From: Rhodoferax sp.
GTDB taxonomy: Bacteria > Pseudomonadota > Gammaproteobacteria > Burkholderiales > Burkholderiaceae_C
Assembly (NCBI RefSeq): GCF_010365055.1
Contig: NZ_JAAFHA010000009.1
Span: 1-64,000 of the forward strand
DNA length: 64,000 bases
Direction of reading: 5' to 3'
Part shown: in pieces, positions 1-64,000 of the stretch
Numbering within the stretch: position 1 is the stretch's first letter
Layout of the letters: every line of letters begins with the position of its first letter
Program-made: the position numbers and the translations under genes
The notes under the pieces: generated by a model
What the model saw: the letters and a program-made list of their open reading frames with translations, nothing else
Told to the model about the DNA's origin: nothing
Database searches by the model: none

Positions 1-114
1 CTGCTGTATCACCTGCAGCATGTGCCGCAGCACCGCTGGCAATGCAGTTGCGGCGAACTGGTTGAAGGCGGGTTCGAGCAGTGCTGGGCCTGCGGCGCCT
101 GGATGCCGCGCTGA
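1..114 (+). CDS. C-terminal fragment of a zinc-ribbon-like protein (5' end outside the window)
   Basis: The first 37 codons read in frame 1 end at a TGA at 112-114. The fragment has two cysteine pairs, CSC and CWAC, spaced like a small zinc ribbon, and ends in GAWMPR. This pattern fits the tail of a short metal-binding protein of the kind found beside oxyR in related bacteria, but with most of the protein missing I cannot name the family. The gene lies 52 bases upstream of oxyR on the same strand. Confidence 0.5.
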   Translation: MLYHLQHVPQHRWQCSCGELVEGGFEQCWACGAWMPR

Positions 115-166
115 AGGCTGCATTGCCCCCGGCTGGCATGACGCCCACTGGTAGGACAATAGCGCC

Positions 167-1120
167 ATGACCCTGACCGAACTCAAATACATCGTGGCGG
201 TGGCGCGTGAGCGCCACTTTGGCAAGGCCGCCGAGGCCTGCTATGTCTCGCAGCCGACGCTCTCCGTCGCCGTCAAGAAGCTCGAAGAAGAGCTCGACGT
301 CAAGCTGTTTGAGCGCAGCGCCAATGAAGTCAGTGTGACGCACCTGGGTGAAGAGATCGTGCGCCAGGCGCAAAGCGTGCTGGAGCAGGCTGCCGCCATC
401 AAGGAAATTGCCAAACGCGGCAAAGACCCTTTGGGCGGGCCGCTCACGCTGGGCATCATCTACACCATTGGCCCGTATCTGCTGCCCGATCTGGTGCGCC
501 AGATGATTGCACGCACGCCGCAAATGCCGCTGATGCTGCAGGAGAACTTCACCGTCAAACTCTTGGAGATGCTGCGCACCGGCGAGATTGACTGCGCCAT
601 TCTGGCCGAGCCGTTTCCGGACGCCGGCCTGGCGCTGGCGCCGCTGTATGACGAGCCTTTTTTGGCGGTGGTGCCTTTCAACCACCCGCTGGCCGCGCAG
701 ACGCAGGTGACGACCGAGCAACTCAAACAGGAAACGATGCTGCTGCTGGGCAGCGGCCACTGTTTTCGCGATCACGTGCTGGAGGTTTGCCCGGAATTTG
801 CGCGCTTTTCCAGCAACGCCGAGGGCATTCGCAAGAGCTTTGAAGGCTCGTCGCTGGAGACCATCAAGCACATGGTGGCAGCCGGCATGGGCGTTACGCT
901 GGTGCCACGCCTGAGCGTGCCCAAAGAGGCGCTGGCCGCCAAGCCGCGGCGCAAACGCGACGAAGACCCGTATGTCAAATACCTGGCGTTTGAAGGGGAG
1001 CCGCCCAAGCGCCGCGTGGTGCTGGCGTGGCGGCGCAGCTTCACGCGTTATGAGGCGATTGCCGCCCTGCGCAATGCCATCTATGCCTGTGAACTGCCGG
1101 GCGTGCAGCGCTTGTCTTGA
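167..1120 (+). CDS. oxyR: OxyR, LysR-family peroxide-sensing regulator
   Basis: A 317-residue LysR-type regulator with an N-terminal winged helix-turn-helix (about residues 1-60) and a periplasmic-binding-protein-like sensor domain. What identifies it as OxyR is the cysteine pair at residues 199 and 208, in GSGHC and LEVCPEF, the same numbering as the redox-active disulfide pair of the E. coli protein. OxyR is known to sense hydrogen peroxide by forming this disulfide and then to activate catalase, peroxidase and related genes. Its neighbour ubiA makes ubiquinone precursors; oxyR-ubiA adjacency is common in Comamonadaceae as I recall it. An AGGA sequence lies 11 bases before the ATG. No peroxide-response gene is in the immediate neighbourhood. 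Confidence 0.93.
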   Translation: MTLTELKYIVAVARERHFGKAAEACYVSQPTLSVAVKKLEEELDVKLFERSANEVSVTHLGEEIVRQAQSVLEQAAAIKEIAKRGKDPLGGPLTLGIIYTIGPYLLPDLVRQMIARTPQMPLMLQENFTVKLLEMLRTGEIDCAILAEPFPDAGLALAPLYDEPFLAVVPFNHPLAAQTQVTTEQLKQETMLLLGSGHCFRDHVLEVCPEFARFSSNAEGIRKSFEGSSLETIKHMVAAGMGVTLVPRLSVPKEALAAKPRRKRDEDPYVKYLAFEGEPPKRRVVLAWRRSFTRYEAIAALRNAIYACELPGVQRLS

Positions 1121-1123
1121 CTG

Positions 1124-1190
1124 CTATTTATAGAAAATTGGCCTCTAGCCCACGTATCCATTGCGCAAGCAGCTATCAAATAGTTAGCTA
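1124..1190 (+). repeat. Dispersed intergenic repeat, copy 1 of 6 (plus orientation)
   Basis: This is the reference copy. It has a TTTATAGAAAATTGG edge, a GCCTCTAGCCCACGT core and a GCGCAAGCAGCTATCAAA tail. Related copies lie near 7283, 17066, 26966, 41081 and 57142. It fills the oxyR-ubiA gap and carries no coding capacity. Confidence 0.75.
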
Positions 1191-1215
1191 GCCTGCCTTT
1201 GACCTAAACCGAGTC

Positions 1216-2106
1216 ATGCTTGTGAATCCCGTTCCATTTCGTTTGTCGCTTCAATCCCGGCTCGCCCTTTACCTCGACCTGATTCGCTGGAACCGCCCCG
1301 CTGGCTGGCTGCTGCTGCTGTGGCCCACCTTGAGCGCCCTGTGGGTGGCTTCAAGCGGCTTCCCGGGCTGGCATCTGCTGAGTGTGTTCACGCTCGGCAC
1401 GATCCTGATGCGCAGCGCCGGGTGTTGCATCAACGACGTCGCCGACCGCGACTTTGACCGCCACGTCAAGCGCACCGCCAGCCGGCCGGTGACCACCGGC
1501 GCCGTGTCGGTCAAAGAAGCGCTGGCCGTGGGCGCCGCGCTGGCGCTGCTGGCCTTTGGCCTGGTCCTCACCACCAACGCCATCACCATCGGCATGTCAG
1601 GCGCCGCACTGGCCGTGACATTGGCTTACCCCTATGCCAAGCGTTATGTGGCGATGCCGCAAGCGGTGTTGGGCGTGGCTTTTGGCATGGGCATTCCCAT
1701 GGCCTTCGCCGCCGTGTTGGGCGAGGTGCCGCTGCTGGCGTGGCTGTTGATGCTGGGCAACCTGTTCTGGGTGCTGGCCTATGACACCGAGTACGCCATG
1801 GTCGACCGTGATGACGACATCCGGCTGGGCATGAAAACGTCGGCCATCACCCTGGGGCGCTTCGATGTGCCGGCGGTCCTGTTTTTTTATCTGGCTTATC
1901 TGCTGATTTGGGACGTCGCCCTGATGCCCTATGTGCAAGGTGCTCTGTTTAATATAGCATTTGCGCTCGCCTTCGGGCAGGTGGCCTGGCATTACGCCCT
2001 GATTCGCAGCCGCTCGCGCGACGGTTGCTTCAAAGCCTTTCGCCTGAACCATTGGCTCGGCTTGACCTTGTTTGCAGGCATTGCGGGCAGCTACGCCCTG
2101 AAATAA
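1216..2106 (+). CDS. ubiA: UbiA, 4-hydroxybenzoate polyprenyltransferase
   Basis: A 296-residue integral membrane protein with about eight or nine hydrophobic segments. It carries both aspartate-rich motifs of the UbiA superfamily: [15 protein letters not shown] around residue 75 and [14 protein letters not shown] around residue 190, which bind the prenyl diphosphate through magnesium. The family attaches a polyprenyl chain to 4-hydroxybenzoate in the inner membrane, the second committed step of ubiquinone synthesis. Length is normal. The ATG at 1216 lacks a strong ribosome binding site, so the exact start is not certain. The stop overlaps the terminator of the convergent proC gene. Confidence 0.95.
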
Positions 2107-2108
2107 AA

Positions 2109-2128
2109 AGCCGCCCGTCTGGGCGGCT
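2109..2128 (-). terminator. Rho-independent terminator of proC, in the ubiA-proC convergent gap
   Basis: A perfect 8-bp stem, AGCCGCCC and GGGCGGCT, with a 4-base loop. Read on the minus strand it is followed by TTTTATTT, so it is a proper intrinsic terminator for proC. On the plus strand it has no T-run, but the hairpin may still protect the ubiA transcript end. Confidence 0.85.
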
Positions 2129-2159
2129 GGGATGCCTGAAACAGCATTTCTTGAAGGGC

Positions 2160-2975
2160 TCAGGCCGCGCCAAATTCAGCCGCCAATTCAACAGCGCGTT
2201 GCCTGGCGGCGTACATGGCATTGATGAGCAGCGCCTGCATGTCATCGTCTTCCATCGAGGCAATGGCGGCAAAGGTGGTGCCACCGGCGGAGGTGACTTG
2301 CTGGCGCAACACCTTGGGCGGCTCGCTGCTGGCCTTCGCCAGTTCGCCCGCGCCAATGAAAGTCGCCACCGTCAACTGGTGCGCCTGCTCGCGGCTCAAT
2401 CCCATCTCGGTGCCGCCCGTGGTCATGGCCTCCATCAGGTAAAACATATAAGCCGGGCCGGAGCCCGACACGGCAATCACCGCATTGAGCAGCTCTTCTT
2501 GATCAAGCCAGAGAAACTCGCCCGTGGTGGCCATCACCTGGCCGACCCAGTCCTTGTCGGCGCTGGTCACCGCCGCGCGGGCGAACAGGCCGCTGATGCC
2601 TTTGCCAATCAGGGCTGGCGTGTTGGGCATGGCGCGCACGATGCGCTCGCTGCCGAGCCACTGCGCGATGCTGTGGCTGGGAATGCCGGCGGCCACGCTC
2701 AGGTGCAAGGCTTGGGCGGTGTAGGGCGCTGCGGCCAGGGCCACCTGTTTGAAGACTTGCGGCTTGACGGCCCAGATGACCATATCCGATGCACTCAAAA
2801 AATCGCCCGCTTCGGCGCGCGGCTGCAGGCCAAAGCGGTTCTTGAGCGCTTCGCGTGTCTCGGCCAGGGGCTCGACCACGTCAATCAGTCTGGGGGAGAT
2901 GCCTTGCTTGATCAAGCCGCCAATGATGGCGCCCGCCATATTGCCGCCGCCGATGAATGCGATGCGTTGGGTCAT
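2160..2975 (-). CDS. proC: ProC, pyrroline-5-carboxylate reductase
   Basis: A 271-residue protein with an N-terminal Rossmann motif, IAFIGGGNMAGAIIGGL, and the family signatures MPNTPALIGKG and GSGPAYMFYLMEAM in the C-terminal dimerisation domain. It reduces 1-pyrroline-5-carboxylate to proline with NAD(P)H, the last step of proline synthesis, in the cytoplasm. Length is typical. It lies downstream of glpK on the same strand with 86 bases between them, and ends at a strong terminator shared with the ubiA tail. Confidence 0.95.
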   Translation of the reverse strand: MTQRIAFIGGGNMAGAIIGGLIKQGISPRLIDVVEPLAETREALKNRFGLQPRAEAGDFLSASDMVIWAVKPQVFKQVALAAAPYTAQALHLSVAAGIPSHSIAQWLGSERIVRAMPNTPALIGKGISGLFARAAVTSADKDWVGQVMATTGEFLWLDQEELLNAVIAVSGSGPAYMFYLMEAMTTGGTEMGLSREQAHQLTVATFIGAGELAKASSEPPKVLRQQVTSAGGTTFAAIASMEDDDMQALLINAMYAARQRAVELAAEFGAA

Positions 2976-3061
2976 GAGTACTTTCTAATGGGTTGAGGAC
3001 AGAGCTTGCGCATTTCGTGTCGCTACGGTCTGTCCCGCAAAGTAAAAGAAGGCGAGTTTAA

Positions 3062-4552
<1,491 letters not shown>

Positions 4553-4606
4553 GCGAGGGTCCTGAACTGGCGAATAATGCAGTCGTCTTTATCCCACGAG
4601 CGACTC

Positions 4607-6220
4607 ATGCCCACTTTACCCGAAGCGCTTGTCACAGACCGCTCGCAATTGATCGCCCGTCTCGCCGAGTCGCGCCACTACGACGTGGCCATTGTCGGCG
4701 GTGGCGCGACCGGCCTGGGTGTTGCGCTGGATGCGGCGGCGCGGGGCTTTAGCGTGGTGCTGATGGAGTCTCACGATTTTGCCAAAGGCAGCTCGTCACG
4801 CGCCACCAAGCTGGTGCATGGTGGCGTGCGCTATCTGGCCCAGGGCAATATTGGGCTGGTGCGTGAAGCGCTGCGCGAGCGCAGCACGCTCTTGCACAAC
4901 GCCCCGTATCTGGCGCAGCCGCTGGCGTTTGTGATGCCGACCTACCAATGGTGGGAAAAGCCTTTCTACGGCATTGGCCTGACCCTTTATGACGTCCTGG
5001 CGGGTAAGGCTGGCCTGGGGCGCACCGAATTCTTGAGCCGGGCCGAGGCGCTGGCGCTGTTGCCCACGGCGCAGCCGCAGGGGCTCAAGGGCGGCGTCAA
5101 ATACTGGGACGCCCAGTTCAACGACGCCCGCCTGGCATTGGCGCTGGGCCGTACGGCCGCCGTGCATGGCGCGCTGCTGCTCAACTATTGCCGCGCGGTG
5201 GACTTGTTGTACGAGCAGGGCAAGGTGGCCGGACTGGTCTGTGAAGACGCGATCAGTGGCGAGTCGTATCGCATCGCGTCGCGCTGTGTCGTCAACGCGG
5301 CCGGCGTTTGGGTTGATGAATTGCGCCAGAAAGACGGCCAGGCCAATCAGGGCGATGGCCGGCGCCCGACGCAGCCGATGGTGGCCCCGAGTCAGGGCGT
5401 GCACATGGTGGTGGACCGCGAATTTCTGGGCGGCGACACCGCCCTGATGGTGCCCAAGACGGCCGATGGCCGGGTCCTGTTTGCCGTGCCTTGGCTGGGC
5501 AAGGTGATTCTGGGCACCACCGACACGCCGCGTCATGACCTGGCGCGTGAGCCGCAGGCCTTTGCGCACGAAGTTGAATTTATCCTGTCTGAGTCGGCGC
5601 GCTATCTGCGCCGTGCGCCCAACCGGGCCGACGTCAAGAGCATATGGGTCGGGCTGCGCCCGCTGGTCAAACCGCCCGACGACGAGGGCGAGAACACCAA
5701 GGGTTTGAGCCGCGAGCACACGGTGCGGGTCAGCCGCAGTGGGCTCGTCACGGTGACCGGCGGCAAGTGGACCACTTACCGCGCCATGGCCGAAGATGTG
5801 CTGGAGCAATGCGCCGACAAGCAGCTGATCGACGCGCGAGCGGCGGGCGTCACGGTTGATTTGAAGCTGGTCGGCGCCGATGAGGCGCCGGGTCAGGCGC
5901 ATTCCATCAGCGAGGCGCCCGGCCTGCACTCTTATGGCAGCGAACAGGCTTTGGTGGCGGGTCTGCCCGGCGCGCAGACGCTGTTGTGCGACGGTTTGAC
6001 CGAAGCCATGGTGCGCTTTGCCGCACGCCACGAGTACGCGGTCACCGTCGAAGATGTGCTGGCGCGCCGCTCCCGCCTGTTGTTTCTCGATGCCCGTCTG
6101 GCCAGTTCGCTGGCCGCGCAAGTCGGTGCCCTTTTGTTGCAGGAGACCGGTCTCGACCCGCAGATCAACGCCTTCACCGCACTGGCCGAGCACTACCTGT
6201 GTCTGCCGGCGTCGGCCTGA
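4607..6220 (+). CDS. glpD: GlpD, aerobic glycerol-3-phosphate dehydrogenase
   Basis: A 537-residue FAD-dependent dehydrogenase. The dinucleotide-binding motif is DVAIVGGGATGLGVALDAA near residue 26, followed by SSRATKLVHGGVRYL, a GlpD signature. It oxidises glycerol 3-phosphate to dihydroxyacetone phosphate at the inner membrane and passes electrons to ubiquinone. The chosen ATG at 4607 gives the usual short N-terminus. An in-frame ATG at 4577 would add ten residues and cannot be excluded, as neither start has a clear ribosome binding site. Divergent from glpK. Confidence 0.94.
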   Translation: MPTLPEALVTDRSQLIARLAESRHYDVAIVGGGATGLGVALDAAARGFSVVLMESHDFAKGSSSRATKLVHGGVRYLAQGNIGLVREALRERSTLLHNAPYLAQPLAFVMPTYQWWEKPFYGIGLTLYDVLAGKAGLGRTEFLSRAEALALLPTAQPQGLKGGVKYWDAQFNDARLALALGRTAAVHGALLLNYCRAVDLLYEQGKVAGLVCEDAISGESYRIASRCVVNAAGVWVDELRQKDGQANQGDGRRPTQPMVAPSQGVHMVVDREFLGGDTALMVPKTADGRVLFAVPWLGKVILGTTDTPRHDLAREPQAFAHEVEFILSESARYLRRAPNRADVKSIWVGLRPLVKPPDDEGENTKGLSREHTVRVSRSGLVTVTGGKWTTYRAMAEDVLEQCADKQLIDARAAGVTVDLKLVGADEAPGQAHSISEAPGLHSYGSEQALVAGLPGAQTLLCDGLTEAMVRFAARHEYAVTVEDVLARRSRLLFLDARLASSLAAQVGALLLQETGLDPQINAFTALAEHYLCLPASA

Positions 6221-6246
6221 GGCCCCCCATACACCCCGCAGGGGCC
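6221..6246 (+). terminator. Hairpin just after glpD, possible terminator
   Basis: GGCCCC directly after the stop pairs with GGGGCC at 6241-6246 across a 14-base loop. There is no T-run, so it may stop transcription weakly or only protect the mRNA end. Confidence 0.35.
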
Positions 6247-6329
6247 GGCTTATGCTGATCCGCGTCAAGCGGCAGCGCCGGCACAACTGGTATGCTTTCT
6301 TCTTTGCTTTGTTAACGAAGGATCAATTC

Positions 6330-7022
6330 ATGAAGAAGCTGCTGCTGGTCTGCCTGCTGGCTGCCACCCCTTTTGCCACCACCAGTTGGGCGGCTGACAA
6401 GGTCGTCCCTATGGCGCCTGCGGCCCTGGTCGTTTCGGGCGAAGTGCTGGAGGTGAAGGACGTTGAAATTTATACCTACCTGCGTCTGAAGACCAAGGAC
6501 GGTGAGATGTGGGCCGCGGTCAGCAAGGCGCCGGTCAAGGTGGGGGCCAAGGTCAGCATTGAAAATTCAATGGTCATGAAGAACTTTGAGAGCAAATCAC
6601 TCAAGAAGACCTTTCCGACCATCATTTTTGGCAGCCTGGGCGGCGCCGGCCCGGTGGCGGCGGGCATGCCTGCCGCTGCTGCCAAAGTGGTGGATACCAC
6701 GCCGATCAAGGTCGCCAAGGCCAGCGGCGCCAATGCGCGCACCGTGGCCGAAGTGGTGACCAAGGCGACGGAGCTCAACGGCAAGCCGGTGCGGGTCAGT
6801 GGCAAGGTGGTCAAGTACAACTCCGGCATCATGGGCAAAAACTGGATTCACCTGCGCGACGGCACCGGGCTGGACGCTGACAGCAGCAACGATCTGTTGG
6901 TGACGACCACCGCTGAGAGCAAAGTCGGTGCCGTCGTGACCGTGACCGGTGTGGTGCGCACCAACAAGGACTTTGGCGCCGGTTACAGCTACAAGGTGCT
7001 GATCGAGGACGCTAAGCTGTAG
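6330..7022 (+). CDS. Secreted OB-fold (NrfJ-like) protein
   Basis: A 230-residue protein with a clear Sec signal peptide, MKKLLLVCLLAATPFATTSWA. The mature part has two similar beta-rich segments. The first (about 38-90) has GEVLEVKDVEIYTYLRLK and the second (about 150-230) has VRVSGKVVKYNSGIMGKNW followed by IHLRDGTG. The second is the typical pattern of the OB-fold proteins often called NrfJ-like or tRNA_anti-like. The periplasmic role of this family is not well defined. The start has a good GAAGGA site seven bases upstream. It stands alone between glpD and a small zinc protein. Confidence 0.75.
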   Translation: MKKLLLVCLLAATPFATTSWAADKVVPMAPAALVVSGEVLEVKDVEIYTYLRLKTKDGEMWAAVSKAPVKVGAKVSIENSMVMKNFESKSLKKTFPTIIFGSLGGAGPVAAGMPAAAAKVVDTTPIKVAKASGANARTVAEVVTKATELNGKPVRVSGKVVKYNSGIMGKNWIHLRDGTGLDADSSNDLLVTTTAESKVGAVVTVTGVVRTNKDFGAGYSYKVLIEDAKL

Positions 7023-7070
7023 CTCAGGCCGCGGGTGCCTGGCACAAGTTTGGGCGCTTGAGTCCTCCCG

Positions 7071-7286
7071 ATGCAAGAAACCCAGCCCATTGACCCCACG
7101 CGCTGTCCGCTGTGCGGCCAGAGCAACCAATGCGCTGGGCAGCTCGAGCGTATGACCGGCATCCCGCAGCCGGCGTGCTGGTGCAAGCAGGTCACTTTCG
7201 GGGCTGAACTGCTGGCGCGCGTGCCAGAACCTGCCCGACGCCAGGCCTGCATTTGCGTCGCCTGCGCCCAGGCGGCTTCACGCTAA
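7071..7286 (+). CDS. Small cysteine-rich CWC-family protein
   Basis: A 71-residue protein with cysteine groups CPLCGQSNQC, CWCKQVTF and CICVAC, the pattern of the cysteine-rich CWC family (PF14375 as I recall it), which probably folds around zinc. Function is unknown. The start follows a short 48-base gap after the OB-fold gene. Copy 2 of the dispersed repeat begins at its stop codon. Confidence 0.7.
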   Translation: MQETQPIDPTRCPLCGQSNQCAGQLERMTGIPQPACWCKQVTFGAELLARVPEPARRQACICVACAQAASR

Positions 7287-7346
7287 TAAATAGATAGCTG
7301 CTTGCGCAGGCTGGACGCGGGCTGGAGCCTGATTTGGCATAAATAA
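7283..7346 (-). repeat. Dispersed intergenic repeat, copy 2 of 6 (minus orientation)
   Basis: Read on the minus strand it gives TTTATGCCAAAT, then GGCTCCAGCCCGCGT, then GCGCAAGCAGCTATC, matching copy 1 with scattered differences. It begins at the stop of the CWC gene and lies upstream of the arsenic operon promoter. Confidence 0.7.
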
Positions 7347-7359
7347 CTGTCCTGATCCC

Positions 7360-7401
7360 GTTATCGTTTCAATGGTTCAATAAATCTTGTATCATTGCGG
7401 C
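7360..7401 (+). promoter_or_regulatory. Likely arsR promoter and operator region
   Basis: This AT-rich stretch has a direct repeat, TTCAAT-GG-TTCAAT, at about 7370-7383 and a -10-like TATCAT at about 7390, directly before arsR. ArsR-family repressors usually bind such AT-rich sites over their own promoter. The exact operator cannot be fixed by eye. Confidence 0.4.
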
Positions 7402-7731
7402 ATGGATAAATTGCTCGCTACCACCGTCTTTGAGTCACTCTCGTCAGGCGTGCGGCTGGACATCTTCCGGCTGCTGGTCAAAACCGGGCCGCAGGGCCTG
7501 GTCGCCGGAGAAATTGGCGCTGCGCTGGCCGTGCCGCCGACCAATCTGTCCTTTCACCTCAAGGCGCTGACGCACGCGCAACTTGTGTCAGTCATACAAG
7601 AAGGGCGCTATCAAAGGTACCGCGCCAACCTGGCGTTGATGCAAGAGCTGATCGGCTATCTGACCGCCGAGTGCTGCGCCGGCCACCCCGAGCAGTGCCC
7701 CGAGATTTGCCTGGCGCCGGTTTGCGCCTGA
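7402..7731 (+). CDS. arsR: ArsR, arsenic-responsive repressor
   Basis: A 109-residue winged-helix regulator of the ArsR/SmtB family. The recognition helix region is PPTNLSFHLKALTHAQLV, and the C-terminus ends in ECCAGHPEQCPEICLAPVC, a cysteine cluster typical of ArsR types that bind arsenite near the C-terminus. Arsenite binding releases the repressor from the operon promoter. The ATG at 7402 was chosen over an in-frame ATG 15 bases upstream because it gives the normal N-terminus MDKLLATTVFESL. It is the first gene of a five-gene arsenic operon. Confidence 0.92.
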   Translation: MDKLLATTVFESLSSGVRLDIFRLLVKTGPQGLVAGEIGAALAVPPTNLSFHLKALTHAQLVSVIQEGRYQRYRANLALMQELIGYLTAECCAGHPEQCPEICLAPVCA

Positions 7732-7800
7732 TGGTTTCCATGGGTCATTCCTGATACGGCCCGCGTTCTTCAATCTTCCAGCTTCACTTCTGTCTGAACC

Positions 7801-8283
7801 ATGAAAATTCTCTTTTTGTGCACCGGCAATTCCTGCCGCTCGATCCTGGCTGAGGCCACGTTCAATCACTTGGCCCCCCAGGGCTGGCACGCGATGAGCG
7901 CAGGCAGCCACCCCAGCGGCTACGTGCATCCGCGCTCGCTGGCCTTGCTGGCGCGTGAGGGCATTGCCACCGAAGGCTATGCCAGCAAGTCGTGGGACAA
8001 CTTGCCGCACACGCCGGACATTGTGATCACCGTGTGTGCCAATGCCGCCGGTGAGGCCTGTCCCGCTTACCTTGGCCCGGTGCTGCGCGCCCACTGGGGC
8101 GTGGAAGACCCGGCGCACGCCACCGGCACCGATGCCGAAATCGATGCCGCCTTCCTGAGCGCCTACCTCATCCTGCGCGCGCGCATTGAAGCCTTTCTGG
8201 CGCTGCCGCTGGATGCGCTGCAGCACGACCCGCAAAAACTCACAGCGGAGCTCGATCGCATTGGCAGCTTGATGCCGGTTTGA
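7801..8283 (+). CDS. arsC: ArsC, low-molecular-weight-phosphatase-type arsenate reductase
   Basis: A 160-residue protein of the low-molecular-weight phosphatase fold. The catalytic P-loop is CTGNSCRS (Cys7 to Ser14), and two more cysteines, Cys79 and Cys87 in VCANAAGEACP, match the relay cysteines of thioredoxin-coupled arsenate reductases. It reduces arsenate to arsenite, which the Acr3 pump downstream can export. The ATG follows a 69-base gap after arsR. The C-terminus is somewhat longer than in the shortest members. Confidence 0.9.
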   Translation: MKILFLCTGNSCRSILAEATFNHLAPQGWHAMSAGSHPSGYVHPRSLALLAREGIATEGYASKSWDNLPHTPDIVITVCANAAGEACPAYLGPVLRAHWGVEDPAHATGTDAEIDAAFLSAYLILRARIEAFLALPLDALQHDPQKLTAELDRIGSLMPV

Positions 8284-8311
8284 GCACATTTTCTACACAA
8301 AGGAAATCATC

Positions 8312-8680
8312 ATGAAAAAAGTACAAGTCTTCGACCCCGCCCTGTGCTGTAGCAGCGGCGTTTGCGGCACCGACGTTGACCAAGCCTTGGTCAGCTTCTC
8401 GGCCGACGTCGATTGGGCCAAGCAGAACGGGCTGACCATCGAGCGTTTCAACCTGGCACAGCAGCCGATGGCCTTTGCCGACAACGCCGCCGTCAAAGGC
8501 TTGCTGGAGCGCTCGGGTGAGGCCGCGTTGCCGATCACGCTGGTTGATGGCGAAGTGGCTTTTGCCGGGCGCTATCCCGCGCGCAGCGACCTTGCGCGCT
8601 GGCTGGGCACCGCGGTGGCGGCGCCTGAAACACCCGCAGCCGCCGCTGGTAGCTGCTGCTCAGGCGGCGCTTGCTGCTGA
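8312..8680 (+). CDS. arsD: ArsD, arsenite metallochaperone
   Basis: A 122-residue ArsD. It has the N-terminal metal-binding cysteines Cys12, Cys13 and Cys18 in ALCCSSGVC, and ends in CCSGGACC, the extra vicinal pairs found in many ArsD proteins. ArsD carries arsenite to the ArsA ATPase and raises pump activity at low arsenite. It sits in the usual place directly before arsA. An AAAGGA site lies upstream of the ATG. Confidence 0.93.
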   Translation: MKKVQVFDPALCCSSGVCGTDVDQALVSFSADVDWAKQNGLTIERFNLAQQPMAFADNAAVKGLLERSGEAALPITLVDGEVAFAGRYPARSDLARWLGTAVAAPETPAAAAGSCCSGGACC

Positions 8681-8746
8681 TTCCACTCCTGAGTTGCTTC
8701 TGGCGGGATGGCCCTGCCTGCCACCCGCTCGACCGAAAGTGTCCCC

Positions 8747-10513
8747 ATGAAATTCCTCCTGAACCCGCCGCGTTTCTTGTTCTTCACCGGCAAGGGCGGT
8801 GTCGGCAAGACCTCCATTGCCTGCGCCACGGCGATTGAGCTGGCAACGCAGGGCCAACGCGTGCTGCTGGTCAGCACCGACCCGGCTTCCAACGTCGGCC
8901 AGGTGTTTGGTATTGCCATTGGCAACCAGATCACCCCGGTGGCCGACGTGCCGAACTTGAGCGCGCTGGAAATTGACCCGCAAGCCGCCGCCCAAGCCTA
9001 CCGCGACCGCATCGTCGGCCCCGTCCGTGGCGTACTGCCTGAATCGGTCGTCAAGGGGATTGAAGAGCAACTCTCGGGCGCCTGCACCACCGAGATCGCT
9101 GCGTTTGACGAATTCACCGCGCTGCTGACGGATGGCGTGTTGACGCAGGATTTTGACCACATCATTTTCGACACCGCGCCCACCGGCCACACCATCCGTA
9201 TGCTGCAGTTGCCCGGTGCCTGGAGCGGTTTCCTGGAGAACGGCAAGGGCGATGCGTCCTGCCTGGGCCCATTGGCTGGACTGGAAAAGCAACGCGCTCA
9301 ATACAAGGCGGCGGTCGATGCCCTGGCTGACCCCTTGAGAACCCGCATGGTCCTGGTGGCACGGCCACAGGCAGCGACATTGAACGAGGCAGCGCGCACG
9401 CATGGCGAGCTGGCAGGCATTGGCCTATCCAAGCAGTATCTGGTGATCAACGGCGTGTTTCCAGCGTCTGAAGCGGCGCATGACCCGCTGGCACAAGCTG
9501 TTTTCAAGCGTGAGCAAGCGGTGCTGGCCCATCTGCCCGAGGCCTTGCGCGATTTGCCCACCGATCAGATCGGGCTCAAGGCGTTCAATTTGTTTGGGCT
9601 GGCGGCCTTGAAACAACTGTTGGACAGTGAGTCCACCGTATGGCCGACGCCGGACCTGCCGTTTGATGCGCCCAAAATCAAGGCCCCCAGCCTGGCCTCC
9701 CTGGTCGATGACATCGCAGTAGCAGGCCACGGTCTGGTCATGCTGATGGGCAAAGGCGGTGTCGGCAAGACGACGCTCGCAGCCGCCGTGGCAGTGGAGC
9801 TGGCCACACGCGGCTATCCCGTGCACCTCACCACCTCCGACCCGGCGGCGCACCTGATGGAAACGCTGCATGGGACCCTGAAGCACCTGACCGTCAGTCG
9901 CATCGACCCGCATGAAGTCACGCAGCAGTACCGCGCCGCGGTGTTGGCCAGCAAAGGCGCCAAGCTGGATGCCGCCGGACGCGCCGTGCTGGAAGAAGAC
10001 CTGCGCTCGCCCTGCACCGAAGAAATCGCGGTGTTTCAGGCGTTCTCGCGCGTGATCCGCGAGGCCGGCAAGCAGTTTGTGGTGATGGACACGGCGCCCA
10101 CCGGCCACACCTTGCTGCTGCTGGACGCCACCGGCGCCTACCACCGCGATATCGTGCGCCAGATGGGCAGCAGCGGCAGACACTTCACGACACCGATGAT
10201 GCAGTTGCAGGACCCCCAACAAACCAAGGTTCTGATCGTCACCCTGGCCGAGACCACGCCCGTGCTCGAGGCCGCCAATCTACAAGCCGACCTGCGCCGC
10301 GCCGGCATTGAGCCCTGGGCCTGGGTCATCAACAACAGCGTGGTAGCGGCCGTGGTGACCTCCCCCTTGCTCAAAGCACGCGCCCGCAATGAACTGTCTG
10401 AGATTGAATCGGTTGCGACCCGCCACGCCACGCGTTATGCGCTGGTGCCGCTGTTGCAAGAAGAACCGATTGGCGTGCAACGCTTGCGGCAACTGTCTGA
10501 GCAGGGGGCTTGA
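8747..10513 (+). CDS. arsA: ArsA, arsenite efflux ATPase
   Basis: A 588-residue duplicated ATPase. Each half has a deviant Walker A, GKGGVGKT (residues 15-22 and 335-342), and a DTAPTGHT signal-transduction motif. The three arsenite-binding cysteines are present in SGACTTEI, GDASCLGP and RSPCTEEI. ArsA energises the membrane pump. In classic operons it works with ArsB; here the pump downstream is Acr3, a combination also known in other bacteria. The ATG at 8747 removes 13 unlikely residues encoded from an upstream ATG at 8708. Confidence 0.94.
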   Translation: MKFLLNPPRFLFFTGKGGVGKTSIACATAIELATQGQRVLLVSTDPASNVGQVFGIAIGNQITPVADVPNLSALEIDPQAAAQAYRDRIVGPVRGVLPESVVKGIEEQLSGACTTEIAAFDEFTALLTDGVLTQDFDHIIFDTAPTGHTIRMLQLPGAWSGFLENGKGDASCLGPLAGLEKQRAQYKAAVDALADPLRTRMVLVARPQAATLNEAARTHGELAGIGLSKQYLVINGVFPASEAAHDPLAQAVFKREQAVLAHLPEALRDLPTDQIGLKAFNLFGLAALKQLLDSESTVWPTPDLPFDAPKIKAPSLASLVDDIAVAGHGLVMLMGKGGVGKTTLAAAVAVELATRGYPVHLTTSDPAAHLMETLHGTLKHLTVSRIDPHEVTQQYRAAVLASKGAKLDAAGRAVLEEDLRSPCTEEIAVFQAFSRVIREAGKQFVVMDTAPTGHTLLLLDATGAYHRDIVRQMGSSGRHFTTPMMQLQDPQQTKVLIVTLAETTPVLEAANLQADLRRAGIEPWAWVINNSVVAAVVTSPLLKARARNELSEIESVATRHATRYALVPLLQEEPIGVQRLRQLSEQGA

Positions 10514-10516
10514 ACC

Positions 10517-11584
10517 ATGAGTGCCCAATGTGAAGTGATGGCCAAGCAGGCCGCTAGCGCACCGATGAGCGTGTTTGAGCGCTACCTGACGGTGTGGGTG
10601 TTCCTGTGCATCGTCGTCGGTATTGCCCTGGGGCAGCTGTTGCCCGGTGTGTTTCAGGCCATTGGCCGGATGGAAGTCGCGCACGTCAACCTGCCGGTGG
10701 GGGTGCTGATCTGGGTGATGATCATTCCGATGCTGCTGAAAGTGGACTTTTCGGCGATGCGCGAGGTTGGCAAACACATCAAAGGCATTGGCGTCACGCT
10801 GTTTGTCAACTGGCTGGTCAAGCCCTTCAGTATGGCCTTTTTGGGCTGGCTGTTCATCCGGCAACTGTTTGCACCCTGGTTGCCGCCCGACCAGCTTGAC
10901 AGCTACATCGCCGGCCTGATTTTGCTGGCCGCCGCACCCTGCACCGCCATGGTGTTCGTCTGGAGCCGCCTCACCGGGGGCGACCCGCTGTTTACCCTGT
11001 CGCAAGTGGCGCTGAACGACGGCATCATGATCGTGGCCTACGCCCCGCTGGTGGCATTCTTACTGGGGCTCTCCGCCATCACAGTACCGTGGGACACCCT
11101 GCTGATTTCGGTCGCGCTGTACATTGTGATTCCGGTCATCATCGCCCAGCTTTTGCGCAGGTCGCTGCTGCGCCAGGGTCAGGCGGTGTTCGACGCGACG
11201 ATGGAAAAAATTGGCCCATGGTCGATTGCCGCTCTGCTGGCCACGCTGGTGCTGCTGTTTGCGTTTCAGGGCGAGGCCATTTTGAAGCAGCCGCTCATCA
11301 TTGCCCTGCTGGCGGTGCCGATTCTGATCCAGGTGTTTTTCAACTCAGGCCTGGCCTATCTGCTCAACCGCGCGGTGGGTGAGAAACACAACATCGCCTG
11401 CCCCTCTGCCTTGATCGGCGCCTCCAACTTCTTCGAGCTGGCGGTGGCTGCGGCCATCAGCCTGTTTGGCTTCAACTCAGGCGCGGCATTGGCCACGGTG
11501 GTGGGCGTGCTGATCGAGGTGCCGGTGATGCTGCTGGTGGTGAACGTCGTGAACCGCTCCAAGGGCTGGTACGAGCGGGCTTGA
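10517..11584 (+). CDS. acr3: Acr3-family arsenite efflux permease
   Basis: A 355-residue membrane protein with ten predicted helices. The conserved Acr3 motif AAPCTAMVFVWSRLTGG holds the essential cysteine of the fourth helix, followed by LNDGIM and, near the C-terminus, NFFELAVAAAI with a conserved glutamate. It exports arsenite across the inner membrane. The gene starts four bases after the arsA stop, so the two are probably translated together. It is the last gene of the arsenic operon and faces the convergent P-type ATPase gene. Confidence 0.94.
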   Translation: MSAQCEVMAKQAASAPMSVFERYLTVWVFLCIVVGIALGQLLPGVFQAIGRMEVAHVNLPVGVLIWVMIIPMLLKVDFSAMREVGKHIKGIGVTLFVNWLVKPFSMAFLGWLFIRQLFAPWLPPDQLDSYIAGLILLAAAPCTAMVFVWSRLTGGDPLFTLSQVALNDGIMIVAYAPLVAFLLGLSAITVPWDTLLISVALYIVIPVIIAQLLRRSLLRQGQAVFDATMEKIGPWSIAALLATLVLLFAFQGEAILKQPLIIALLAVPILIQVFFNSGLAYLLNRAVGEKHNIACPSALIGASNFFELAVAAAISLFGFNSGAALATVVGVLIEVPVMLLVVNVVNRSKGWYERA

Positions 11585-11668
11585 CGACCGACCGGGCGAA
11601 GCAGCGCTTTCGGCCCAGGGACTCAGCTGCTGGCGGCGACAACGGGCGTGATGGGGTGTGTCCGCCCG

Positions 11669-14116
11669 CTAGGCCACTGTCGCCGGAACACGCCATTTGA
11701 TCATCGCAACCTTCAAGGCGTCGTTAACAACCAGGCACGACACCATCGCGTAAGCGAAAATCGCCAGCGTCTGCCACCAGGGCAGTGGCAGGAGTCCGGG
11801 CAGGCCCAGGAGCGTCAGGCCGGTACCCATGAATGCCACCGCAACAATGGCCACCACAAGGGGCTTGCTGGGCATCGTTGTCCAGAACCAGCGGCGCTCC
11901 CGCGCGGACACAATGGAAAAAACGGCCATGTAGAGCAGCGTCAGAAAGCTGAAGGTGTAGAGGGCGTCATCATTGCTCGCCAAGCCAAAATGCGCCCAGC
12001 CGATCCACAACAGGAGAAGTGCCTCCGTGACCATGGCGATGCCCAGCACCACGGCCACCGTGATGAAGCCGCCAATGTTCCAGGTCTCCGGTTCATGGGA
12101 GGGTTGCACGTGGTCGGTGGCCAGGGCGATCTTGGCGAAGTCCGTCATGAATACCAGCAGCAGCATCGCAAAGGCGGAGACGACGAACTTGCCGGTCACC
12201 ACGAACGCGATCGCCACAAAGGCCGCCTTCAGGATCGTGCGGCTGATCTTGTTGATGATCCAGGTCAGAATGCGCTGGTAGATGGTCCGCCCCTGCTCGA
12301 CCAAGGCCACGATGTTCGTCAACCCCGGTTCGGTCAGGACCACGCTGGCAGCCCCTTTGGCAACGTCGGTCGCGGTGCTGACGGCGATGCCAACTTCAGC
12401 CTGGCGCAGCGCCGGTGCATCGTTGACGCCGTCGCCCGTCATGCCGGTCACATGCCCGGCGGCCTGCAGGTGCTGCACCACGAGATATTTATCCTCTGGA
12501 TAGACTTCAGCGAAACCATCGGCGCCGGCCAGCAAATCCAGCGCCGCGTTGCCAGCCTGCGCACTCACGGCCTTCAGATCCGACACGCGTTGAATGTTGG
12601 ACAACCCCACGCCTTGCGCGATCTCACTTGCGACTGCCAGCGCATCACCGGTGAGCATCTTCACCGAAACGCCCAGGCCGCGCAGCGCCGCGATGAGCTG
12701 CTTGGCGTCCGGTCGAGGCGGGTCAAACAAGGTCACCAGTCCCAGCAAGGCGGGTGGTCCTGTCTCGGTACCACGCGCCACCGCCAGGGTTCGATAGCCC
12801 TTCAGTGCTGATTCGCTGACCCGCGCCTCCAATGCCTCGATCGCGGGAGGCTGGAGCCCGCAGGCCTGGGCGACGGTGCGCACGGCGCCTTTCATGACGC
12901 GCAGCCGCTGGCCATTCTGCTCAAGCACCGCTTCCGTGCGCCGGTTTGTTGCATCAAACGGCGCAAAAGAGATCGGCGTGATGGCCCCCGCGTTGTCAAA
13001 GACGCGCCGTTCTTTTGCCGCCGCCAGGAACGCCAGGTCAAGCGGATCCTGGTTGGCCTCTTGCGATGCGAGTGCGGCGGCAAACAAGACGTCGGATTCT
13101 GTCGCCTGCGCCAGCGGGATCACGCCAGTGACGGCCAATTGATTCAGCGTGATCGTGCCGGTTTTGTCCACGCACAGCACATCCATCGTCGCAGCATCCT
13201 CGGTGGCACTCAGGCGCGTGACCAGCACACCGCGCTTCGCCAGCTCTTTCGCTCCGACCGCCATGCTGACGGTGAACATCACCGGGAGGGCGACTGGCAC
13301 CGCACTCATCAACAGCACGAGCATGAGCGGAACCATTTCAAGCAGGGGTACGTGGCGGATCAGCGAGAGGATGATCACCACGCCGAGCAGCGCACCAACG
13401 ATGACGAACAGCCAGCGCACCACCTTGGCGACCACCGCTTCAATGTGGAGTTTCGGCCGCGCTTGCTGCACCAGTTGCGTGGTGCGGCCAAAGTAGGTCT
13501 TCGCGCCAGTCAGCATGACCACGCCATTGCCTTCACCCCAGCGCACCACCGCGCCTGACGACAACATGTCGGCGGGCGCCTTCTCCACCTCCTTGGACTC
13601 GCCGGTCAGGGCGGATTGGTCAATGCGCAGCGCGCCGGTGAGTAGTTTCACATCGGCCGGAATGATGTCTCCGGGCCGCACGCGGATGATGTCGCCCGGC
13701 ACCAGCTCCCGGGCCGCCATGACCTGCCAGCTTGCCTCGCGCAGCACGCGTGCGCTGACCTGCAAGCGCTGCCGCAACGTTTCGACGACGCCAGCGGCCC
13801 GGCGCTCCTGCATGAAACCCAGCACCGCGTTGACCACCAGCAGCGCGCTCACCACCGCAAGGTCCGAGTATTTGCCGAGCACCGCCGACAACACCATGAT
13901 CAGTTCAAGCATCCACGCCGACACGCCCCAGAACTTGCCGAGAAACAGGAAGATCGGGTGGTCTTTTTGTTCGGCGACTTCGTTGTAGCCATGCTCCTTG
14001 CGCCGGATGTCCACCTGCACCCGCGTGAGACCGGTTTCCGGATTGACCTCAAGCAGCGCGAGCGTGGCCGGCACCGACGCGCTTGCGGTGTCAGGCAGCT
14101 TGGTCGTGGCTGGCAT
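11669..14116 (-). CDS. P3A-type (proton-pumping type) P-type ATPase
   Basis: An 815-residue P-type ATPase. Visible are the N-terminal cation-ATPase domain, the actuator motif TGES (171-174), PVALPVMFTVSMAVGAKELA in the fourth membrane segment, the phosphorylation site DKTGT with Asp317, and TGDGVNDAPAL in the P domain. The segment before DKTGT and the absence of heavy-metal CPC motifs point to the plasma-membrane proton-efflux subfamily. It probably exports protons with ATP, perhaps under acid or energy stress. A universal stress protein gene lies directly upstream on the same strand, separated by only 44 bases. Confidence 0.85.
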   Translation of the reverse strand: MPATTKLPDTASASVPATLALLEVNPETGLTRVQVDIRRKEHGYNEVAEQKDHPIFLFLGKFWGVSAWMLELIMVLSAVLGKYSDLAVVSALLVVNAVLGFMQERRAAGVVETLRQRLQVSARVLREASWQVMAARELVPGDIIRVRPGDIIPADVKLLTGALRIDQSALTGESKEVEKAPADMLSSGAVVRWGEGNGVVMLTGAKTYFGRTTQLVQQARPKLHIEAVVAKVVRWLFVIVGALLGVVIILSLIRHVPLLEMVPLMLVLLMSAVPVALPVMFTVSMAVGAKELAKRGVLVTRLSATEDAATMDVLCVDKTGTITLNQLAVTGVIPLAQATESDVLFAAALASQEANQDPLDLAFLAAAKERRVFDNAGAITPISFAPFDATNRRTEAVLEQNGQRLRVMKGAVRTVAQACGLQPPAIEALEARVSESALKGYRTLAVARGTETGPPALLGLVTLFDPPRPDAKQLIAALRGLGVSVKMLTGDALAVASEIAQGVGLSNIQRVSDLKAVSAQAGNAALDLLAGADGFAEVYPEDKYLVVQHLQAAGHVTGMTGDGVNDAPALRQAEVGIAVSTATDVAKGAASVVLTEPGLTNIVALVEQGRTIYQRILTWIINKISRTILKAAFVAIAFVVTGKFVVSAFAMLLLVFMTDFAKIALATDHVQPSHEPETWNIGGFITVAVVLGIAMVTEALLLLWIGWAHFGLASNDDALYTFSFLTLLYMAVFSIVSARERRWFWTTMPSKPLVVAIVAVAFMGTGLTLLGLPGLLPLPWWQTLAIFAYAMVSCLVVNDALKVAMIKWRVPATVA

Positions 14117-14160
14117 TGCGCACGCTAAATCAAGTGGCCGACACTAGCCGATGGAACCCA

Positions 14161-14607
14161 TCATCTTCCGCGGATCAACAACACCGGCTTCGTGGCGACG
14201 CGCACCACGCCCTCGGCGACACTGCCCAGGAACAGGTGGCTCAGCCCGCTGCGGCCATGGGTGCATATGACGATCAGGTCTGCAGGCCACGCCTGGGCAT
14301 CCGCCGCGATCATTTCCGGGATGCGCTGGCCCCTGGTGTCGATGCTGAGCAGCCGGGTTTCGACCGGGATTCCGGCGCTTTTTGCCACCGCCTCCGCATT
14401 GCGCAGGATTTCCTGCCCACTCTTGGTCACAGCATCGGAAATCTCCGCCGGATCAACAAATTCTGCGCTCAGGTAGCTATTGATGAGATCGACTGCATGC
14501 ACGATCCGAAGCTGTGCCTGGTTTTCCCTGGCCAGCGTAATCGCTTCCTGCAAAGCCTGATCCGCCGTCTGACTGCCATCCACCGCCACCAAGATTCGTT
14601 TGAACAT
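14161..14607 (-). CDS. Universal stress protein (UspA family)
   Basis: A 148-residue UspA-domain protein with the nucleotide-binding pattern [19 protein letters not shown] near the C-terminus, a G-x2-G-x9-G-S type. The ATG at 14607 follows a strong AGGAGG site; a longer reading frame upstream has no such support. Such proteins bind ATP and modulate stress survival. Placement directly upstream of the P-type ATPase, in the same direction, suggests a shared operon (inference). Confidence 0.9.
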
Positions 14608-14794
14608 AGTGCCTCCTGAATTGAGTCCACTGAAGTTATCGCCAGGAAATGCTACTCCTAAACGTCGATTTCGACCACCCTCGAACGCAAAGCGGGGCAG
14701 CAGTGCGGCCGCCGGGGAATCCCTGCGTGTACCCACCGCTGATGCCAATGACGCGCTATGGAAATCATGGACTTACTCATGAGCCGGTCATTTG

Positions 14795-16738
14795 TCAGGG
14801 AATTTCGGTGCTCGCATGAAACCGAACTGAATTGCGGCCCGCCTGCTTGGCTTGGTACATGGCGGTATCGGCCCACTTGAGTACATCGTCCGGGTCGCTC
14901 TCGGGACCCCGGAAAACCACCGCGCCAACACTGATGGTGCACTGATGTTCGATTCGTGTGGCCACTTGGTCTTTGGTCTTGACGGTCAATAGGTAGGGAA
15001 GTGACAGGCCGGCACGAATCTTTTCTGCCACGATCCCGGCTTGCTCTGTTGACTCGGCTTGCCTCGCATCCAGTTCGGTCAGCAGCACCACAAATTCGTC
15101 ACCGCCGAAGCGTGCCACCGTATCCACCTCCCGCACGCAATTCATCAGCCGTGCGGCCGCCTCCATCAAGAGCAAATCACCTACCGCATGCCCATGCCGG
15201 TCATTGAGCGGCTTGAAGTTATCCAGATCCAGAAACAGCAAGGCAGCAAAGCAGTTGCTGCGCTTGCTGAGGGCCATGGCCTGGCTCAAACGGTCGGTGA
15301 GCAGGCGCCGGTTCGGCAATTGGGTGAGGTGGTCAAAAAAAGCCAATTGACGAATTTGATCCTCCATCTGCTTGCGCGCGCTGATGTCGCGAATGCAAAC
15401 ATGAATCGCGGGATCGCCGTCATAAACGATGGCGGTTCCCTGCACTTCAACGTCAATCACACGGCCATCGAGCTTGAGAAACCGGGTTGCCACCATGGGC
15501 GTGATAGGCACATGGTCATTGATGTTCTTCATACGCTCGGTTTGCACTTTCAAATCGTCCGGATGAATCAGTTCGGCCGTTGATTTGCGCAATAGGCTGG
15601 AGGCATCTGGTGCGCCAAACAGCTTGATCGCCGCCGGGTTGGCATAAAGAATTTGGCCCTGCCGGTGTACCAGGATCGATTCGGGCGTCCATTCGATCAT
15701 GGTGCGGTAGCGTTCCTTGCTTTCCTGCAACGCGGCCTGCGCCTGTTTGAGATCGGTGATGTCTTGCGTAATGCCCACGGCGCGTCGCTTCAGCCCATCG
15801 GAGGCCAGTCCTGATTCGGCCTTTTGTCGAACCCACCGCACTGTTTCCCCGACCAGGATGCGGTGCGCGTGGTCAAAGGCATCGCCTTGCAGTGCGCGCT
15901 GCCAGGCGTGTTCCAACTCATTCCGGTCGGCCGGATGAACTTGCGACAGGTAGGCGGCATGACTGATGCTTGTGCCTTCGACCAACCCGAAGATACGGCA
16001 GGTCTCGGCCGACAAACTCATTGTTTCCTGCGTCATGTCGTAGACCCAACTTCCTACTTTGGCGACCGCTTGCGCGCGGTGCAGTTCAGCCTTGCTTTCC
16101 TGCAGGGCTAGCGTGCGACGTTCAAGATCGCTGCTGGCTGTGCGCAGTTCATGCAAGCGATTCTGGTAGGCGCGCAAGACAAAAACCACCAGTGCAGCCG
16201 ACAGGAGATACATCAAAATTTGATCGCCGAAGTAAATCACAACGGGTGAGGGCAGCGGTGGTGGCAGAAAACCCCAGGATTCGGCCAGGAATAAGCCAAC
16301 CGTTGCCAGCACGGTGAGGGTGGTCAGCAGGAGCGCTACGCGTGCGTTGAGCAGCCAACCCGCCATCAAAATAAGCACCGGATAGACGATGACCACCGGT
16401 GCCCGCACACCGCCCACAAAGACAGCGATCCCTGTCATCACGGCCCAGACGCCGAACGTCAGCAAACAAATAGTGGCATAAATCCTGCCGTGAGAAAGAA
16501 GATACCAACCCAAAGCCGCCAGCAAGAACAGCAGGAGCGGCCCGACAGTGCGCATACTCGCCTCTGGTACGACGATACCCAGCGCCATCACAGAGGCCAC
16601 CGCGCCGATCAATACCGCAGCGACGCCGTACTTTGCCAGTGTCAGCGACGGCGCCCCGGCAATCAGCGGGTCAGTGCTTCCGGCAAGACGCGCCAGTGGC
16701 TCATCAGTGTTTTTGATTTTTTCCTCCCTTGCCGACAT
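14795..16738 (-). CDS. Membrane-bound PAS-GGDEF diguanylate cyclase
   Basis: A 647-residue protein. Residues about 30-190 hold six hydrophobic segments that look like a membrane sensor module; a coiled linker follows, then two PAS domains (about 215-335 and 340-460) and a GGDEF domain. The active site GGDEF lies near residue 545, and REVD is placed five residues before it, which is the product-inhibition I-site spacing. There is no EAL domain, so it should only make cyclic di-GMP. The signal is unknown. It is a single gene upstream of usp, with 187 bases between. Confidence 0.9.
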   Translation of the reverse strand: MSAREEKIKNTDEPLARLAGSTDPLIAGAPSLTLAKYGVAAVLIGAVASVMALGIVVPEASMRTVGPLLLFLLAALGWYLLSHGRIYATICLLTFGVWAVMTGIAVFVGGVRAPVVIVYPVLILMAGWLLNARVALLLTTLTVLATVGLFLAESWGFLPPPLPSPVVIYFGDQILMYLLSAALVVFVLRAYQNRLHELRTASSDLERRTLALQESKAELHRAQAVAKVGSWVYDMTQETMSLSAETCRIFGLVEGTSISHAAYLSQVHPADRNELEHAWQRALQGDAFDHAHRILVGETVRWVRQKAESGLASDGLKRRAVGITQDITDLKQAQAALQESKERYRTMIEWTPESILVHRQGQILYANPAAIKLFGAPDASSLLRKSTAELIHPDDLKVQTERMKNINDHVPITPMVATRFLKLDGRVIDVEVQGTAIVYDGDPAIHVCIRDISARKQMEDQIRQLAFFDHLTQLPNRRLLTDRLSQAMALSKRSNCFAALLFLDLDNFKPLNDRHGHAVGDLLLMEAAARLMNCVREVDTVARFGGDEFVVLLTELDARQAESTEQAGIVAEKIRAGLSLPYLLTVKTKDQVATRIEHQCTISVGAVVFRGPESDPDDVLKWADTAMYQAKQAGRNSVRFHASTEIP

Positions 16739-16802
16739 ACGACAGGGTTCGTATGGCTTTGCTCAAGTGCGGTTGATGTATTTTTTTGCCGCAAGAAAAA
16801 TT

Positions 16803-17060
16803 TTAGTCTGTTTTGAAGAATTCATTATCCACATGCACCTGTAGCCGGTCGCGTTTGGGTGGCACGCCGGGGCATTTTTCAACGCTGAAACCGAGCTCAG
16901 TGAAGCGGCGGCGAACTTGAGCGGCCACAGTGTAAGTGGCAAGCCAGGTGCCGCTGTGGCAGTGCTGCGCCACCGCGCCCAGGGTGGTGTTTGACCACAT
17001 GTCAGGATTCACCGCGGGGCTGAAGCCGTCCAGATAGACGGCATCGGCTTTCAATCTCAT
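16803..17060 (-). pseudogene. Remnant of mnmC (tRNA modification methyltransferase domain)
   Basis: An 85-residue reading frame beginning at the middle of a methyltransferase domain. ADAVYLDGFSPAVNPDMWS and WLATYTVAAQVRRRF are hallmark MnmC sequences, the domain that finishes 5-methylaminomethyl-2-thiouridine in tRNA. The S-adenosylmethionine-binding N-terminal half and the whole FAD domain are missing. The upstream break lies at copy 3 of the dispersed repeat. The last codons, LQVHVDN, copy the end of the adjacent asparagine-synthetase-like gene. It should be non-functional. Confidence 0.75.
16824..16846. repeat. 23-bp direct repeat, copy a (in the mnmC remnant)
   Basis: The core TCCACATGCACCTG and its flanks match 17128-17150 at 21 of 23 positions, in the same orientation. 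In both genes it encodes LQVHVDN close to the C-terminus, which suggests that a piece of the asnB-like gene tail was duplicated into the remnant. Confidence 0.6.
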
Positions 17061-17065
17061 ATTTG

Positions 17066-17120
17066 CTATTAATAATATAGCGTTATATGCCTATTCTACG
17101 TGAGCTAGAGGCCAAAAAGC
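17066..17120 (-). repeat. Dispersed intergenic repeat, copy 3 of 6 (minus orientation)
   Basis: On the minus strand it reads TTTTTGGCCTCTAGCTCACGT, then a degenerate tail ending in GCTATAT. It is the most diverged copy at its 3' side. It separates the mnmC remnant from the asnB-like gene. Confidence 0.6.
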
Positions 17121-17121
17121 C

Positions 17122-18909
17122 TTACAAATTGTCCACATGCACCTGCAGCCACCACTCCAGCAGCGCCAGGTGCCATAGCTTGCTGCCCTGGATGCGGGTG
17201 AAGTGCTCGGGTGCTTCCGGATCGGCCAGCAGTTTGTTCACGTAGTCGCGCTGGTAGAGCCCGCGCTTGATGCAGGCGTCCGACATCAAGATGCCGCGCA
17301 TCAGTTCCAAAAAGGGTCCGCGCACGTATTTGAGCGCGGGCACCGGAAAGTAGCCTTTGGGCCGGTCAATCACCGCGTCTGGAATCAGCCCGCGTGAGAT
17401 CGCTTTGAGCGGAAACTTGCCGCCTTCCTTGAGTTTGAGTTCAGGGGGCATGCGCGCCGCCAGTTCCACCAGTTCGTGGTCCAGAAACGGCACGCGCACC
17501 TCCAGGCCCCAGGCCATAGGCATGTTGTCCACGCGCTTGACCGGGTCGTCCACGATCAGCGTGGTGGCATCCAGGCGCCAGACCTGGTCCAGAAAAGTGT
17601 CGGCGTGGGGTTTGCTCAGTTCGCCGGCAATCAGCTTGGATGTGACATCGCCCACCTGAAACGCCGGCGCGATCATTTGCAGGTATTCCGCATGGTCGCG
17701 GTCAAAGTAGTGCTGGCTGAAGCGCTCCAGCGGCGAGCCTTGCGCTGCTTCCATCTTGGGGTACCAGAAATAGCCGCCAAATACCTCGTCGGCACCCTGG
17801 CCGGACATCACCACGTTGACTTCTTTGGAGACGCGTTCCGCCAGCAGATAAAACGCGATCACGTCGTGGCTGACCATCGGTTCGGTCATTTGCGCAACGG
17901 CTTCTGGCAGGCGCTGCATCACCTCCTGGTTGGGAATGCTGAACTGGTGATGCTGGGTGTGAAAGTGCTGGGCAATTTGGTCAGAGTATTCAAACTCGTC
18001 GGCCTTTTCCGAGCCTGCGCCCACACCTTCAAAGCCGATGGAGAAGGTGCGCAAATCAGGCACCTGCTCCGCCAGCAAGCCGACCAGCAGGCTGGAATCA
18101 AGCCCGCCTGACAGCAGCACGCCGACCGGGACATCGGCGGCGAGCAGCCGGCGTTTGACGCTCAGTGCGAGTTGCTCGCGGGTGGCGGCCAGCCATTCGG
18201 CCTCGGGCAGCGCCTTTTCAAGCCGCGTGGCGTCCAGCGTCCAGTAAACCTGCTGGGTGCTGGTGCCGTCCGGCTCCAGCCGCAAGGTCGACGCGGGTGG
18301 CAGTTTGCGCACGCCTTGGAGCACCGTGCGCGGCGCGGGCACCACGGTGTGCAAGGTGAAGTGGTGGTGCAGCGCCACCGCGTCCAGCGTGGTGTCCACC
18401 CCGCCGCCCGCCAGCAGCGCGGGCAGGCTGGAGGCAAAGCGCAGGCGCTTGCCGGTCTGGTTCAGGTACAGGGGCTTGATGCCAAAGCGGTCCCGTGCCA
18501 GAAATAACTGGCCGCTGCGCTGATCCCAAATGGCAAAGGCAAACATGCCAATGAAGCGCTTGACGCATTGGTCGCCCCAGGCGTGGTAGGCCTTCAAGAT
18601 GACTTCGCTGTCGCCTTCCGAGAAGAAGGTGTAGCCCATGGTGAGCAGCTCAGCGCGCAGTTCGCGGTAGTTGTAAATCGTGCCGTTGAAGACCAGCGCC
18701 AACGCCAGCGCAGTGTCCACCATCGGCTGGTGCGCTGCCTTTGATAAATCAATGATGGACAGGCGCCGGTGGCCAAACGCCAGTGGGCCGTGTTGGTAAG
18801 TGCCCGCGTCATCCGGCCCACGGCGCGCCAGTTGGTCGGACATGCGCGCAAGGGCTGCCATATCTGGTGCGGCGTTGTCAAAACGCAGCTCACCGCAAAT
18901 GCCACACAT
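17122..18909 (-). CDS. AsnB-type glutamine-dependent amidotransferase
   Basis: A 595-residue class II amidotransferase. It starts MCGICGEL with the N-terminal catalytic Cys2, followed by RRGPDDAG and GHRRLSIIDLS of the glutaminase domain. The synthetase half has the ATP-pyrophosphatase loop LLSGGLDSSLLVG near residue 265. The family hydrolyses glutamine and transfers ammonia to an adenylated carboxylate. Its TGATG junction with the upstream ATP-grasp-like gene implies tight coupling, so it may amidate that enzyme's peptide-like product, much as in N-acetylglutaminylglutamine amide synthesis, rather than make free asparagine (inference). Confidence 0.88.
   Translation of the reverse strand: MCGICGELRFDNAAPDMAALARMSDQLARRGPDDAGTYQHGPLAFGHRRLSIIDLSKAAHQPMVDTALALALVFNGTIYNYRELRAELLTMGYTFFSEGDSEVILKAYHAWGDQCVKRFIGMFAFAIWDQRSGQLFLARDRFGIKPLYLNQTGKRLRFASSLPALLAGGGVDTTLDAVALHHHFTLHTVVPAPRTVLQGVRKLPPASTLRLEPDGTSTQQVYWTLDATRLEKALPEAEWLAATREQLALSVKRRLLAADVPVGVLLSGGLDSSLLVGLLAEQVPDLRTFSIGFEGVGAGSEKADEFEYSDQIAQHFHTQHHQFSIPNQEVMQRLPEAVAQMTEPMVSHDVIAFYLLAERVSKEVNVVMSGQGADEVFGGYFWYPKMEAAQGSPLERFSQHYFDRDHAEYLQMIAPAFQVGDVTSKLIAGELSKPHADTFLDQVWRLDATTLIVDDPVKRVDNMPMAWGLEVRVPFLDHELVELAARMPPELKLKEGGKFPLKAISRGLIPDAVIDRPKGYFPVPALKYVRGPFLELMRGILMSDACIKRGLYQRDYVNKLLADPEAPEHFTRIQGSKLWHLALLEWWLQVHVDNL
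17128..17150. repeat. 23-bp direct repeat, copy b (asnB-like gene C-terminus)
   Basis: Presumed donor copy of the 23-bp duplication also seen at 16824-16846. It encodes the native C-terminus of the amidotransferase. Confidence 0.6.
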
Positions 18910-20276
18910 CAGCGCTCCCCTGTGGCCGGCGTCTGCGGCGGCAGCACAATCACCGGCGCAAAGCCACCCCCCTCGGTGCGGAAGTTGGTGGTTTGCCCGG
19001 CGTACATGCGCGCTGCCAGCAGTTGGACGACCCCGTGGTAGGTGTAGGCGCGCAGGTCAAACTTCAGGTCGGTCTGCACGCCGTCGACTTCAATCAGGCG
19101 TTGGCCGGGTGGCACCAGGGCCTGCGCCACAAAGTCGCCGGCCAGAATCTCGCCCCAGACCCGCCGCGTCAGCTTGTCGCCGCGGTAAGCCGCCTTGCCG
19201 CCGAAGCTGGCGACCGGCTTGAAAAAGAGCTGGCGGCGCCTGGCCCAGAGTTCATCGGCGCGCTCAGATGTCACCAGCTGCGTCTGCGGTACGCCCGCTT
19301 GCAACAGGCGGCGGTCTGCGCTGGAGGCGCCCCAGGTCGCCAATAAATCATCCTGGCTGAGCGCGATCAGGTTGCGCTTGTCGGCATACAGGGCGTGCGA
19401 GCGCGGGTGCGGCGTCAAAACCACGGCGCCTGCTTCATAGGCGCTTTTCAGGGCCTGGTGTCTTGGCTCGGCCAGGTAAAAATCAGTCAGGCGGTTGTAG
19501 ACCAGGTCCACCACTCGGGCCCCGTGCCAGAGCTTGCCCTCGCGCCAATCCAACTCTGACGGGTCAGCCACGCTGGCGGCCACGCCGTGGCGAATGAACA
19601 ACTGTCGGAACATCTCAAATTCGGGCGCCAGGTACTGCGTGAGCGGGTCGTCGTCCACGATCAGGGCATAGCCCAGGGCGGCATTGCCGCGCTGGCGCTG
19701 CCATTCAAACGCAAACATGTCAAAGAAAGTTTGCTCCAGCGTGTCAGGCGAGGCTTTCGGCGCAAAGACCCAGTTCATTTCCTCGCAACAGGCCTCCTGG
19801 GCCCGCGCCAGTGCCACATTGAGCAAAGCGCCACCGGCATTGGTGTTGATCTCGATCAGTTGCGGCCCCTGCACGCCCAGATGAAAGTCAAAACCCATGC
19901 AGGCCCCGACCGGTCCAAAAGTGTGTTGGGCTATCGCGGGGGCACGCGCCAAGGCTTGGGCCTGGTAGCCCGGCAAGCCGATCACGCGCTCAATGGCGGC
20001 AATCGTTGCCGTCATTTTTTTCGCCGTTTCGCTGGCCAGAAATACAACGGTGGACGAGAACAGGTGCGGTCGGGTTTCGGTGATGCTTTGCATCAACCCC
20101 TTGAGGCTGGGGTCGCGCTCAATCTGCTCGCGCAAGCGGCTTTGATTCAGGGTGCGACAAAAGCAGTCCTGGTTCAGGGCCTCGGCCGTACTGCGGCTCG
20201 GTAGAGGTGCAGTGCCAGGCGTTGAATCAGGCGTCGGACTCACGGGTGCGAATGAATTTTGGTTGCTGGAGCTCAT
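18909..20276 (-). CDS. ATP-grasp-like protein coupled to the AsnB-type amidotransferase
   Basis: A protein of about 454 residues. The C-terminal half has ATP-grasp-like features: FFKPVASFGGKAAYRG, a VAQALVPPGQ segment, and DLKFDLRAYTYHG followed by TNFRTEGGGFAPV, which resemble the lysine, glycine-rich loop and metal-binding residues of the fold. The middle has LIEINTNAGGALLN, also seen in ligases of the circularly permuted type. It probably joins an amine to a carboxylate using ATP. The ATG at 20276 was chosen; an in-frame GTG at 20315 would add 13 residues. Its stop overlaps the asnB-like start by one base. I do not recognise a named family. Confidence 0.7.
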   Translation of the reverse strand: MSSSNQNSFAPVSPTPDSTPGTAPLPSRSTAEALNQDCFCRTLNQSRLREQIERDPSLKGLMQSITETRPHLFSSTVVFLASETAKKMTATIAAIERVIGLPGYQAQALARAPAIAQHTFGPVGACMGFDFHLGVQGPQLIEINTNAGGALLNVALARAQEACCEEMNWVFAPKASPDTLEQTFFDMFAFEWQRQRGNAALGYALIVDDDPLTQYLAPEFEMFRQLFIRHGVAASVADPSELDWREGKLWHGARVVDLVYNRLTDFYLAEPRHQALKSAYEAGAVVLTPHPRSHALYADKRNLIALSQDDLLATWGASSADRRLLQAGVPQTQLVTSERADELWARRRQLFFKPVASFGGKAAYRGDKLTRRVWGEILAGDFVAQALVPPGQRLIEVDGVQTDLKFDLRAYTYHGVVQLLAARMYAGQTTNFRTEGGGFAPVIVLPPQTPATGER

Positions 20277-20360
20277 GCTTAAGCATACGACAACCCGAAC
20301 GGTCGAGTTGTCCACCCCTTTACTGGAAAAACGCCAGGAACGGCAAGGGCCTCAAGGACC

Positions 20361-20383
20361 CGGGTGAGCGAAGCACTCACCCG
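20361..20383 (-). terminator. Hairpin after the small periplasmic protein gene, possible terminator
   Basis: CGGGTGAG and CTCACCCG form a perfect 8-bp stem with a 7-base loop, seven bases after the stop of the gene ending at 20390. No T-run follows on the minus strand, so termination strength is doubtful. Confidence 0.4.
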
Positions 20384-20389
20384 ATTGGC

Positions 20390-21094
20390 TCAGCCAAATT
20401 TGGCAAATAGCTTCGAGTAGGGGCCCTTGAGCTTGCCGATGGCCGCCTTGACCTTGTCGGCGTCCTGTGCGAACAGGGCGGCTTTGAGGTCGGCGACCGA
20501 CTGGCCGACCGCCTTGTTGAGCGACAGGAACTCTTCGTTCTTCAAATTCTCTGCCGCTGCTTCGCTTTTCAGTTTGGCGGCCAGGTAGTCCAGCGCCCCC
20601 ACTTGCGCAGTCAACTCAAGCACGCCATTGGGTCCTGCCAGGGTCTTGGCGCCGCCCTCCATCACGACCTCCATCTGCGTGTGGTACGCATTCATATGGT
20701 CGCTGTAGATGATGACCTGATTGCGGTGGCGCATGTCGGCCATCACTTCGCGCGCCCGCTCCAGGGTGTTGTGCGCGGCGCTGAGTTGATCCTGGTCGAT
20801 CTCGGTGGCCGCTTTCGCGTAAACCTGGCTCACCTCAGCCAGCGAGCTGGCAAAGGCGGGGTCGCGGTCATATGGCGCCGGGGGCTGGGCGCCAAACTGC
20901 GTGGCAATCTGGCGCCAACCCTGCTGGGCCCGCGCCACGGCTTGCCGGGCGTCGTCTTTCGCGTTGTTGCCGGTCTTGTACAGGGCGACGCGATAGGGCG
21001 CGTAGGCTTTCTGCATGGCCTCAGTCACCGGATCGGCTGCGCTAGCGGTGCCGCCAGCCAACATGAGCGCTAATAGTAGGGCGGGTTTGAACAT
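20390..21094 (-). CDS. Secreted helical protein of unknown function
   Basis: A 234-residue protein with a signal peptide, MFKPALLLALMLAGGTASA, and a mature part that looks almost wholly alpha-helical, suggesting a helical bundle. A conserved-looking patch, YSDHMNAYHTQMEVVMEGG near residue 145, has two histidines and three methionines that could bind metal. There is no CXXCH, so it is not a cytochrome c prime. It starts six bases after a Met/Gly-rich secreted protein gene and is probably cotranscribed with it. I do not recognise the family. Confidence 0.75.
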   Translation of the reverse strand: MFKPALLLALMLAGGTASAADPVTEAMQKAYAPYRVALYKTGNNAKDDARQAVARAQQGWRQIATQFGAQPPAPYDRDPAFASSLAEVSQVYAKAATEIDQDQLSAAHNTLERAREVMADMRHRNQVIIYSDHMNAYHTQMEVVMEGGAKTLAGPNGVLELTAQVGALDYLAAKLKSEAAAENLKNEEFLSLNKAVGQSVADLKAALFAQDADKVKAAIGKLKGPYSKLFAKFG

Positions 21095-21100
21095 TGCAGA

Positions 21101-21484
21101 TTAGCCAATCAGACCACGGGCTTTCATCATGTCGCAGCGATTTTGCCGCGGTTCCGGCAGGGTGATGCCTTTCTCCTTGGCGCGTGCTTCCATGGCCTTG
21201 TGCTGCTCGCTTTGTAGCAGCTTGCATTCGTCATAGGTCTTGACCGCACGCATCTTGGTCATCATGGCGGTACGCTCTTCAGCGGTCATCAACGCCGCGC
21301 CGCCCATGCCACCCATGCCACGTGCACCGGGGCCCATGGGGCCAGCGCCGGGGCCGCCATTCTGCATGCCCATGCCCATGCCACCCCACATGCCGGGGCC
21401 AGGCTGCGCTAGCACTGGCGCGGCCAAGGCGGCACCCAGCAGGGTGACCAGAGAAATGCTCTTGAGGAGGGTTGTCGTTTTCAT
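21101..21484 (-). CDS. Secreted Gly/Met-rich small protein
   Basis: A 127-residue protein with a signal peptide ending near ALAAPVLAQ. It is followed by a Gly/Met/Pro-rich stretch (GMWGGMGMGMQNGGPGAGPM) and a short helical C-terminal part with EERTAMMTKMRAVKTYDEC and NRCDMMKARGLIG. The ATG at 21484 has a good GAAGGA site. Met-rich periplasmic segments often bind copper or silver, and the sensor kinase encoded opposite has a similar Met/His-rich loop. Function is not known. Confidence 0.75.
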   Translation of the reverse strand: MKTTTLLKSISLVTLLGAALAAPVLAQPGPGMWGGMGMGMQNGGPGAGPMGPGARGMGGMGGAALMTAEERTAMMTKMRAVKTYDECKLLQSEQHKAMEARAKEKGITLPEPRQNRCDMMKARGLIG

Positions 21485-21716
21485 GATGGATTCCTTCGGT
21501 TTTGTATGACTGCAGGACGGCGGCGAATCCGCCGTCCTTGAGAATGATTGGAGCGCGCGGATGTAAGCCGCGTGTTGCGCGTCAGGACTGATTTGCATCG
21601 CAGCATTGCAGATCGGCCTTGCGATACAGTGCGTTACAAACATAAGGCCTGCGCGCTGAAAATAGACCTCGCGCCCAGTTGCGCTGGTGCGCGCCGAGTG
21701 GACAAGGATCGAAATA

Positions 21717-22448
21717 ATGGAAAAACGTGATTGCATTCTGATCGTTGATGACGAGCCGGAAATCCGTCGGCTGCTGGTGGACTACTTGACGCGCAACAAC
21801 TTTGAGGCCGTGGCCGCTCGCGACGGCCGCGAAATGTGGCAGGCGCTGGACCGGCACGCGATTGACCTGGTGGTGCTGGACCTGATGCTGCCGGACACCG
21901 ATGGCCTCACGCTTTGCCGTGACCTGCGCGCCAAGTCCAACCTGCCGGTGCTGATGTTGACCGCCCTCGGCGAGGAAACCGACCGCATCGTGGGGATCGA
22001 AATGGGCGCTGACGACTACCTGGTCAAGCCCTTCAACCCGCGCGAACTGCTGGCCCGCATCAAGTCTATCTTGCGTCGCACGCGCGCACTGCCGCCCAAT
22101 CTGCGGCCCGAATCGGCGCGCTGTCTGTGCTTTGCCGGCTGGTGTCTGGATACGGCGGAACGCCTTTTGACCGCGCCCGACGGCGTCGCCACGCCCTTGT
22201 CGGGCGGTGAATACCGGCTGCTGCACATTTTGCTGGACCACCCGAACCGCGTTCTGAACCGCGACCAGTTGACCGAAATGATCCATGGCCGCGAAGCCGA
22301 GGCGTACGACCGCGCGATTGACGTGCAGGTCAGCCGGCTGCGCCAGCGCCTGCGCGACGACAGCCGCGAGCCGACACTGATCAAGACCGTGCGCGGCGAG
22401 GGTTATGTGCTGGCCGCCACCGTGCAGAGGCAGGCTCAATGCGCCTGA
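21717..22448 (+). CDS. OmpR-family response regulator
   Basis: A 243-residue two-component regulator. The receiver domain has the acidic pair Asp11 and Asp12, the phosphoacceptor Asp55 in VVLDLMLPDTDG and the lysine of LVKPFNPREL. The C-terminal winged helix shows YDRAIDVQVSRLRQRLRDD and TVRGEGYVL, the OmpR/PhoB type. The ATG at 21717 was chosen over an upstream in-frame ATG. Its end overlaps the kinase start by ten bases. A 232-base gap separates it from the divergent Met-rich gene, which may be its target. Confidence 0.93.
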   Translation: MEKRDCILIVDDEPEIRRLLVDYLTRNNFEAVAARDGREMWQALDRHAIDLVVLDLMLPDTDGLTLCRDLRAKSNLPVLMLTALGEETDRIVGIEMGADDYLVKPFNPRELLARIKSILRRTRALPPNLRPESARCLCFAGWCLDTAERLLTAPDGVATPLSGGEYRLLHILLDHPNRVLNRDQLTEMIHGREAEAYDRAIDVQVSRLRQRLRDDSREPTLIKTVRGEGYVLAATVQRQAQCA

Positions 22449-23779
22449 GTTGGCGGGCCTGGCCGTCCAGCCTGTTCGTGCGCATGGCGCTGATCCTGCT
22501 GCTGGGGCTGCTGGTGGCGCAGGGGCTGAGTCTCTGGCTGCAATGGGGAGAGCGGGCCACGGTGGTGTCGCAGGCGCGTGGGCAAAATTTTGTTGATCGA
22601 ATGGCTGAGGCTGTACGCGCCCTGGAGGCCACTGCGCCAGCCCAGCGCAGCGCTGCGCTTGAAACGCTGTCCTATGGCAATTGGCAAGTGAGCCTGATCA
22701 GCGGGGATCAAGTCTCACAGAACCCGCCACGCGGCGCGATGCACAACCTGTTCAGCGACCGGCTCGGCAGTCCGCGTGAAATCCGCCCGGTGGGCAGTGC
22801 CGCCGGCATGGGCATGATGCACGGAAATATGATGCCGCGCAGCTTTGATGTGCGCTTGCGCGACGGGCAATGGGTCAGATTTTCGGGCGGACGCGAGCCG
22901 GGCACCCCCGCTTTGCCCAGCGATCTGATCGTGCGCCTGCTTGTCACGCTGATGATTGTCACCGCGGTCGTGATGTTGGCCGTGCGCCAGGCAACCCAAC
23001 CGCTCAAGCAACTCGCCCAAGCCGCCGACACGCTCGGCCGTGACCTCGATGCGCCCGCCTTGGCTGAAGTCGGCCCAATGGAGACGCGCCGCGCTGCCCA
23101 GGCTTTCAACCGGATGCAGGCACGTATCAAACGCCTGGTCAACGAGCGCTCACGCGCACTGGCGGCCGTCTCCCATGACTTGCGCACGCCGCTCACGCGC
23201 CTGCGCCTGCGTGCCGAGCTGGTTGATGACGAGAAACTGCGAGATCAGATGGCCGCTGATCTGGATGCCATGGCCGCCATGATTGATGCCACCCTGGATT
23301 ACCTGCGCGGTTTGCAGACCAGCGAAGCCGTGCGCCCGATTGACATCAATGCGCTGCTGGCCAGCATGAGCGAAGACGCGCTGGTGCTCGGGCGCCACAT
23401 CAGCATCCAGGGCCAGGCGCAGACACCCTATACGGGGCGCCTGTCGGCCTTGCGCCGCGCGTTGCAGAACCTCATCGACAACGCCATCAAATATGGTTCC
23501 TGTGCGCATTTGCGCGTAGAAGATGATGCAGGCGAATTGCGCATCATGGTCGAAGACGAGGGGCCGGGCATTGAGCCCGGTGAACTCGCCCGCGTCACCG
23601 AACCCTACTACCGCCTCGACGCGTCGCGCAACAGTGCGACCGGTGGTGTCGGGCTGGGCTTGTCAATCGCCAAAGACATTGCATTGCTGCACGGCGGCGA
23701 CCTGGTACTTGCCAACCGCCCGCAAGGCGGCCTGTGCGCCACGCTCAAGCTGCCGCGCGGACCCAGGGCCGGCCCGTAA
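22439..23779 (+). CDS. Sensor histidine kinase with a Met-rich periplasmic loop
   Basis: A 446-residue kinase with two membrane helices (about 12-34 and 162-182) around a periplasmic domain, then HAMP, the phosphoacceptor His246 in AVSHDLRTPLTRL, the N-box LIDNAIKYG and the G-box GGVGLGLSIAKDI. The periplasmic domain has GMGMMHGNMM at residues 124-132, unusual for the EnvZ/RstB type and suggestive of soft-metal binding. It acts with the overlapping response regulator gene upstream. Confidence 0.92.
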   Translation: MRLSWRAWPSSLFVRMALILLLGLLVAQGLSLWLQWGERATVVSQARGQNFVDRMAEAVRALEATAPAQRSAALETLSYGNWQVSLISGDQVSQNPPRGAMHNLFSDRLGSPREIRPVGSAAGMGMMHGNMMPRSFDVRLRDGQWVRFSGGREPGTPALPSDLIVRLLVTLMIVTAVVMLAVRQATQPLKQLAQAADTLGRDLDAPALAEVGPMETRRAAQAFNRMQARIKRLVNERSRALAAVSHDLRTPLTRLRLRAELVDDEKLRDQMAADLDAMAAMIDATLDYLRGLQTSEAVRPIDINALLASMSEDALVLGRHISIQGQAQTPYTGRLSALRRALQNLIDNAIKYGSCAHLRVEDDAGELRIMVEDEGPGIEPGELARVTEPYYRLDASRNSATGGVGLGLSIAKDIALLHGGDLVLANRPQGGLCATLKLPRGPRAGP

Positions 23780-23795
23780 GCACGGGTTTCGTCCA

Positions 23796-24809
23796 CTAGT
23801 GCGCATGCGCATGATCGTGATCGTGATCGTCGGCATGGTCATGGTCATGGTCATGGTCATTTGCCACGGCGGTGGCTGGCTTTGTGGTCGCGGCGCTTGC
23901 GGGCAAATGGCCGCAAGGCGCCGTGAACGGCTCCTTCATGACTTGCAGGGTGACATGCGTGATCTCAAACCGATCGTGCATCTGCTCGGTGGCGTTTTGC
24001 AGAAATGCGTCGTCGGCGTGGCCCTGCGGCATCACCAGATGCGCCGTCAGCGCGGTTTGCGAGGTGCCCATGGCCCAGATGTGCAGGTCATGCACCCGGC
24101 TCACGCCGGGCAGCGCCGCCAGGCAGTCGCGCACCGCCAGCAGGTCGATGCCCTGCGGCACGCCATCAAACAGCATGTGAAGGGACTGCTTGAACAAATC
24201 CCAGGTGCCCCACAAAATAACGGCCGCAATGCCCAGACTCACCACCGGGTCCAGCCAGGTCCATCCCATCCAGAGTGTCAGCGCCCCGGCCACCACCACG
24301 CCAGCCGACACCAGGGCATCGGCCGCCATGTGCAAAAAGGCTCCGCGAATGTTCAGGTCGCTCTCGCGCCCGCGCATGAACAGCAGCGCGGTGGCGGTGT
24401 TGATGACAATGCCAATGCCCGCCACCACCATGATGGTCACCCCTTGTTCCTGCAAGGACACCTCGGATGAGAGCAGCCGCCCCATGGCCTCCCATGCCAG
24501 CGCGCCCATCGCCACCAGGAGCAGCAGCGCATTGGCAAAGGCCGCGAGGATCGAGGCGCGCTTCCAGCCGTAAGTGTGGCGCGCATCCGGGCGTAAGCGC
24601 CCCGCCAGTGCGCCGCCCCACGCCAGCACCAGGCCGGCGACGTCGCTCAGGTTGTGTCCGGCGTCAGCCAAGAGGGCCAGCGAGTTGACGCGCCAGCCAT
24701 AAAACGACTCGATGCCGACGAACGCCAGATTGAGCACGATGCCAATGGCGAACGCGCGGTTGAAGTTGGCCGGCGCGTGGCCATGGGCGTGGTCGTGTCC
24801 GGTACTCAA
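23796..24809 (-). CDS. Cation diffusion facilitator (zinc/cobalt/nickel-type exporter)
   Basis: A 337-residue CDF protein with His-rich N- and C-termini (GHDHAHGHA and HDHDHDHADDHDHDH), six membrane helices, and metal-site motifs LLADAGHNLSD in helix 2 and HMAADAL in helix 5. The family exports divalent metals by proton antiport. The start codon must be TTG at 24809, directly after the stop of the DUF2789 gene; an AGAAGGA site inside that gene fits this start, so the two genes are coupled. Convergent with the sensor kinase gene. Confidence 0.9.
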   Translation of the reverse strand: MSTGHDHAHGHAPANFNRAFAIGIVLNLAFVGIESFYGWRVNSLALLADAGHNLSDVAGLVLAWGGALAGRLRPDARHTYGWKRASILAAFANALLLLVAMGALAWEAMGRLLSSEVSLQEQGVTIMVVAGIGIVINTATALLFMRGRESDLNIRGAFLHMAADALVSAGVVVAGALTLWMGWTWLDPVVSLGIAAVILWGTWDLFKQSLHMLFDGVPQGIDLLAVRDCLAALPGVSRVHDLHIWAMGTSQTALTAHLVMPQGHADDAFLQNATEQMHDRFEITHVTLQVMKEPFTAPCGHLPASAATTKPATAVANDHDHDHDHADDHDHDHAHAH

Positions 24810-25058
24810 TTACTTTGTTCCTTCTGGCCCACGCAGGGCGGCATTCAGTTGATCGACCGGTACGGCCCATTGCGCATCCTGACACAGCGATTCTCGCAGG
24901 AACGCTGCCTGCGCTGGGGTCCAGAACGGGGCATCAGGCAGTTTGATGTCAGAGGCTAGGGGTGTGTGTGCCCGCAGAAACTGCCCGATGCCCTGCTCGT
25001 CATCGGGCAGGCCCAACTGCGCAAAGAGTTCGTGAAATAAATGGTTGGGTTTGTCCAT
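24810..25058 (-). CDS. DUF2789-family small protein
   Basis: An 82-residue acidic helical protein that I recognise as the DUF2789 type, with HELFAQLGLPDDEQGI and HTPLASDIKLPDAPFWTP. Function unknown. The last codons hold the ribosome binding site for the following CDF exporter gene, whose TTG start abuts this stop, so the pair is cotranslated. Confidence 0.75.
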   Translation of the reverse strand: MDKPNHLFHELFAQLGLPDDEQGIGQFLRAHTPLASDIKLPDAPFWTPAQAAFLRESLCQDAQWAVPVDQLNAALRGPEGTK

Positions 25059-25312
25059 GAGGGAGTCTCCAGTATTGACAGAACCAGCGCAACGCCCCGC
25101 GAACCTGGCCAGGGGCGCGATTTGTCCGGTGAATGATCAAATATCAAATGAATCCAGGTGCAGACTCACAGGGAGCGAGGCACGACGGGAAGATATTTTC
25201 AACGAGGTGGCAGGCAAGATCCTTGCTGGTCGTCAATAGACCGGGGGCTGGAAGGGCCTTATGCAACGACACCGCCACACGATCACCAACTGCGCCAGAG
25301 CGCGCGATGGCA
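25059..25312. other. Non-coding gap of 254 bases
   Basis: No gene that I can support. Short open frames here lack ribosome binding sites and normal codon use. A near-palindrome, TGATCAAATATCAAA, at 25134-25148 resembles an FNR site but has the wrong spacing. Confidence 0.5.
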
Positions 25313-25543
25313 TCAACCAGGCACACCCAGCAGCCGCCCGGTCATTTTGCGCGCGACCGGTGCCAGGAAAAAAATCACCGGCACGCCCACGACATAGGCA
25401 ATGCCGAAGGCTTTCATCCATAGCCGGACAAAGTTTTCACTCAAACCGACATTGACAAAAGTGATGACCAGCGTCATCAGGAAAATCATCATGGCGCCCA
25501 TCACCAATGAAAAGACAAAGTGGAATTTTTTTTGCGGATTCAT
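25313..25543 (-). CDS. DUF2798-family small membrane protein
   Basis: A 76-residue protein with two membrane helices, FVFSLVMGAMMIFLMTLVIT and AFGIAYVVGVPVIFFLAP, matching the DUF2798 family as I recall it. An AAGGA site precedes the ATG. It is the last gene of a minus-strand group with the thioredoxin and the permease; 21 bases separate it from the thioredoxin stop. Function unknown. Confidence 0.75.
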   Translation of the reverse strand: MNPQKKFHFVFSLVMGAMMIFLMTLVITFVNVGLSENFVRLWMKAFGIAYVVGVPVIFFLAPVARKMTGRLLGVPG

Positions 25544-25564
25544 CTTGTGCTTCCTTGTGTCAAA

Positions 25565-25801
25565 TTACGCGGCTGCCAGCCATTGCTCAATCTTGTCGCG
25601 GCTCGGCACGCCCCCGGCATGCACCACCTTGCCGTTGATCACCACGCCGGGCGTGCTCATCACGCCATAGCCCATGATGTCGCGCAACTCCTCCACCTTT
25701 TCCAGTTTGACCGCGACGCCTTTGGCTTGGGCGATCTGGTCGATCAGGGCGAGGGTGGCTTTGCAGTTGGCACAACCGGTGCCGAGTACTTTGATGTCCA
25801 T
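25565..25801 (-). CDS. Small thioredoxin-fold protein (redox-active disulfide type)
   Basis: A 78-residue thioredoxin-fold protein with the active-site pair GTGCANCK near residues 8-14 and the cis-proline MSTPGVVING. It is the small type often encoded beside ArsP-like permeases, where it may handle thiol chemistry for the transported compound. The ATG at 25801 has AAGGAACC upstream. It lies 70 bases after the permease gene. Confidence 0.88.
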   Translation of the reverse strand: MDIKVLGTGCANCKATLALIDQIAQAKGVAVKLEKVEELRDIMGYGVMSTPGVVINGKVVHAGGVPSRDKIEQWLAAA

Positions 25802-25871
25802 GAGGGTTCCTTGAAGTTGCAGTGAAGTTAAAACGAAATTGAGGTCAAAAACGGGCCGCGGTGCCAGTGGC

Positions 25872-26918
25872 TCAAAGCACAGCGTTGAACACAAAGCCCA
25901 CCAGCAGGATGCCGCTGGCGACCACCGCCACAAAGGTGGCAATCAGCCGCACCTTGAGCACCTTGCGCAGGATGATCATTTCGGGCAAAGACAGCGCAAT
26001 CACGCTCATCATGAAAGCCAGCACCGTGCCCAGGGCCGCGCCCTTGGCCAGCAGGGCCTGCACGATCGGGATCACGCCGGCGGCGTTGGTGTACATCGGT
26101 ACGCCCATGAGAACGGCCAGCGGCACCGACCACCAGGCATCACGCCCCATGAAGCTGGCCATGAATTCTTCGGGTACATAGCCGTGAATCAGGGCGCCCA
26201 GCGCAATGCCGCCCAGGATGTAGGGCCAGACCTTGCCGACAATCTCTTTCACGGCGCTAAAGCCGCCCTCGATGCGATCGCCCAGCGTCATGCCGCTGGC
26301 TTCAAAATCAGCTGACATCTTGGGCATGTCGCGCACCCAGTCTTCCAGATACGCCTCCATCTTCAGGCGGCCAATGATCCAGCCCGCCACAATCGCCACG
26401 CTCAGGCCCAGGCCCAGGTACAGCAGGGCGACTTTCCAGCCGAACATGCCAAACAAGAGGGTGAGCGCGACTTCATTGACCATGGGCGCCGAGATCAGGA
26501 ACGAGAAGGTCACGCCCAGCGGCACACCGGCCTGCACAAAGCCGATGAACAGCGGCACGGCCGAGCAGGAGCAAAACGGCGTCACGATGCCCAGCGACGC
26601 CGACATGACGTTGGCCACGCCCTCCGAGCGACCGGCCAGCAGCGCGCGGGTGCGCTCGGGTGTGAAATAGCTGTTGATCATGCCCATGACAAACACCACG
26701 CCGGTGAGCAGCATCAGCACCTTGGGCGTGTCGTAAAAGAAAAATTGCAGCGCGCCGCCCAGGTGGCTGGCGCGGTCCACCGGCAGGGCCGCGACCAGCC
26801 CTTCAGCCGCAGGGTTGAGTATCTGGTACAGCGCCAGCCAAGCCACAGCGGCCAGAATCAGGAAGACGACGGGCTGGCGCGTCGGCCAGGATTTAGCGGG
26901 AGAGGTGAGGGTGCTCAT
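25872..26918 (-). CDS. ArsP-like (DUF318/UPF0718) permease
   Basis: A 348-residue membrane protein with eight or more helices and the family motif TPFCSCSAVPLFIGFVQAG near residue 115. The family includes ArsP, which exports trivalent organoarsenicals, and many proteins of unknown substrate. The gene is followed by a small thioredoxin, the usual pairing. The ATG at 26918 was chosen because the extra 15 residues upstream look non-native. Unlike usual clusters there is no ArsR gene directly beside it. Confidence 0.85.
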   Translation of the reverse strand: MSTLTSPAKSWPTRQPVVFLILAAVAWLALYQILNPAAEGLVAALPVDRASHLGGALQFFFYDTPKVLMLLTGVVFVMGMINSYFTPERTRALLAGRSEGVANVMSASLGIVTPFCSCSAVPLFIGFVQAGVPLGVTFSFLISAPMVNEVALTLLFGMFGWKVALLYLGLGLSVAIVAGWIIGRLKMEAYLEDWVRDMPKMSADFEASGMTLGDRIEGGFSAVKEIVGKVWPYILGGIALGALIHGYVPEEFMASFMGRDAWWSVPLAVLMGVPMYTNAAGVIPIVQALLAKGAALGTVLAFMMSVIALSLPEMIILRKVLKVRLIATFVAVVASGILLVGFVFNAVL

Positions 26919-26965
26919 GCCAGTGAAGACGGGTCCACAGCGCAAAAGATGCAGATTGGCCAAAA

Positions 26966-27030
26966 ATTTATATAAAATCGGCCTCTAGCCCACGTCAATG
27001 CTGCGTGAGTAGCTATCAAAAACATATAGC
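26966..27030 (+). repeat. Dispersed intergenic repeat, copy 4 of 6 (plus orientation)
   Basis: TTTATATAAAATCGGCCTCT and AGCCCACGT match copy 1 almost exactly; the tail AGTAGCTATCAAAA is slightly changed. It lies between the permease gene and the divergent ABC operon. Confidence 0.75.
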
Positions 27031-27286
27031 ACTCATGGTCGGTGTGCCATCAGGCAGCACGGCGCTACGCTGACCGGCGTTTGTAAGCCACTGTAACGCC
27101 AGGCCGCCCTGCAACGTGGCGATGCAAAACAGTGCTTTTGCTCAACACAAAACTGACCGGGTCGCGCTCAAATGGTGCGAAGAAGCGCAGGCAAAGCCAG
27201 CAGCGCTGCGTCTTTTTAACCAAGAACGCGTCTTCCAGTTCAGTAACAACAACGGGCTGCACCCGCGCCATCCAATGGAGAGAAAA

Positions 27287-27976
27287 ATGCCCTTGATACA
27301 GGCCCAGAACATCAGCAAGAATTACCGGGTCGGTGACCAGGAGGTGCCCGCACTCAAGGGCATCAGCTTTGAAATCGGCGAGGGCGCTTTTGCTGCCTTT
27401 GTCGGCCCTTCCGGCAGTGGCAAGTCCACCCTGCTCAACCTGATTGGTTGCCTGGACCACCCCAGCAGCGGCACTTTGCTGGTACACGGCACCGACATCA
27501 GCACACTCTCGCGCAGCGCCGCCGCCACCTTTCGCGGTGAGCACCTGGGCTTTGTGTTTCAGGACTTCAACCTGGTGCCGGTGCTCAGCGTCTATGAAAA
27601 CATCGAGTACCCGCTCTTGATGGTGCGCGGCTGGTCGCAGGACAAGCGGCGCGAACAGGTCAACAAGATGATTGCTGCCGTGGGCATGACCGAACAAGCG
27701 AACAAGCGGCCGGATCAACTCTCGGGCGGGCAGAAGCAGCGCGTGGCGGTGGCGCGGGCGCTGGTGGGCGAGCCCAAGCTGGTGCTGGCCGACGAGCCCA
27801 CCGCCAACCTGGACCATGACACCGCTTACCGCGTGCTCAACCTGATGAAAGCCATGCGCAACGACTTTGGCACCAGCTTCATCTTTTCCACCCACGACCC
27901 CAAGATCATGCAGGAGGCCGAGCAGATCTTCACGCTTGAAGATGGTCGCCTGAACCCGCAAGGAGTTGCCGCATGA
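27287..27976 (+). CDS. MacB/LolD-type ABC transporter ATP-binding protein
   Basis: A 229-residue ATPase with Walker [10 protein letters not shown] near residue 43, the signature LSGGQKQRVAVARAL, Walker B LVLADEPTANLD and the switch histidine of STHDPK. Sequence style and partner are those of the MacB/LolD group, which extracts lipoproteins or drives periplasmic export. The ATG at 27287 follows a GGAGAG site. Its stop overlaps the permease start by the ATGA arrangement. The 256 bases upstream hold the promoter region and no gene. Confidence 0.92.
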   Translation: MPLIQAQNISKNYRVGDQEVPALKGISFEIGEGAFAAFVGPSGSGKSTLLNLIGCLDHPSSGTLLVHGTDISTLSRSAAATFRGEHLGFVFQDFNLVPVLSVYENIEYPLLMVRGWSQDKRREQVNKMIAAVGMTEQANKRPDQLSGGQKQRVAVARALVGEPKLVLADEPTANLDHDTAYRVLNLMKAMRNDFGTSFIFSTHDPKIMQEAEQIFTLEDGRLNPQGVAA

Positions 27977-29217
27977 GCTCGACCCTGAAATTGGCCATGC
28001 GCAATTTGCTGCGCTATCGCCGCCGCACCCTGCTCACCGCCTTGCTCATCACGCTGGGGGTGGTGGCGCTCTTGCTGTTTGTGGCCGCCGCTGGCTCCTT
28101 CAAGCAAACCATGGTGGGCTCGATCACCGACAGCATGCTCGGGCATTTGCAGATTCACCGCAAAGGCTATACCGCGTCCATGGACAACCTGCCGCTGACC
28201 ATGAGCCTGCAGCCGCGCGCCGTCGGGCTGATCGAAGACGCGCTCAAGGCCGACCCGGCCGTGGCGGCCTATTCCAAGCGCGTCAAGCTCGGCGCCATGT
28301 TCAGCAATTTCACCGAGAACAGCAGCATCCGCTTGAACGGCGTTGACGCTGCAGCTGAAGACTTGGCTGTGCCCGCGCTGCGCCAGCGCATCAGCGAAGG
28401 CGACAAGACCGGCCCACTGGTGGCGCCCGGCAAAGTGCTGGTGCCGGCGCTGCTGGCGCGCGGCATGAAGGTCAAACTCGGTGACTCGGTGGTACTGGTG
28501 GCCACCAATGCCTCAGGCTCGGTCAATGGCAAGACCTTCATCGTCGGTGGCATTCTGGAGGGTGTCACCGGCCCGGGCGGGCGTGACGGCTACATCGACA
28601 TCAAGGATGCGCGCGAGTTGCTGCGCATGGACAAAGACGAGGTGATGGAAGTGGCGGTGCGGCTGAAAAATATCGACCAGCTCTCTGCAGCGCAAAAACG
28701 CCTGGCGACCGCGCTTGATGCCATCCGCAACAAGGAAGACAAAGCTGCCACCGAGCTGCACACCTGGGCTGAACTGTCGCCCTTTGCGAACATTGTGAAA
28801 ATGATCGACATGATGACCTTTTTCATCCGCATCATGCTGGTGGCCATTGTGCTGGTGAGTGTGATGAACGTGATGCTGATGGCCGTTTATGAGCGTATCC
28901 GCGAGATCGGCACGCTCGCCGCCATCGGCACCCAGCCGCGCAAGCTGATGGCAATTTTTCTGAGCGAGGGTCTGCTGCTGGGCCTGGCCGGTGCGGCAGC
29001 GGGTGTCGCCTTGAGTTACGCCGTGGTGGCATTGCTCAACCTCTACCCGATCGTCTTCAACTTTGGCCGCGAGCAAATCACGCTGCGCCCGATGCTGGCC
29101 ACGGTGGAGGTGCTGGGGGTGCTGGGCCTGGCGGTGCTGGTGTCGGGCCTGGCCAGTTTGCAGCCGGCCTGGCGCGCGGCCCGCATGGACCCGATTGATG
29201 CACTGCGCCATGTCTGA
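27973..29217 (+). CDS. FtsX/LolE-type ABC transporter permease
   Basis: A 414-residue protein with one N-terminal helix, a large periplasmic domain (about 45-270) and three C-terminal helices, the MacB/LolC/LolE topology. YERIREIGTLAAIGTQPRKL is the typical coupling segment. It works with the ATPase encoded just upstream. Unlike LolC/LolE there is a single permease gene, so it should act as a homodimer. Confidence 0.92.
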   Translation: MSSTLKLAMRNLLRYRRRTLLTALLITLGVVALLLFVAAAGSFKQTMVGSITDSMLGHLQIHRKGYTASMDNLPLTMSLQPRAVGLIEDALKADPAVAAYSKRVKLGAMFSNFTENSSIRLNGVDAAAEDLAVPALRQRISEGDKTGPLVAPGKVLVPALLARGMKVKLGDSVVLVATNASGSVNGKTFIVGGILEGVTGPGGRDGYIDIKDARELLRMDKDEVMEVAVRLKNIDQLSAAQKRLATALDAIRNKEDKAATELHTWAELSPFANIVKMIDMMTFFIRIMLVAIVLVSVMNVMLMAVYERIREIGTLAAIGTQPRKLMAIFLSEGLLLGLAGAAAGVALSYAVVALLNLYPIVFNFGREQITLRPMLATVEVLGVLGLAVLVSGLASLQPAWRAARMDPIDALRHV

Positions 29218-29245
29218 ACCTCTAGAAATTAGCGAGAAAGCCACC

Positions 29246-29980
29246 GTGAAATTCCTCAAACTGATCGCCCTGTCTGCGCTGTGCGCCCCCTTGTTGGCCT
29301 TTGCCGTCGATGGCGTTGCCATTCTCAAAAAACTCGACCGCAACCTGGAGCCCGAGTCTTATGAGTCGTACCGCAAGTTGATCAACATCGAGCCCAACGG
29401 CAACAAGAAGGAATTTGTGCTGTTCTCTGTGAAAAAAGGCAAGGACCAGACCGCCAGTGTGTTCCTGCAGCCGGCTAGCGACAAGGGCCGCAGCACCTTG
29501 CGCCAGGGCGACAACATGTGGATGTACCTGCCCAGCGTGGGCAAGCCGATACGCATCACCAGCTTGCAGTCGATCACGGGCGGCGTGTTCAACAACGCCG
29601 ACATCATGCGCCTGGACTACGCGCAGGAATACGACGTGGCCTCGGTCGACGAGTCGGAAAAGACTTACACCCTGCACCTGAAGGCGAAAACCGGTGAGGT
29701 CGCCTATGACAAGCTGACGATGACCGTGGACAAGAAACTCATCCTGCCCGTCGACATAGAGGCCTATGCCAGCAGCGGCATGCTGCTCAAAACCCTGCAT
29801 TTCAAAGACATCAAGGACTTTGGCGCTGGCATCAAGCGCCCGGCCACCATTGAGACCGACAGCCCGCTGTACAAGGGCTACAAGTCGGTCATGCTGTATT
29901 CGGGCCTGAAGAAGCGCGACTTTGCCGATGAAGTATTCACGCAGGGCTTTATGCCCCGGCTGGAGGAGCTGCGCAAGTGA
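29246..29980 (+). CDS. LolA-like outer-membrane lipoprotein-sorting-type protein
   Basis: A 244-residue secreted protein with a signal peptide, KFLKLIALSALCAPLLAFA, and a beta-rich mature part with RQGDNMWMYLPSVGKPIRI and NNADIMRLDYAQEYD, typical of LolA-like proteins next to lipid or ABC exporters. It probably carries a hydrophobic cargo across the periplasm. The GTG at 29246 puts the signal peptide at the N-terminus; the ATG at 29210 would add 12 acidic residues before it and is less likely. Confidence 0.8.
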   Translation: MKFLKLIALSALCAPLLAFAVDGVAILKKLDRNLEPESYESYRKLINIEPNGNKKEFVLFSVKKGKDQTASVFLQPASDKGRSTLRQGDNMWMYLPSVGKPIRITSLQSITGGVFNNADIMRLDYAQEYDVASVDESEKTYTLHLKAKTGEVAYDKLTMTVDKKLILPVDIEAYASSGMLLKTLHFKDIKDFGAGIKRPATIETDSPLYKGYKSVMLYSGLKKRDFADEVFTQGFMPRLEELRK

Positions 29981-31287
29981 ATGTCACCCTCGGCCAAGGG
30001 CGTGTTGCACTGGCGGCGCTGAGTCTTGGGGTGCTGTCCTGGAGCCCGTTCGTCAGCGCTGAAGAATTCAGCTTTGATGCCTCTGAATTCGACAAAAAAA
30101 CCTTTGAGTTCTCGGGCTACGTCGAGCTAAAAGAAGAAGGGCTCAAGCTGCGTGCAGGCAGCCCGGCCTTCAAACTGGCGTACCCGGGTGAGCCTGGGCG
30201 CGATGACTTGCTGCGCAGCACCACGACTCTGGAGCTCAGTGGCAAGTTGAATCTGGGCGACTTTGTGCTCGATGCGCGCGCGCAGGCCAGCCAGGCCGAC
30301 GATGCGCTGGTGAGCAGCACCCGCAAGCCCAGTGTGATGGAAGGTGGCCTGCGCTGGAGCGCCGGCCCTGGTTTGACGGTTGATGCGGGCAAACGCGTGC
30401 AGCGCTGGGGCAAGGGTTACGCCTGGAGCCCGGTGGCGATGGTGGAGCGGCCCAAAGATGCCAACGACCCGCAAGCCTCGCGCGAGGGCTTTGTGATGGC
30501 CAGTGGCGAATGGACCAAAAGCCTGAGCGGGCCGGTCAGCACCGTCAGTTTGATGGGCTTGGTGGTGCCAACCGATGGCAGCATGAACAGCGATTTTGGC
30601 CAAAGTCGGGACCTGAACCCTGCCGCCAAGCTGTATCTGCTGGCGTGGGACACCGACATTGACCTGATGTGGCGCGGCCAGGGCGCGCGGCCCGCGAGCT
30701 TTGGCGTGGACTTTTCACGCAACCTGAGCCCGGCGCTGGAGATTCACGGCGAATGGGCCCGCACCCTGGACGCGACGCGCACCACCGTGAGCGCCAATGG
30801 CATCAGCAGCAGCGAGCGGGTGGACGTGGACTCGTACCTGCTGGGTCTGCGTTACCTGACCCAAGCTGAGGTGACCTGGATCGCCGAGTACTACCGCAAC
30901 GGCGCGGGTTACAGCGCACAGGAGCTCGATGCCTACTACCAGTTTCTGGACCTGGCCCTGAACCCCGGCGCATCGGCGGCGCTGGCCAACAAGGCACGCA
31001 GCGTGGCCCAGTCTGGTTACGGCAGGCCCAACCCCGGGCGGGACTATTTGTACCTGAAAGCCAGCGTCAGCGAGCCCTTCAACTGGGTCTACGGCGCGGC
31101 CTCGGTTACCACCATGGTCAATTTGAATGACCATAGCTATCAGATCACGCCCGAGTTGAGCTACACCGGCTTTTCCAACTGGGAGCTGCGCGCGCGGCTC
31201 ATGCTGCTGGCGGGGCAGGCGCAAACCGAGTTCCATGAAAAGGCCTCCAGCCAGCGCCTGGAGGTTTATGCACGTTACTTTTTTTGA
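29977..31287 (+). CDS. Outer-membrane beta-barrel protein
   Basis: A 436-residue protein with a signal peptide ending near SPFVSA. The mature sequence alternates polar and aromatic residues throughout and ends in YARYFF, the terminal aromatic expected for barrel insertion by the BAM machinery. The start is a GTG that overlaps the previous stop in GTGA. As the third component after an ABC transporter and a LolA-like carrier, it may form the outer-membrane end of the pathway. I do not recognise a named family. Confidence 0.8.
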   Translation: MNVTLGQGRVALAALSLGVLSWSPFVSAEEFSFDASEFDKKTFEFSGYVELKEEGLKLRAGSPAFKLAYPGEPGRDDLLRSTTTLELSGKLNLGDFVLDARAQASQADDALVSSTRKPSVMEGGLRWSAGPGLTVDAGKRVQRWGKGYAWSPVAMVERPKDANDPQASREGFVMASGEWTKSLSGPVSTVSLMGLVVPTDGSMNSDFGQSRDLNPAAKLYLLAWDTDIDLMWRGQGARPASFGVDFSRNLSPALEIHGEWARTLDATRTTVSANGISSSERVDVDSYLLGLRYLTQAEVTWIAEYYRNGAGYSAQELDAYYQFLDLALNPGASAALANKARSVAQSGYGRPNPGRDYLYLKASVSEPFNWVYGAASVTTMVNLNDHSYQITPELSYTGFSNWELRARLMLLAGQAQTEFHEKASSQRLEVYARYFF

Positions 31288-31359
31288 GCCACTGAAAGCC
31301 GTCGCCGATGGTCACGTAGTGTCGGCAAAGGCGCGAGCCGGAACACTTTTCTGTGAGGT

Positions 31360-32160
31360 ATGAAAGCGATGAAGATTTGGCTTTTATTTTTTTGTGGGTT
31401 GCTGGCCGGCTCCGCCTTGGCCCGCGAGGTCGAGACTGTGCTCATGGTCTCGATTGACGCCCTGCATCCGGCCGCGCTGAGCGAGCAGGCCTCACCCACA
31501 CTGCACCGCCTGATGCGCTCGGGGCGCTACACCTTGCAGGGCCAAAGCGTCACGCCGCCGCAGACCCTGATCGCGCACACCGCTATGTTGACCGGCCTCG
31601 CGCCCGCGCAAAGCGGCAAGCAAGACAACGACTGGAAGCCGGGCCTGCCGCAGGTGGCACGGGAAACGCTGCTGGACGTGGCCAAACAGCGCGGCTTTCA
31701 GACGGCCTATTTTTATGCCAAACCAAAATTGGGTTACCTGATCAGCGCGGCGGTGGACGAACATGCGCTCGCTCGGGATGACGGCATTGACCGGGCACGC
31801 GCTTTTTTCAGACAGCCTGGCAGACGTTTCGTCTTTCTTCACATCAGCGGGCTCGAAGACGCCGGAGCCGACTCCGGCTGGCTATCTGCAGGCTATCTGG
31901 ACGAGCTGACGTATATCGACCGGACGTTGGCGCCGCTGCTGGGCGACGTTGCCCAACGCGGCCGTTACCTGGTCGTGGTGACGAGCGACCACGCCGGCCA
32001 TGAGCGCCAGCACGGCACCAGTCATCTGGAGGACTTCAAGCTACCGCTGATCATGGCGGCTGACCAGACTCTTCCTGCGCTTGCTCCAGGCGTCTTCCGC
32101 ATTACTGATGTCAAGCGCCTGGTGCAAAGCCTGCTCGGGGCCGGGCCTGCCGAACATTGA
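31360..32160 (+). CDS. Secreted alkaline-phosphatase-superfamily (phosphodiesterase-like) protein
   Basis: A 266-residue protein with a signal peptide, MKIWLLFFCGLLAGSALA. The alkaline phosphatase/sulfatase superfamily pattern is seen in VSIDALHPAAL (first metal aspartate), TPPQTLIAHTAMLTG (likely nucleophile threonine) and VVTSDHAGHERQHG (metal Asp-His pair). It is shorter than most family members. Likely a periplasmic phosphodiesterase or phosphatase of unknown substrate. It follows the barrel gene by 72 bases and may belong to the same operon. Confidence 0.8.
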   Translation: MKAMKIWLLFFCGLLAGSALAREVETVLMVSIDALHPAALSEQASPTLHRLMRSGRYTLQGQSVTPPQTLIAHTAMLTGLAPAQSGKQDNDWKPGLPQVARETLLDVAKQRGFQTAYFYAKPKLGYLISAAVDEHALARDDGIDRARAFFRQPGRRFVFLHISGLEDAGADSGWLSAGYLDELTYIDRTLAPLLGDVAQRGRYLVVVTSDHAGHERQHGTSHLEDFKLPLIMAADQTLPALAPGVFRITDVKRLVQSLLGAGPAEH

Positions 32161-32176
32161 AAGACCGATGACGAGC

Positions 32177-32707
32177 TCAGATCGGCAGACGCGGTACAAA
32201 GTCGCTGACGTGGCCGCCGTCATCCACCTGCACCTGGCAGACCAGGCTCATTTGCGTGCGCAGACGCAGCCGGGCGCGTTGCACCCGGGATTTGGCCGCG
32301 CTCAAGCTCAAGCCTTTGGCTTTGGCAAAGTCGGCTTGTGCCATGCCTTGCAGGTCGCACAACGTGATGGCTTCGCGGTCGTCCGCGCTCAACTCGCTGA
32401 GCACGCGCGGCAGGCAGGCGGTGAGCGTGTCCACCGTGTCGGCGTCCTCAACGGGTGCGACCAGATCGTCGGGCAATTCCACCATGGGGCGCGCAACCCG
32501 CAAATGGTCCGCCAGCGTGTTGCGCGCCACCTCGAACAGCCAGGCCCGCGCGTTCTCGACCGCGCAAAAGCGCTCACCCTGGCGCAGCGCCTTCAAAAAC
32601 AGGTCTTGCAGCAAGTCGTCCGCCAGCGCCGCATTGCCGACGCGCCGGCGCAGCCAGCCGCGCAACTCAGGCTCAAAGGCAGTCCAGGCGGTGGTCAGGC
32701 AGTTCAT
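32177..32707 (-). CDS. ECF-type RNA polymerase sigma factor (SigZ-like)
   Basis: A 176-residue sigma factor with region 2 (ALADDLLQDLFLKALRQG) and region 4 (DFAKAKGLSLSAAKSRVQRA), and no region 1 or 3. A short C-terminal tail, CQVQVDDGGHVSDFVPR, is like that of SigZ-type members. No anti-sigma gene is adjacent, so control may be through the tail or at transcription. Convergent with the phosphodiesterase gene with 16 bases between the stops. Confidence 0.88.
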   Translation of the reverse strand: MNCLTTAWTAFEPELRGWLRRRVGNAALADDLLQDLFLKALRQGERFCAVENARAWLFEVARNTLADHLRVARPMVELPDDLVAPVEDADTVDTLTACLPRVLSELSADDREAITLCDLQGMAQADFAKAKGLSLSAAKSRVQRARLRLRTQMSLVCQVQVDDGGHVSDFVPRLPI

Positions 32708-32851
32708 GGCAGTTTAGGTCTGGGTTAGCCTGCCAATGGGCAGACTTCGGAATACGCCTTGGGCGTGGTTTCTCATTTCGTCGTTCAAATGTTGCGAACT
32801 TAAAATCAAACAGGTAATTGTCACGTTCACGGTCTTACGAGGTATCAAATA

Positions 32852-33499
32852 ATGAGTGAGCTGCCCATGCCTCGTGGCGCGGAGTCTCTGGCTCGACATT
32901 CAGATGTTGCTGCTGCAAGCCCGAGCCAGGAAGCCATTTTCGTCGAAGCGCTGATCAGCTCCCGGCAAAATATCCTGCCCCGGCGCCTGAGCGAGCCCGG
33001 CCCGTCGGCGGCACAAATCGAGCAATTGTTTCGTGCCGCCGCTGCCGCGCCCGACCATGGCCAGTTGCGGCCGTGGCGCTTTGTGTTGGTGCCGGCCGGC
33101 AAACGCGCTGAGCTGGCTGAAGTGTTTGCACAGGCGTTGCTGGATCGCGACGCCAGCGCCACCACCGAACAAATCGAGTCGGCGCGCGAAAAAGCGCATC
33201 GTGCCCCGTGGCTGGCGCTGGTTGTGGCGTGCCTGGGTCCGCGTGACCCCGATATTCCGATGTTGGAGCGCATGGTCTCGGTGGGCTGCGCTGTGCAAAA
33301 CATGTTGCTCAGCGCCCACAGCATGGCGTTTGGTGCCGGTCTGACGAGCGGGCAGGCCATGTCTTCACCGCATATGCGCAGCCTGTTTCAACTGCAGACG
33401 GGCGAAGAAGCGGTGTGTTTCATCAACGTGGGCACGGCGTCCAAACGCAAAGCGCCGCGCCTCCGTCCGGATCCAACTGACTTTGTGACCAGCTTGTAA
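32852..33499 (+). CDS. Nitroreductase-family flavoprotein
   Basis: A 215-residue protein with the nitroreductase FMN-binding pattern: SSRQNILPRRLSEPG near residue 37, AAAAAPDHGQLRPWRF, and a C-terminal GLTSGQAMSSPH region. It resembles the short single-domain YdjA type. Such enzymes use FMN and NAD(P)H to reduce quinones or nitro compounds; the substrate here is unknown. It reads away from the sigma factor gene with a 144-base shared promoter region. Confidence 0.85.
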   Translation: MSELPMPRGAESLARHSDVAAASPSQEAIFVEALISSRQNILPRRLSEPGPSAAQIEQLFRAAAAAPDHGQLRPWRFVLVPAGKRAELAEVFAQALLDRDASATTEQIESAREKAHRAPWLALVVACLGPRDPDIPMLERMVSVGCAVQNMLLSAHSMAFGAGLTSGQAMSSPHMRSLFQLQTGEEAVCFINVGTASKRKAPRLRPDPTDFVTSL

Positions 33500-33580
33500 G
33501 GCGCCTGGCATTGGTGCCCCGTGTGCTTTCGGGGCGCGCAATGGGGTTATTGCGGGGGGCGCTATTGCACAATCAGCGTA

Positions 33581-33594
33581 TATTCGAATGAATA
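33581..33594. promoter_or_regulatory. Candidate ArsR-type operator upstream of the four-cysteine regulator
   Basis: TATTCGAATGAATA contains the perfect palindrome ATTCGAAT and overlaps a TATATT that could be a -10 element. It lies about 30 bases before the regulator start, where autoregulation would be expected. Persulfide-sensing ArsR proteins are known to bind sites with ATTC and GAAT halves, so the fit is suggestive only. Confidence 0.4.
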
Positions 33595-33624
33595 GAACGA
33601 AGAGACCACCCTTTCCGCGCACCC

Positions 33625-33969
33625 ATGACAATACCTGAAGAACATGCCATTCCCTCCGATCTCGATCGACCCGACGAGGTGTTTGAGCTGGCCGCCGAGT
33701 TGTTTCGGGTCATGTCGGCACCGATGCGCCTGAAGATCATCAGCTGTCTGTGCGACGGCGAGAAGAACGTGAGTTACCTGCTCAGCAAAATCGGCACCAC
33801 CCAGCCCAATATGTCGCAACACCTGAACACGCTGTATAAAAACGGGGTGCTCGGCAAACGCCGTGACGGTGTGCAAATCTATTACCGCATCACCGATGAG
33901 CGGATACCGGCGCTCTGCCGCGCGGTCTGCACCAAGATCGAGATTGAGGGTCACTTCAAGCCGGCCTGA
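33625..33969 (+). CDS. ArsR/SmtB-family regulator with four cysteines, possible sulfur-species sensor
   Basis: A 114-residue winged-helix regulator with recognition region TTQPNMSQHLNTLYKNGVL. Cysteines lie at residues 41 and 43 in ISCLCDGEKNVS and at 98 and 102 in ALCRAVCTKI. The first group is in helix 2 and the second in the last helix, the same general layout as the two persulfide-sensing cysteines of SqrR/BigR proteins. Because a sulfur-related respiratory gene cluster follows, sulfide or polysulfide sensing is a reasonable inference; arsenite or another metal is the alternative. Confidence 0.82.
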   Translation: MTIPEEHAIPSDLDRPDEVFELAAELFRVMSAPMRLKIISCLCDGEKNVSYLLSKIGTTQPNMSQHLNTLYKNGVLGKRRDGVQIYYRITDERIPALCRAVCTKIEIEGHFKPA

Positions 33970-34131
33970 TCGGTATCGCCCAATAGCCGTCAAGCGGTTG
34001 CATGCAGGCCACCACCTGTCTGCTGGCGCAATCGAGTCACTTCATTTTTTTTGATTTACGCATTTCATTGTTGCTAACAGATAGCCGATTCCGCGAATAG
34101 GTGCGAGCCTCCATAAGCACATACCGATACA

Positions 34132-34145
34132 TTGATCTACATCAG
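34132..34145 (+). promoter_or_regulatory. FNR/Anr-type binding site upstream of the octaheme cytochrome gene
   Basis: TTGAT-CTAC-ATCAG matches the FNR consensus TTGAT-N4-ATCAA at nine of ten fixed positions. It is followed at the right distance for a class II activated promoter by a TATTAA/TAGTAT -10 region near 34168-34176. This predicts induction of the cluster when oxygen is low. The rest of the 271-base gap after the regulator shows no gene. Confidence 0.65.
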
Positions 34146-34240
34146 AACTTTACGCAGGCTTAATCACTAGTATTAACCCTATAGTGTTGCCAGTTCGCCG
34201 TCGCGGCTGGGCACTACCGCTTGTAAAGTAGGAGTTCTTG

Positions 34241-35881
34241 ATGCGTAGTCGATATCTACTGGTTGCAGCCATAGCAGCCATCTTTTTTACTGCGGCAGCG
34301 CCTGCGGCAGCGCCGGCGGCCACTGAAGCGGCGCCGAAAATCGCCTTACCAGGGGATCACGCCCAGGGTTGGACGAACACCACTGCCGACCACAGCAAAT
34401 TTCAGGTGCTGGATCAGGACTTTGCCTCCGGCCAAGCGGTTACCAAGGCCTGCTTGAGCTGCCACACCGAGGCGTCCAAGCAGATCCACAAGACGACGCA
34501 CTGGAAGTGGGAATACAAAGACCCCGCAACCGGTCAGCTGTTGGGCAAGAAAAACGTCGTCAACAACTTCTGCACCTCCGTTCGTACCAATGAAGCCGCC
34601 TGTGCCAGCTGCCATATCGGCATGGGCATGGTCGACGACAAGTTTGACTTTAGCTCCGAGGTCAATGTCGACTGCCTGGTCTGCCACGACAACACGCAAA
34701 AATACACCAAACCCGGTGGTTTTGGCGGCGCACCGGTGGCCAAGGACACGGAATACCCGCCCGGCTCGGGCAAGATCGTTCGTGGTACCAATCTCAAGGA
34801 AATTGCCCAGAAGGTCGGCAAGACCACGCGCGACACCTGCGGCGGCTGCCACTTCAAGGGCGGCGGCGGTGATGGCGTCAAGCACGGTGACCTCGACAGT
34901 TCGCTGAGCATGCCCAGCAAAGAGCTCGACGTGCACATGGACGCCGAGGGCCTGAACTTCAGCTGCACCACCTGCCACAAGACCGACGGTCACGACGTGT
35001 CGGGCAGCCGCTACGCGCCCACCGCCAAGGACAAAGGTCCCGCCCATATCCGCGGCGAGGCCGACAAAACGAAGGCCGTCACTTGCCAGGAATGCCACGG
35101 ACAAGCACCGCACAAAGTCGTCAAGCTCAACGAGCACACGGCCAAGATCGCCTGCCAGACTTGCCACATTCCGGCCTTTGCCCGTGGCGGCGTCCCGACC
35201 AAGATGAGCTGGGACTGGTCCACGGCCGGCAAACTCGGCCCGGACGGCAAGTTCCAGACCCTGCGCGACGAAAACGACTACGACACCTACATGACGATCA
35301 AGGGTGACTTCAAGTGGGCCGAAAACGTCACGCCCGAGTACATCTGGATGAACGGCGTCAACAAGTACACCTTGATTACCGACAAGCTTGAAAAGGCCGA
35401 CCAGCCCATCAAGATCAACAACTATGAAGGTAGCGCCACCGATGGCAAGTCGATGATCTGGCCGATCAAGTTGTTCACCGGCAAGCAGCAGTATGACCCG
35501 GTCAACAAGACGCTGGTTATCACCCACCTCGCGGGCAATGACGACACTGCTTACTGGAAAAACCTGAATTGGGAGAAGGCGGTCACCGAAGGCATGACCA
35601 AAGGCGGCGTCAAGTTCTCTGGCAAGGTCGACTTCATCGAAACCCAGAGCATGTGGCCCACCACCCACATGGTGGCGCCCAAGGAAAAAGCGCTGGGCTG
35701 CGTGGAATGCCATGCCAGCAAGGGCCGGCTCGACAAGATCGACGGCGTCTACATGCCAGGTCGCACTCGTGATCACGCCCGCTGGCTTGAAATCGGTGGC
35801 TGGCTCGTTGCCGCCCTGGTCTTGCTCGGTGTGCTGGGCCACGGCCTGATCCGCATCGTCGCGAACAAACGCAATCGTTAA
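34241..35881 (+). CDS. Octaheme c-type cytochrome of the tetrathionate-reductase-like family
   Basis: A 546-residue secreted cytochrome with eight CXXCH heme sites starting at residues 71, 121, 145, 200, 242, 282, 305 and 487. A signal sequence is at the N-terminus and one membrane helix (about 517-537) at the C-terminus anchors it to the inner membrane. Layout matches the Shewanella octaheme tetrathionate reductase family, whose members reduce tetrathionate and some nitrogen compounds in vitro. The physiological substrate is not established. The ATG at 34241 has an AGGAG site. The next gene, a cytochrome b, probably feeds it quinol electrons. Confidence 0.88.
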   Translation: MRSRYLLVAAIAAIFFTAAAPAAAPAATEAAPKIALPGDHAQGWTNTTADHSKFQVLDQDFASGQAVTKACLSCHTEASKQIHKTTHWKWEYKDPATGQLLGKKNVVNNFCTSVRTNEAACASCHIGMGMVDDKFDFSSEVNVDCLVCHDNTQKYTKPGGFGGAPVAKDTEYPPGSGKIVRGTNLKEIAQKVGKTTRDTCGGCHFKGGGGDGVKHGDLDSSLSMPSKELDVHMDAEGLNFSCTTCHKTDGHDVSGSRYAPTAKDKGPAHIRGEADKTKAVTCQECHGQAPHKVVKLNEHTAKIACQTCHIPAFARGGVPTKMSWDWSTAGKLGPDGKFQTLRDENDYDTYMTIKGDFKWAENVTPEYIWMNGVNKYTLITDKLEKADQPIKINNYEGSATDGKSMIWPIKLFTGKQQYDPVNKTLVITHLAGNDDTAYWKNLNWEKAVTEGMTKGGVKFSGKVDFIETQSMWPTTHMVAPKEKALGCVECHASKGRLDKIDGVYMPGRTRDHARWLEIGGWLVAALVLLGVLGHGLIRIVANKRNR

Positions 35882-35895
35882 TCAGGAGAACCTTC

Positions 35896-36522
35896 ATGTC
35901 ACGCGTCTATCTCTTCAAACCCTTTGAGCGTTTCTGGCACTGGTGCCAGGCAGCACTGATCATTTTCATGCTGCTGACCGGCTTCGAGGTGCACGGCACG
36001 TATTCCATCTTTGGCTTCGGGAAAGCGGTGGACTACCACACCATCGCCGCCTGGACCCTTGTGGGTCTGTGGATCTTTGCGATTTTCTGGCACATCGTCA
36101 GCGGCGAGTGGCGCCATTACATCCCGACCACACACAACATCGTGGCCGTGGCCAACTACTATTCGTCGGGCATTTTCAAGGATGAACCGCATCCGTTCCG
36201 CCCTAGCGTGAGCAACAAGCACAACCCGCTGCAACGGCTGACCTATCTGGCGGTGCTGACCCTGCTTAGCCCCATGATCTGGATCTCCGGCTGGCTCTAC
36301 CTGTTCTACTCGAGCTGGGCGGCTTGGGGCCTGACCAGCCTGCAGCTGCAGTGGGTCGCCACGGTGCATACGCTGGGCGCCTTCCTGATGCTGGCGTTCC
36401 TGATCTCGCACCTGTACCTGGCAACCACCGGCCACAACCTCACCTCGCAGGTCAAGGCCATGATCACCGGCTGGGAGGATCTTGGCCCGGATGAAGAGCC
36501 AACGCCAGGCAAACGGCACTAA
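35896..36522 (+). CDS. b561-type cytochrome b, quinol-oxidising subunit
   Basis: A 208-residue protein with four membrane helices and the histidines expected for two b hemes: FWHWCQAALI in helix 1, FWHIVSGEW after helix 2, and HTLGAFLML plus ISHLYLATTGH in helix 4. It resembles the cytochrome b subunits of hydrogenases and thiosulfate reductases, which pass electrons from menaquinol or ubiquinol to a periplasmic partner. It starts 14 bases after the octaheme cytochrome gene. Confidence 0.9.
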   Translation: MSRVYLFKPFERFWHWCQAALIIFMLLTGFEVHGTYSIFGFGKAVDYHTIAAWTLVGLWIFAIFWHIVSGEWRHYIPTTHNIVAVANYYSSGIFKDEPHPFRPSVSNKHNPLQRLTYLAVLTLLSPMIWISGWLYLFYSSWAAWGLTSLQLQWVATVHTLGAFLMLAFLISHLYLATTGHNLTSQVKAMITGWEDLGPDEEPTPGKRH

Positions 36523-36567
36523 CGCCGGCAAACCGCATTCAACTTTCGCAACCTTCTGGAGAATCTC

Positions 36568-38349
36568 GTGAACAAGACGTTTAAGAAAAAAGTGCTCGTG
36601 ACCTTGTTGGCCACCCTTTGGCTGCCGCTGGTGGCCAGTGCGGCGGATGCCGACTTGATGAAAAAGATCGATGACCTGTCGCGCGAGCTGCAGGCATTGA
36701 AGGGTCAGGTCACTGCCAATGAGCAAAAAGCGGCCCAGGCGCAGCCCCAAGCCCAGCCCCAGGCGACCGAAGTGGCCGAGCTCAAGCGCCAACTGGGCAA
36801 GCTTGAAGACAAGTCGCTGAGCAAGTGGCTGAGCGTGGGCGGTGATTACCGTTTCCGCATCGACAGCCTGCAAGGCGAGAGCAAGCCTTTTATGGACGTC
36901 AATAAATTCTTTTCCCTAGCAAGTTCGCCATACAGCAGCAGTGGCTTGCCCAATGCAACCGCAGCAATGATGCCCCAACTTGCTGCGATGATTAACGGCG
37001 TGACAACCTATGAACAGGCAGTACCAACTGCGGCTGGATTGAATGCCATGCTTGGAGGCATGTTGAATCCTAATTCTTTAGAGTTTAACCCGGTTTTGGC
37101 CGGGCATGCTGGGGCAGCGTCTATTCCCGCCTACAAGCCCAAGAACACCGCCCTCTACAGCAGCCGCTTCGGTCTGGACCTGGGGGCCAAGGCCACGCAG
37201 GACATCAGCGTCAACGCGCATCTGAACATGTACAAGGTCTTTGGCTCGCAAAATGAAGGCTCGATCACCAATGCCGGCAGCGCACCCTTCTTTGCCGACC
37301 GCGTGGGTGTTTTTGACGGCACGCTGGGGCATGTACCCTCCAGCAGCTACCTCAATGTCGACCGCGTTTACGCCACCTGGAGCAATATCGCCGACGAGCC
37401 GATCTGGTTGTCGGTCGGACGGCGCCCGTCCACCGGCGGCGCTCCGAGCAATCTGCGTGACAACCGGCCCAATCCGGGCAACGGCGGCACACCTTCCATG
37501 TTGGTGGACTACGCCTTTGACGGCATGACCATCGGCTACGCGCCCGACATCGACGGCTTTGCCGGCGCTTACGCCAAGATCTGCTACGGCCGCGGTTTGG
37601 AGACCGGCTTTACCGACTTCAAGGGCAACTCGCTGAAAGACACCGACATGCTCGGCGTGGCGATTATTCCAATCGACACCGACCCGCTGCGCGTCTGGTT
37701 GCAGTGGAACCGTGGCATGAACATCTTTGATGCGCCGGCCATGAGCAACACCTACTTTGGTGACACCGTGGCCAAGACCAACCTGGGCGATATCGACTGG
37801 TTCGGCATCGGCTTCATGAGCACCTTCAAGAACATCGGCCCGGGCAAGCTCAATGTCTTTGGTGATCTGGGCGTGAGCAAAACCCATCCGAACCAGAACG
37901 TCTCGGCGCAGTTCGGCTTCCAGGGCTTGATGACGGGTTCCTTCTTCAACCCCGAAGCACCGACCAGCAAGACCGGCACGTCGATCGCGCTGGGCATGCG
38001 CTATGACTTGCCATCGAACTCCAAGTTCGGCCTTGAGTACAACCATGGTTCCAAGAACTGGATCACCTTTGCGCCGGCTGCGGACGACATGTGGACCGCC
38101 AAGGCCGGCACGCGCGGCGATGTGTATGAAGCCTACTTTATTCAGGAACTCGATCAAAAACCGATCTCGTCCTTCTTCAGCAAGGCATTCTTCCGCCTCG
38201 GTGTGCAATATTACAAATTTGACTACACTGGCAGCAACAACTGGGTCGGTGCCCCGGTGGCAATCGGTGACGTCAACGGCCAGATGATGACCACGACACC
38301 ACTGGAAAACGCCACCAACCTGTACGCCACCTTCGAGGTCAAATTCTGA
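36568..38349 (+). CDS. DUF3373-type outer-membrane beta-barrel protein
   Basis: A 593-residue protein starting at a GTG with a TGGAGA site. A signal peptide ends near LPLVASA, then comes a coiled coil (about residues 28-85, DLMKKIDDLSRELQALKGQV) and a large barrel that begins LSVGGDYRFRIDSLQG and ends TFEVKF. This is the pattern of DUF3373 proteins, which I recall beside octaheme cytochromes. It may let substrate or product cross the outer membrane. An AT-richer block at about 36900-37100 interrupts the GC-rich gene. Confidence 0.82.
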   Translation: MNKTFKKKVLVTLLATLWLPLVASAADADLMKKIDDLSRELQALKGQVTANEQKAAQAQPQAQPQATEVAELKRQLGKLEDKSLSKWLSVGGDYRFRIDSLQGESKPFMDVNKFFSLASSPYSSSGLPNATAAMMPQLAAMINGVTTYEQAVPTAAGLNAMLGGMLNPNSLEFNPVLAGHAGAASIPAYKPKNTALYSSRFGLDLGAKATQDISVNAHLNMYKVFGSQNEGSITNAGSAPFFADRVGVFDGTLGHVPSSSYLNVDRVYATWSNIADEPIWLSVGRRPSTGGAPSNLRDNRPNPGNGGTPSMLVDYAFDGMTIGYAPDIDGFAGAYAKICYGRGLETGFTDFKGNSLKDTDMLGVAIIPIDTDPLRVWLQWNRGMNIFDAPAMSNTYFGDTVAKTNLGDIDWFGIGFMSTFKNIGPGKLNVFGDLGVSKTHPNQNVSAQFGFQGLMTGSFFNPEAPTSKTGTSIALGMRYDLPSNSKFGLEYNHGSKNWITFAPAADDMWTAKAGTRGDVYEAYFIQELDQKPISSFFSKAFFRLGVQYYKFDYTGSNNWVGAPVAIGDVNGQMMTTTPLENATNLYATFEVKF

Positions 38350-38351
38350 TC

Positions 38352-38375
38352 TGTATGACTTGTATGACTTGTATT
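38352..38375 (+). repeat. Short tandem repeat after the DUF3373 gene
   Basis: Two full and one partial copy of a 9-base unit, TGTATGACT, directly follow the stop codon. A TATATAAG and an AT-rich run up to 38441 follow, which could be a separate promoter for the small secreted protein gene. Confidence 0.5.
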
Positions 38376-38441
38376 TAGCCAATACGCCTTCATATATAAG
38401 TTGTTAGTAATTTATTAATACATTAAATAGAGGTATCCCAA

Positions 38442-38762
38442 ATGAACAGCAAACTTTCTGCAACCCTTATTTCCGTGGCCCTGGGTCTTTCAAGCTTGGC
38501 CTTTGTCGGCAGCGCTGCCGCCGAAGAAGGCAAGATGGTCGGTCCGATCACCAAGATCACGCTGGCTGCCGACGGAAAATCAGCCACGGCCATCCTCAAG
38601 GACGCCAAGGCCGGCACACCCGTTACCATCACCATCACCGACGAGCTGACCTTGGATAAATTCAAGGACAAGCGCATCGTCGAAGGCGACGAGATCCGTG
38701 CCCGCTTTGAGAAGGACGGCAAGAATAGCTCCAAGTCCTTCAAGAAGACAGCCGGCTGCTAA
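38442..38762 (+). CDS. Small secreted beta-rich protein of unknown function
   Basis: A 106-residue protein with a signal peptide ending near VGSAAA. The mature part of about 80 residues is beta-rich and lysine-rich: KMVGPITKITLAADGKSATA, then TPVTITITDELTLDKFKDK and VEGDEIRARFEKDG. It ends in a single cysteine, TAGC. It looks like a small OB- or SH3-like domain but I do not recognise the family. It lies inside the sulfur cluster, so it probably acts with the periplasmic proteins there. Confidence 0.75.
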   Translation: MNSKLSATLISVALGLSSLAFVGSAAAEEGKMVGPITKITLAADGKSATAILKDAKAGTPVTITITDELTLDKFKDKRIVEGDEIRARFEKDGKNSSKSFKKTAGC

Positions 38763-38772
38763 GCCAGCACCG

Positions 38773-38809
38773 CCACCCCATCGTCAATCGGCCCGGCCGC
38801 ATGGGGTGG
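38773..38809 (+). other. Intercistronic hairpin
   Basis: CCACCCCAT and ATGGGGTGG form a perfect 9-bp stem around a GC-rich 19-base loop, between the small secreted protein and the rhodanese gene. There is no T-run, so it is more likely an mRNA-stabilising or attenuating hairpin than a terminator. Confidence 0.5.
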
Positions 38810-38852
38810 TAATGCCGGGATAACGTTCATCTCACACTGAAGGAGTTCCGTC

Positions 38853-39914
38853 ATGAAACCTATGATTTTGGCAGCCGCACTGGTTGCAACTGCGCTCTCG
38901 ACCTCAATGGCCTGGGCGGCCACTGCGTCAGAGCAGAAGATGGAAGTCGACGAAGTTGCCAATGAGCAAATGGTGTCGTACTACGAGGGCGGCCTGATTG
39001 GCAAAAGCGTCTGGCTCGTCGACAGTCGCCCCGTCGGGAAATTCATCGGGGGTCACATCCCGGGGGCTGTGAGCCTGCCGCTGGACATGTTAAAAAAAGA
39101 TACCGCAAGCGCCGAGAAACTGGGCATTCCTAAAACCGGTAAAGTCATTTTCTACTGCGCAGGCCGAGAGTGCACACTGTCGGTCGACTCGGCTGCAATT
39201 TTCAGGAAGATGGGTTACGCTGATGCCTGGGTTTACCGCAATGGCGTGCCGGGCTGGAGCCAAAAAGCGCAGCCTCTGCTGGCCGAAGAAGCTCTGCTCA
39301 AAAAGGGCAACGTGGTGCTGATCGACACGGCTCCCGGCAAAGACAGCATCGTGACGACGTCCAACCAGCTGGTTCAGCTCTCTCTCAGTGATCTCCAGGG
39401 TGACAAAGGCGAGATGGCGCTGGGCGCACTGTCCAAGAACGCGCCCTTGGTCGTGATTGACCGCGGGGACATTGCTGCGGTGAACGCCGCGCTGGAAAAT
39501 CTGCGCGAACGTGATTTCCGCCGGTTGGCTTACCTCCCCTTGAGCGCCTGGAAAGGCGCGCTCGCCCCAGCGCCCGCGCTCACCGCGTTGAGCTGGGCAC
39601 CGGTCTACGGGCCAGGCCAGATCGCTCCCAAAGCCTTTGAAGAAGCCGTCGCTGCGGGCAAGTTCATCCTCGATGTGCGTCCGGCGGCAGACTTTGCACG
39701 CGGCCATTTCAAGGGCGCGGTGAACCTGCCGATTGAAGAGATGGAAAAGGACTACGCCAAGATACCGAAGGACGTGCCGGTGTTTGTAAGTTGCGCCTCA
39801 GGTGCGAAGAGCCAAAAAACTTTTGACATCCTCGGACGCAAGGGCTACGCCAATGTGTCGTACCTGGATGCTGAAATTGCCTGCAAGGGCGAGCTCTGCA
39901 CCATCAAGGAATGA
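38853..39914 (+). CDS. Secreted multi-rhodanese sulfurtransferase
   Basis: A 353-residue protein with a signal peptide ending near SMAWA. The first rhodanese domain (about 36-138) has VDSRPVGKFIGGHIPGA and the active-site loop CAGRECTLS with Cys102. A middle region (about 142-240) has rhodanese-like length but no catalytic cysteine. The third (about 250-345) has LDVRPAADFARGHFKGA and CASGAKSQ with Cys314, and is followed by a C-terminal pair, Cys344 and Cys349. Rhodaneses carry sulfane sulfur as a cysteine persulfide. It is coupled by ATGA to the next rhodanese gene. Confidence 0.87.
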   Translation: MKPMILAAALVATALSTSMAWAATASEQKMEVDEVANEQMVSYYEGGLIGKSVWLVDSRPVGKFIGGHIPGAVSLPLDMLKKDTASAEKLGIPKTGKVIFYCAGRECTLSVDSAAIFRKMGYADAWVYRNGVPGWSQKAQPLLAEEALLKKGNVVLIDTAPGKDSIVTTSNQLVQLSLSDLQGDKGEMALGALSKNAPLVVIDRGDIAAVNAALENLRERDFRRLAYLPLSAWKGALAPAPALTALSWAPVYGPGQIAPKAFEEAVAAGKFILDVRPAADFARGHFKGAVNLPIEEMEKDYAKIPKDVPVFVSCASGAKSQKTFDILGRKGYANVSYLDAEIACKGELCTIKE

Positions 39915-40492
39915 GCCGACTGATTGTCTTGGCGCTGGTGGGCGCGGCCTGGGGTCTCTGCGCCCAGGCCGAAGACAATCAGCCGCTGCGCATTACCAAG
40001 CTGAGCCATGAGTTCGTGGTTCAGACCCCTGATGGGCCGCTTGTGATCACACGAGCCAAACGCGCGGGTAGCGTTACCAAGGGTTTTATCCAGCCCTTGG
40101 TGCCGCAGCCGGGCGTGACACCGGTCACCGAGATTGACGTTCTGCACGCACTCAACGATCCGTCGACCATGGTCATTGACATGCGCGACGAAGATGAGCC
40201 CTTGGGCCCCACCATCCCCAACAGCTACCATATTCCCTACAACGAGCTTGAAGACCGCATGGCTGAACTGGGTTGCCAGCAACGCGGCAAAAACCAATGG
40301 GATTGCACAAGCGCGTTCAAGATTGTTGCCTTTTGCCATGGCCCGATGTGCGTTCAGAGTCCTGCCGGCATTGCCAGCCTGGTGCGCATGGGCTTTCCGG
40401 TCAACAAGATTTCGTACTATCGCGGCGGCATGATGGATTGGCAGGGCTTGGGTCTGACCACCGCCTCGAGCAGTCGCCCAACGACTCGGTAA
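39911..40492 (+). CDS. Secreted single-domain rhodanese-like protein
   Basis: A 193-residue protein with a signal peptide ending near GLCAQA. The rhodanese domain (about 72-180) has VIDMRDEDEPLGPTIPNSYH and an active loop, CHGPMCVQS, with Cys142 and Cys147, much like the first domain of the preceding protein (CAGRECTLS). Its first codon overlaps the stop of the upstream rhodanese gene. It probably passes sulfane sulfur between periplasmic partners. Confidence 0.85.
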   Translation: MSRLIVLALVGAAWGLCAQAEDNQPLRITKLSHEFVVQTPDGPLVITRAKRAGSVTKGFIQPLVPQPGVTPVTEIDVLHALNDPSTMVIDMRDEDEPLGPTIPNSYHIPYNELEDRMAELGCQQRGKNQWDCTSAFKIVAFCHGPMCVQSPAGIASLVRMGFPVNKISYYRGGMMDWQGLGLTTASSSRPTTR

Positions 40493-40516
40493 TGTCAAAA
40501 ACACCTGGAAGTTACT

Positions 40517-41038
40517 ATGCGCAGAGTATTTCTCGCCTGGCTGTTCGTTGCCACAAGCGCATGGGCCGGAGCGGATGCGCCCTCGAAATTTGACGGTGCA
40601 GCGCTCGGGGCACAACGAGCGGTCTACCAATTCAATTACCAGACGCCTGAAGATCTGGTGCAGGGGCTTGGGTACATCAACAACCACCTGAAAGCGTTGA
40701 AAGAATTTGGCGATTCTGCCAACTCGCATCTGGTGGTCGTGGCCCATGGCAATGAGTTGCACATGCTGTCGCGCTTGAACCATGCCGCCTACCCGGATAT
40801 TTACGATGAATTGAAGTCGCTTTCGGATCAGGGGGTCCAGTTTCGGGTGTGCCGCAACGCGGCCAACTTCAGGGGCTACAAAACCGAAGATTTTTACGAT
40901 GTGGTCACCGTGGTCCCGGCCGCGATGACGGAGCTGGCAAAGTGGCAAGGCAAAGGCTATGCCTATGTGTCGGGCAACGTGATTCAAAGAACCAAACGCG
41001 CAGCGTTGGGGCCATCGCCGGCACAAAGCAAAAATTGA
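40517..41038 (+). CDS. Secreted DsrE/DsrF-like protein
   Basis: A 173-residue protein with a signal peptide ending near WLFVATSAWA. The mature part has the DsrE-like fold pattern: RAVYQFNYQTPEDLVQGLGY, SHLVVVAHGNELHML, and GVQFRVCRNAA with the conserved Cys112 at the position used for persulfide transfer in DsrE/TusD proteins. Most DsrE proteins are cytoplasmic; this one is exported. It starts 24 bases after the second rhodanese gene with a GGAAG site and is the last gene of the cluster. Confidence 0.83.
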   Translation: MRRVFLAWLFVATSAWAGADAPSKFDGAALGAQRAVYQFNYQTPEDLVQGLGYINNHLKALKEFGDSANSHLVVVAHGNELHMLSRLNHAAYPDIYDELKSLSDQGVQFRVCRNAANFRGYKTEDFYDVVTVVPAAMTELAKWQGKGYAYVSGNVIQRTKRAALGPSPAQSKN

Positions 41039-41080
41039 TGCACAGCGCGAACCACTCTTTACCGATCGCCCTCGTTCAAT

Positions 41081-41148
41081 TTGCTACATATTGAATAGCT
41101 GCTAACGCTTGCTGCATAAGGGCTAGAGGGTCATTTCTTATAAATTTC
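41081..41148 (-). repeat. Dispersed intergenic repeat, copy 5 of 6 (minus orientation)
   Basis: On the minus strand it reads TTTATAAGAAATGACCCTCT, then AGCCCTTATGCAGCAAGCG, then TTAGCAGCTATTCAA. It fills the gap between the DsrE-like gene and the convergent methyltransferase gene. Confidence 0.7.
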
Positions 41149-41214
41149 TCGGCATTTTCGCTTTTTCACAGAACCGCATGGCGGCAGGTGAGGTGGATGG
41201 CAGGGTGATGGCGT

Positions 41215-41916
41215 TCAGGCCGATGCAGGTTTGCGCAGCAGATTGACGCGCATGGGGCGCACAAAGTGGGCGCCGTCTACGCTCATGTGCGGCTCAAAGC
41301 GCGCACGCACCGCCTGCAAAGTGGTGGCATCAAGGCGGTGTGTGACATAGGTCACGCCGATCATGCGACGCTCGAACTCCGCAAAGTCGCTGTAGTGCAC
41401 CGGCATTTCAAACAGGGTCTCGCTGACTTGCTCCCAAGCGCCCGAGCGCACGGCTGCCTGCACAGCGCGCTGCGCCGCGGCACGCACCTGCTCCTCGTCA
41501 TTGAGCAGGCGCATGACCTCGTTGAGCGCGCCGGCAAAAACCGGCTCTGAGACATAAAGCAGACCGCCAGGTCGCAGCACGCGATGCACTTCCGACAAGG
41601 CCTGGGCCATTTGGTCCAAAGGAACGTGGTGCAGTGACTTCAGCATTAGCGCCAGGTCGAAGGTCTGCGCCGGGAACGGAATGGCCTGTGCCCCGGCGGG
41701 CACAAATTGCAGACGCTCCATTGGGTTGAGCAGGTTCTTGACGTTCTGGCGCTCGTCCACTTCCAGTGCCGTGATCTCGCAGCCGGGGCAGCGCGCCAGC
41801 AGCTTGCGCGACAACTCTGCGGCGCCACACCCGAGCTCGATGATCCGCGGCTGTTGATCCAGGTCGACCAGCGATTGCAGCAGGTCCAATTCGTCGCTGA
41901 TCTGTAAGGTACTCAT
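41215..41916 (-). CDS. SAM-dependent class I methyltransferase
   Basis: A 233-residue methyltransferase with motif I IIELGCGAAELSRKLL near residue 26, ALEVDE as the acidic ribose-binding segment, and LALMLKSLHHVPLDQM as motif IV. HRVLRPGGLLYVSEP is typical of the Methyltransf_11 type. Substrate unknown. The ATG at 41916 (MSTLQISDEL) has a GGAAAG site. It lies downstream of mlaC on the same strand, 48 bases away. Confidence 0.85.
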   Translation of the reverse strand: MSTLQISDELDLLQSLVDLDQQPRIIELGCGAAELSRKLLARCPGCEITALEVDERQNVKNLLNPMERLQFVPAGAQAIPFPAQTFDLALMLKSLHHVPLDQMAQALSEVHRVLRPGGLLYVSEPVFAGALNEVMRLLNDEEQVRAAAQRAVQAAVRSGAWEQVSETLFEMPVHYSDFAEFERRMIGVTYVTHRLDATTLQAVRARFEPHMSVDGAHFVRPMRVNLLRKPASA

Positions 41917-41964
41917 CTGGTCTTTCCAATTAGGGGGTTCACGTCCGGGCACGAAGCATACACG

Positions 41965-42603
41965 TCAGCCTTTGCTGGCGTTGCTCTTGTTGCGGTCGGC
42001 CAGGGTGGCAATCAAACCGTCAACGCCTTTGGTGTTGACTTCTTGCGCGAACTGGCTGCGGTAGGTTTCTACCAGCCAGACGCCCATCACGTTCAGGTTG
42101 TAAATCTTCCAGCCGGCGCCGTCGCCGCTGGTCTTTTCCAGCCGGTAATCAAGCTGCACCGGGTCGCCCCGGCCCTGGATTTCGGTGCGAACCACCACCT
42201 CGGTGTCTTGTGGCGTGGCGCGCAGGGGCTTGACCACCACCTTCAGATCAGCAGCCTGGGCGACGGCACCCGCATAGGTGCGCACCAGTAAAGTTTTGAA
42301 TTCTTCCTGCAAGCGCTTCTGTTGCTCGGGGCTGGCTTGTCGCCACGCCGGGCCGACCGCAGACGCGGTCATGCGCTTGAAGTCCATGTGCGGCATGACC
42401 GTGGCATCCACCAGAGCGACGATGTTTGCCACATCACCCGTGCGGACGGACGGATTGGCCTTGATGCTGACCAGCACCTCGGTGGACAGCCGGTTGATCA
42501 AGGCATTGGCCGCTTCGTCTGCGGCTTGCGCCGACACCCCCAGTAAACTGGACGTACCCAGCAACAACAAAGTGAGCCAGCGATTGAATGAACGACATTT
42601 CAT
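41965..42603 (-). CDS. MlaC/Ttg2D-family periplasmic phospholipid-binding protein
   Basis: A 212-residue secreted protein with a signal peptide ending near LGVSAQA and family signatures PHMDFKRMTASAVGPAWRQA and EEFKTLLVRTYAGAV, plus YNLNVMGVWLVETYRSQF. MlaC shuttles phospholipids between the outer-membrane MlaA and the inner-membrane MlaFEDB transporter. No other mla gene is in this window, so this is an orphan copy. It may serve a different role or act with genes elsewhere. Confidence 0.88.
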   Translation of the reverse strand: MKCRSFNRWLTLLLLGTSSLLGVSAQAADEAANALINRLSTEVLVSIKANPSVRTGDVANIVALVDATVMPHMDFKRMTASAVGPAWRQASPEQQKRLQEEFKTLLVRTYAGAVAQAADLKVVVKPLRATPQDTEVVVRTEIQGRGDPVQLDYRLEKTSGDGAGWKIYNLNVMGVWLVETYRSQFAQEVNTKGVDGLIATLADRNKSNASKG

Positions 42604-42685
42604 GATTTGACTTTCATAGGTGTGTCGTCATTATATCCATTAATGCTTATATACGGTATTTTGAAAACCCCTAAAGGTCACTGGC

Positions 42686-44044
42686 TCAGGGCTGTTCCAG
42701 CTTCTTAAGCTTGCGGTAAAGCGAGCGCTGGCTGATGCCCAGCTTTTCCGCCAGCCCAGCCCGATTGCCCTGGTGCGCGGCCATCAGTTGCCGCAGCGCC
42801 GACTGTTCGATTCGTTTGAGCGTACCGGGTTTCAAGGCAACGGTGGTGTTGTCGCTGCAATCAGTGTCATGACCCGTTGGCACTGGCTGACTGTGGGGGT
42901 GCATGAATGCCGGGCGCCGGCCAGACAGCAGGGCTTGCTGCACATGCGTGACCAATATCGTGTTGCCATCGCACAGCAGCGCGCTACGTTCCAGCAAGTT
43001 GCGCAATTCCCGGACATTGCCGGGGAAGCGTTGGGCTTGCAGCAGGCGCAAGGCGGCTTCAGTCACCACCAATGGGCGCTGTGGCGCCACGCGCGCGAGC
43101 AGGGCGGTGACCAGCAGTTCAATATCTTCCGGACGCTCGTGCAATGCGGGCAGATGGATAGGGAAGGTGCTCAGGCGGTAGTACAAATCCTCTCGGAATG
43201 TTCCGGCAGACACCATTTTGTCGAGGTCGCGGTGGGTGGCTGACACCACTCGGATGTCGGCGTGTCGCAACTCGGTGCTGCCAACACGGCGGTAGGTGCC
43301 GGTTTCCAGGAGGCGCAGCAGTTTGACTTGCATCGGCAGCGCAATATCGCCGATCTCGTCGAGAAACAAAGTGCCACCGCTGGCGGCCTCCACCAGCCCG
43401 CCGCGCGCCGCATTGGCACCGGTAAAGGCACCGCGCTCGTGGCCAAACAGTTCGGACTCAAACAGGTTTTCTGGCAGGCTGGAACAATCCACCGCCACCA
43501 GGGCGTGGCGCGCACGCGGGCTGGCCTGATGCACCGCCCCCGCTACCAGCTCTTTGCCGGTGCCCGACTCGCCCAGCAGCAAGACGGTGGCCAGGGACGG
43601 CGCCACACGCGCGACCAGCGCCAACATTTTCTGAAACGCGGGCGCGCGGCCAATCAGGTTCTGGCCGCGACTTGTGCCCTGCGCCATGGGCAGCGGTTCC
43701 ATCTTCTCAACAAAAAAGGCTTGTTCGCCATCGGCATTGAGCAAAGGCGTCAGTTCAATATTGACGTATTCCTCGCCATTGGGCGTGTGGTGCAGGTGCA
43801 GCACGCGCTCGCGTTGGCCTGATTCGCGTGACTTGACCAGTGGGCACGATTCGCCTGCCTGGTCGCAAGGCAGACCAAAGTGATGGGACACCTCGTAGCA
43901 CGTCCGGCCCACCACGCTACGCTCCGGGCTGAACTGACGCCGGTAGGCGGCGTTGGCCGCGAGGATGCGGTATTGCGTGTCGAACAGGATGTGGGGCTCG
44001 CTCAGTCCTTCCAGATAGGACATCAGCTCTGGCAATGGCTTCAC
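42686..44044 (-). CDS. Sigma-54-dependent activator with a Cys-rich PAS domain, next to the cyd operon
   Basis: A 452-residue enhancer-binding protein. The N-terminal PAS domain has [12 protein letters not shown] and GESCPL, giving Cys49, Cys60 and Cys67, a likely redox or metal site. The AAA+ domain has Walker A GESGTGKE, the sigma-54 contact loop GAFTGA and Walker [10 protein letters not shown]. The C-terminal Fis-type helix-turn-helix is [20 protein letters not shown]. There is no receiver domain, so it senses its signal directly. The start is a GTG with an AAGGA site. It is divergent from cydPABX and probably controls it. Confidence 0.9.
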
Positions 44045-44074
44045 GCGGGTTCCTTGTGTGAAGTTGTCAGTTTA

Positions 44075-44107
44075 TGTCATTTATGGCAGTTACTGCCATA
44101 AATGACA
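44075..44107. promoter_or_regulatory. Perfect inverted repeat, likely upstream activator site for cyd
   Basis: Two 15-bp arms, TGTCATTTATGGCAG and CTGCCATAAATGACA, flank a 3-base centre, TTA. It lies 31 bases upstream of the sigma-54 activator gene and about 115 bases upstream of the predicted sigma-54 start site of cydP, the expected place for an enhancer site. There is no T-run that would suggest a terminator. Confidence 0.75.
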
Positions 44108-44193
44108 GTTGATTCCTCCGTGCGGCGCTTCGTGGCGGCTTGCTTAAGAGTCAAGCTGTTGATTTCATTGGCTGTTCGCCGACGACGCCCGCA

Positions 44194-44209
44194 TGGCACG
44201 GTTCTTGTA
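44194..44209 (+). promoter_or_regulatory. Sigma-54 (-24/-12) promoter for cydPABX
   Basis: TGGCACGGTTCTTGTA fits the consensus TGGCACG-N4-TTGC except for T instead of C at -12. The spacing between the GG and the G at -13 is exact. The predicted start site is near 44220, 19 bases before the cydP ATG. Confidence 0.65.
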
Positions 44210-44238
44210 TGCATGAGGTGGTCAACGCATGAACTGTC

Positions 44239-44418
44239 ATGAAACCCCTGGACAAATCCCTCGTTAGAAAACTGGCTGTCGTATTGCTCATCAAGCTGGC
44301 GGTGCTGGCGGCGCTGTGGTGGGTTTTTGTGCGCGACCAGCGGGTGGCGGTCGATAGCGAAGGCGTTGCTGCCCAGTTTTTGCAGAGCGCCCCCCAGATT
44401 AAAGGAGTAAGGCAATGA
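44239..44418 (+). CDS. cydP: CydP, small protein of the cytochrome bd operon
   Basis: A 59-residue protein with one membrane helix, KLAVVLLIKLAVLAALWWVF, and the pattern MKPLDKSLVRKL and DQRVAVD, which I recognise as the CydP type found before cydA in betaproteobacteria. It probably assists assembly or stability of the oxidase. Its TGA overlaps the cydA ATG as ATGA, so the two are cotranslated. The ribosome binding site is weak. Confidence 0.75.
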   Translation: MKPLDKSLVRKLAVVLLIKLAVLAALWWVFVRDQRVAVDSEGVAAQFLQSAPQIKGVRQ

Positions 44419-45989
44419 TTTCTGAACAGCTAGTTGATCTGTCACGGTTGCAGTTCGCCGCTACGGCCATGTACCACTTTTTGTTTGTACCGTTGACCGT
44501 TGGCATGGTGTGGTTGCTGCTCATCATGGAGAGCGTCTATGTGATGACTGGCAACGTGATCTGGAAGGACATGACGCGTTTCTGGGGCAAGCTGTTTGGC
44601 ATCAACTTTGCACTGGGTATCACCACCGGCATCACGCTGGAATTCCAGTTTGGTACCAACTGGGCCTATTACTCGCACTACGTGGGCGATATTTTTGGTG
44701 CGCCGCTGGCCATTGAGGGCTTGATGGCCTTCTTCCTCGAGTCGACGATGATCGGACTGTTCTTCTTTGGCTGGGACCGACTGTCCAAGAACCAGCACTT
44801 GCTGGTGACGGTCCTCCTGGCGATCGGCACCAACCTCAGCGCGCTGTGGATATTGATTGCCAACGGCTGGATGCAAAACCCGGTTGGCTCCGAGTTCAGC
44901 TACCTGACCATGCGCATGGAAATGGTTGACTTCTGGGCGGTGGTGTTCAACCCCGACGCGCAGGCCAAGTTCGTGCACACGGTGTCGGCGGGCTATGTGA
45001 CCGGCGCGATGTTTGTGTTGTCCATTTCTAGCTGGTATCTTCTCAAGAACCGTGATGTGGAGTTTGCCAAGCGCAGCTTCAGGGTGGCGGCGGCATTCGG
45101 CCTGGCTTCAGCGGCGAGCGTGATCGTGCTGGGTGACGAGTCGGGTTACACCGTGGGTGAAGCCCAGCAAACCAAGCTGGCCGCCATGGAAGCCATGTGG
45201 GAGACCAAGCCCGCACCTGCAGGTCTGACGCTGGTGGCGAGCATCAACGAGGCAGAGCAAAAGAATGACTGGGAAATTGAGATTCCCTGGGTGATGGGCC
45301 TGATTGGCACGCGCTCCGTCACCAAAGAGATTCCCGGCATTCACGACATCAAGGCCAAGAACCGCGAGCGCATCGGCAGCGGCATTGTGGCGGTGACCGC
45401 GCTCGAATCCTTGCGTGCCAACCGCGACGATGCCGCGGCCAAACAGGTGTTTGAAAGGCACAAAGCGGATCTGGGCTTTGGCTTGTTGCTGAAAAAATAT
45501 GTCGTGGATGTGCGCCAGGCCAGCCCAGAGATGATCGAGCAAGCCGTGAACGACACCGTGCCGCGTGTAACCCCCTTGTTCTGGGCATTTCGCGTCATGG
45601 TCGGGCTGGGGTTTGCCATGCTCCTGCTGTTTGGACTGGCGTTCTGGAGCACCGTCAAGAGCGCCTGCATGCAAAAGCCCTGGTTGTTGAAATCGGCGCT
45701 GTGGATGCTGCCCGCCCCTTGGATTGCCTGCGAGCTCGGCTGGTTTGTCGCCGAGTATGGCCGCCAGCCCTGGACGATTTACGGTGTGCTGCCGACCCAC
45801 CTGTCGGTGTCCACGTTGAGTGTCAACAGCCTGTATGGCTCGCTGGCGGGTTTCATCGGGTTTTACTCGGTACTGCTGGTCGTCGAGATGTTCTTGATGG
45901 TGAAGTTTGCACGTATCGGTCCCGCCAGCCTGGGAACAGGTCGCTATCAGAGTGAGAGCGCGGCCAACCTCACATCCGCACACGTTTAA
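44415..45989 (+). CDS. cydA: CydA, cytochrome bd quinol oxidase subunit I
   Basis: A 524-residue membrane protein. The heme ligand histidine lies in RLQFAATAMYHFLFVPL near residue 21, and GRW-type and Q-loop regions follow. The Q-loop (about residues 240-390, with GEAQQTKLAAMEAMWETKPA and LGFGLLLKKY) is of the long E. coli type. With CydB it oxidises quinol and reduces oxygen to water at very low oxygen, and is also known to resist sulfide and nitric oxide. An AAGGAG site lies inside cydP. Confidence 0.96.
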   Translation: MISEQLVDLSRLQFAATAMYHFLFVPLTVGMVWLLLIMESVYVMTGNVIWKDMTRFWGKLFGINFALGITTGITLEFQFGTNWAYYSHYVGDIFGAPLAIEGLMAFFLESTMIGLFFFGWDRLSKNQHLLVTVLLAIGTNLSALWILIANGWMQNPVGSEFSYLTMRMEMVDFWAVVFNPDAQAKFVHTVSAGYVTGAMFVLSISSWYLLKNRDVEFAKRSFRVAAAFGLASAASVIVLGDESGYTVGEAQQTKLAAMEAMWETKPAPAGLTLVASINEAEQKNDWEIEIPWVMGLIGTRSVTKEIPGIHDIKAKNRERIGSGIVAVTALESLRANRDDAAAKQVFERHKADLGFGLLLKKYVVDVRQASPEMIEQAVNDTVPRVTPLFWAFRVMVGLGFAMLLLFGLAFWSTVKSACMQKPWLLKSALWMLPAPWIACELGWFVAEYGRQPWTIYGVLPTHLSVSTLSVNSLYGSLAGFIGFYSVLLVVEMFLMVKFARIGPASLGTGRYQSESAANLTSAHV

Positions 45990-46000
45990 GGAGCCGTAGC

Positions 46001-47137
46001 ATGTTTGACTATTCAACACTGAAAATCATCTGGTGGCTGCTGATAGGGGTGCTGCTGATCGGCTTTGCCATCATGGATGGCCATGACATGGGCGTGGGCA
46101 CCTTGCTGCCCTTTGTCGGCCGCAGCGATCTGGAGCGCCGTGTGGTGATCAACACCGTGGGGCCGCATTGGGACGGCAACCAGGTGTGGTTCATCACCGG
46201 GGGCGGCGCCATTTTTGCGGCCTGGCCGCTGGTGTATGCCACTGCGTTCAGCGGGTTCTACTGGGCCATGCTGGTGGTGCTGTGGGCGCTGTTTTTTCGT
46301 CCGGTCGGTTTTGACTATCGCAGCAAAATTCACAACGCCACCTGGCGCAGCACCTGGGATTGGGGTTTGTTTGTGGGCGGTGCGGTGCCGCCGCTGATTT
46401 TTGGTGTGGCGTTTGGGAATTTGCTGCAGGGGGTCCCGTTTCAGTTTGATGTCTATCTCGTATCCACCTACACCGGCTCCTTCTGGCAACTGCTTAACCC
46501 ATTTGCCTTGCTGACTGGGGTCGTGAGCAGTACCATGATCACGATGCAGGGTGGCAGCTATCTGGCCCACCGCACCGAGGGCGTGATTCAGGCGCGCGCC
46601 ATCAAAGGCGCTATCGGCGCCGCTGTGGTGATGGTGCTGGCCTTTGTGGCCGCAGGTTTCTGGCTGCAGGCCATAGACGGTTACCGAATCACCTCGGTCA
46701 TCAATCCTTCTGGGTTGCCTGACCCCTTGGCCAAGACGGTGGTGCGTGAAGCCGGTGCCTGGATGGCCAACTACGGTCACCAGCCCCTGATGTGGGCCTT
46801 GCCCGCGCTGGGTGTGTTGGGTGCCGCCATGGCGGCATTGCTTTTGGCCATGCGAAAAACGCTGAGTGCGTTCGTTGCGTCATCCCTGGCGGTATTGGGC
46901 GTGATAGGTACCGCTGGGGCGTCCATGTTCCCGTTCATCATGCCGTCGAGCTCCATGCCATCGGCCAGCCTGACGGTGTGGGACAGCGTGTCGAGTCACA
47001 TGACGCTGGGCATCATGTTTTGGGTCACGATGGTGTTCATGCCCTTGATCGTGATCTACACCTCGTGGGCTTACAGCGTGATGCGCGGCAAGGTGACGGC
47101 GGCTTACATCGAAGAGCATGACCATGCGGCGTATTGA
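46001..47137 (+). CDS. cydB: CydB, cytochrome bd quinol oxidase subunit II
   Basis: A 378-residue membrane protein starting MFDYSTLKIIWWLLIGVLL, with GFAIMDGHDMGVGTLLPF and NTVGPHWDGNQVWFITGGG, the hallmark CydB sequences. It pairs with CydA and carries the quinol oxidase's structural half. It starts 11 bases after cydA. Length is normal. Confidence 0.96.
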   Translation: MFDYSTLKIIWWLLIGVLLIGFAIMDGHDMGVGTLLPFVGRSDLERRVVINTVGPHWDGNQVWFITGGGAIFAAWPLVYATAFSGFYWAMLVVLWALFFRPVGFDYRSKIHNATWRSTWDWGLFVGGAVPPLIFGVAFGNLLQGVPFQFDVYLVSTYTGSFWQLLNPFALLTGVVSSTMITMQGGSYLAHRTEGVIQARAIKGAIGAAVVMVLAFVAAGFWLQAIDGYRITSVINPSGLPDPLAKTVVREAGAWMANYGHQPLMWALPALGVLGAAMAALLLAMRKTLSAFVASSLAVLGVIGTAGASMFPFIMPSSSMPSASLTVWDSVSSHMTLGIMFWVTMVFMPLIVIYTSWAYSVMRGKVTAAYIEEHDHAAY

Positions 47138-47239
47138 GCAGCAGCGACTCATCTGCAAGTGCTGCCATAGGTGCCTGACGCAAGGAACGCTGCCCATTGG
47201 TCATGATCAAGCCGCTTGAACGCAACAAAAGGAACTGAC

Positions 47240-47356
47240 ATGTGGTATTTCACTTGGGTATTGGGCGTAGGTTTTGCAGTCTTGCTGGCCATCTTGAATG
47301 CGATGTGGGGCGAAAACCAGGAGGCCCGGGAAGACGCCCGCGGCAGGAACGAGTGA
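47240..47356 (+). CDS. cydX: CydX, small subunit of cytochrome bd oxidase
   Basis: A 38-residue single-helix protein, MWYFTWVLGVGFAVLLAILN, with the conserved W6 and GENQEAREDARG tail. CydX stabilises the heme centres of cytochrome bd. An AAAGGA site precedes the ATG. The GTGA at the stop provides the start of the next gene. Confidence 0.93.
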   Translation: MWYFTWVLGVGFAVLLAILNAMWGENQEAREDARGRNE

Positions 47357-47649
47357 GCGCACGGGGCGTGGACGCCGCTGTCTCGACGCCTGGTACGTCA
47401 CCTATGCGGCCGCTGAGTCTGGCGGTGGCGCTTCTGATCATGCTGGGCGGCAGTGTTTACCCGCTGATGTTCACGGGGCAGGGCGGTCGCGTTGACCATG
47501 GTTTTGCCTCTGCCGTTTTTTGGGCCATGAGCGCTGGCTTGGTGAATGGTGTGGGTTTCAAGCCGAAGCTGGTGCTGTGGCGTTGGCTTTTTTCGGGCTG
47601 GGCTTGCCTGACCGCGCTGCTGCTGGCCGCCTGGCTGCGTTGGGCGTGA
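47353..47649 (+). CDS. ybgE: YbgE, cyd operon membrane protein
   Basis: A 98-residue protein with three membrane helices. The central motif GLVNGVGFKPKLVLWRW matches the corresponding GVGFRPQKVLW part of E. coli YbgE. The GTG start overlaps the cydX stop; an internal ATG at 47404 would give a shorter protein of 81 residues. It is a conserved accessory of the cyd operon with an unclear role. Confidence 0.82.
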   Translation: MSARGVDAAVSTPGTSPMRPLSLAVALLIMLGGSVYPLMFTGQGGRVDHGFASAVFWAMSAGLVNGVGFKPKLVLWRWLFSGWACLTALLLAAWLRWA

Positions 47650-47716
47650 ACATGCGCATGGTTTGTGGCTTCCGTTCTCCGGACGGTTGTTGACAGGTTA
47701 ACGAAAGAAATCGGAC

Positions 47717-48847
47717 ATGGTTCATCAAATCACAGTGATTGGTTCGGGTTTTGGCGCACTTTCGACCGTGCGCGAGCTTCGCAAGCGTGACGCGCAAGCC
47801 GACATCACACTGATCGCCCCGCGTGCCGAGTTGCACTACCTGCCGGGCATCATCTGGATGCCATGTGGTCTGCGCCGCCGTGAGCAGCTCATTGTGCCGC
47901 TGGACAACTTCTTTGCTCGCATGCGTGTCAAGCATGTTGCCGGCGAGGTGACTGGTCTGCGCGAGGGTGGCAGGTTGGTGGCCAGCACGGCAGGTGAAGT
48001 GCGCAACGATGCCTTGGTGATTGCGTCAGGCGGGCGTTTCATCAGGAAGTTGCCAGGCATTGAGCACGCCATCACGCCGTGCGAGGGGATCGCCGCCGCG
48101 GAAAAAATACGCGATCGCCTGAAGGCCATGACTGGGGGCACGATTGCCATTGGCTTTGGCGCCAATCCCAATGAGCCCAGCGCTGTGCGCGGCGGGCCCA
48201 TGTTCGAGTTTTTGTTTTGCATAGATGAGCAGCTTAGGCGGGAGGGGCGACGTGACAAGTTTGAGTTGGTGTTCTTTAACCCGTCCAAAGAGCCGGGCAA
48301 CCGCTTGGGGCCCAAGGCCGTCAAGCATCTTCTTGATGAAATGACGCGCCGGGGCATTCGCACCCACCTGGGTCACAAGATGCAGCGCTTTGAGGCTGAC
48401 AAGGTGGTCACCGAAGGCGGCGAGTTTGCAGCGGACTTGATCCTCTTCATGCCAGGCATGACGGGCAATGTGTGGTTTGACCAGACCGATCTGGCGCGCT
48501 CACCCGGCGGCCTGCTCAAGGCGGACGCGCAGTGCCGCGTAGAAGGCAGCCAACAGGTGTACGTGGTGGGTGATTCGGGCAGTTTTCCGGGCCCGGACTG
48601 GATGCCCAAGCAAGCGCATATGGCGGACCTGCAGGCAGCCGCAGCGGCCGAGAACTTGCTGGGTGGTTTGAACGGACAAACATCAAAGGCAACTTTCAAG
48701 GTCGAGCTGATCTGCATCATTGATGCCATCGACCATGGCACCGTCGTGTTTCGCAATGAAAAACGCCAAGTGATTCTGCCCTCGTCCCGCTTGTTTCACT
48801 GGGTCAAACGCGGATTTGAGGGTGCTTACCTGCGGAAATACAGATGA
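47717..48847 (+). CDS. Sulfide:quinone-reductase-like FAD oxidoreductase
   Basis: A 376-residue flavoprotein. It has a Rossmann motif, VIGSGFGALSTVRELRKRD, YLPGIIWMPCGL with Cys50, and a C-terminal FAD motif, VYVVGDSGSFPGPDWMPKQA. Further cysteines lie at residues 122, 168, 273 and 333; three of them are near the positions used for polysulfide chemistry in sulfide:quinone reductases. It could deliver electrons from sulfide to quinone and hence to the bd oxidase encoded upstream. It lies 67 bases after ybgE; an NDH-2-like role is the alternative. Confidence 0.8.
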   Translation: MVHQITVIGSGFGALSTVRELRKRDAQADITLIAPRAELHYLPGIIWMPCGLRRREQLIVPLDNFFARMRVKHVAGEVTGLREGGRLVASTAGEVRNDALVIASGGRFIRKLPGIEHAITPCEGIAAAEKIRDRLKAMTGGTIAIGFGANPNEPSAVRGGPMFEFLFCIDEQLRREGRRDKFELVFFNPSKEPGNRLGPKAVKHLLDEMTRRGIRTHLGHKMQRFEADKVVTEGGEFAADLILFMPGMTGNVWFDQTDLARSPGGLLKADAQCRVEGSQQVYVVGDSGSFPGPDWMPKQAHMADLQAAAAAENLLGGLNGQTSKATFKVELICIIDAIDHGTVVFRNEKRQVILPSSRLFHWVKRGFEGAYLRKYR

Positions 48848-48972
48848 CTACATCACTTGAATTGACGCTTGGCGAGGTACTGGGCGGCGCGCCAGCCATC
48901 AAGCGCATGACGCAAGTGGTCACTGAGCAGGCAGCGGCTGCAGATGCCTGGCTTTGGCTGATGCGTTTTTGA
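48844..48972 (+). CDS. Very small ORF coupled to the SQR-like gene
   Basis: A 42-codon frame starting by ATGA overlap with the flavoprotein stop: MTTSLELTLGEVLGGAPAIK at the start and DAWLWLMRF at the end. It could be a real small protein or the first part of a longer gene that has lost its 3' end. No family recognised. Confidence 0.4.
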   Translation: MTTSLELTLGEVLGGAPAIKRMTQVVTEQAAAADAWLWLMRF

Positions 48973-49035
48973 AAACTGTCATGATGACTAAGCCGCCGAT
49001 CGCTCAAAACATCCGTAGGCTGCGGAGTGGTTAGC

Positions 49036-49704
49036 GTGTACTTCCGCATTTTGGACCATGAGCCTACCGGCGAATTGACCTATCTGCTGGCCGATCAGGA
49101 TGCACGCGAAGCGGTATTTGTTGATCCGCACGGCCGTGACCTGCCCGTACTGCTGGCCCTGTTGGCCGAGCGCGAGTTGCGCCTGCGCTGGGTGCTGCGC
49201 ACCCACCACCACGACCCGATGAATCCCCTGGAGCCCGCACTGCTGGCCCGACTGGGCGCGCCCCTGGTCCAAGGCGATGCGCCTGGACCCGCTGGTCGCG
49301 TTCAAGACGGCCAGGTGCTTGCCTTTGGTGATGAGTTAATGCGGGTGCTGGCTACCCCAGGCCATACGCCTGCCTGCCTAAGCTTTGCCTGGCGTGATCG
49401 ACTGTTTTGCGGTGGTCTGATGGCGGTGGATACATGCCCGCACCAGCCGCTGCCCGCGGCACCCGAAGCGTTGTGGGAGAGCGTCACGCAACGTGTGTTC
49501 AAGCTACCGGATGAGACGCTGTTGTTTGCCGGACATGAGCGTCGGGGCCGGGCCGTGAGTACGGTGCTTGAGCAGCGGCGCTGGCATCCGTTTTTTGCTG
49601 GCTTGTCCCGGGACGAGTTTCTGGCCCGCGTGGAAGCGTTGCCGACGGTGGCGCAGGCCAGTCTCGATGGGTTGTCTGGACCCATGAGAAAGGGTCGTGT
49701 GTGA
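49036..49704 (+). CDS. Divergent ETHE1-like metallo-beta-lactamase-fold protein
   Basis: A 222-residue protein starting at a GTG with GGAG eight bases before it; a GTG at 49027 would add three residues. The N-terminus YFRILDHEPTGELTYLL, the ATPGHTPACLSF segment and the C-terminal VSTVLEQRRW resemble the persulfide dioxygenase ETHE1. The metal site is changed: THHHDPMNP replaces THxHxDH, and LFCGGLM has glycine where the bridging aspartate is expected. It may bind metal differently or have lost catalysis. It follows the SQR-like gene, so sulfur chemistry is likely. Confidence 0.75.
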   Translation: MYFRILDHEPTGELTYLLADQDAREAVFVDPHGRDLPVLLALLAERELRLRWVLRTHHHDPMNPLEPALLARLGAPLVQGDAPGPAGRVQDGQVLAFGDELMRVLATPGHTPACLSFAWRDRLFCGGLMAVDTCPHQPLPAAPEALWESVTQRVFKLPDETLLFAGHERRGRAVSTVLEQRRWHPFFAGLSRDEFLARVEALPTVAQASLDGLSGPMRKGRV

Positions 49705-49773
49705 GGCGACATCGAGGCGGACAAGATTGAGAATGTCTACCGGCTGCAAGTAGTCTGCATACTTGCTGACGAA

Positions 49774-50139
49774 TTAAGGCTGGTGGGTGTCTACCGCAGG
49801 GGCCATGCTTTCCCAGGCCTTCAGCGTTTCTGCCGCATGCATCAATGCCGGGCCTCCGCCCATGTAGATGCAGACGCTGAGCATCTCTTCCAGTTCGGCC
49901 CGGCTGCAATTGAGCTTGTGCAAGGCCTTGACATGAAAACCGATGCAACCAGAACACCCTTGCGCGATGCCAATCGCCAGTGCCATCAATTCCTTGTGTT
50001 TGGCGCTGACAACGCCCTCAGCCATGGCTGCGCGTGCCAATTGCCCGAAGCCCTGCATCACGTCGATTTGTGTTTTTCGAAACGGGGCCAAACCTTCATT
50101 GATGTCATGAATCAAGCCCGTGTGGTCAAAAGTGCCCAT
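49774..50139 (-). CDS. AhpD/carboxymuconolactone-decarboxylase-family protein
   Basis: A 121-residue protein with the AhpD-type redox motif E-x11-C-x2-C-x3-H, seen as Glu50, Cys62, Cys65 and His69 in IAQGCSGCIGFHVKAL. Such proteins are small peroxidase or disulfide-exchange partners. The ATG at 50139 has an AAGGA site seven bases before it, favoured over an ATG two codons upstream. It is divergent from the thioesterase gene. Confidence 0.88.
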   Translation of the reverse strand: MGTFDHTGLIHDINEGLAPFRKTQIDVMQGFGQLARAAMAEGVVSAKHKELMALAIGIAQGCSGCIGFHVKALHKLNCSRAELEEMLSVCIYMGGGPALMHAAETLKAWESMAPAVDTHQP

Positions 50140-50195
50140 AATCATTCCTTAAAATATCAGTGGTTCATTATATATTTTGCGAGACAAATAACACC

Positions 50196-50666
50196 ATGAA
50201 AGCGTTTCAAGACTATTACCCCGAGAACCTGTCGCACTGCTACGGTTGCGGCTCCAAAAATGACCACGGTCACCGCATCAAGACGTTTTGGGATGGTGAA
50301 GAGAGCGTGACCCACTTCACGCCGGAGCCGTTTCACACCGCTATACCCGGCTTTACCTATGGCGGCCTGATCGCTTCCCTGATTGACTGCCACAGCACCG
50401 GCACGGCTGCGGCGGCCATGTATCGGCAAGCCGGCCGTGAGATGGACACGCTGCCCGCCTTTCGCTTTGTGACCGGCTCGCTCCACGTGGACTACCTCAA
50501 GCCAACACCACTTGCCGGAGTCCTGGAAATCCGCGGTCGGGTCAAAGAGATCAAGGGCCGCAAAGTGGTGATTGAAAGCACCGTGTACGCCGCAGGTGTG
50601 GCCACCGCGCGCGGCGAGGTGGTGGCGATTCAGATGCCGGAAAACTTTGGTGCGGCAGTCGCCTGA
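50196..50666 (+). CDS. PaaI-type hot-dog-fold thioesterase
   Basis: A 156-residue protein with an N-terminal SHCYGCGSKNDHGHRI, the hot-dog helix region FTYGGLIASLIDCHSTGTA and a C-terminal VDYLKPTPLAGVLEI strand pattern. It probably hydrolyses an acyl-CoA or other thioester. Its last 37 bases overlap the end of the convergent diguanylate cyclase gene. Confidence 0.87.
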   Translation: MKAFQDYYPENLSHCYGCGSKNDHGHRIKTFWDGEESVTHFTPEPFHTAIPGFTYGGLIASLIDCHSTGTAAAAMYRQAGREMDTLPAFRFVTGSLHVDYLKPTPLAGVLEIRGRVKEIKGRKVVIESTVYAAGVATARGEVVAIQMPENFGAAVA

Positions 50667-53203
50667 TCGTCCGCGGTAGCGAACAAGTTGGAAAAAGCCC
50701 GGTCGGTGTGCAACATGTGGCCCGCGACCAGTTCGGTCACCAGAAATCCGACCAGTTCACCCTCAGGGGCATCCTCTGCGTCAGCCGCCCGCGCCGAAAG
50801 ATGTAGCGCGTGTGCCCGCGCCAGCAGCGCCTGATGCTGCAGCGCATGATCGGCCAGGTTGGCAAAGCCGTGCGCCAACAAAATAGCTTCTTCATGCGCA
50901 AAGTGCGCTGCCACGTGCGTCAGCAGCGCCTCAAACGCGGCCTCGAACGCGGCTGGCTGCTGGCGGCGTAAAGCCGCCTGGTCCAACAGTGCGTTGGCGA
51001 GCTCAAAAAGTGTTTCATGCTCCTGATCAATCACCGGGTTGCCGCTGGCAAAAGCGGCTTTCCAACGCAGGTGAACATAGGACTTCGGTGCGGTTGCCCT
51101 GACCTCGGGCGCGCGTGCTGGCATTGCCGAGACGCACAGCCGTACGGCATTGCGCCCGCTCTTTTTGGCCCGGTACATGGCCTCATCACCCAGGCGAAGC
51201 AAGTCTTTGTCCGTATCGCCATGGTCCGGGTACAAAGCTACGCCGATGCTTGATGAAATGCTCAGCACGATGCCCTGGGCGGTCACAACATCCTGCGCCA
51301 GCGCACTGCGAATTTTTTCGGCTACAGCCATGGCTGCTTCACTGGTTTGCAGGTCAGGCAGCAGCACCACAAACTCGTCACCGCCCATGCGCGCGGCGGT
51401 GTCAGACTGGCGCAGGCAGCTCTGGATGCGTTGCGCCACAGATTGCAGCAACCAGTCTCCCACTTCATGCCCGAGCTCATCGTTGATCGGTTTGAACTTG
51501 TCCAGGTCAATAAACAACAGCGCCAGACAGGTTGTTGCCCGACGTGCGCGCACCAGCTGCTGCGTCAGCCGCTCGAGCGCCAGCCGCCGGTTAGGCAAAT
51601 GGGTGAGCGGGTCATAGAAAGCCAGGTCACGCACCTGGTTCTCCATCTGAATGCGCTCAGAAATATCTTCAAGCGACACCACTGCACCCTGCAGGGCTTC
51701 GCCTTGCAGCGGCGTCACGCTCATGCTAAGCCAGCGTTGCTGTTGCCCCGAATGGCACGGATATTCCAGATAAAAGCGCGGCAAGCGGCTGTCCAGCACG
51801 GCCCGAATACCGTCGTTCGCCGACATGGCGTCAGCGGTTGCAGGATCAGCCTCGGCGCCCTGGCAGGCCGCGAGGAAATTGGCACCCACCCCGGTGCTGC
51901 TTGCACTTTGCCCGAGCTCGGCCGAACACTCCTGTGAATAACGCTGCCAAGCGTCGTTGACCGCCAAAATAACGCCGTCCTGGTTGAGCACGGCAATTTC
52001 GGCAGTCACCGAATTGAGAACCGCTTGCTTGAAGACCTCACTGTCCCGTAACACTTTTTGCTGTTGCGCCAAGGTGTCGAGCAGTCGGTTGAAGCCACCC
52101 ACCAATTGGCCTATTTCGTCTTGCCGAAGCACCGGTAGCGCCTGCGGGGGCTGGTTTTGGCGCACAAAGCCGTCCAGCGTGTTGATCGCCGCCGTCATGG
52201 GGGCCAGCTGACGGCGCAGCATCAACCAGATCAAGGTCAAGCAAAGCAGGGCCAGCACCAGCGCCGCTAGCCGGCCGCGTGGCTTGATCGCATCAATCAG
52301 GGCAAAGGTTTCGTCGGGCGTGAGCGTGACGGATGCGTACCAGTGGGCCAGGGGAATCTGTTGGATGCTGACCAGCACCTCAACGCCATGCGGGTTAACC
52401 ACCCGCGCCGTACCCTCAAAGCCCTGCACAAAACGGTCAATCCAGGGGCTGACGCCAGCTGCGGGCAGCACCTCCATCAAGCGCGGTTTGTCAGACGTGG
52501 CAAAAATCAGCCTTTGGCGCGCGTCAAGCAGAAAAAAGTTTCCGGTCTTGCCATAACGGTGCGACGCCAATTGGCTCAAAAAGTTGGGTTGATCCAGCCG
52601 AATAGCGCCTGCCAGAGCGCCGATAACATCGCCCTGGGGGTTGCGAATCGGCACGGCCATGGCAAACGCAGCCGCGTTTGGCCTGCTGTGAAAGTGAATG
52701 CGGCCAATGACGGCTTCGCCGTCCTTGAGAACCGCGGCCAACTCTTGCGGATCAAGCGTGTTGGCAACAAACCCATCTTTCAAAAATTGCACATCCGCCT
52801 GCAGCACCCCTTGCCGGTTCCAGATCATCGCGCCGCCATTGAACAGCCCGGCCAGAAACGGCCGCTCAAGTAGAAAAGCTTTCATCGCTGCTTTGTCGCC
52901 CACCTGCGTCGGCATGACCCTTGAGGCCACTGTTTTGAGGGTGCCCAGCCGGTCTTGCAGGCCGTGATTGACTTCAGTGGTGAGCAAGTTCAAGGCTGAG
53001 CGCTGTTGTTCGCCAGTAAAAAGCAGCAGTTCATCGCGCAGCAGCCCTTTCATGTAGGCAGCCAGTGACAAGAAGCTGAGCACGACGATGAACAGGGTCA
53101 GCAGGGTGACGCGGGTTTTGAGTGACTGCGGCTGAAAGCGCTGGAGGAACATGCAGGCGGGTGTAAGTGGATGTTGCAGAGCCAGCATGATAGTAGCTGC
53201 CAT
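50630..53203 (-). CDS. Diguanylate cyclase with Cache sensor and C-terminal hemerythrin domain
   Basis: An 857-residue protein: a membrane helix (about 32-52), a periplasmic Cache domain, a second helix near 310-330, HAMP, PAS (about 395-520), GGDEF (607-611, with I-site RQSD five residues before) and a hemerythrin domain from about 705. The last has IDQEHETLFELAN, HVAAHFAHEEAIL, HQALLARAH and HTDRAF, the di-iron ligands. Oxygen or nitric oxide binding could set cyclase output. Starts at 53188 and 53152 are also possible; no clear ribosome site decides. Confidence 0.88.
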   Translation of the reverse strand: MAATIMLALQHPLTPACMFLQRFQPQSLKTRVTLLTLFIVVLSFLSLAAYMKGLLRDELLLFTGEQQRSALNLLTTEVNHGLQDRLGTLKTVASRVMPTQVGDKAAMKAFLLERPFLAGLFNGGAMIWNRQGVLQADVQFLKDGFVANTLDPQELAAVLKDGEAVIGRIHFHSRPNAAAFAMAVPIRNPQGDVIGALAGAIRLDQPNFLSQLASHRYGKTGNFFLLDARQRLIFATSDKPRLMEVLPAAGVSPWIDRFVQGFEGTARVVNPHGVEVLVSIQQIPLAHWYASVTLTPDETFALIDAIKPRGRLAALVLALLCLTLIWLMLRRQLAPMTAAINTLDGFVRQNQPPQALPVLRQDEIGQLVGGFNRLLDTLAQQQKVLRDSEVFKQAVLNSVTAEIAVLNQDGVILAVNDAWQRYSQECSAELGQSASSTGVGANFLAACQGAEADPATADAMSANDGIRAVLDSRLPRFYLEYPCHSGQQQRWLSMSVTPLQGEALQGAVVSLEDISERIQMENQVRDLAFYDPLTHLPNRRLALERLTQQLVRARRATTCLALLFIDLDKFKPINDELGHEVGDWLLQSVAQRIQSCLRQSDTAARMGGDEFVVLLPDLQTSEAAMAVAEKIRSALAQDVVTAQGIVLSISSSIGVALYPDHGDTDKDLLRLGDEAMYRAKKSGRNAVRLCVSAMPARAPEVRATAPKSYVHLRWKAAFASGNPVIDQEHETLFELANALLDQAALRRQQPAAFEAAFEALLTHVAAHFAHEEAILLAHGFANLADHALQHQALLARAHALHLSARAADAEDAPEGELVGFLVTELVAGHMLHTDRAFSNLFATADDQATAAPKFSGI

Positions 53204-53211
53204 TTATGACA
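53197..53211. promoter_or_regulatory. Sequence like one arm of the cyd palindrome
   Basis: CTGCCATTTATGACA agrees with the right arm of the cyd inverted repeat at 13 of 15 positions. It overlaps the first possible start of the diguanylate cyclase gene. Only one arm is present, so binding by the same activator is speculative. Confidence 0.3.
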
Positions 53212-53312
53212 CAGCGAACTGATGCCATGAGCGCGCTGCGCGGCATAGATCGGCCGGCGTCAGGTCACACCTCCGTGGCCGGCTCTTTTTGCCGTGGCCT
53301 GATGGTTTTGGC

Positions 53313-54032
53313 CTAAAGCGCCCGGCCTTCGCCCGCTTCTTCTACTGTCTGCCCGTCGCGGATATGGTAAATCCGTTTGAAGGTCGGGATGATCTTCTCA
53401 TCATGCGTGACGACAATGATGGCGGTGTGGGCCTGCACGGCCATCTGGTTCAGGATGCGCATGACGGCCAGCGCGCGCTCGCTGTCCAGCGGTGCGGTGG
53501 GTTCATCCGCCAGAATCACGGGCGGCCGATTCGCCAGGGCCCGGGCAATCGACACGCGCTGCTGCTCGCCACCGGAAAGTTGTGAGGGCTCGGCTTTGGC
53601 GCGGTGCTGCACATCCAGAGCCGTCAGCAGTTCCAGCGCTCTGGCGCGTGACAGTGCGTTGGCCACGCCGGCCAGCATGGGCAGCAGCGCCACGTTGTCG
53701 GTCACATCCAGAAACGGGATCAGGTACGGGGCCTGAAAGATAAAGCCGATGCGGTCACGCCGCAGCGCGCGCAGGTCGGGCACCTTCCAGCCGTTGTCAT
53801 AAATCACATCGCTGCCCAATGTCATGCGCCCGGAGGTCGGCTCAATGATGGCGCCCAGGCATTTCAGCAGTGTGCTTTTGCCGGAGCCGGACGGCCCGAC
53901 CAGGCCCACCACTTCGCCGGGTGCTACCACCAGGTTGACGTTTTTGAGGGCTTCTACGGCGCTGTCGCCCTTGCCATAGACTTTGCGCAGTCCTTCAATG
54001 TGGATGCCCCCTGACGTGAAGTTGGTGTTCAT
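53313..54032 (-). CDS. ABC transporter ATP-binding protein (MacB/LolD type)
   Basis: A 239-residue ATPase with Walker [15 protein letters not shown] near residue 46, signature [19 protein letters not shown], Walker [13 protein letters not shown] and the histidine of VVTHDEK. It is the last gene of a tetR-mfp-permease-ATPase operon, the layout of DevBCA or HlyD-MacB-like efflux systems. The ATG at 54032 overlaps the end of the permease gene by four bases. Confidence 0.93.
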
Positions 54033-55222
54033 CCGATTGCCTCGGCTGGGTCGACCTTGAGCGCCACGCGAATCGCCAGCGTGCTGGCCAGGGCGCAAAT
54101 CAGCAGGGTGGCGACCAGACCAATGACGGCATCCTGTGGCATCAACAGCACAAATTTCGGGAACACCGGGGCCCAGATGGTGGCGGCCACTTTGCCCACA
54201 ATGAACCCGATGACACCCAGGCCCAGGGCTTGCTGCAAGATCATGCTGGCAATGGTGAGGTTGCGCGTGCCGATGAGTTTCAAGACCGCAATTTCTCGGA
54301 TTTTGCCCAGCGTCATGGTGTAGATGATGAAGGCCACGATGGCTGCACTCACCACCGCCAGAATCGCCAGAAACATGCCAATTTGTTTGGCTGAAGTGGC
54401 AATCAGCTTGGCCACCAGAATCTCTTCCATGCCCGCGCGGGTGAACACCTGCACGTGTTTCCAGCGTTTCAAAGCAACGGCGACTTCATCGGCCTGCCAG
54501 CCGGGTTGCAGTTGCACCAGCACGGCATTGACGTTGTGGCTGCTGGCCTGCAGGCCCTGCACCGCTTCGAGCAAGCCGGGCACGCCGGGGCGGTTGAAAG
54601 CGGGGTTGGCAGCCGTGCGCGTGCGGTCATTGACGATGGTGTCGTTGTCCTTCAAGAACTGCGCTTCCTGTGCGTCTTTCAGGGGGATGAACACCATCGG
54701 GTCACCGCCAGACGACACCATGCGCTGCGTCAGGCCCACCACGGTGTAGCTGTGGCGGCGCACCTGCAAGGCTTCACCCAATTTGAAGCCGGTCTTGATG
54801 TCGACCACTGCCTCGTAGTGATCGCGGGTGAGTTGGCGGCCTGCCACCAGGTAGCTCGGCTCGCCGGGCTGGCCCGGCTCGATGCCGACCACCATCACGC
54901 GCACTTCATCGCCACCGGCTGTTTGCACCTGCTGCGTCAGGTAGGTGACGTTGGCCGCCTGGCCCACGCCGGGCATGCCGCGCACGCTGCGCACCACGTC
55001 GTCTTTCAGGCTGGACGCCTCGGCATAGGGGCCCTGGGTGTCTTTTTGCACCACCCACAGATCGGCACCGCTGTTGGTCAGCAGCGCCTGGGCATCGTTC
55101 ACCATGCCGCGGTAGACGCCGGCCATCGTCAGCGTCACGCCAATCAGCAGCCCCAGCCCCAAGCCCGTCAGGGCAAATTTGCCCCAGCCGTGCAGAATGT
55201 CGCGACCTGCCAGGCTGATCAT
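54029..55222 (-). CDS. FtsX-type ABC transporter permease (DevC-like)
   Basis: A 397-residue protein with an N-terminal helix (about 13-35), a periplasmic domain and three C-terminal helices near 280, 325 and 370. KIREIAVLKLIGTRNLTIAS is the coupling segment. With the upstream adaptor protein and the downstream ATPase it should export a substrate from the periplasm or inner membrane. Overlaps both neighbours by four bases. Confidence 0.92.
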   Translation of the reverse strand: MISLAGRDILHGWGKFALTGLGLGLLIGVTLTMAGVYRGMVNDAQALLTNSGADLWVVQKDTQGPYAEASSLKDDVVRSVRGMPGVGQAANVTYLTQQVQTAGGDEVRVMVVGIEPGQPGEPSYLVAGRQLTRDHYEAVVDIKTGFKLGEALQVRRHSYTVVGLTQRMVSSGGDPMVFIPLKDAQEAQFLKDNDTIVNDRTRTAANPAFNRPGVPGLLEAVQGLQASSHNVNAVLVQLQPGWQADEVAVALKRWKHVQVFTRAGMEEILVAKLIATSAKQIGMFLAILAVVSAAIVAFIIYTMTLGKIREIAVLKLIGTRNLTIASMILQQALGLGVIGFIVGKVAATIWAPVFPKFVLLMPQDAVIGLVATLLICALASTLAIRVALKVDPAEAIG

Positions 55223-56415
55223 GGCTTGCCATCGGGTTGGGTCAAGGTCTCCACCACCTTGACGCGGGCACCCGCTTTGAGGACTTTTTCGCTGTAGACC
55301 ACCACGCGGTCATCCTGGCTCAGCCCTTTGAGCACCTGCACCCGGCCGTCCAGGCTGCGCGCACCCAGTTCGACCGGGGCAAATTCCGGTGTGTCGCCCT
55401 TGAGCCGCCAGACCCCGTCTTGCCCGTTCTGGCGTTGGAGGCTGGCGTTGGGCAGCAGCAGGGCGGGAGCCGTGGCGGGCAGTTGCAGGGTGACTTCGGC
55501 CATCTCGCCCACCGAGACACCTTGGGGCGGTTCGGCAAAAGCCACTTGCGCGATGCGCTCTTCGGTCACGCTGTCAGCCAGCAGTTCAAGGCGTGCCACC
55601 TGGCCGGGCAAACTGGTTTGCGGCTGTGAGCGCAGCACAATGCCGCCTTTGAGTCCGGGCGCCAGACCGGCAGAGCGGCCCTGGTCCACCCGCAATTTCA
55701 CCCACAGGCTGCCCGGGTCCATCAGGCGCAGCACCGGCTGTCCGGCCACCACCGTGCTTCCCGCTTCGGCCTCACGGGTGGTCACCACGGCGTCCGCCGG
55801 CGCCAGCAGTCGCACATTGCTGCGTTGTTGCGCCAGACCGGCGCGCTCGGCTCTCAGCCGCGCGACGTCTTGACCGGCACCGGCCACATTGGCCTGCGCG
55901 GCCTGCATGGCGGCATCGGCTGAGGCTTGCTCTTGCAAGCGGGCATCGAGTGCGCCGGAGCTGATGAAGTTTTGCCGCGCCAGGTCCTGGTTGCGCTGGG
56001 TGTTGGCCGCTGCCAGTGCCCGCCGGGCGGTGGCGTCTTTCAGTTGTGCCTGGGCCGCCGCCTGGGCACTGCCGGCGCGTGCCAGCGAGGCATCGAGCGC
56101 GTTCAGCCGCTGTTCCAGGTCAACCGGGTCCATCTCGGCCAGCAGTTGCCCGGCCTTGACCACATCACCCACGTCTACTTTGACATTCAATACCCGGCCC
56201 GCCACTGTGGGGCCAACCATCCAGCTGCGCCGTGCCTCGACCGTGCCAATGCCGAAAATGGCGGGGCTTAATGTGCCCGCATGGGCCTGCGTGACCGTGA
56301 TCTTGATGGGCGCGAGCGGCCCGGTGCGCAGCGACACGTAGGCGATCGCGCCGATCAGAGCCAAGGCAACTGCGCCCAGGGCGAGGCGGCGTAACAACAG
56401 GGGATTGGGTTTCAT
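55219..56415 (-). CDS. HlyD-family membrane fusion protein
   Basis: A 398-residue adaptor with one N-terminal helix, a lipoyl-like half motif (GRVLNVKVDVGDVVKAGQLL), a long coiled coil (about 110-205), a second lipoyl half (LLAPADAVVTTREAEAGSTV) and a barrel domain. It bridges the inner-membrane permease to an outer-membrane channel. No outer-membrane factor gene is in the operon. The ATG at 56415 has GAGAAAGA before it. Confidence 0.92.
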   Translation of the reverse strand: MKPNPLLLRRLALGAVALALIGAIAYVSLRTGPLAPIKITVTQAHAGTLSPAIFGIGTVEARRSWMVGPTVAGRVLNVKVDVGDVVKAGQLLAEMDPVDLEQRLNALDASLARAGSAQAAAQAQLKDATARRALAAANTQRNQDLARQNFISSGALDARLQEQASADAAMQAAQANVAGAGQDVARLRAERAGLAQQRSNVRLLAPADAVVTTREAEAGSTVVAGQPVLRLMDPGSLWVKLRVDQGRSAGLAPGLKGGIVLRSQPQTSLPGQVARLELLADSVTEERIAQVAFAEPPQGVSVGEMAEVTLQLPATAPALLLPNASLQRQNGQDGVWRLKGDTPEFAPVELGARSLDGRVQVLKGLSQDDRVVVYSEKVLKAGARVKVVETLTQPDGKP

Positions 56416-56430
56416 GGGGATCTTTCTCAA

Positions 56431-57048
56431 TCAATGGGCTGCTTTGGCGACCAGACCGCCCTGGAAGATGGCAAACACGCCGCGCGCCTGCTGGGCCATG
56501 GCGGGTACATCGCCCGACAGCAGCGCTTGCATCACCAGCCCCTGCACCGAGCCCATGAACAGCGCGGCGGCCGCCTGCAAATCGATTTCTGGCGCAATCG
56601 CTTGCTTTGCCTGGGCTCGCCGCAAGAGTTGCATCAGCAATTGCCGGTAGCGTTGCATTAGTGCCCGAACGCGTGCCTTCGGGGCGGTGTCGCCCGGGCT
56701 TTGCAGCTCCTGAAAAACTACGCGGGGCACGCCGGGCTGTTCAACAATGAAATCCACATGGGCCATGAAGACCGCCTGCAAGGCGGCCAGTTCGGGCTCA
56801 CGGGTGGCGGCCGCCTGCAGGCGTGCCATCAGCGCGTCAGTCACCCAGTCCAGTACGGCCAACCAGATCGCTTCCTTGCTGGAAAAGTGTCGAAAAACGG
56901 CGCCTTGGGAAATCCCCACCGCCTGCGCCAGGTCGCCCGTCGTGATGTCAGCCGGGCTGCGCTGCGCGGCCAGGTGGAGCGCGGCTTCGATCAAGCTAGC
57001 CTGACGCACCTCGGTGCGCTGCTTGGTAGGTTTCTCGGTGACTTGCAT
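56431..57048 (-). CDS. TetR-family regulator of the efflux operon
   Basis: A 205-residue TetR-type repressor with the helix-turn-helix ITTGDLAQAVGISQGAVFRH near residue 35 and a C-terminal ligand domain of about 140 residues. It lies 15 bases before the fusion protein gene, in the same direction, so it is probably the first gene of the operon and represses it until a ligand binds. The start is not supported by a strong ribosome binding site. Confidence 0.9.
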   Translation of the reverse strand: MQVTEKPTKQRTEVRQASLIEAALHLAAQRSPADITTGDLAQAVGISQGAVFRHFSSKEAIWLAVLDWVTDALMARLQAAATREPELAALQAVFMAHVDFIVEQPGVPRVVFQELQSPGDTAPKARVRALMQRYRQLLMQLLRRAQAKQAIAPEIDLQAAAALFMGSVQGLVMQALLSGDVPAMAQQARGVFAIFQGGLVAKAAH

Positions 57049-57058
57049 GGCGATTAAA

Positions 57059-57074
57059 GTAATTGGTCTATTAC
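57059..57074. promoter_or_regulatory. Candidate TetR operator
   Basis: GTAAT-TGGTCT-ATTAC is a 5-bp-arm palindrome just upstream of the tetR start, within an AT-rich promoter-like stretch. Confidence 0.45.
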
Positions 57075-57141
57075 TTATTTTAAAACAAGGCTGCAAAGGG
57101 TGGCGTCAAGCTTGGGTAAAGTTGGCTGCCGGTAATGCTGG

Positions 57142-57201
57142 AAATATATGTAAAAATGGCCTGTAGCCCGCATGGATAAATCGTAAGAAGCTATCTAAAC
57201 A
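57142..57201 (+). repeat. Dispersed intergenic repeat, copy 6 of 6 (plus orientation)
   Basis: ATATATGTAAAAATGGCCTG and TAGCCCGCAT match copy 1, followed by a changed spacer and AGAAGCTATCTAA. It lies between tetR and the molybdopterin oxidoreductase gene. Confidence 0.65.
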
Positions 57202-57268
57202 GGAGTGTTTCAAAGGCCTGAAAAAAACTTTGTTTGACGGTCAGTGGCAACGACCGGTCGGGCGATGT

Positions 57269-59365
57269 TCAACACCGCTTTCCATCGGCAACCACCTGCA
57301 CCAGACAATCGTAAAACGTCGGTCCGCCACCCAGGTCGGTCAGGTTCTGGCTGGTGAGCTGGTTCACATTGGTACCGCTCAGCCCCAGTTTGCGCCACCA
57401 CACGCCCAGGCCATTGACCACGCCGGGGCGCGCACGGCTGGAGACTTTGGCCTTGCAGCGGTACTCGCCACGGGCATTGAAGACACGCACGATGTCGCCG
57501 CTCTGGATGGCACGCGCGGCGGCATCAGCCGCGTGCATTTCCATCACGGGCTCGCACTCCATCTCCTGCAAGCTCGGCACATTGACGAACGTGGAATTGA
57601 GGAAATTGCGCGCCGGCGGCGAGATCATGGCCAACGGGTACTGCGTTGAGGTGTTGAACGCTTCGTAGTTGGGTACATGGGATGGCAGGCCGTCCAGGCC
57701 CAGCGCGGCCAGGCGTGCGCTGAAGAACTCGCATTGGCCCGACGGCGTCGGGAAATTGCCGTGGGCAAAGGGCGCCTCGGGTGTTCTCAAGGTCGCAAAG
57801 CCCTTTGCCAGCAACTCGTCAAAATCAACGGCGTCGCCATAGGCCATGCGGCACAGCGCCGCGTCGTCATCTGCAAAGCAGGGGTCGGTAAAGCCCATGT
57901 GCCCGGCCAGCTCGCGAAATATCTGCGTGTTCGGTTTGGCCTCGCCCAGCGGTGCAATCGCCGGGCGATTGAGCAGCGCATCGGTGTGGCCGTAGCTCGA
58001 ATGCACATCCCAATGCTCCAGTTGTGTGGTGGCGGGCAGGAGGTAGTCGGCGTAGTCGGCGGTGTCGGTCTGAAAGTGCTCCAGCACCACGGTGAACAGG
58101 TCGTCGCGGCTCAAGCCTTGCACCACCTTGCCCGACTCGGGCGCGATGGCCGCCGGGTTGCTGTTGTAAACAATCAGCGCCTCAATGGCCGGGCCGAAAA
58201 CCGCACTGGCCGGGCGTAAGAGCTCATCACCAAGGGTGCTCATGTTGAGGGTGCGCGGCGTTTTGCCGGCCAGCAAATCGGGCCGTTGCAGCGCCGCCTT
58301 TTGCACCGGGAATGCACCCGAGCTTGACAGCAGCACGCCGCCAGCGCGGTGGCGCCAGGCACCAATGAGGGCGGGCAGGCAGGCGATCAAGCGCACCGCA
58401 TTGCCGCCACCATGGACGCGTTGCATGCCATAGTTCATTCGGATCGCCGCCGGTGCGCCGCCTGCCACGCAGGCGCCGTAGTCGCGGGCCAGAGCGCGAA
58501 CTTGTTCAGGGGCGATGCCGCACACCAGCGCGGCCCGCTCAGGTGCCCATTGCAGCGCGCGCTCACGCAGCAGTTCCCAGCCCAGCGTGTACTGCGCCAG
58601 GTAGTCGTGATCGAGCCAGTCGTTGGTGATCAGCTCATGCATCAGCGCCAGCGCCAGTGCGCCGTCGGTGCCGGGCAGCAGGGCGATGTGTTCGTGGCAC
58701 TTGTCGGCGGTCTCCGACTTGCGCGGATCGATGCAGACCAGCTTGGCACCGTTGCGTTTGGCAATTTGCGCATAGCGCCAGAAGTGCAGGTTGCTGGCAA
58801 TCGAGTTGCTGCCCCAGATCAGGATCAGCCTGGACTCGGCAAAGAATTCCACCCGCATGCCCACCTTGCCGCCCAGTGTCTGGGTCAAGCCCTCGCCGCC
58901 CGCAGAAGAACAGATGGTGCGGTCCAGCCGGGAGGCCCCCAGCTTATGCAAGAAGCGCGCTGACATGCTCTCGCCCTGCACCAGCCCCATGGTGCCGGCG
59001 TAGCTGTAGGGCAGGATGGCTTGCGCCGCATCTTCGCTGCGGCTGGCAATGGCTTGCAGTCGGGCGGCGATGTCTTGCAGCGCTGCGCCCCAGCTCACGC
59101 GCTCAAACTGACCCGCGCCCTTGGGGCCGACGCGTTTGAGCGGATGCAGCAGGCGCTCCGGGTGGTAGGTGCGCTCGGTGTAGCGCGACACCTTGGTGCA
59201 CAAGGCGCCATCGGTGTGCGGATGGGCCGGGTTGCCCTGCACCTTGATGGCGATGCCGCCCGCGACGGTGGTCAGCATCGAGCAGGTGTCGGGACAGTCG
59301 TGCGGGCAGGCCCCCAGCACCTGGGTCGGGGTGGCGTCCGAGGGTAGGGATGAGTTTGAATTCAT
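57269..59365 (-). CDS. Molybdopterin-dependent oxidoreductase with one [4Fe-4S] cluster
   Basis: A 698-residue protein of the DMSO-reductase superfamily. The N-terminal cluster motif is ACPHDCPDTC with Cys20, Cys24, Cys28 and Cys56, followed by IWGSNSIASNLHFWRYA and a C-terminal molydopterin dinucleotide domain (RPGVVNGLGVWWRK). There is no Tat signal, so it is cytoplasmic. No electron-transfer partner or chaperone gene is beside it. The substrate cannot be told. Starts at 59365 and 59383 are both possible. Confidence 0.87.
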   Translation of the reverse strand: MNSNSSLPSDATPTQVLGACPHDCPDTCSMLTTVAGGIAIKVQGNPAHPHTDGALCTKVSRYTERTYHPERLLHPLKRVGPKGAGQFERVSWGAALQDIAARLQAIASRSEDAAQAILPYSYAGTMGLVQGESMSARFLHKLGASRLDRTICSSAGGEGLTQTLGGKVGMRVEFFAESRLILIWGSNSIASNLHFWRYAQIAKRNGAKLVCIDPRKSETADKCHEHIALLPGTDGALALALMHELITNDWLDHDYLAQYTLGWELLRERALQWAPERAALVCGIAPEQVRALARDYGACVAGGAPAAIRMNYGMQRVHGGGNAVRLIACLPALIGAWRHRAGGVLLSSSGAFPVQKAALQRPDLLAGKTPRTLNMSTLGDELLRPASAVFGPAIEALIVYNSNPAAIAPESGKVVQGLSRDDLFTVVLEHFQTDTADYADYLLPATTQLEHWDVHSSYGHTDALLNRPAIAPLGEAKPNTQIFRELAGHMGFTDPCFADDDAALCRMAYGDAVDFDELLAKGFATLRTPEAPFAHGNFPTPSGQCEFFSARLAALGLDGLPSHVPNYEAFNTSTQYPLAMISPPARNFLNSTFVNVPSLQEMECEPVMEMHAADAAARAIQSGDIVRVFNARGEYRCKAKVSSRARPGVVNGLGVWWRKLGLSGTNVNQLTSQNLTDLGGGPTFYDCLVQVVADGKRC

Positions 59366-59437
59366 GGAACTGGAATGCGGCATGGCCCTATTTTGGCGCA
59401 ATACCAAGCCGTCAGCGACAGCCGCCTGGCTGGCGCC

Positions 59438-60445
59438 TTATCCCGATCCCTTGTCCCCGGCAGCGCTGCCCTGCCGGTGTGCGGGCGCCGATTTTTTGGC
59501 CCGTGTTTCCGCCACCAGGTACAGCACGGCCGCCAGCGTCAGTGGGGCCAGGTAGTAAATGGCGCGGTAGGCCAGCAAGGCAGCGAGCAATTCGTATGTC
59601 GGCAACTGGTGCGACAGCAGCGCGATGAAGACCGCCTCCAGCACGCCGAGCCCGGCCGGGACGTGGGTGATCACGCCGGCCACGGCGGCGACCAGCAGCA
59701 CGCTGACCACGGTAGGGAACGCGATCTTTTGTTGCAGCAGCACGAAGACGATGCCGCCCATCAGCAGCCAGTTTGTCACCCCCATGCCCAATTGCAGCGT
59801 TGCCAACCGCAGCGAGGGCAGGATGATTTCGTGGCCCCAGAGAATGAAGCTGCGCTGGCGCAACCCGGCGCACAGCAACAAGTAGAGCAGCGCCAGCACC
59901 AGCAGTACAAACCCCAGAATTTGCAGGCCGCCACTGCCAATTTTCCAGCCCGGAGGCAGTGCCGGGGCGTGAAAGCCAAAAATGACGCCCGCCAGGAGCA
60001 GGTAGCCCATCCAGTTGGCTAGCATGCTCAAGGTCATGACCCGCGTGATCACGCCGGCGCCCAGCCCCAGGCGTGCGTAAAGCCGGTAGCGCAAGGCGAC
60101 GCCGCCCACCAGTGAGCCCAGGTTGAGGTTGAACACGTAGCTGATGAAGGTGACTCGCATCACGGTGCGCGCACGCAGCGTGTGGCCGGTGTAATGGCGC
60201 CCCAGCAGGTCAAATGAGCTGTAGAGCAGCAGGCTGAGCAGGGCCAGCGCGGCAGCGCCAAGCACGGCGCGCACGGGATAGTTGGCCAGCGCGGCCAATA
60301 CCGCACCCCACTCGATCGCGCGTGCCTGCGTCACCAGCAGCCAGGCCACCAGCATGAAGAAAGCCGCTGTGGCGGCGCGCTTGAGCCAGGGCCACCAAGA
60401 TTTGGTGGTGCTGCCTGATGGGGGCCGCGCCGACGCAGGCGTCAT
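59438..60445 (-). CDS. UPF0104/YbhN-family membrane protein
   Basis: A 335-residue protein with about eight membrane helices and FNLNLGSLVGGVALRYRLYA, AGVITHVPAGLGVLEAVFI and a basic C-terminus, the features of the YbhN/lysylphosphatidylglycerol-synthase-like flippase family. These proteins act on membrane lipids. In many genomes, including E. coli, ybhN stands next to clsB, as it does here. It overlaps the clsB stop by four bases. Confidence 0.88.
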   Translation of the reverse strand: MTPASARPPSGSTTKSWWPWLKRAATAAFFMLVAWLLVTQARAIEWGAVLAALANYPVRAVLGAAALALLSLLLYSSFDLLGRHYTGHTLRARTVMRVTFISYVFNLNLGSLVGGVALRYRLYARLGLGAGVITRVMTLSMLANWMGYLLLAGVIFGFHAPALPPGWKIGSGGLQILGFVLLVLALLYLLLCAGLRQRSFILWGHEIILPSLRLATLQLGMGVTNWLLMGGIVFVLLQQKIAFPTVVSVLLVAAVAGVITHVPAGLGVLEAVFIALLSHQLPTYELLAALLAYRAIYYLAPLTLAAVLYLVAETRAKKSAPAHRQGSAAGDKGSG

Positions 60446-61692
60446 GAAGCCTGGCCCTCATTGACGTGGTCGCTGCCCGCCTGCTTGGGTAGCGTGTGGG
60501 CCAGTGTCAGGCGGGGCGTATGGACCGGTAGCCAGCCAAACCAGGCCGGGTAGTGCCGCAACAGATGGAACACCAGGAAGCTGCGCAGCCGCACCCACAG
60601 ACCGGTCTCGGACACATCGCCAATCAGAATCTCCTTGCAGCTGCTTTGCATCAATTGCGCCAGATGCTCGCCCAGAAGCAGATTGAAGGCGCGGTCCTTC
60701 ATGATGACGTTGGCCTCCAGATTCAGCGCCAGGCTCAGCGGATCCAGATTGCTGGAGCCGACGGTCGACCACACATCGTCGGTCAGCGCGACCTTGCCGT
60801 GGAGCGGGCGCTCACGGTATTCGTGAATTTTCACGCCAGCGCTCAGCAGGTGGTGATACAGCAGGCGGGCGGCGATTTTGACAATCGGCATGTCGGGCTC
60901 GCCTTGCAGGATCAGGCGAACATCCACACCGCGTTGCGCCGCCTTGCGCAGTTGCCGCAGCAGGCGGTAGCCGGGAAAAAAATAGGCGTTGGCGATCCAG
61001 ACCCGCTGGCGCGCCCCGCGGATGGCAATGCGGTAATGGCGTTCGATGTCGCTCCTGTGTTCGCGGTTGTCACGCGTGGCCAACAGTGCCTCGGCGGTGC
61101 CTGCTGCTGGCGGGGCAGGGCTCGCCGGGACGACCGGTGCACGCCCAAACAGGCGCTGACGAAGCGTGGAAGGCTCGCGCTGGCCAAGCAGCAACTGGCC
61201 CCGAACATAGCGCTGGATCTGGGGCACCAGTGGCCCCTCAATCTCCACGGTGTAGTCCTGTTTGGCGGTCGGACCGAAGTCAACCAAGTGGTCAGCCGAG
61301 TAGTTGATGCCGCCAACAAAGGCGCGGGTGCCGTCCACCACGACGATTTTGCGGTGCATGCGCCGGAACACGTTGGTGCGATAACCCCACAGCCGCGGGC
61401 TGGGGTCAAAGACGTGGACCCGCACGCCGGCCTGTGTCAGTGCCGAGATGAAAGCCGGCGACAAGTCGGGCGAGCCATAACCGTCAATCGTGACGTCGAT
61501 CTGCACGCCACGGCGCGCCGCCGCCAGCAGCGCCGCGTGCAGCGCCAGGCCGACCTTGTCTTCAAACCAGATGAAGGTTTCCAGCAGGACCTCATGCTCG
61601 GCCGCGGCAATGCACTCAAACACCCGCGGAAAAAACGCATCGCCATTGATCAGCAATGTCACCCGGTTGCCGCTAAACCAGACGTGTTTCAT
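60442..61692 (-). CDS. clsB: ClsB, cardiolipin synthase B
   Basis: A 416-residue phospholipase-D-superfamily protein with two HKD motifs: HRKIVVVDGTRAFVGGINYS near residue 115 and HGKVALTDDVWSTVGSSNLD near residue 300. It joins two phosphatidylglycerol molecules, or phosphatidylglycerol and another lipid, to make cardiolipin. The ATG at 61692 gives the usual start MKHVWFSGNRV. It lies in the group clsB-ybhN preceded by an endonuclease/exonuclease/phosphatase-type gene, the same order as in E. coli ybhP-clsB-ybhN. Confidence 0.92.
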   Translation of the reverse strand: MKHVWFSGNRVTLLINGDAFFPRVFECIAAAEHEVLLETFIWFEDKVGLALHAALLAAARRGVQIDVTIDGYGSPDLSPAFISALTQAGVRVHVFDPSPRLWGYRTNVFRRMHRKIVVVDGTRAFVGGINYSADHLVDFGPTAKQDYTVEIEGPLVPQIQRYVRGQLLLGQREPSTLRQRLFGRAPVVPASPAPPAAGTAEALLATRDNREHRSDIERHYRIAIRGARQRVWIANAYFFPGYRLLRQLRKAAQRGVDVRLILQGEPDMPIVKIAARLLYHHLLSAGVKIHEYRERPLHGKVALTDDVWSTVGSSNLDPLSLALNLEANVIMKDRAFNLLLGEHLAQLMQSSCKEILIGDVSETGLWVRLRSFLVFHLLRHYPAWFGWLPVHTPRLTLAHTLPKQAGSDHVNEGQAS

Positions 61693-61710
61693 TTCGGACG
61701 CCGCGCAGGG

Positions 61711-61770
61711 CCGCCCCAAGCAAGTCCAGCCCCCTTGGGGGGCAGCGCAGTAAACGCAGTGACAAGCGTG
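61711..61770. repeat. Comamonadaceae-type GC-rich intergenic element
   Basis: A tight hairpin, GCCCCC-TTG-GGGGGC, at 61729-61743 with the flanks CCGCCCCAAGCAAGTCCA and AGCGTGGGGGTC. I recall this sequence style from many Comamonadaceae intergenic regions, but only one copy is in this window, so repeat status is from memory. Confidence 0.4.
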
Positions 61771-61782
61771 GGGGTCATCAAT

Positions 61783-62685
61783 CTATAGCTCGATCGTGGC
61801 CGCCAGCGGCGCGTGGTCTGACAGATGGGACCAGGGCCTGATCGGCAGGACCAGCGGTGCGTGGCCGATGGCGTTGCGCACATAGATGCGGTCCAGCGCC
61901 AGGGCCGGCAAGCGCGCTGGAAAAGTGCGGGCCGCTTGGCCGTACGCCTGCACAAAGACCTCGTGCAGATCAGCGCCCTGCGCCAGCACCGCGTGGGCGC
62001 GGCGGCGCCAGTCGTTGAAGTCGCCCGCCACAATCACCGGCGCGCTCGGCGGCATGTGCTGGTGCACCACGTCGCACAGCATGTGCAACTGCCGCAGGCG
62101 GTGCGACTCGGCCAGGCCGAGGTGCACGCAGATGACGTGAACCTGCGTCTCCAGGCCAGGCACCTGCAGGACGCAGTGCAGCAGTCCGCGCCGTTCGGGG
62201 CCGCTGATGGATATGTCGTGGTTCTTGAAGCTGACAATGGGGAACTTTGACATCACGGCATTGCCATGGTGTCCGCCAGGGTAGACGGCATTGCGACCGT
62301 AGGCAAACTGCGGCCAGATGCTGTCGGCCAGGAATTCGTAGTGGGGATTGGTCGGGTAGTCGGCAATCCGGCGCTCATGCCGGGCGTGCGACCCAGTAAC
62401 CTCCTGCAAGAACACGACATCCGCACCCACCGCACGAACCGCCTCGCGCAACTCATGCAAGATGAACTTGCGGTTGAAGAAGGTGAACCCCTTGTGGATG
62501 TTGACCGTTAGCACCTTGATGGAAAAACTCAGCGCCGCTGCGGCAATGGCCTCCTGGGTCGCGGCCAGCGCCTCGACTTCGTCGAGGACGGGCACAGCAA
62601 GGACTGCCGCTTCATCGACAGTTATGAGGGATTCGGACGTAGGCATAAGGCGAAAAGTAAAATCAAAAATTCCATGTTGCGCCAT
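61783..62685 (-). CDS. Endonuclease/exonuclease/phosphatase-family protein (YbhP-like)
   Basis: A 300-residue protein whose catalytic domain (about 55-300) has VLTVNIHKGF, VVFLQEVTG, HLGLAESHRLRQL, AGDFNDWR and SDHAPLAA, the metal-dependent phosphodiesterase pattern. The ATG at 62685 follows an AGGGGG site; a later ATG at 62646 would drop 13 residues. Its place before clsB and ybhN matches E. coli ybhP, whose role is unclear. Confidence 0.85.
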   Translation of the reverse strand: MAQHGIFDFTFRLMPTSESLITVDEAAVLAVPVLDEVEALAATQEAIAAAALSFSIKVLTVNIHKGFTFFNRKFILHELREAVRAVGADVVFLQEVTGSHARHERRIADYPTNPHYEFLADSIWPQFAYGRNAVYPGGHHGNAVMSKFPIVSFKNHDISISGPERRGLLHCVLQVPGLETQVHVICVHLGLAESHRLRQLHMLCDVVHQHMPPSAPVIVAGDFNDWRRRAHAVLAQGADLHEVFVQAYGQAARTFPARLPALALDRIYVRNAIGHAPLVLPIRPWSHLSDHAPLAATIEL

Positions 62686-62935
62686 CAGGGTCCCCCTGAC
62701 TGTAGGACAGCAAGCCAATTCGGGTATTTTGGTCGATTTCCGCGCGATGAGGCCGGCCGAAACGCAAGGGCAACGCTGCGGCGCACCTTCCACACTTCTG
62801 GATGAATTTTAAGTGGGACCCGCTGACGACCGGTCTCGTCGTGCCGCGTGGCGGCAAAGGCGCCGGGGCTGACGGCGGCCGATGCAGCGATCGGGCCTAG
62901 CGATCAGGCACCGGGGCCGGGATCAGTTCATGGGT

Positions 62936-63175
62936 CTACATCTTGGCGCTGGTGGGGCCTGGCACAGTTTTGGGCGCTTGCGCCACCTTGGTCGACCGCG
63001 CGCCGCGCGGCAAGCGCTTGCCGACAACCGTGACGGCGGGCAATTGCAGCACACGCAGCTCAAGCGGGCTTCGCGGTGCAGAGCTTGCGCTGATGGCGCT
63101 CACCAGGGCCAGGTTGACGACGCCGCTGAACAGCAGGGCGAGCAGGTGGGGGAAGGTCAGGGCAAGGGCTTTCAT
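62936..63175 (-). CDS. Small secreted protein with VVGKR motif
   Basis: A 79-residue protein with a hydrophobic N-terminus, LTFPHLLALLFSGVVNLAL, and a polar tail with VLQLPAVTVVGKRLP. The ATG at 63175 has a GGAG site six bases away, which supports translation. Small proteins with a VTVVGKR segment occur near envelope genes in related bacteria as I recall; the role is unknown. Confidence 0.6.
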   Translation of the reverse strand: MKALALTFPHLLALLFSGVVNLALVSAISASSAPRSPLELRVLQLPAVTVVGKRLPRGARSTKVAQAPKTVPGPTSAKM

Positions 63176-63407
63176 GGTGTTCTCCAGTTTCAATCAGTGG
63201 CAGCCTTCGACATGAAATTTGCTGCCATGGACCGAACTTTAGAAAACGCAGAGTCCATTTGCACGCGCCATGCGACGAACTGCAGGAGGCTGCGAAATTC
63301 GGTCGTTTTGCCGGCATGAGCGCAATACCGCGTGCCCCATGCGGCCTATCCGAGCCGCGCCGGCGCGCAGGGTGACGTGGCGATAAACTGGCACGGCAGG
63401 AGTGACC

Positions 63408-64000
63408 ATGAAAATTATCGATTCCATCCGTACCGATGCCGCGCGTGTGGCCGATATCCGGCGCGACATCCACGCCCACCCCGAGCTGTGTTTCAAGGAG
63501 GTGCGCACGGCCGACTTGGTGGCGCAAAAACTCACCGAGTGGGGCATTCCGATTCACCGTGGCCTGGGCACCACCGGCGTAGTCGGCATCGTCAAAAGCG
63601 GTACGTCAAGCCGCGCTATCGGCCTGCGTGCCGACATGGACGCGCTGCCGGTGCAGGAACTCAATACCTTTGCCCACGCCAGTACGCAGCCCGGCAAGAT
63701 GCACGCCTGCGGCCATGACGGGCATACCGCCATGCTGCTGGCAGCGGCCCAGTACCTCGCCGCCCATCGCCATTTTGACGGCACGGTTTATCTGATTTTT
63801 CAACCGGCCGAAGAAGGCGGCGGTGGCGCGCGCGAGATGATCAAGGACGGCTTGTTTGAGCAGTTCCCGATGGACGCGGTGTTTGGCATGCACAACTGGC
63901 CCGGCGGCGATGTGGGCCAGTTTTCGGTGAGCGCGGGTGCGGTGATGGCGTCCAGCAACGAGTTCAAGATAACCCTTCATGGCAAGGGTGGGCACGGCGC
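63408..64000 (+). CDS. M20-family amidohydrolase, hippurate-hydrolase-like (3' end outside the window)
   Basis: The first 197 residues of a peptidase M20D protein, starting MKIIDSIRTDAARVADIRRD with an AGGAG site. HAHPELCFKE, GLRADMDALPVQE and MHACGHDGHTAMLLAAA are the family's metal-binding signatures, and FQPAEEGGGGAREMIKDG follows. The family hydrolyses N-acyl amino acids such as hippurate. The frame stays open to the last base. Confidence 0.92.
   Translation, partial: MKIIDSIRTDAARVADIRRDIHAHPELCFKEVRTADLVAQKLTEWGIPIHRGLGTTGVVGIVKSGTSSRAIGLRADMDALPVQELNTFAHASTQPGKMHACGHDGHTAMLLAAAQYLAAHRHFDGTVYLIFQPAEEGGGGAREMIKDGLFEQFPMDAVFGMHNWPGGDVGQFSVSAGAVMASSNEFKITLHGKGGHG

Follow-up and report, generated by a model that had tools for sequence, protein, structure and literature searches.

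A possible envelope sulfur redox cluster with an octaheme cytochrome and a candidate cysteine-tailed carrier in Rhodoferax sp.

Introduction

In the Sud/Psr system of Wolinella succinogenes, a periplasmic rhodanese passes sulfane sulfur to a respiratory reductase. That reductase is a molybdoenzyme, unlike the octaheme cytochrome of the locus described below, and we know of no cysteine-tailed carrier in the system. The octaheme cytochrome OTR of Shewanella oneidensis (PDB 1sp3, family TIGR04315) is cited, in the source text available, as a reducer of tetrathionate, nitrite and hydroxylamine; no natural substrate of OTR has been agreed on.

Four other described systems share components with the locus; what follows is limited to the available portions of the four sources. 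In lucinid symbionts, genes for SoxY-S3/SoxZ, a cysteine-arm carrier, lie beside otr; roles apart from thiosulfate oxidation were proposed for SoxY-S3, a reaction between carrier and OTR not being among those given there (PMC11237559). The Geobacter extHIJKLMNOPQS cluster brings together a rhodanese (ExtH), a porin (ExtI), a 104-aa protein (ExtJ), a cytochrome b and multiheme cytochromes (PMC5877670). In Dethiobacter alkaliphilus, clusters 5-T and 4 combine SirA/Otr-group octaheme and rhodanese genes, and the AHT1 octaheme was raised in thiosulfate-grown cells (PMC10376724). Finally, a DsrE-family gene accompanies genes for sulfur transfer in the YTD cluster, which is described from sulfur disproportionators and has yedE, tusA and dsrE as its defining genes (PMC12998232).

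Organization of the locus and comparison with known systems

The window, i.e. the whole analysed stretch of 64,000 nucleotides from Rhodoferax sp. (contig NZ_JAAFHA010000009.1, positions 1 to 64,000), contains eight genes at 33581..41038, all of them open frames on the + strand, which confirms the one-direction cluster described there in the initial annotation. The features are as follows.

33625..33969, + strand: ArsR/SmtB-family regulator with four cysteines (HTH_5, 34.9 bits)
34132..34145, + strand: FNR-type box TTGATCTACATCAG (pattern comparison with related loci)
34241..35881, + strand: OTR-family octaheme cytochrome c (TIGR04315); by eye, a signal-like N-terminus and a membrane helix at the C-terminus
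35896..36522, + strand: cytochrome b561-type membrane subunit (PF01292, 93 bits)
36568..38349, + strand: DUF3373 protein (PF11853) with an N-terminal coiled coil
38442..38762, + strand: 106-aa protein ending KKTAGC, signal-like N-terminus (C-terminal Cys alignment)
38853..39914, + strand: exported multi-rhodanese (PF00581, 110.9 bits; export by eye)
39911..40492, + strand: exported single rhodanese with CHGPMC (rhodanese profile, 33.8 bits; export by eye)
40517..41038, + strand: exported DsrE-family protein with a Cys in FRVCRN (PF02635; export by eye)

Exported status was assigned throughout from signal-peptide-like N-termini recognized by eye, with no predictor, and genes of the fetched comparison loci were called as longest frames, so that small genes may be missed in them.

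Each of the four systems differs from this arrangement, as far as the available text of its source goes. Where the lucinid loci have SoxY-S3, the window locus has no SoxY, and its candidate carrier, the 106-aa protein, has no SoxY match (PMC11237559). The described Dethiobacter clusters 5-T and 4 include neither a DUF3373 protein nor the small protein (PMC10376724). Both yedE and tusA are missing from the family matches of the window cluster genes, which sets the locus apart from the YTD type. The shared architecture with the ext cluster, together with the reduced transformation of selenite and tellurite by an extI mutant (PMC5877670), would fit a selenite or tellurite module of the ext kind. 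We regard such a module as very unlikely here, since, at E 0.01, the window proteins have no ext model among their family matches and sulfur-type enzymes are the neighbours in other groups. By description (the basis on which ExtI and ExtJ are compared here), ExtI weakly resembles phosphate-selective porins, and the cytochromes of the ext cluster are different ones.

OTR and its cytochrome b

The proposed octaheme tetrathionate-reductase-like enzyme is well supported: the protein scores 618 bits against TIGR04315 (cut-off 375; profile positions 1-440 of 440) and has eight CXXCH motifs. Its homology to 1sp3 extends over nearly the whole chain and includes the lysine of VKHGD, position 153 of 1sp3 by our own count on the alignment and a heme ligand in that enzyme. 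ATG at 34241 is a likelier start than TTG at 34238. Unlike S. oneidensis OTR, the window protein has a C-terminal membrane helix and is accompanied by a cytochrome b, rhodaneses, a probable barrel and a cysteine-tailed protein; a helix-like hydrophobic segment at the C-terminus was seen in 105 of the 117 OTRs of at least 450 aa.

The cytochrome b, which scores below the equivalog cut-off for the thiosulfate reductase cytochrome b PhsC (114.7 versus 204 bits), is probably the quinone partner of OTR. The two genes are widespread and form the sole nearly constant pair, adjoining each other in 30 of the 35 contexts of a class-wide sample. Such constancy, and the tetrathionate reduction cited for S. 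oneidensis OTR in the source text available, would suit an ordinary tetrathionate reductase acting on the free compound, with the rhodaneses and DsrE handling products only and the 106-aa protein being non-catalytic. This explanation appears improbable, as it does not account for the invariant C-terminal Cys or for the cysteine-tailed substitutes in sister loci (see below). Reduction of nitrite or hydroxylamine, both likewise cited for that enzyme in the same text, would make the sulfur genes mere neighbours. One OTR clade does occur with multiheme cytochromes (L099 has a pentaheme and a NapC-type protein), but this clade branches apart in the tree, four of its seven members with a multiheme context (L079, L080, L082 and L084) lack VKHGD, and the window neighbours belong to sulfur-transfer families; we therefore give this possibility hardly any weight.

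The 106-aa protein and DUF3373

Of all parts of the cluster, the one that matters most is the 106-aa protein, which was not singled out in the initial annotation. Judged by sequence, it is a candidate for carrying sulfur on a cysteine arm at its C-terminus. It matched no Pfam or NCBIfam family at E 0.01, SoxY (PF13501) included. The C-terminal Cys is invariant in the 20 aligned members of the family, which come from two phyla (inspection of the ends did not extend to L138 and G021, and the end in L038 is cut). Against the carrier reading, a relative in L180 is without the terminal Cys, and the lone exported cysteine could instead serve dimerisation or metal binding. The structure model is weak (pLDDT 60.6); low pLDDT at residues 101-106 is its one hint of a flexible arm. 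A fold search with the model yielded nothing that reached E 0.001, and although several of its weak matches are OB-fold proteins, judged by their names, this is not taken as evidence.

The 106-aa gene nearly always adjoins DUF3373, in two phyla, and genes close by are dsr-like or encode OTR-like multihemes or a PhsA-like molybdoenzyme. The DUF3373 protein, probably an outer-membrane beta-barrel, is the only match to this family in the genome (499 bits, PF11853 gathering cut-off 26.1). Five genomes of the class match the 106-aa protein, one of them weakly, and the four strong ones are the four that have DUF3373. In Desulfobacterota, all eight genomes that match strongly have the two genes side by side. 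Six of these places (L148, L149, L151, L152, L153 and L155) also have a cytochrome resembling OTR, with 7-8 CXXCH motifs, and the remaining two a multi-rhodanese and a molybdoenzyme: the 734-aa enzyme of L147 reaches 552 bits against PhsA (cut-off 694), and that of L150, its relative by eye, is followed by an NrfD-type protein. In L179 a copy of the 106-aa gene adjoins an OTR-like cytochrome without DUF3373, and in L136 the pair adjoins dsrJ-, dsrP- and cobB/dsrN-like genes. Counting against the carrier reading, DUF3373 stands without the 106-aa protein in 24 of the 32 fetched Desulfobacterota contexts (there were 39 DUF3373 match rows, six being left unfetched: G594 twice, G501, G495, G459 and G466). 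Plasmid records gave no match to the 106-aa protein or to DUF3373, and none of 186 pattern matches to the 106-aa protein in viral contigs was confirmed.

Cysteine-tailed proteins in other OTR loci

In sister OTR loci, one of three other proteins with a Cys at or near the C-terminus stands where the 106-aa protein would be: a cytochrome c, a DUF302 protein or SoxY. Within the core OTR clade (57 rows), all 51 uncut contexts have either the 106-aa protein or the cytochrome c, whose Cys is penultimate, and never both; the cysteine tail is visible in 50 of the 51, and six rows whose contigs stop short of the partner's position (L039, L046, L055, L068, L074 and L076) are not counted. Directly upstream of OTR, 6/6 rows of one group have a DUF302 protein whose Gly-rich tail ends in GC, and SoxYZ is directly downstream in 2/2 rows of another. 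As a background, Cys is in the last two residues of 48 out of 1259 called genes of at least 150 aa in these loci, several carriers included.

The pairing of OTR with rhodaneses, a barrel and a protein ending in a lone cysteine suggests that sulfur on a carrier, rather than free sulfur compounds, is the substrate. We tentatively propose that this OTR lineage acts on sulfur of a dedicated cysteine-tailed carrier and not on free tetrathionate, a slot that would be filled by four apparently unrelated proteins: the 106-aa protein (...AGC), the cytochrome c (...PASCS), the Gly-tailed DUF302 protein (...GGC) and SoxY. If carrier-bound sulfur is what OTR acts on, the real reaction would have escaped assays that used free substrates.

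A held-out prediction of a cysteine-tailed neighbour was right in 5/5 core-clade loci and wrong in 11/11 side-lineage loci. The failing OTRs belong to two Burkholderiaceae lineages that fall within the wider clade in the tree (support 88, with the inner forks left open). No cysteine-tailed exported neighbour judged to be real was seen in the 11 loci; the sequence of L199 stops immediately beyond its OTR, and some frames with a terminal Cys in these loci were ascribed to chance. A second tree was computed without eight rows (L096, L130, L131, L132, L151, L153, L163 and L175). Two further observations argue against the carrier reading: a cysteine-tailed exported neighbour is mostly missing in other OTR clades, and L173 has a relative of the cysteine-tailed cytochrome beside DUF3373 without OTR. 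Four Desulfobacterota loci with OTR, DUF3373 and such a relative were chosen via DUF3373. In the model of the cytochrome c, the tail is a coil past the last helix (pLDDT about 80), which is neutral. A literature search for a link of DUF302 to thiosulfate and a C-terminal cysteine found none.

Proposed mechanism and direction of electron flow

The reading that we favour, at somewhat less than an even chance, is that of a sulfur redox system of the cell envelope, in which OTR trades electrons between the quinone pool and sulfur on a carrier cysteine, the carrier role and the direction both being inferred. Sulfur anions would enter via DUF3373, and the rhodaneses would shuttle sulfane sulfur between them and the terminal cysteine of the 106-aa protein. 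This protein might work as a swinging-arm carrier, SoxY-like in action with no detectable SoxY homology. The loaded carrier would dock at the catalytic heme of OTR, and the S-S bond would be split with quinol electrons from the cytochrome b, releasing thiosulfate or sulfide and regenerating the carrier thiol. DsrE would be an optional extra acceptor. If this holds, the 106-aa protein would found a new class of periplasmic sulfur carrier, common to multiheme and molybdenum enzymes; SoxY would then be joined by a second kind of carrier with a cysteine arm, and DUF3373 and the 106-aa family would gain a function.

The initial annotation presented the cluster as a candidate anaerobic sulfur-respiration module. 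The sulfur redox system, OTR with its cytochrome b and the FNR-type box stand, whereas respiration as a settled direction does not. OTR might instead oxidise thiosulfate or sulfide onto the carrier cysteine, the cytochrome b passing the electrons to the quinone pool, from which nitrate respiration or a bd oxidase would draw them. Several observations agree with this: some related loci belong by name to sulfur-oxidising genera (Sulfuricella, Sulfurisoma, Sulfuritalea and Sulfurimicrobium); the multi-rhodanese, OTR, SoxY and SoxZ occur together in two loci; the dsr-like genes of L136 lie next to DUF3373 and the 106-aa gene; the NarG of the genome exceeds its cut-off; and a relative of the window's cydA, which starts 8.5 kb from the OTR end, is near OTR in L195-L198 and L200. 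On the other hand, the OTR activities cited in the available source text are all reductive, and the accessory module also occurs with PhsA-like and NrfD-type genes in Desulfobacterota. The oxidative direction has, in our view, well below an even chance, and the reductive one is ranked slightly ahead. Ubiquinone is usual in Betaproteobacteria and would not reduce polysulfide-level acceptors, so that reduction would need tetrathionate-level substrates. Pieces of five of the seven molybdopterin matches of the genome were scanned; two match PhsA at 146-147 bits, values not comparable with the cut-off of 694, which applies to the whole protein, and the genome may contain another sulfur reductase.

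Rhodaneses and DsrE

The multi-rhodanese has two scoring domains and, by eye, a degenerate middle one; in the alignment one domain has CxGxxC and the third a catalytic-type Cys. It is near OTR in 38 of the 52 rows of the window's OTR clade and, by a profile of our own making, in 3/35 class-wide contexts. The suggested linkage of rhodanese and octaheme genes applies to this clade and is not supported for OTRs in general; protein-bound sulfane sulfur, also suggested earlier, is probable. The single rhodanese is present in 7 of 10 window-clade contexts; the whole genome has 16 rhodanese domain matches, three of them inside this cluster. DsrE exceeds the PF02635 gathering cut-off (51.3 versus 22.7 bits), but it is beside OTR in just 3/10 window-clade contexts (the window, L032 and L036, the DsrE of L036 being distant) and cannot be retained as a core part of the module.

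Promoter and regulator

The FNR-type site noted in front of the cluster is present. Near the OTR start, an FNR-like box with at most one mismatch occurs in 33/66 related loci and in 94/3000 random stretches, the 66 loci being near relatives by design, of common ancestry and hence not independent. A sigma-54 promoter near the OTR start was unsupported (4/66 loci versus 354/3000 random stretches). Under FNR-type control and with a thiol-sensing ArsR, the system would be active under low oxygen in the presence of reactive sulfur.

The regulator ahead of the cluster agrees with the four-cysteine ArsR type assigned to it, and from its sequence is a candidate sensor of thiol/persulfide or of metal. 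By the equivalog cut-off it is not BigR-type (63.5 bits versus 155); one BigR Cys is opposite Ser in the alignment, with a Cys at the next position. The central Cys and the LCxxVC near the C-terminus are retained in several near relatives, and an ArsR gene lies upstream of OTR in 7/13 assessable window-clade contexts.

The gene cluster in the window

The cluster and the features lying around it were as follows.

32852-33499, nitroreductase gene (family match)
33625-41038, + strand, eight open frames in the order ArsR-type regulator, octaheme cytochrome of the tetrathionate reductase family (OTR; TIGR04315), cytochrome b, DUF3373 protein, 106-aa protein, multi-rhodanese, single rhodanese, DsrE
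34132-34145, FNR-type box
38442-38762, + strand, the 106-aa protein (hereafter small protein)
41215-41952 and 41965-42603, methyltransferase-like and MlaC-like genes (named by eye)
42686-44044, - strand, sigma-54-type activator (named by eye)
44415-45989, + strand, cytochrome bd subunit I gene, cydA (named by eye)
57905-59155, - strand, molybdopterin oxidoreductase piece, kin to formate dehydrogenase and DmsA/YnfE models

As proposed in the initial annotation, OTR, cytochrome b, DUF3373, the two rhodaneses and DsrE share one direction with ArsR before them, all on the + strand. OTR, DUF3373, the small protein, both rhodaneses and DsrE are predicted to be exported, as judged by eye. The window OTR aligns over nearly its full length with the S. 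oneidensis structure 1sp3, and all eight heme motifs are kept together with the lysine in VKHGD, which we take to be a heme ligand. A C-terminal membrane helix was recognized by eye; of the 117 OTRs with 450 aa or more, 105 have a hydrophobic helix-like segment in their final 60 residues. The nitroreductase, methyltransferase-like and MlaC-like flanking genes are common to the window and two loci from other genomes (L032 and L035), which indicates a stable site of the cluster in this lineage.

Neighbours of OTR

Of the 369 genomes in a class-wide sample, 29 have an OTR that scores above the family cut-off, and 35 contexts were fetched from this sample (33 over the cut-off and 2 under); cytochrome b adjoins OTR in 30 of these contexts and multi-rhodanese in 3. 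Among near relatives, a multi-rhodanese lies near OTR in 37 of 66 loci. Ten contexts of the window's own clade were long enough to judge (the window, L032, L033, L034, L035, L036, L037, L040, L041 and L188), and they hold a multi-rhodanese in eight cases, a single rhodanese in seven and DsrE in three (one a distant DsrE). The rhodanese link is therefore real in the window's OTR lineage and DsrE is an optional part of the cluster.

A separate OTR clade occurs with other multiheme cytochromes (L099, L102, L105, L079, L080, L082 and L084), pentaheme and NapC-type ones in L099. The VKHGD motif is missing from the OTRs of L079, L080, L082 and L084. To judge from these sequences, this clade probably carries out a different reaction.

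Cysteine-tailed candidate partners of OTR

All 20 aligned members of the small-protein family terminate in Gly-Cys, and no other cysteine of the protein is invariant. Related OTR loci lacking the small protein encode a cytochrome c whose penultimate residue is a cysteine (37/37 proteins of at least 190 bits: 36 from the 66 near-relative loci, plus L104). The two were never found together in one context of the OTR tree rows. In a further group of OTR loci, the gene directly upstream of OTR encodes a DUF302 protein whose glycine-rich tail ends in GC (6/6 rows). SoxY, a known cysteine-arm carrier, follows OTR directly with SoxZ in two loci. As background, among the 1259 genes of 150 aa or more called in these loci, 48 have a cysteine as one of the last two residues, several carriers included. 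SoxY beside OTR is reported for lucinid symbionts (PMC11237559). DUF3373 is mentioned by name in two papers of the literature searched. No other cysteine-tailed carrier tied to OTR was found in the accessible parts of the literature covered, with few subscription journals (PMC4827864, PMC7887784, PMC13188914, PMC11237559, PMC10376724, PMC5877670, PMC4484225, PMC12998232).

Five Desulfobacterota relatives of the cytochrome (34-43 bits) are also cysteine-tailed, four of them beside OTR (L162, L163, L165 and L170) and one not (L173); the L162 and L170 frames have no CXXCH. Relatives of 16-18 bits (L174, L175 and L177) have no tail cysteine; in L175 a distant OTR relative lies 8 kb away.

In a first OTR tree (109 rows), the contexts with small protein, cytochrome c, DUF302 or SoxY, Desulfobacterota excepted, belong to one clade (60 rows, support 93). 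A prediction set down beforehand was tested on 19 held-out contexts of OTR genes in the window's own family. A second tree placed five of them in the core clade (57 rows, support 99), each with the small protein or the cytochrome with the cysteine tail. Another 11 belong to two side lineages, which lie inside a wider clade of 76 rows (support 88; inner forks open), and in none of these 11 was a cysteine-tailed exported neighbour judged real. The L199 contig, from a side lineage, is cut right after OTR. Side-lineage frames ending near a cysteine, such as a 459-aa frame 3.1 kb from the OTR of L199, were taken as chance. The three contexts outside the wider clade again had no such neighbour. Overall, one or the other partner is present in 51/51 uncut core-clade contexts, with the tail visible in 50. 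The pattern is thus strict for core-clade contexts as well as for the DUF302 group and the SoxY group, and is no rule across the wider clade.

The simplest reading is that OTR of the window's lineage would act on sulfur carried by a protein cysteine; the rhodaneses would load or unload this carrier and DUF3373 would let a sulfur anion in.

DUF3373 and the small protein in other genomes

In the class-wide sample, DUF3373 was detected in 4/369 genomes and the small protein in 5/339 (one weak), the four strong cases being the four DUF3373 genomes. In Desulfobacterota the figures are 33/198 and 9/196 (eight strong); the small protein adjoins DUF3373 in all eight strong cases, and 24 of 32 fetched DUF3373 contexts lack it. 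Six of the eight shared places (L148, L149, L151, L152, L153 and L155) contain an OTR-like cytochrome with 7-8 CXXCH, three of which score 154-175 bits to TIGR04315, under the cut-off of 375. The other two (L147 and L150) have a multi-rhodanese and a molybdoenzyme: that of L147 reaches 552 bits against PhsA (cut-off 694) and is followed by a [4Fe-4S] protein, and that of L150, its relative as read by eye, is followed by an NrfD-type protein. OTR itself occurs in four other Desulfobacterota DUF3373 contexts (L162, L163, L165 and L170; 493-546 bits to the OTR profile built here).

In one gammaproteobacterial family, DUF3373 and the small protein lie beside dsrJ-, dsrP- and cobB/dsrN-like genes (L136), the first two under their cut-offs, or near weakly YedE/TsuA-like transporter genes (L137 and L138). 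An extra small-protein copy, in one Desulfobacterota genome, adjoins an OTR-like cytochrome in the absence of DUF3373 (L179); a divergent relative of the small protein, next to a pentaheme protein, is devoid of the terminal cysteine (L180).

By eye, an N-terminal extension resembling the small protein was seen in three multi-rhodaneses (L147:10912-12312, L150:11040-12434 and L033:14556-15833), two of which also have CXXCH. Near the small-protein/multiheme pair of L179, a CoA-disulfide/persulfide reductase look-alike (by eye; 13982-15670) matches the multi-rhodanese profile weakly.

Regulation and direction of the reaction

The FNR-type site noted initially in front of the genes was borne out: such boxes (at most one mismatch) occur near the OTR start in 33/66 related loci versus 94/3000 random stretches of the same loci. 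ArsR has four cysteines; in the alignment, several near relatives share its central cysteine and C-terminal LCxxVC and others lack them. ArsR scores 63.5 against the BigR model (cut-off 155).

Genome-wide there is one match each for OTR, DUF3373 and SoxY, 16 for rhodanese (three inside the cluster) and seven for molybdopterin proteins, pieces of five of which were covered by the family scan.

Reduction is suggested by OTR activities cited in the literature, by the FNR-type box and by the PhsA-like and NrfD-type proteins encoded with these accessory genes in Desulfobacterota. Oxidation is suggested by the sulfur-oxidiser names of the hosts of near-relative loci, genera which we assume to have that physiology, by SoxYZ and dsr-like neighbours, and by NarG (above its cut-off) in the genome and the bd oxidase gene nearby. 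On balance the reductive direction has a small edge, with the oxidative one slightly behind.

The sigma-54-type activator may regulate OTR. Relatives of both this activator and cydA lie near OTR in L195-L198 and L200, and activator relatives without cydA in L058, L059, L078, L098 and L190 (439-587 bits), with weaker ones elsewhere.
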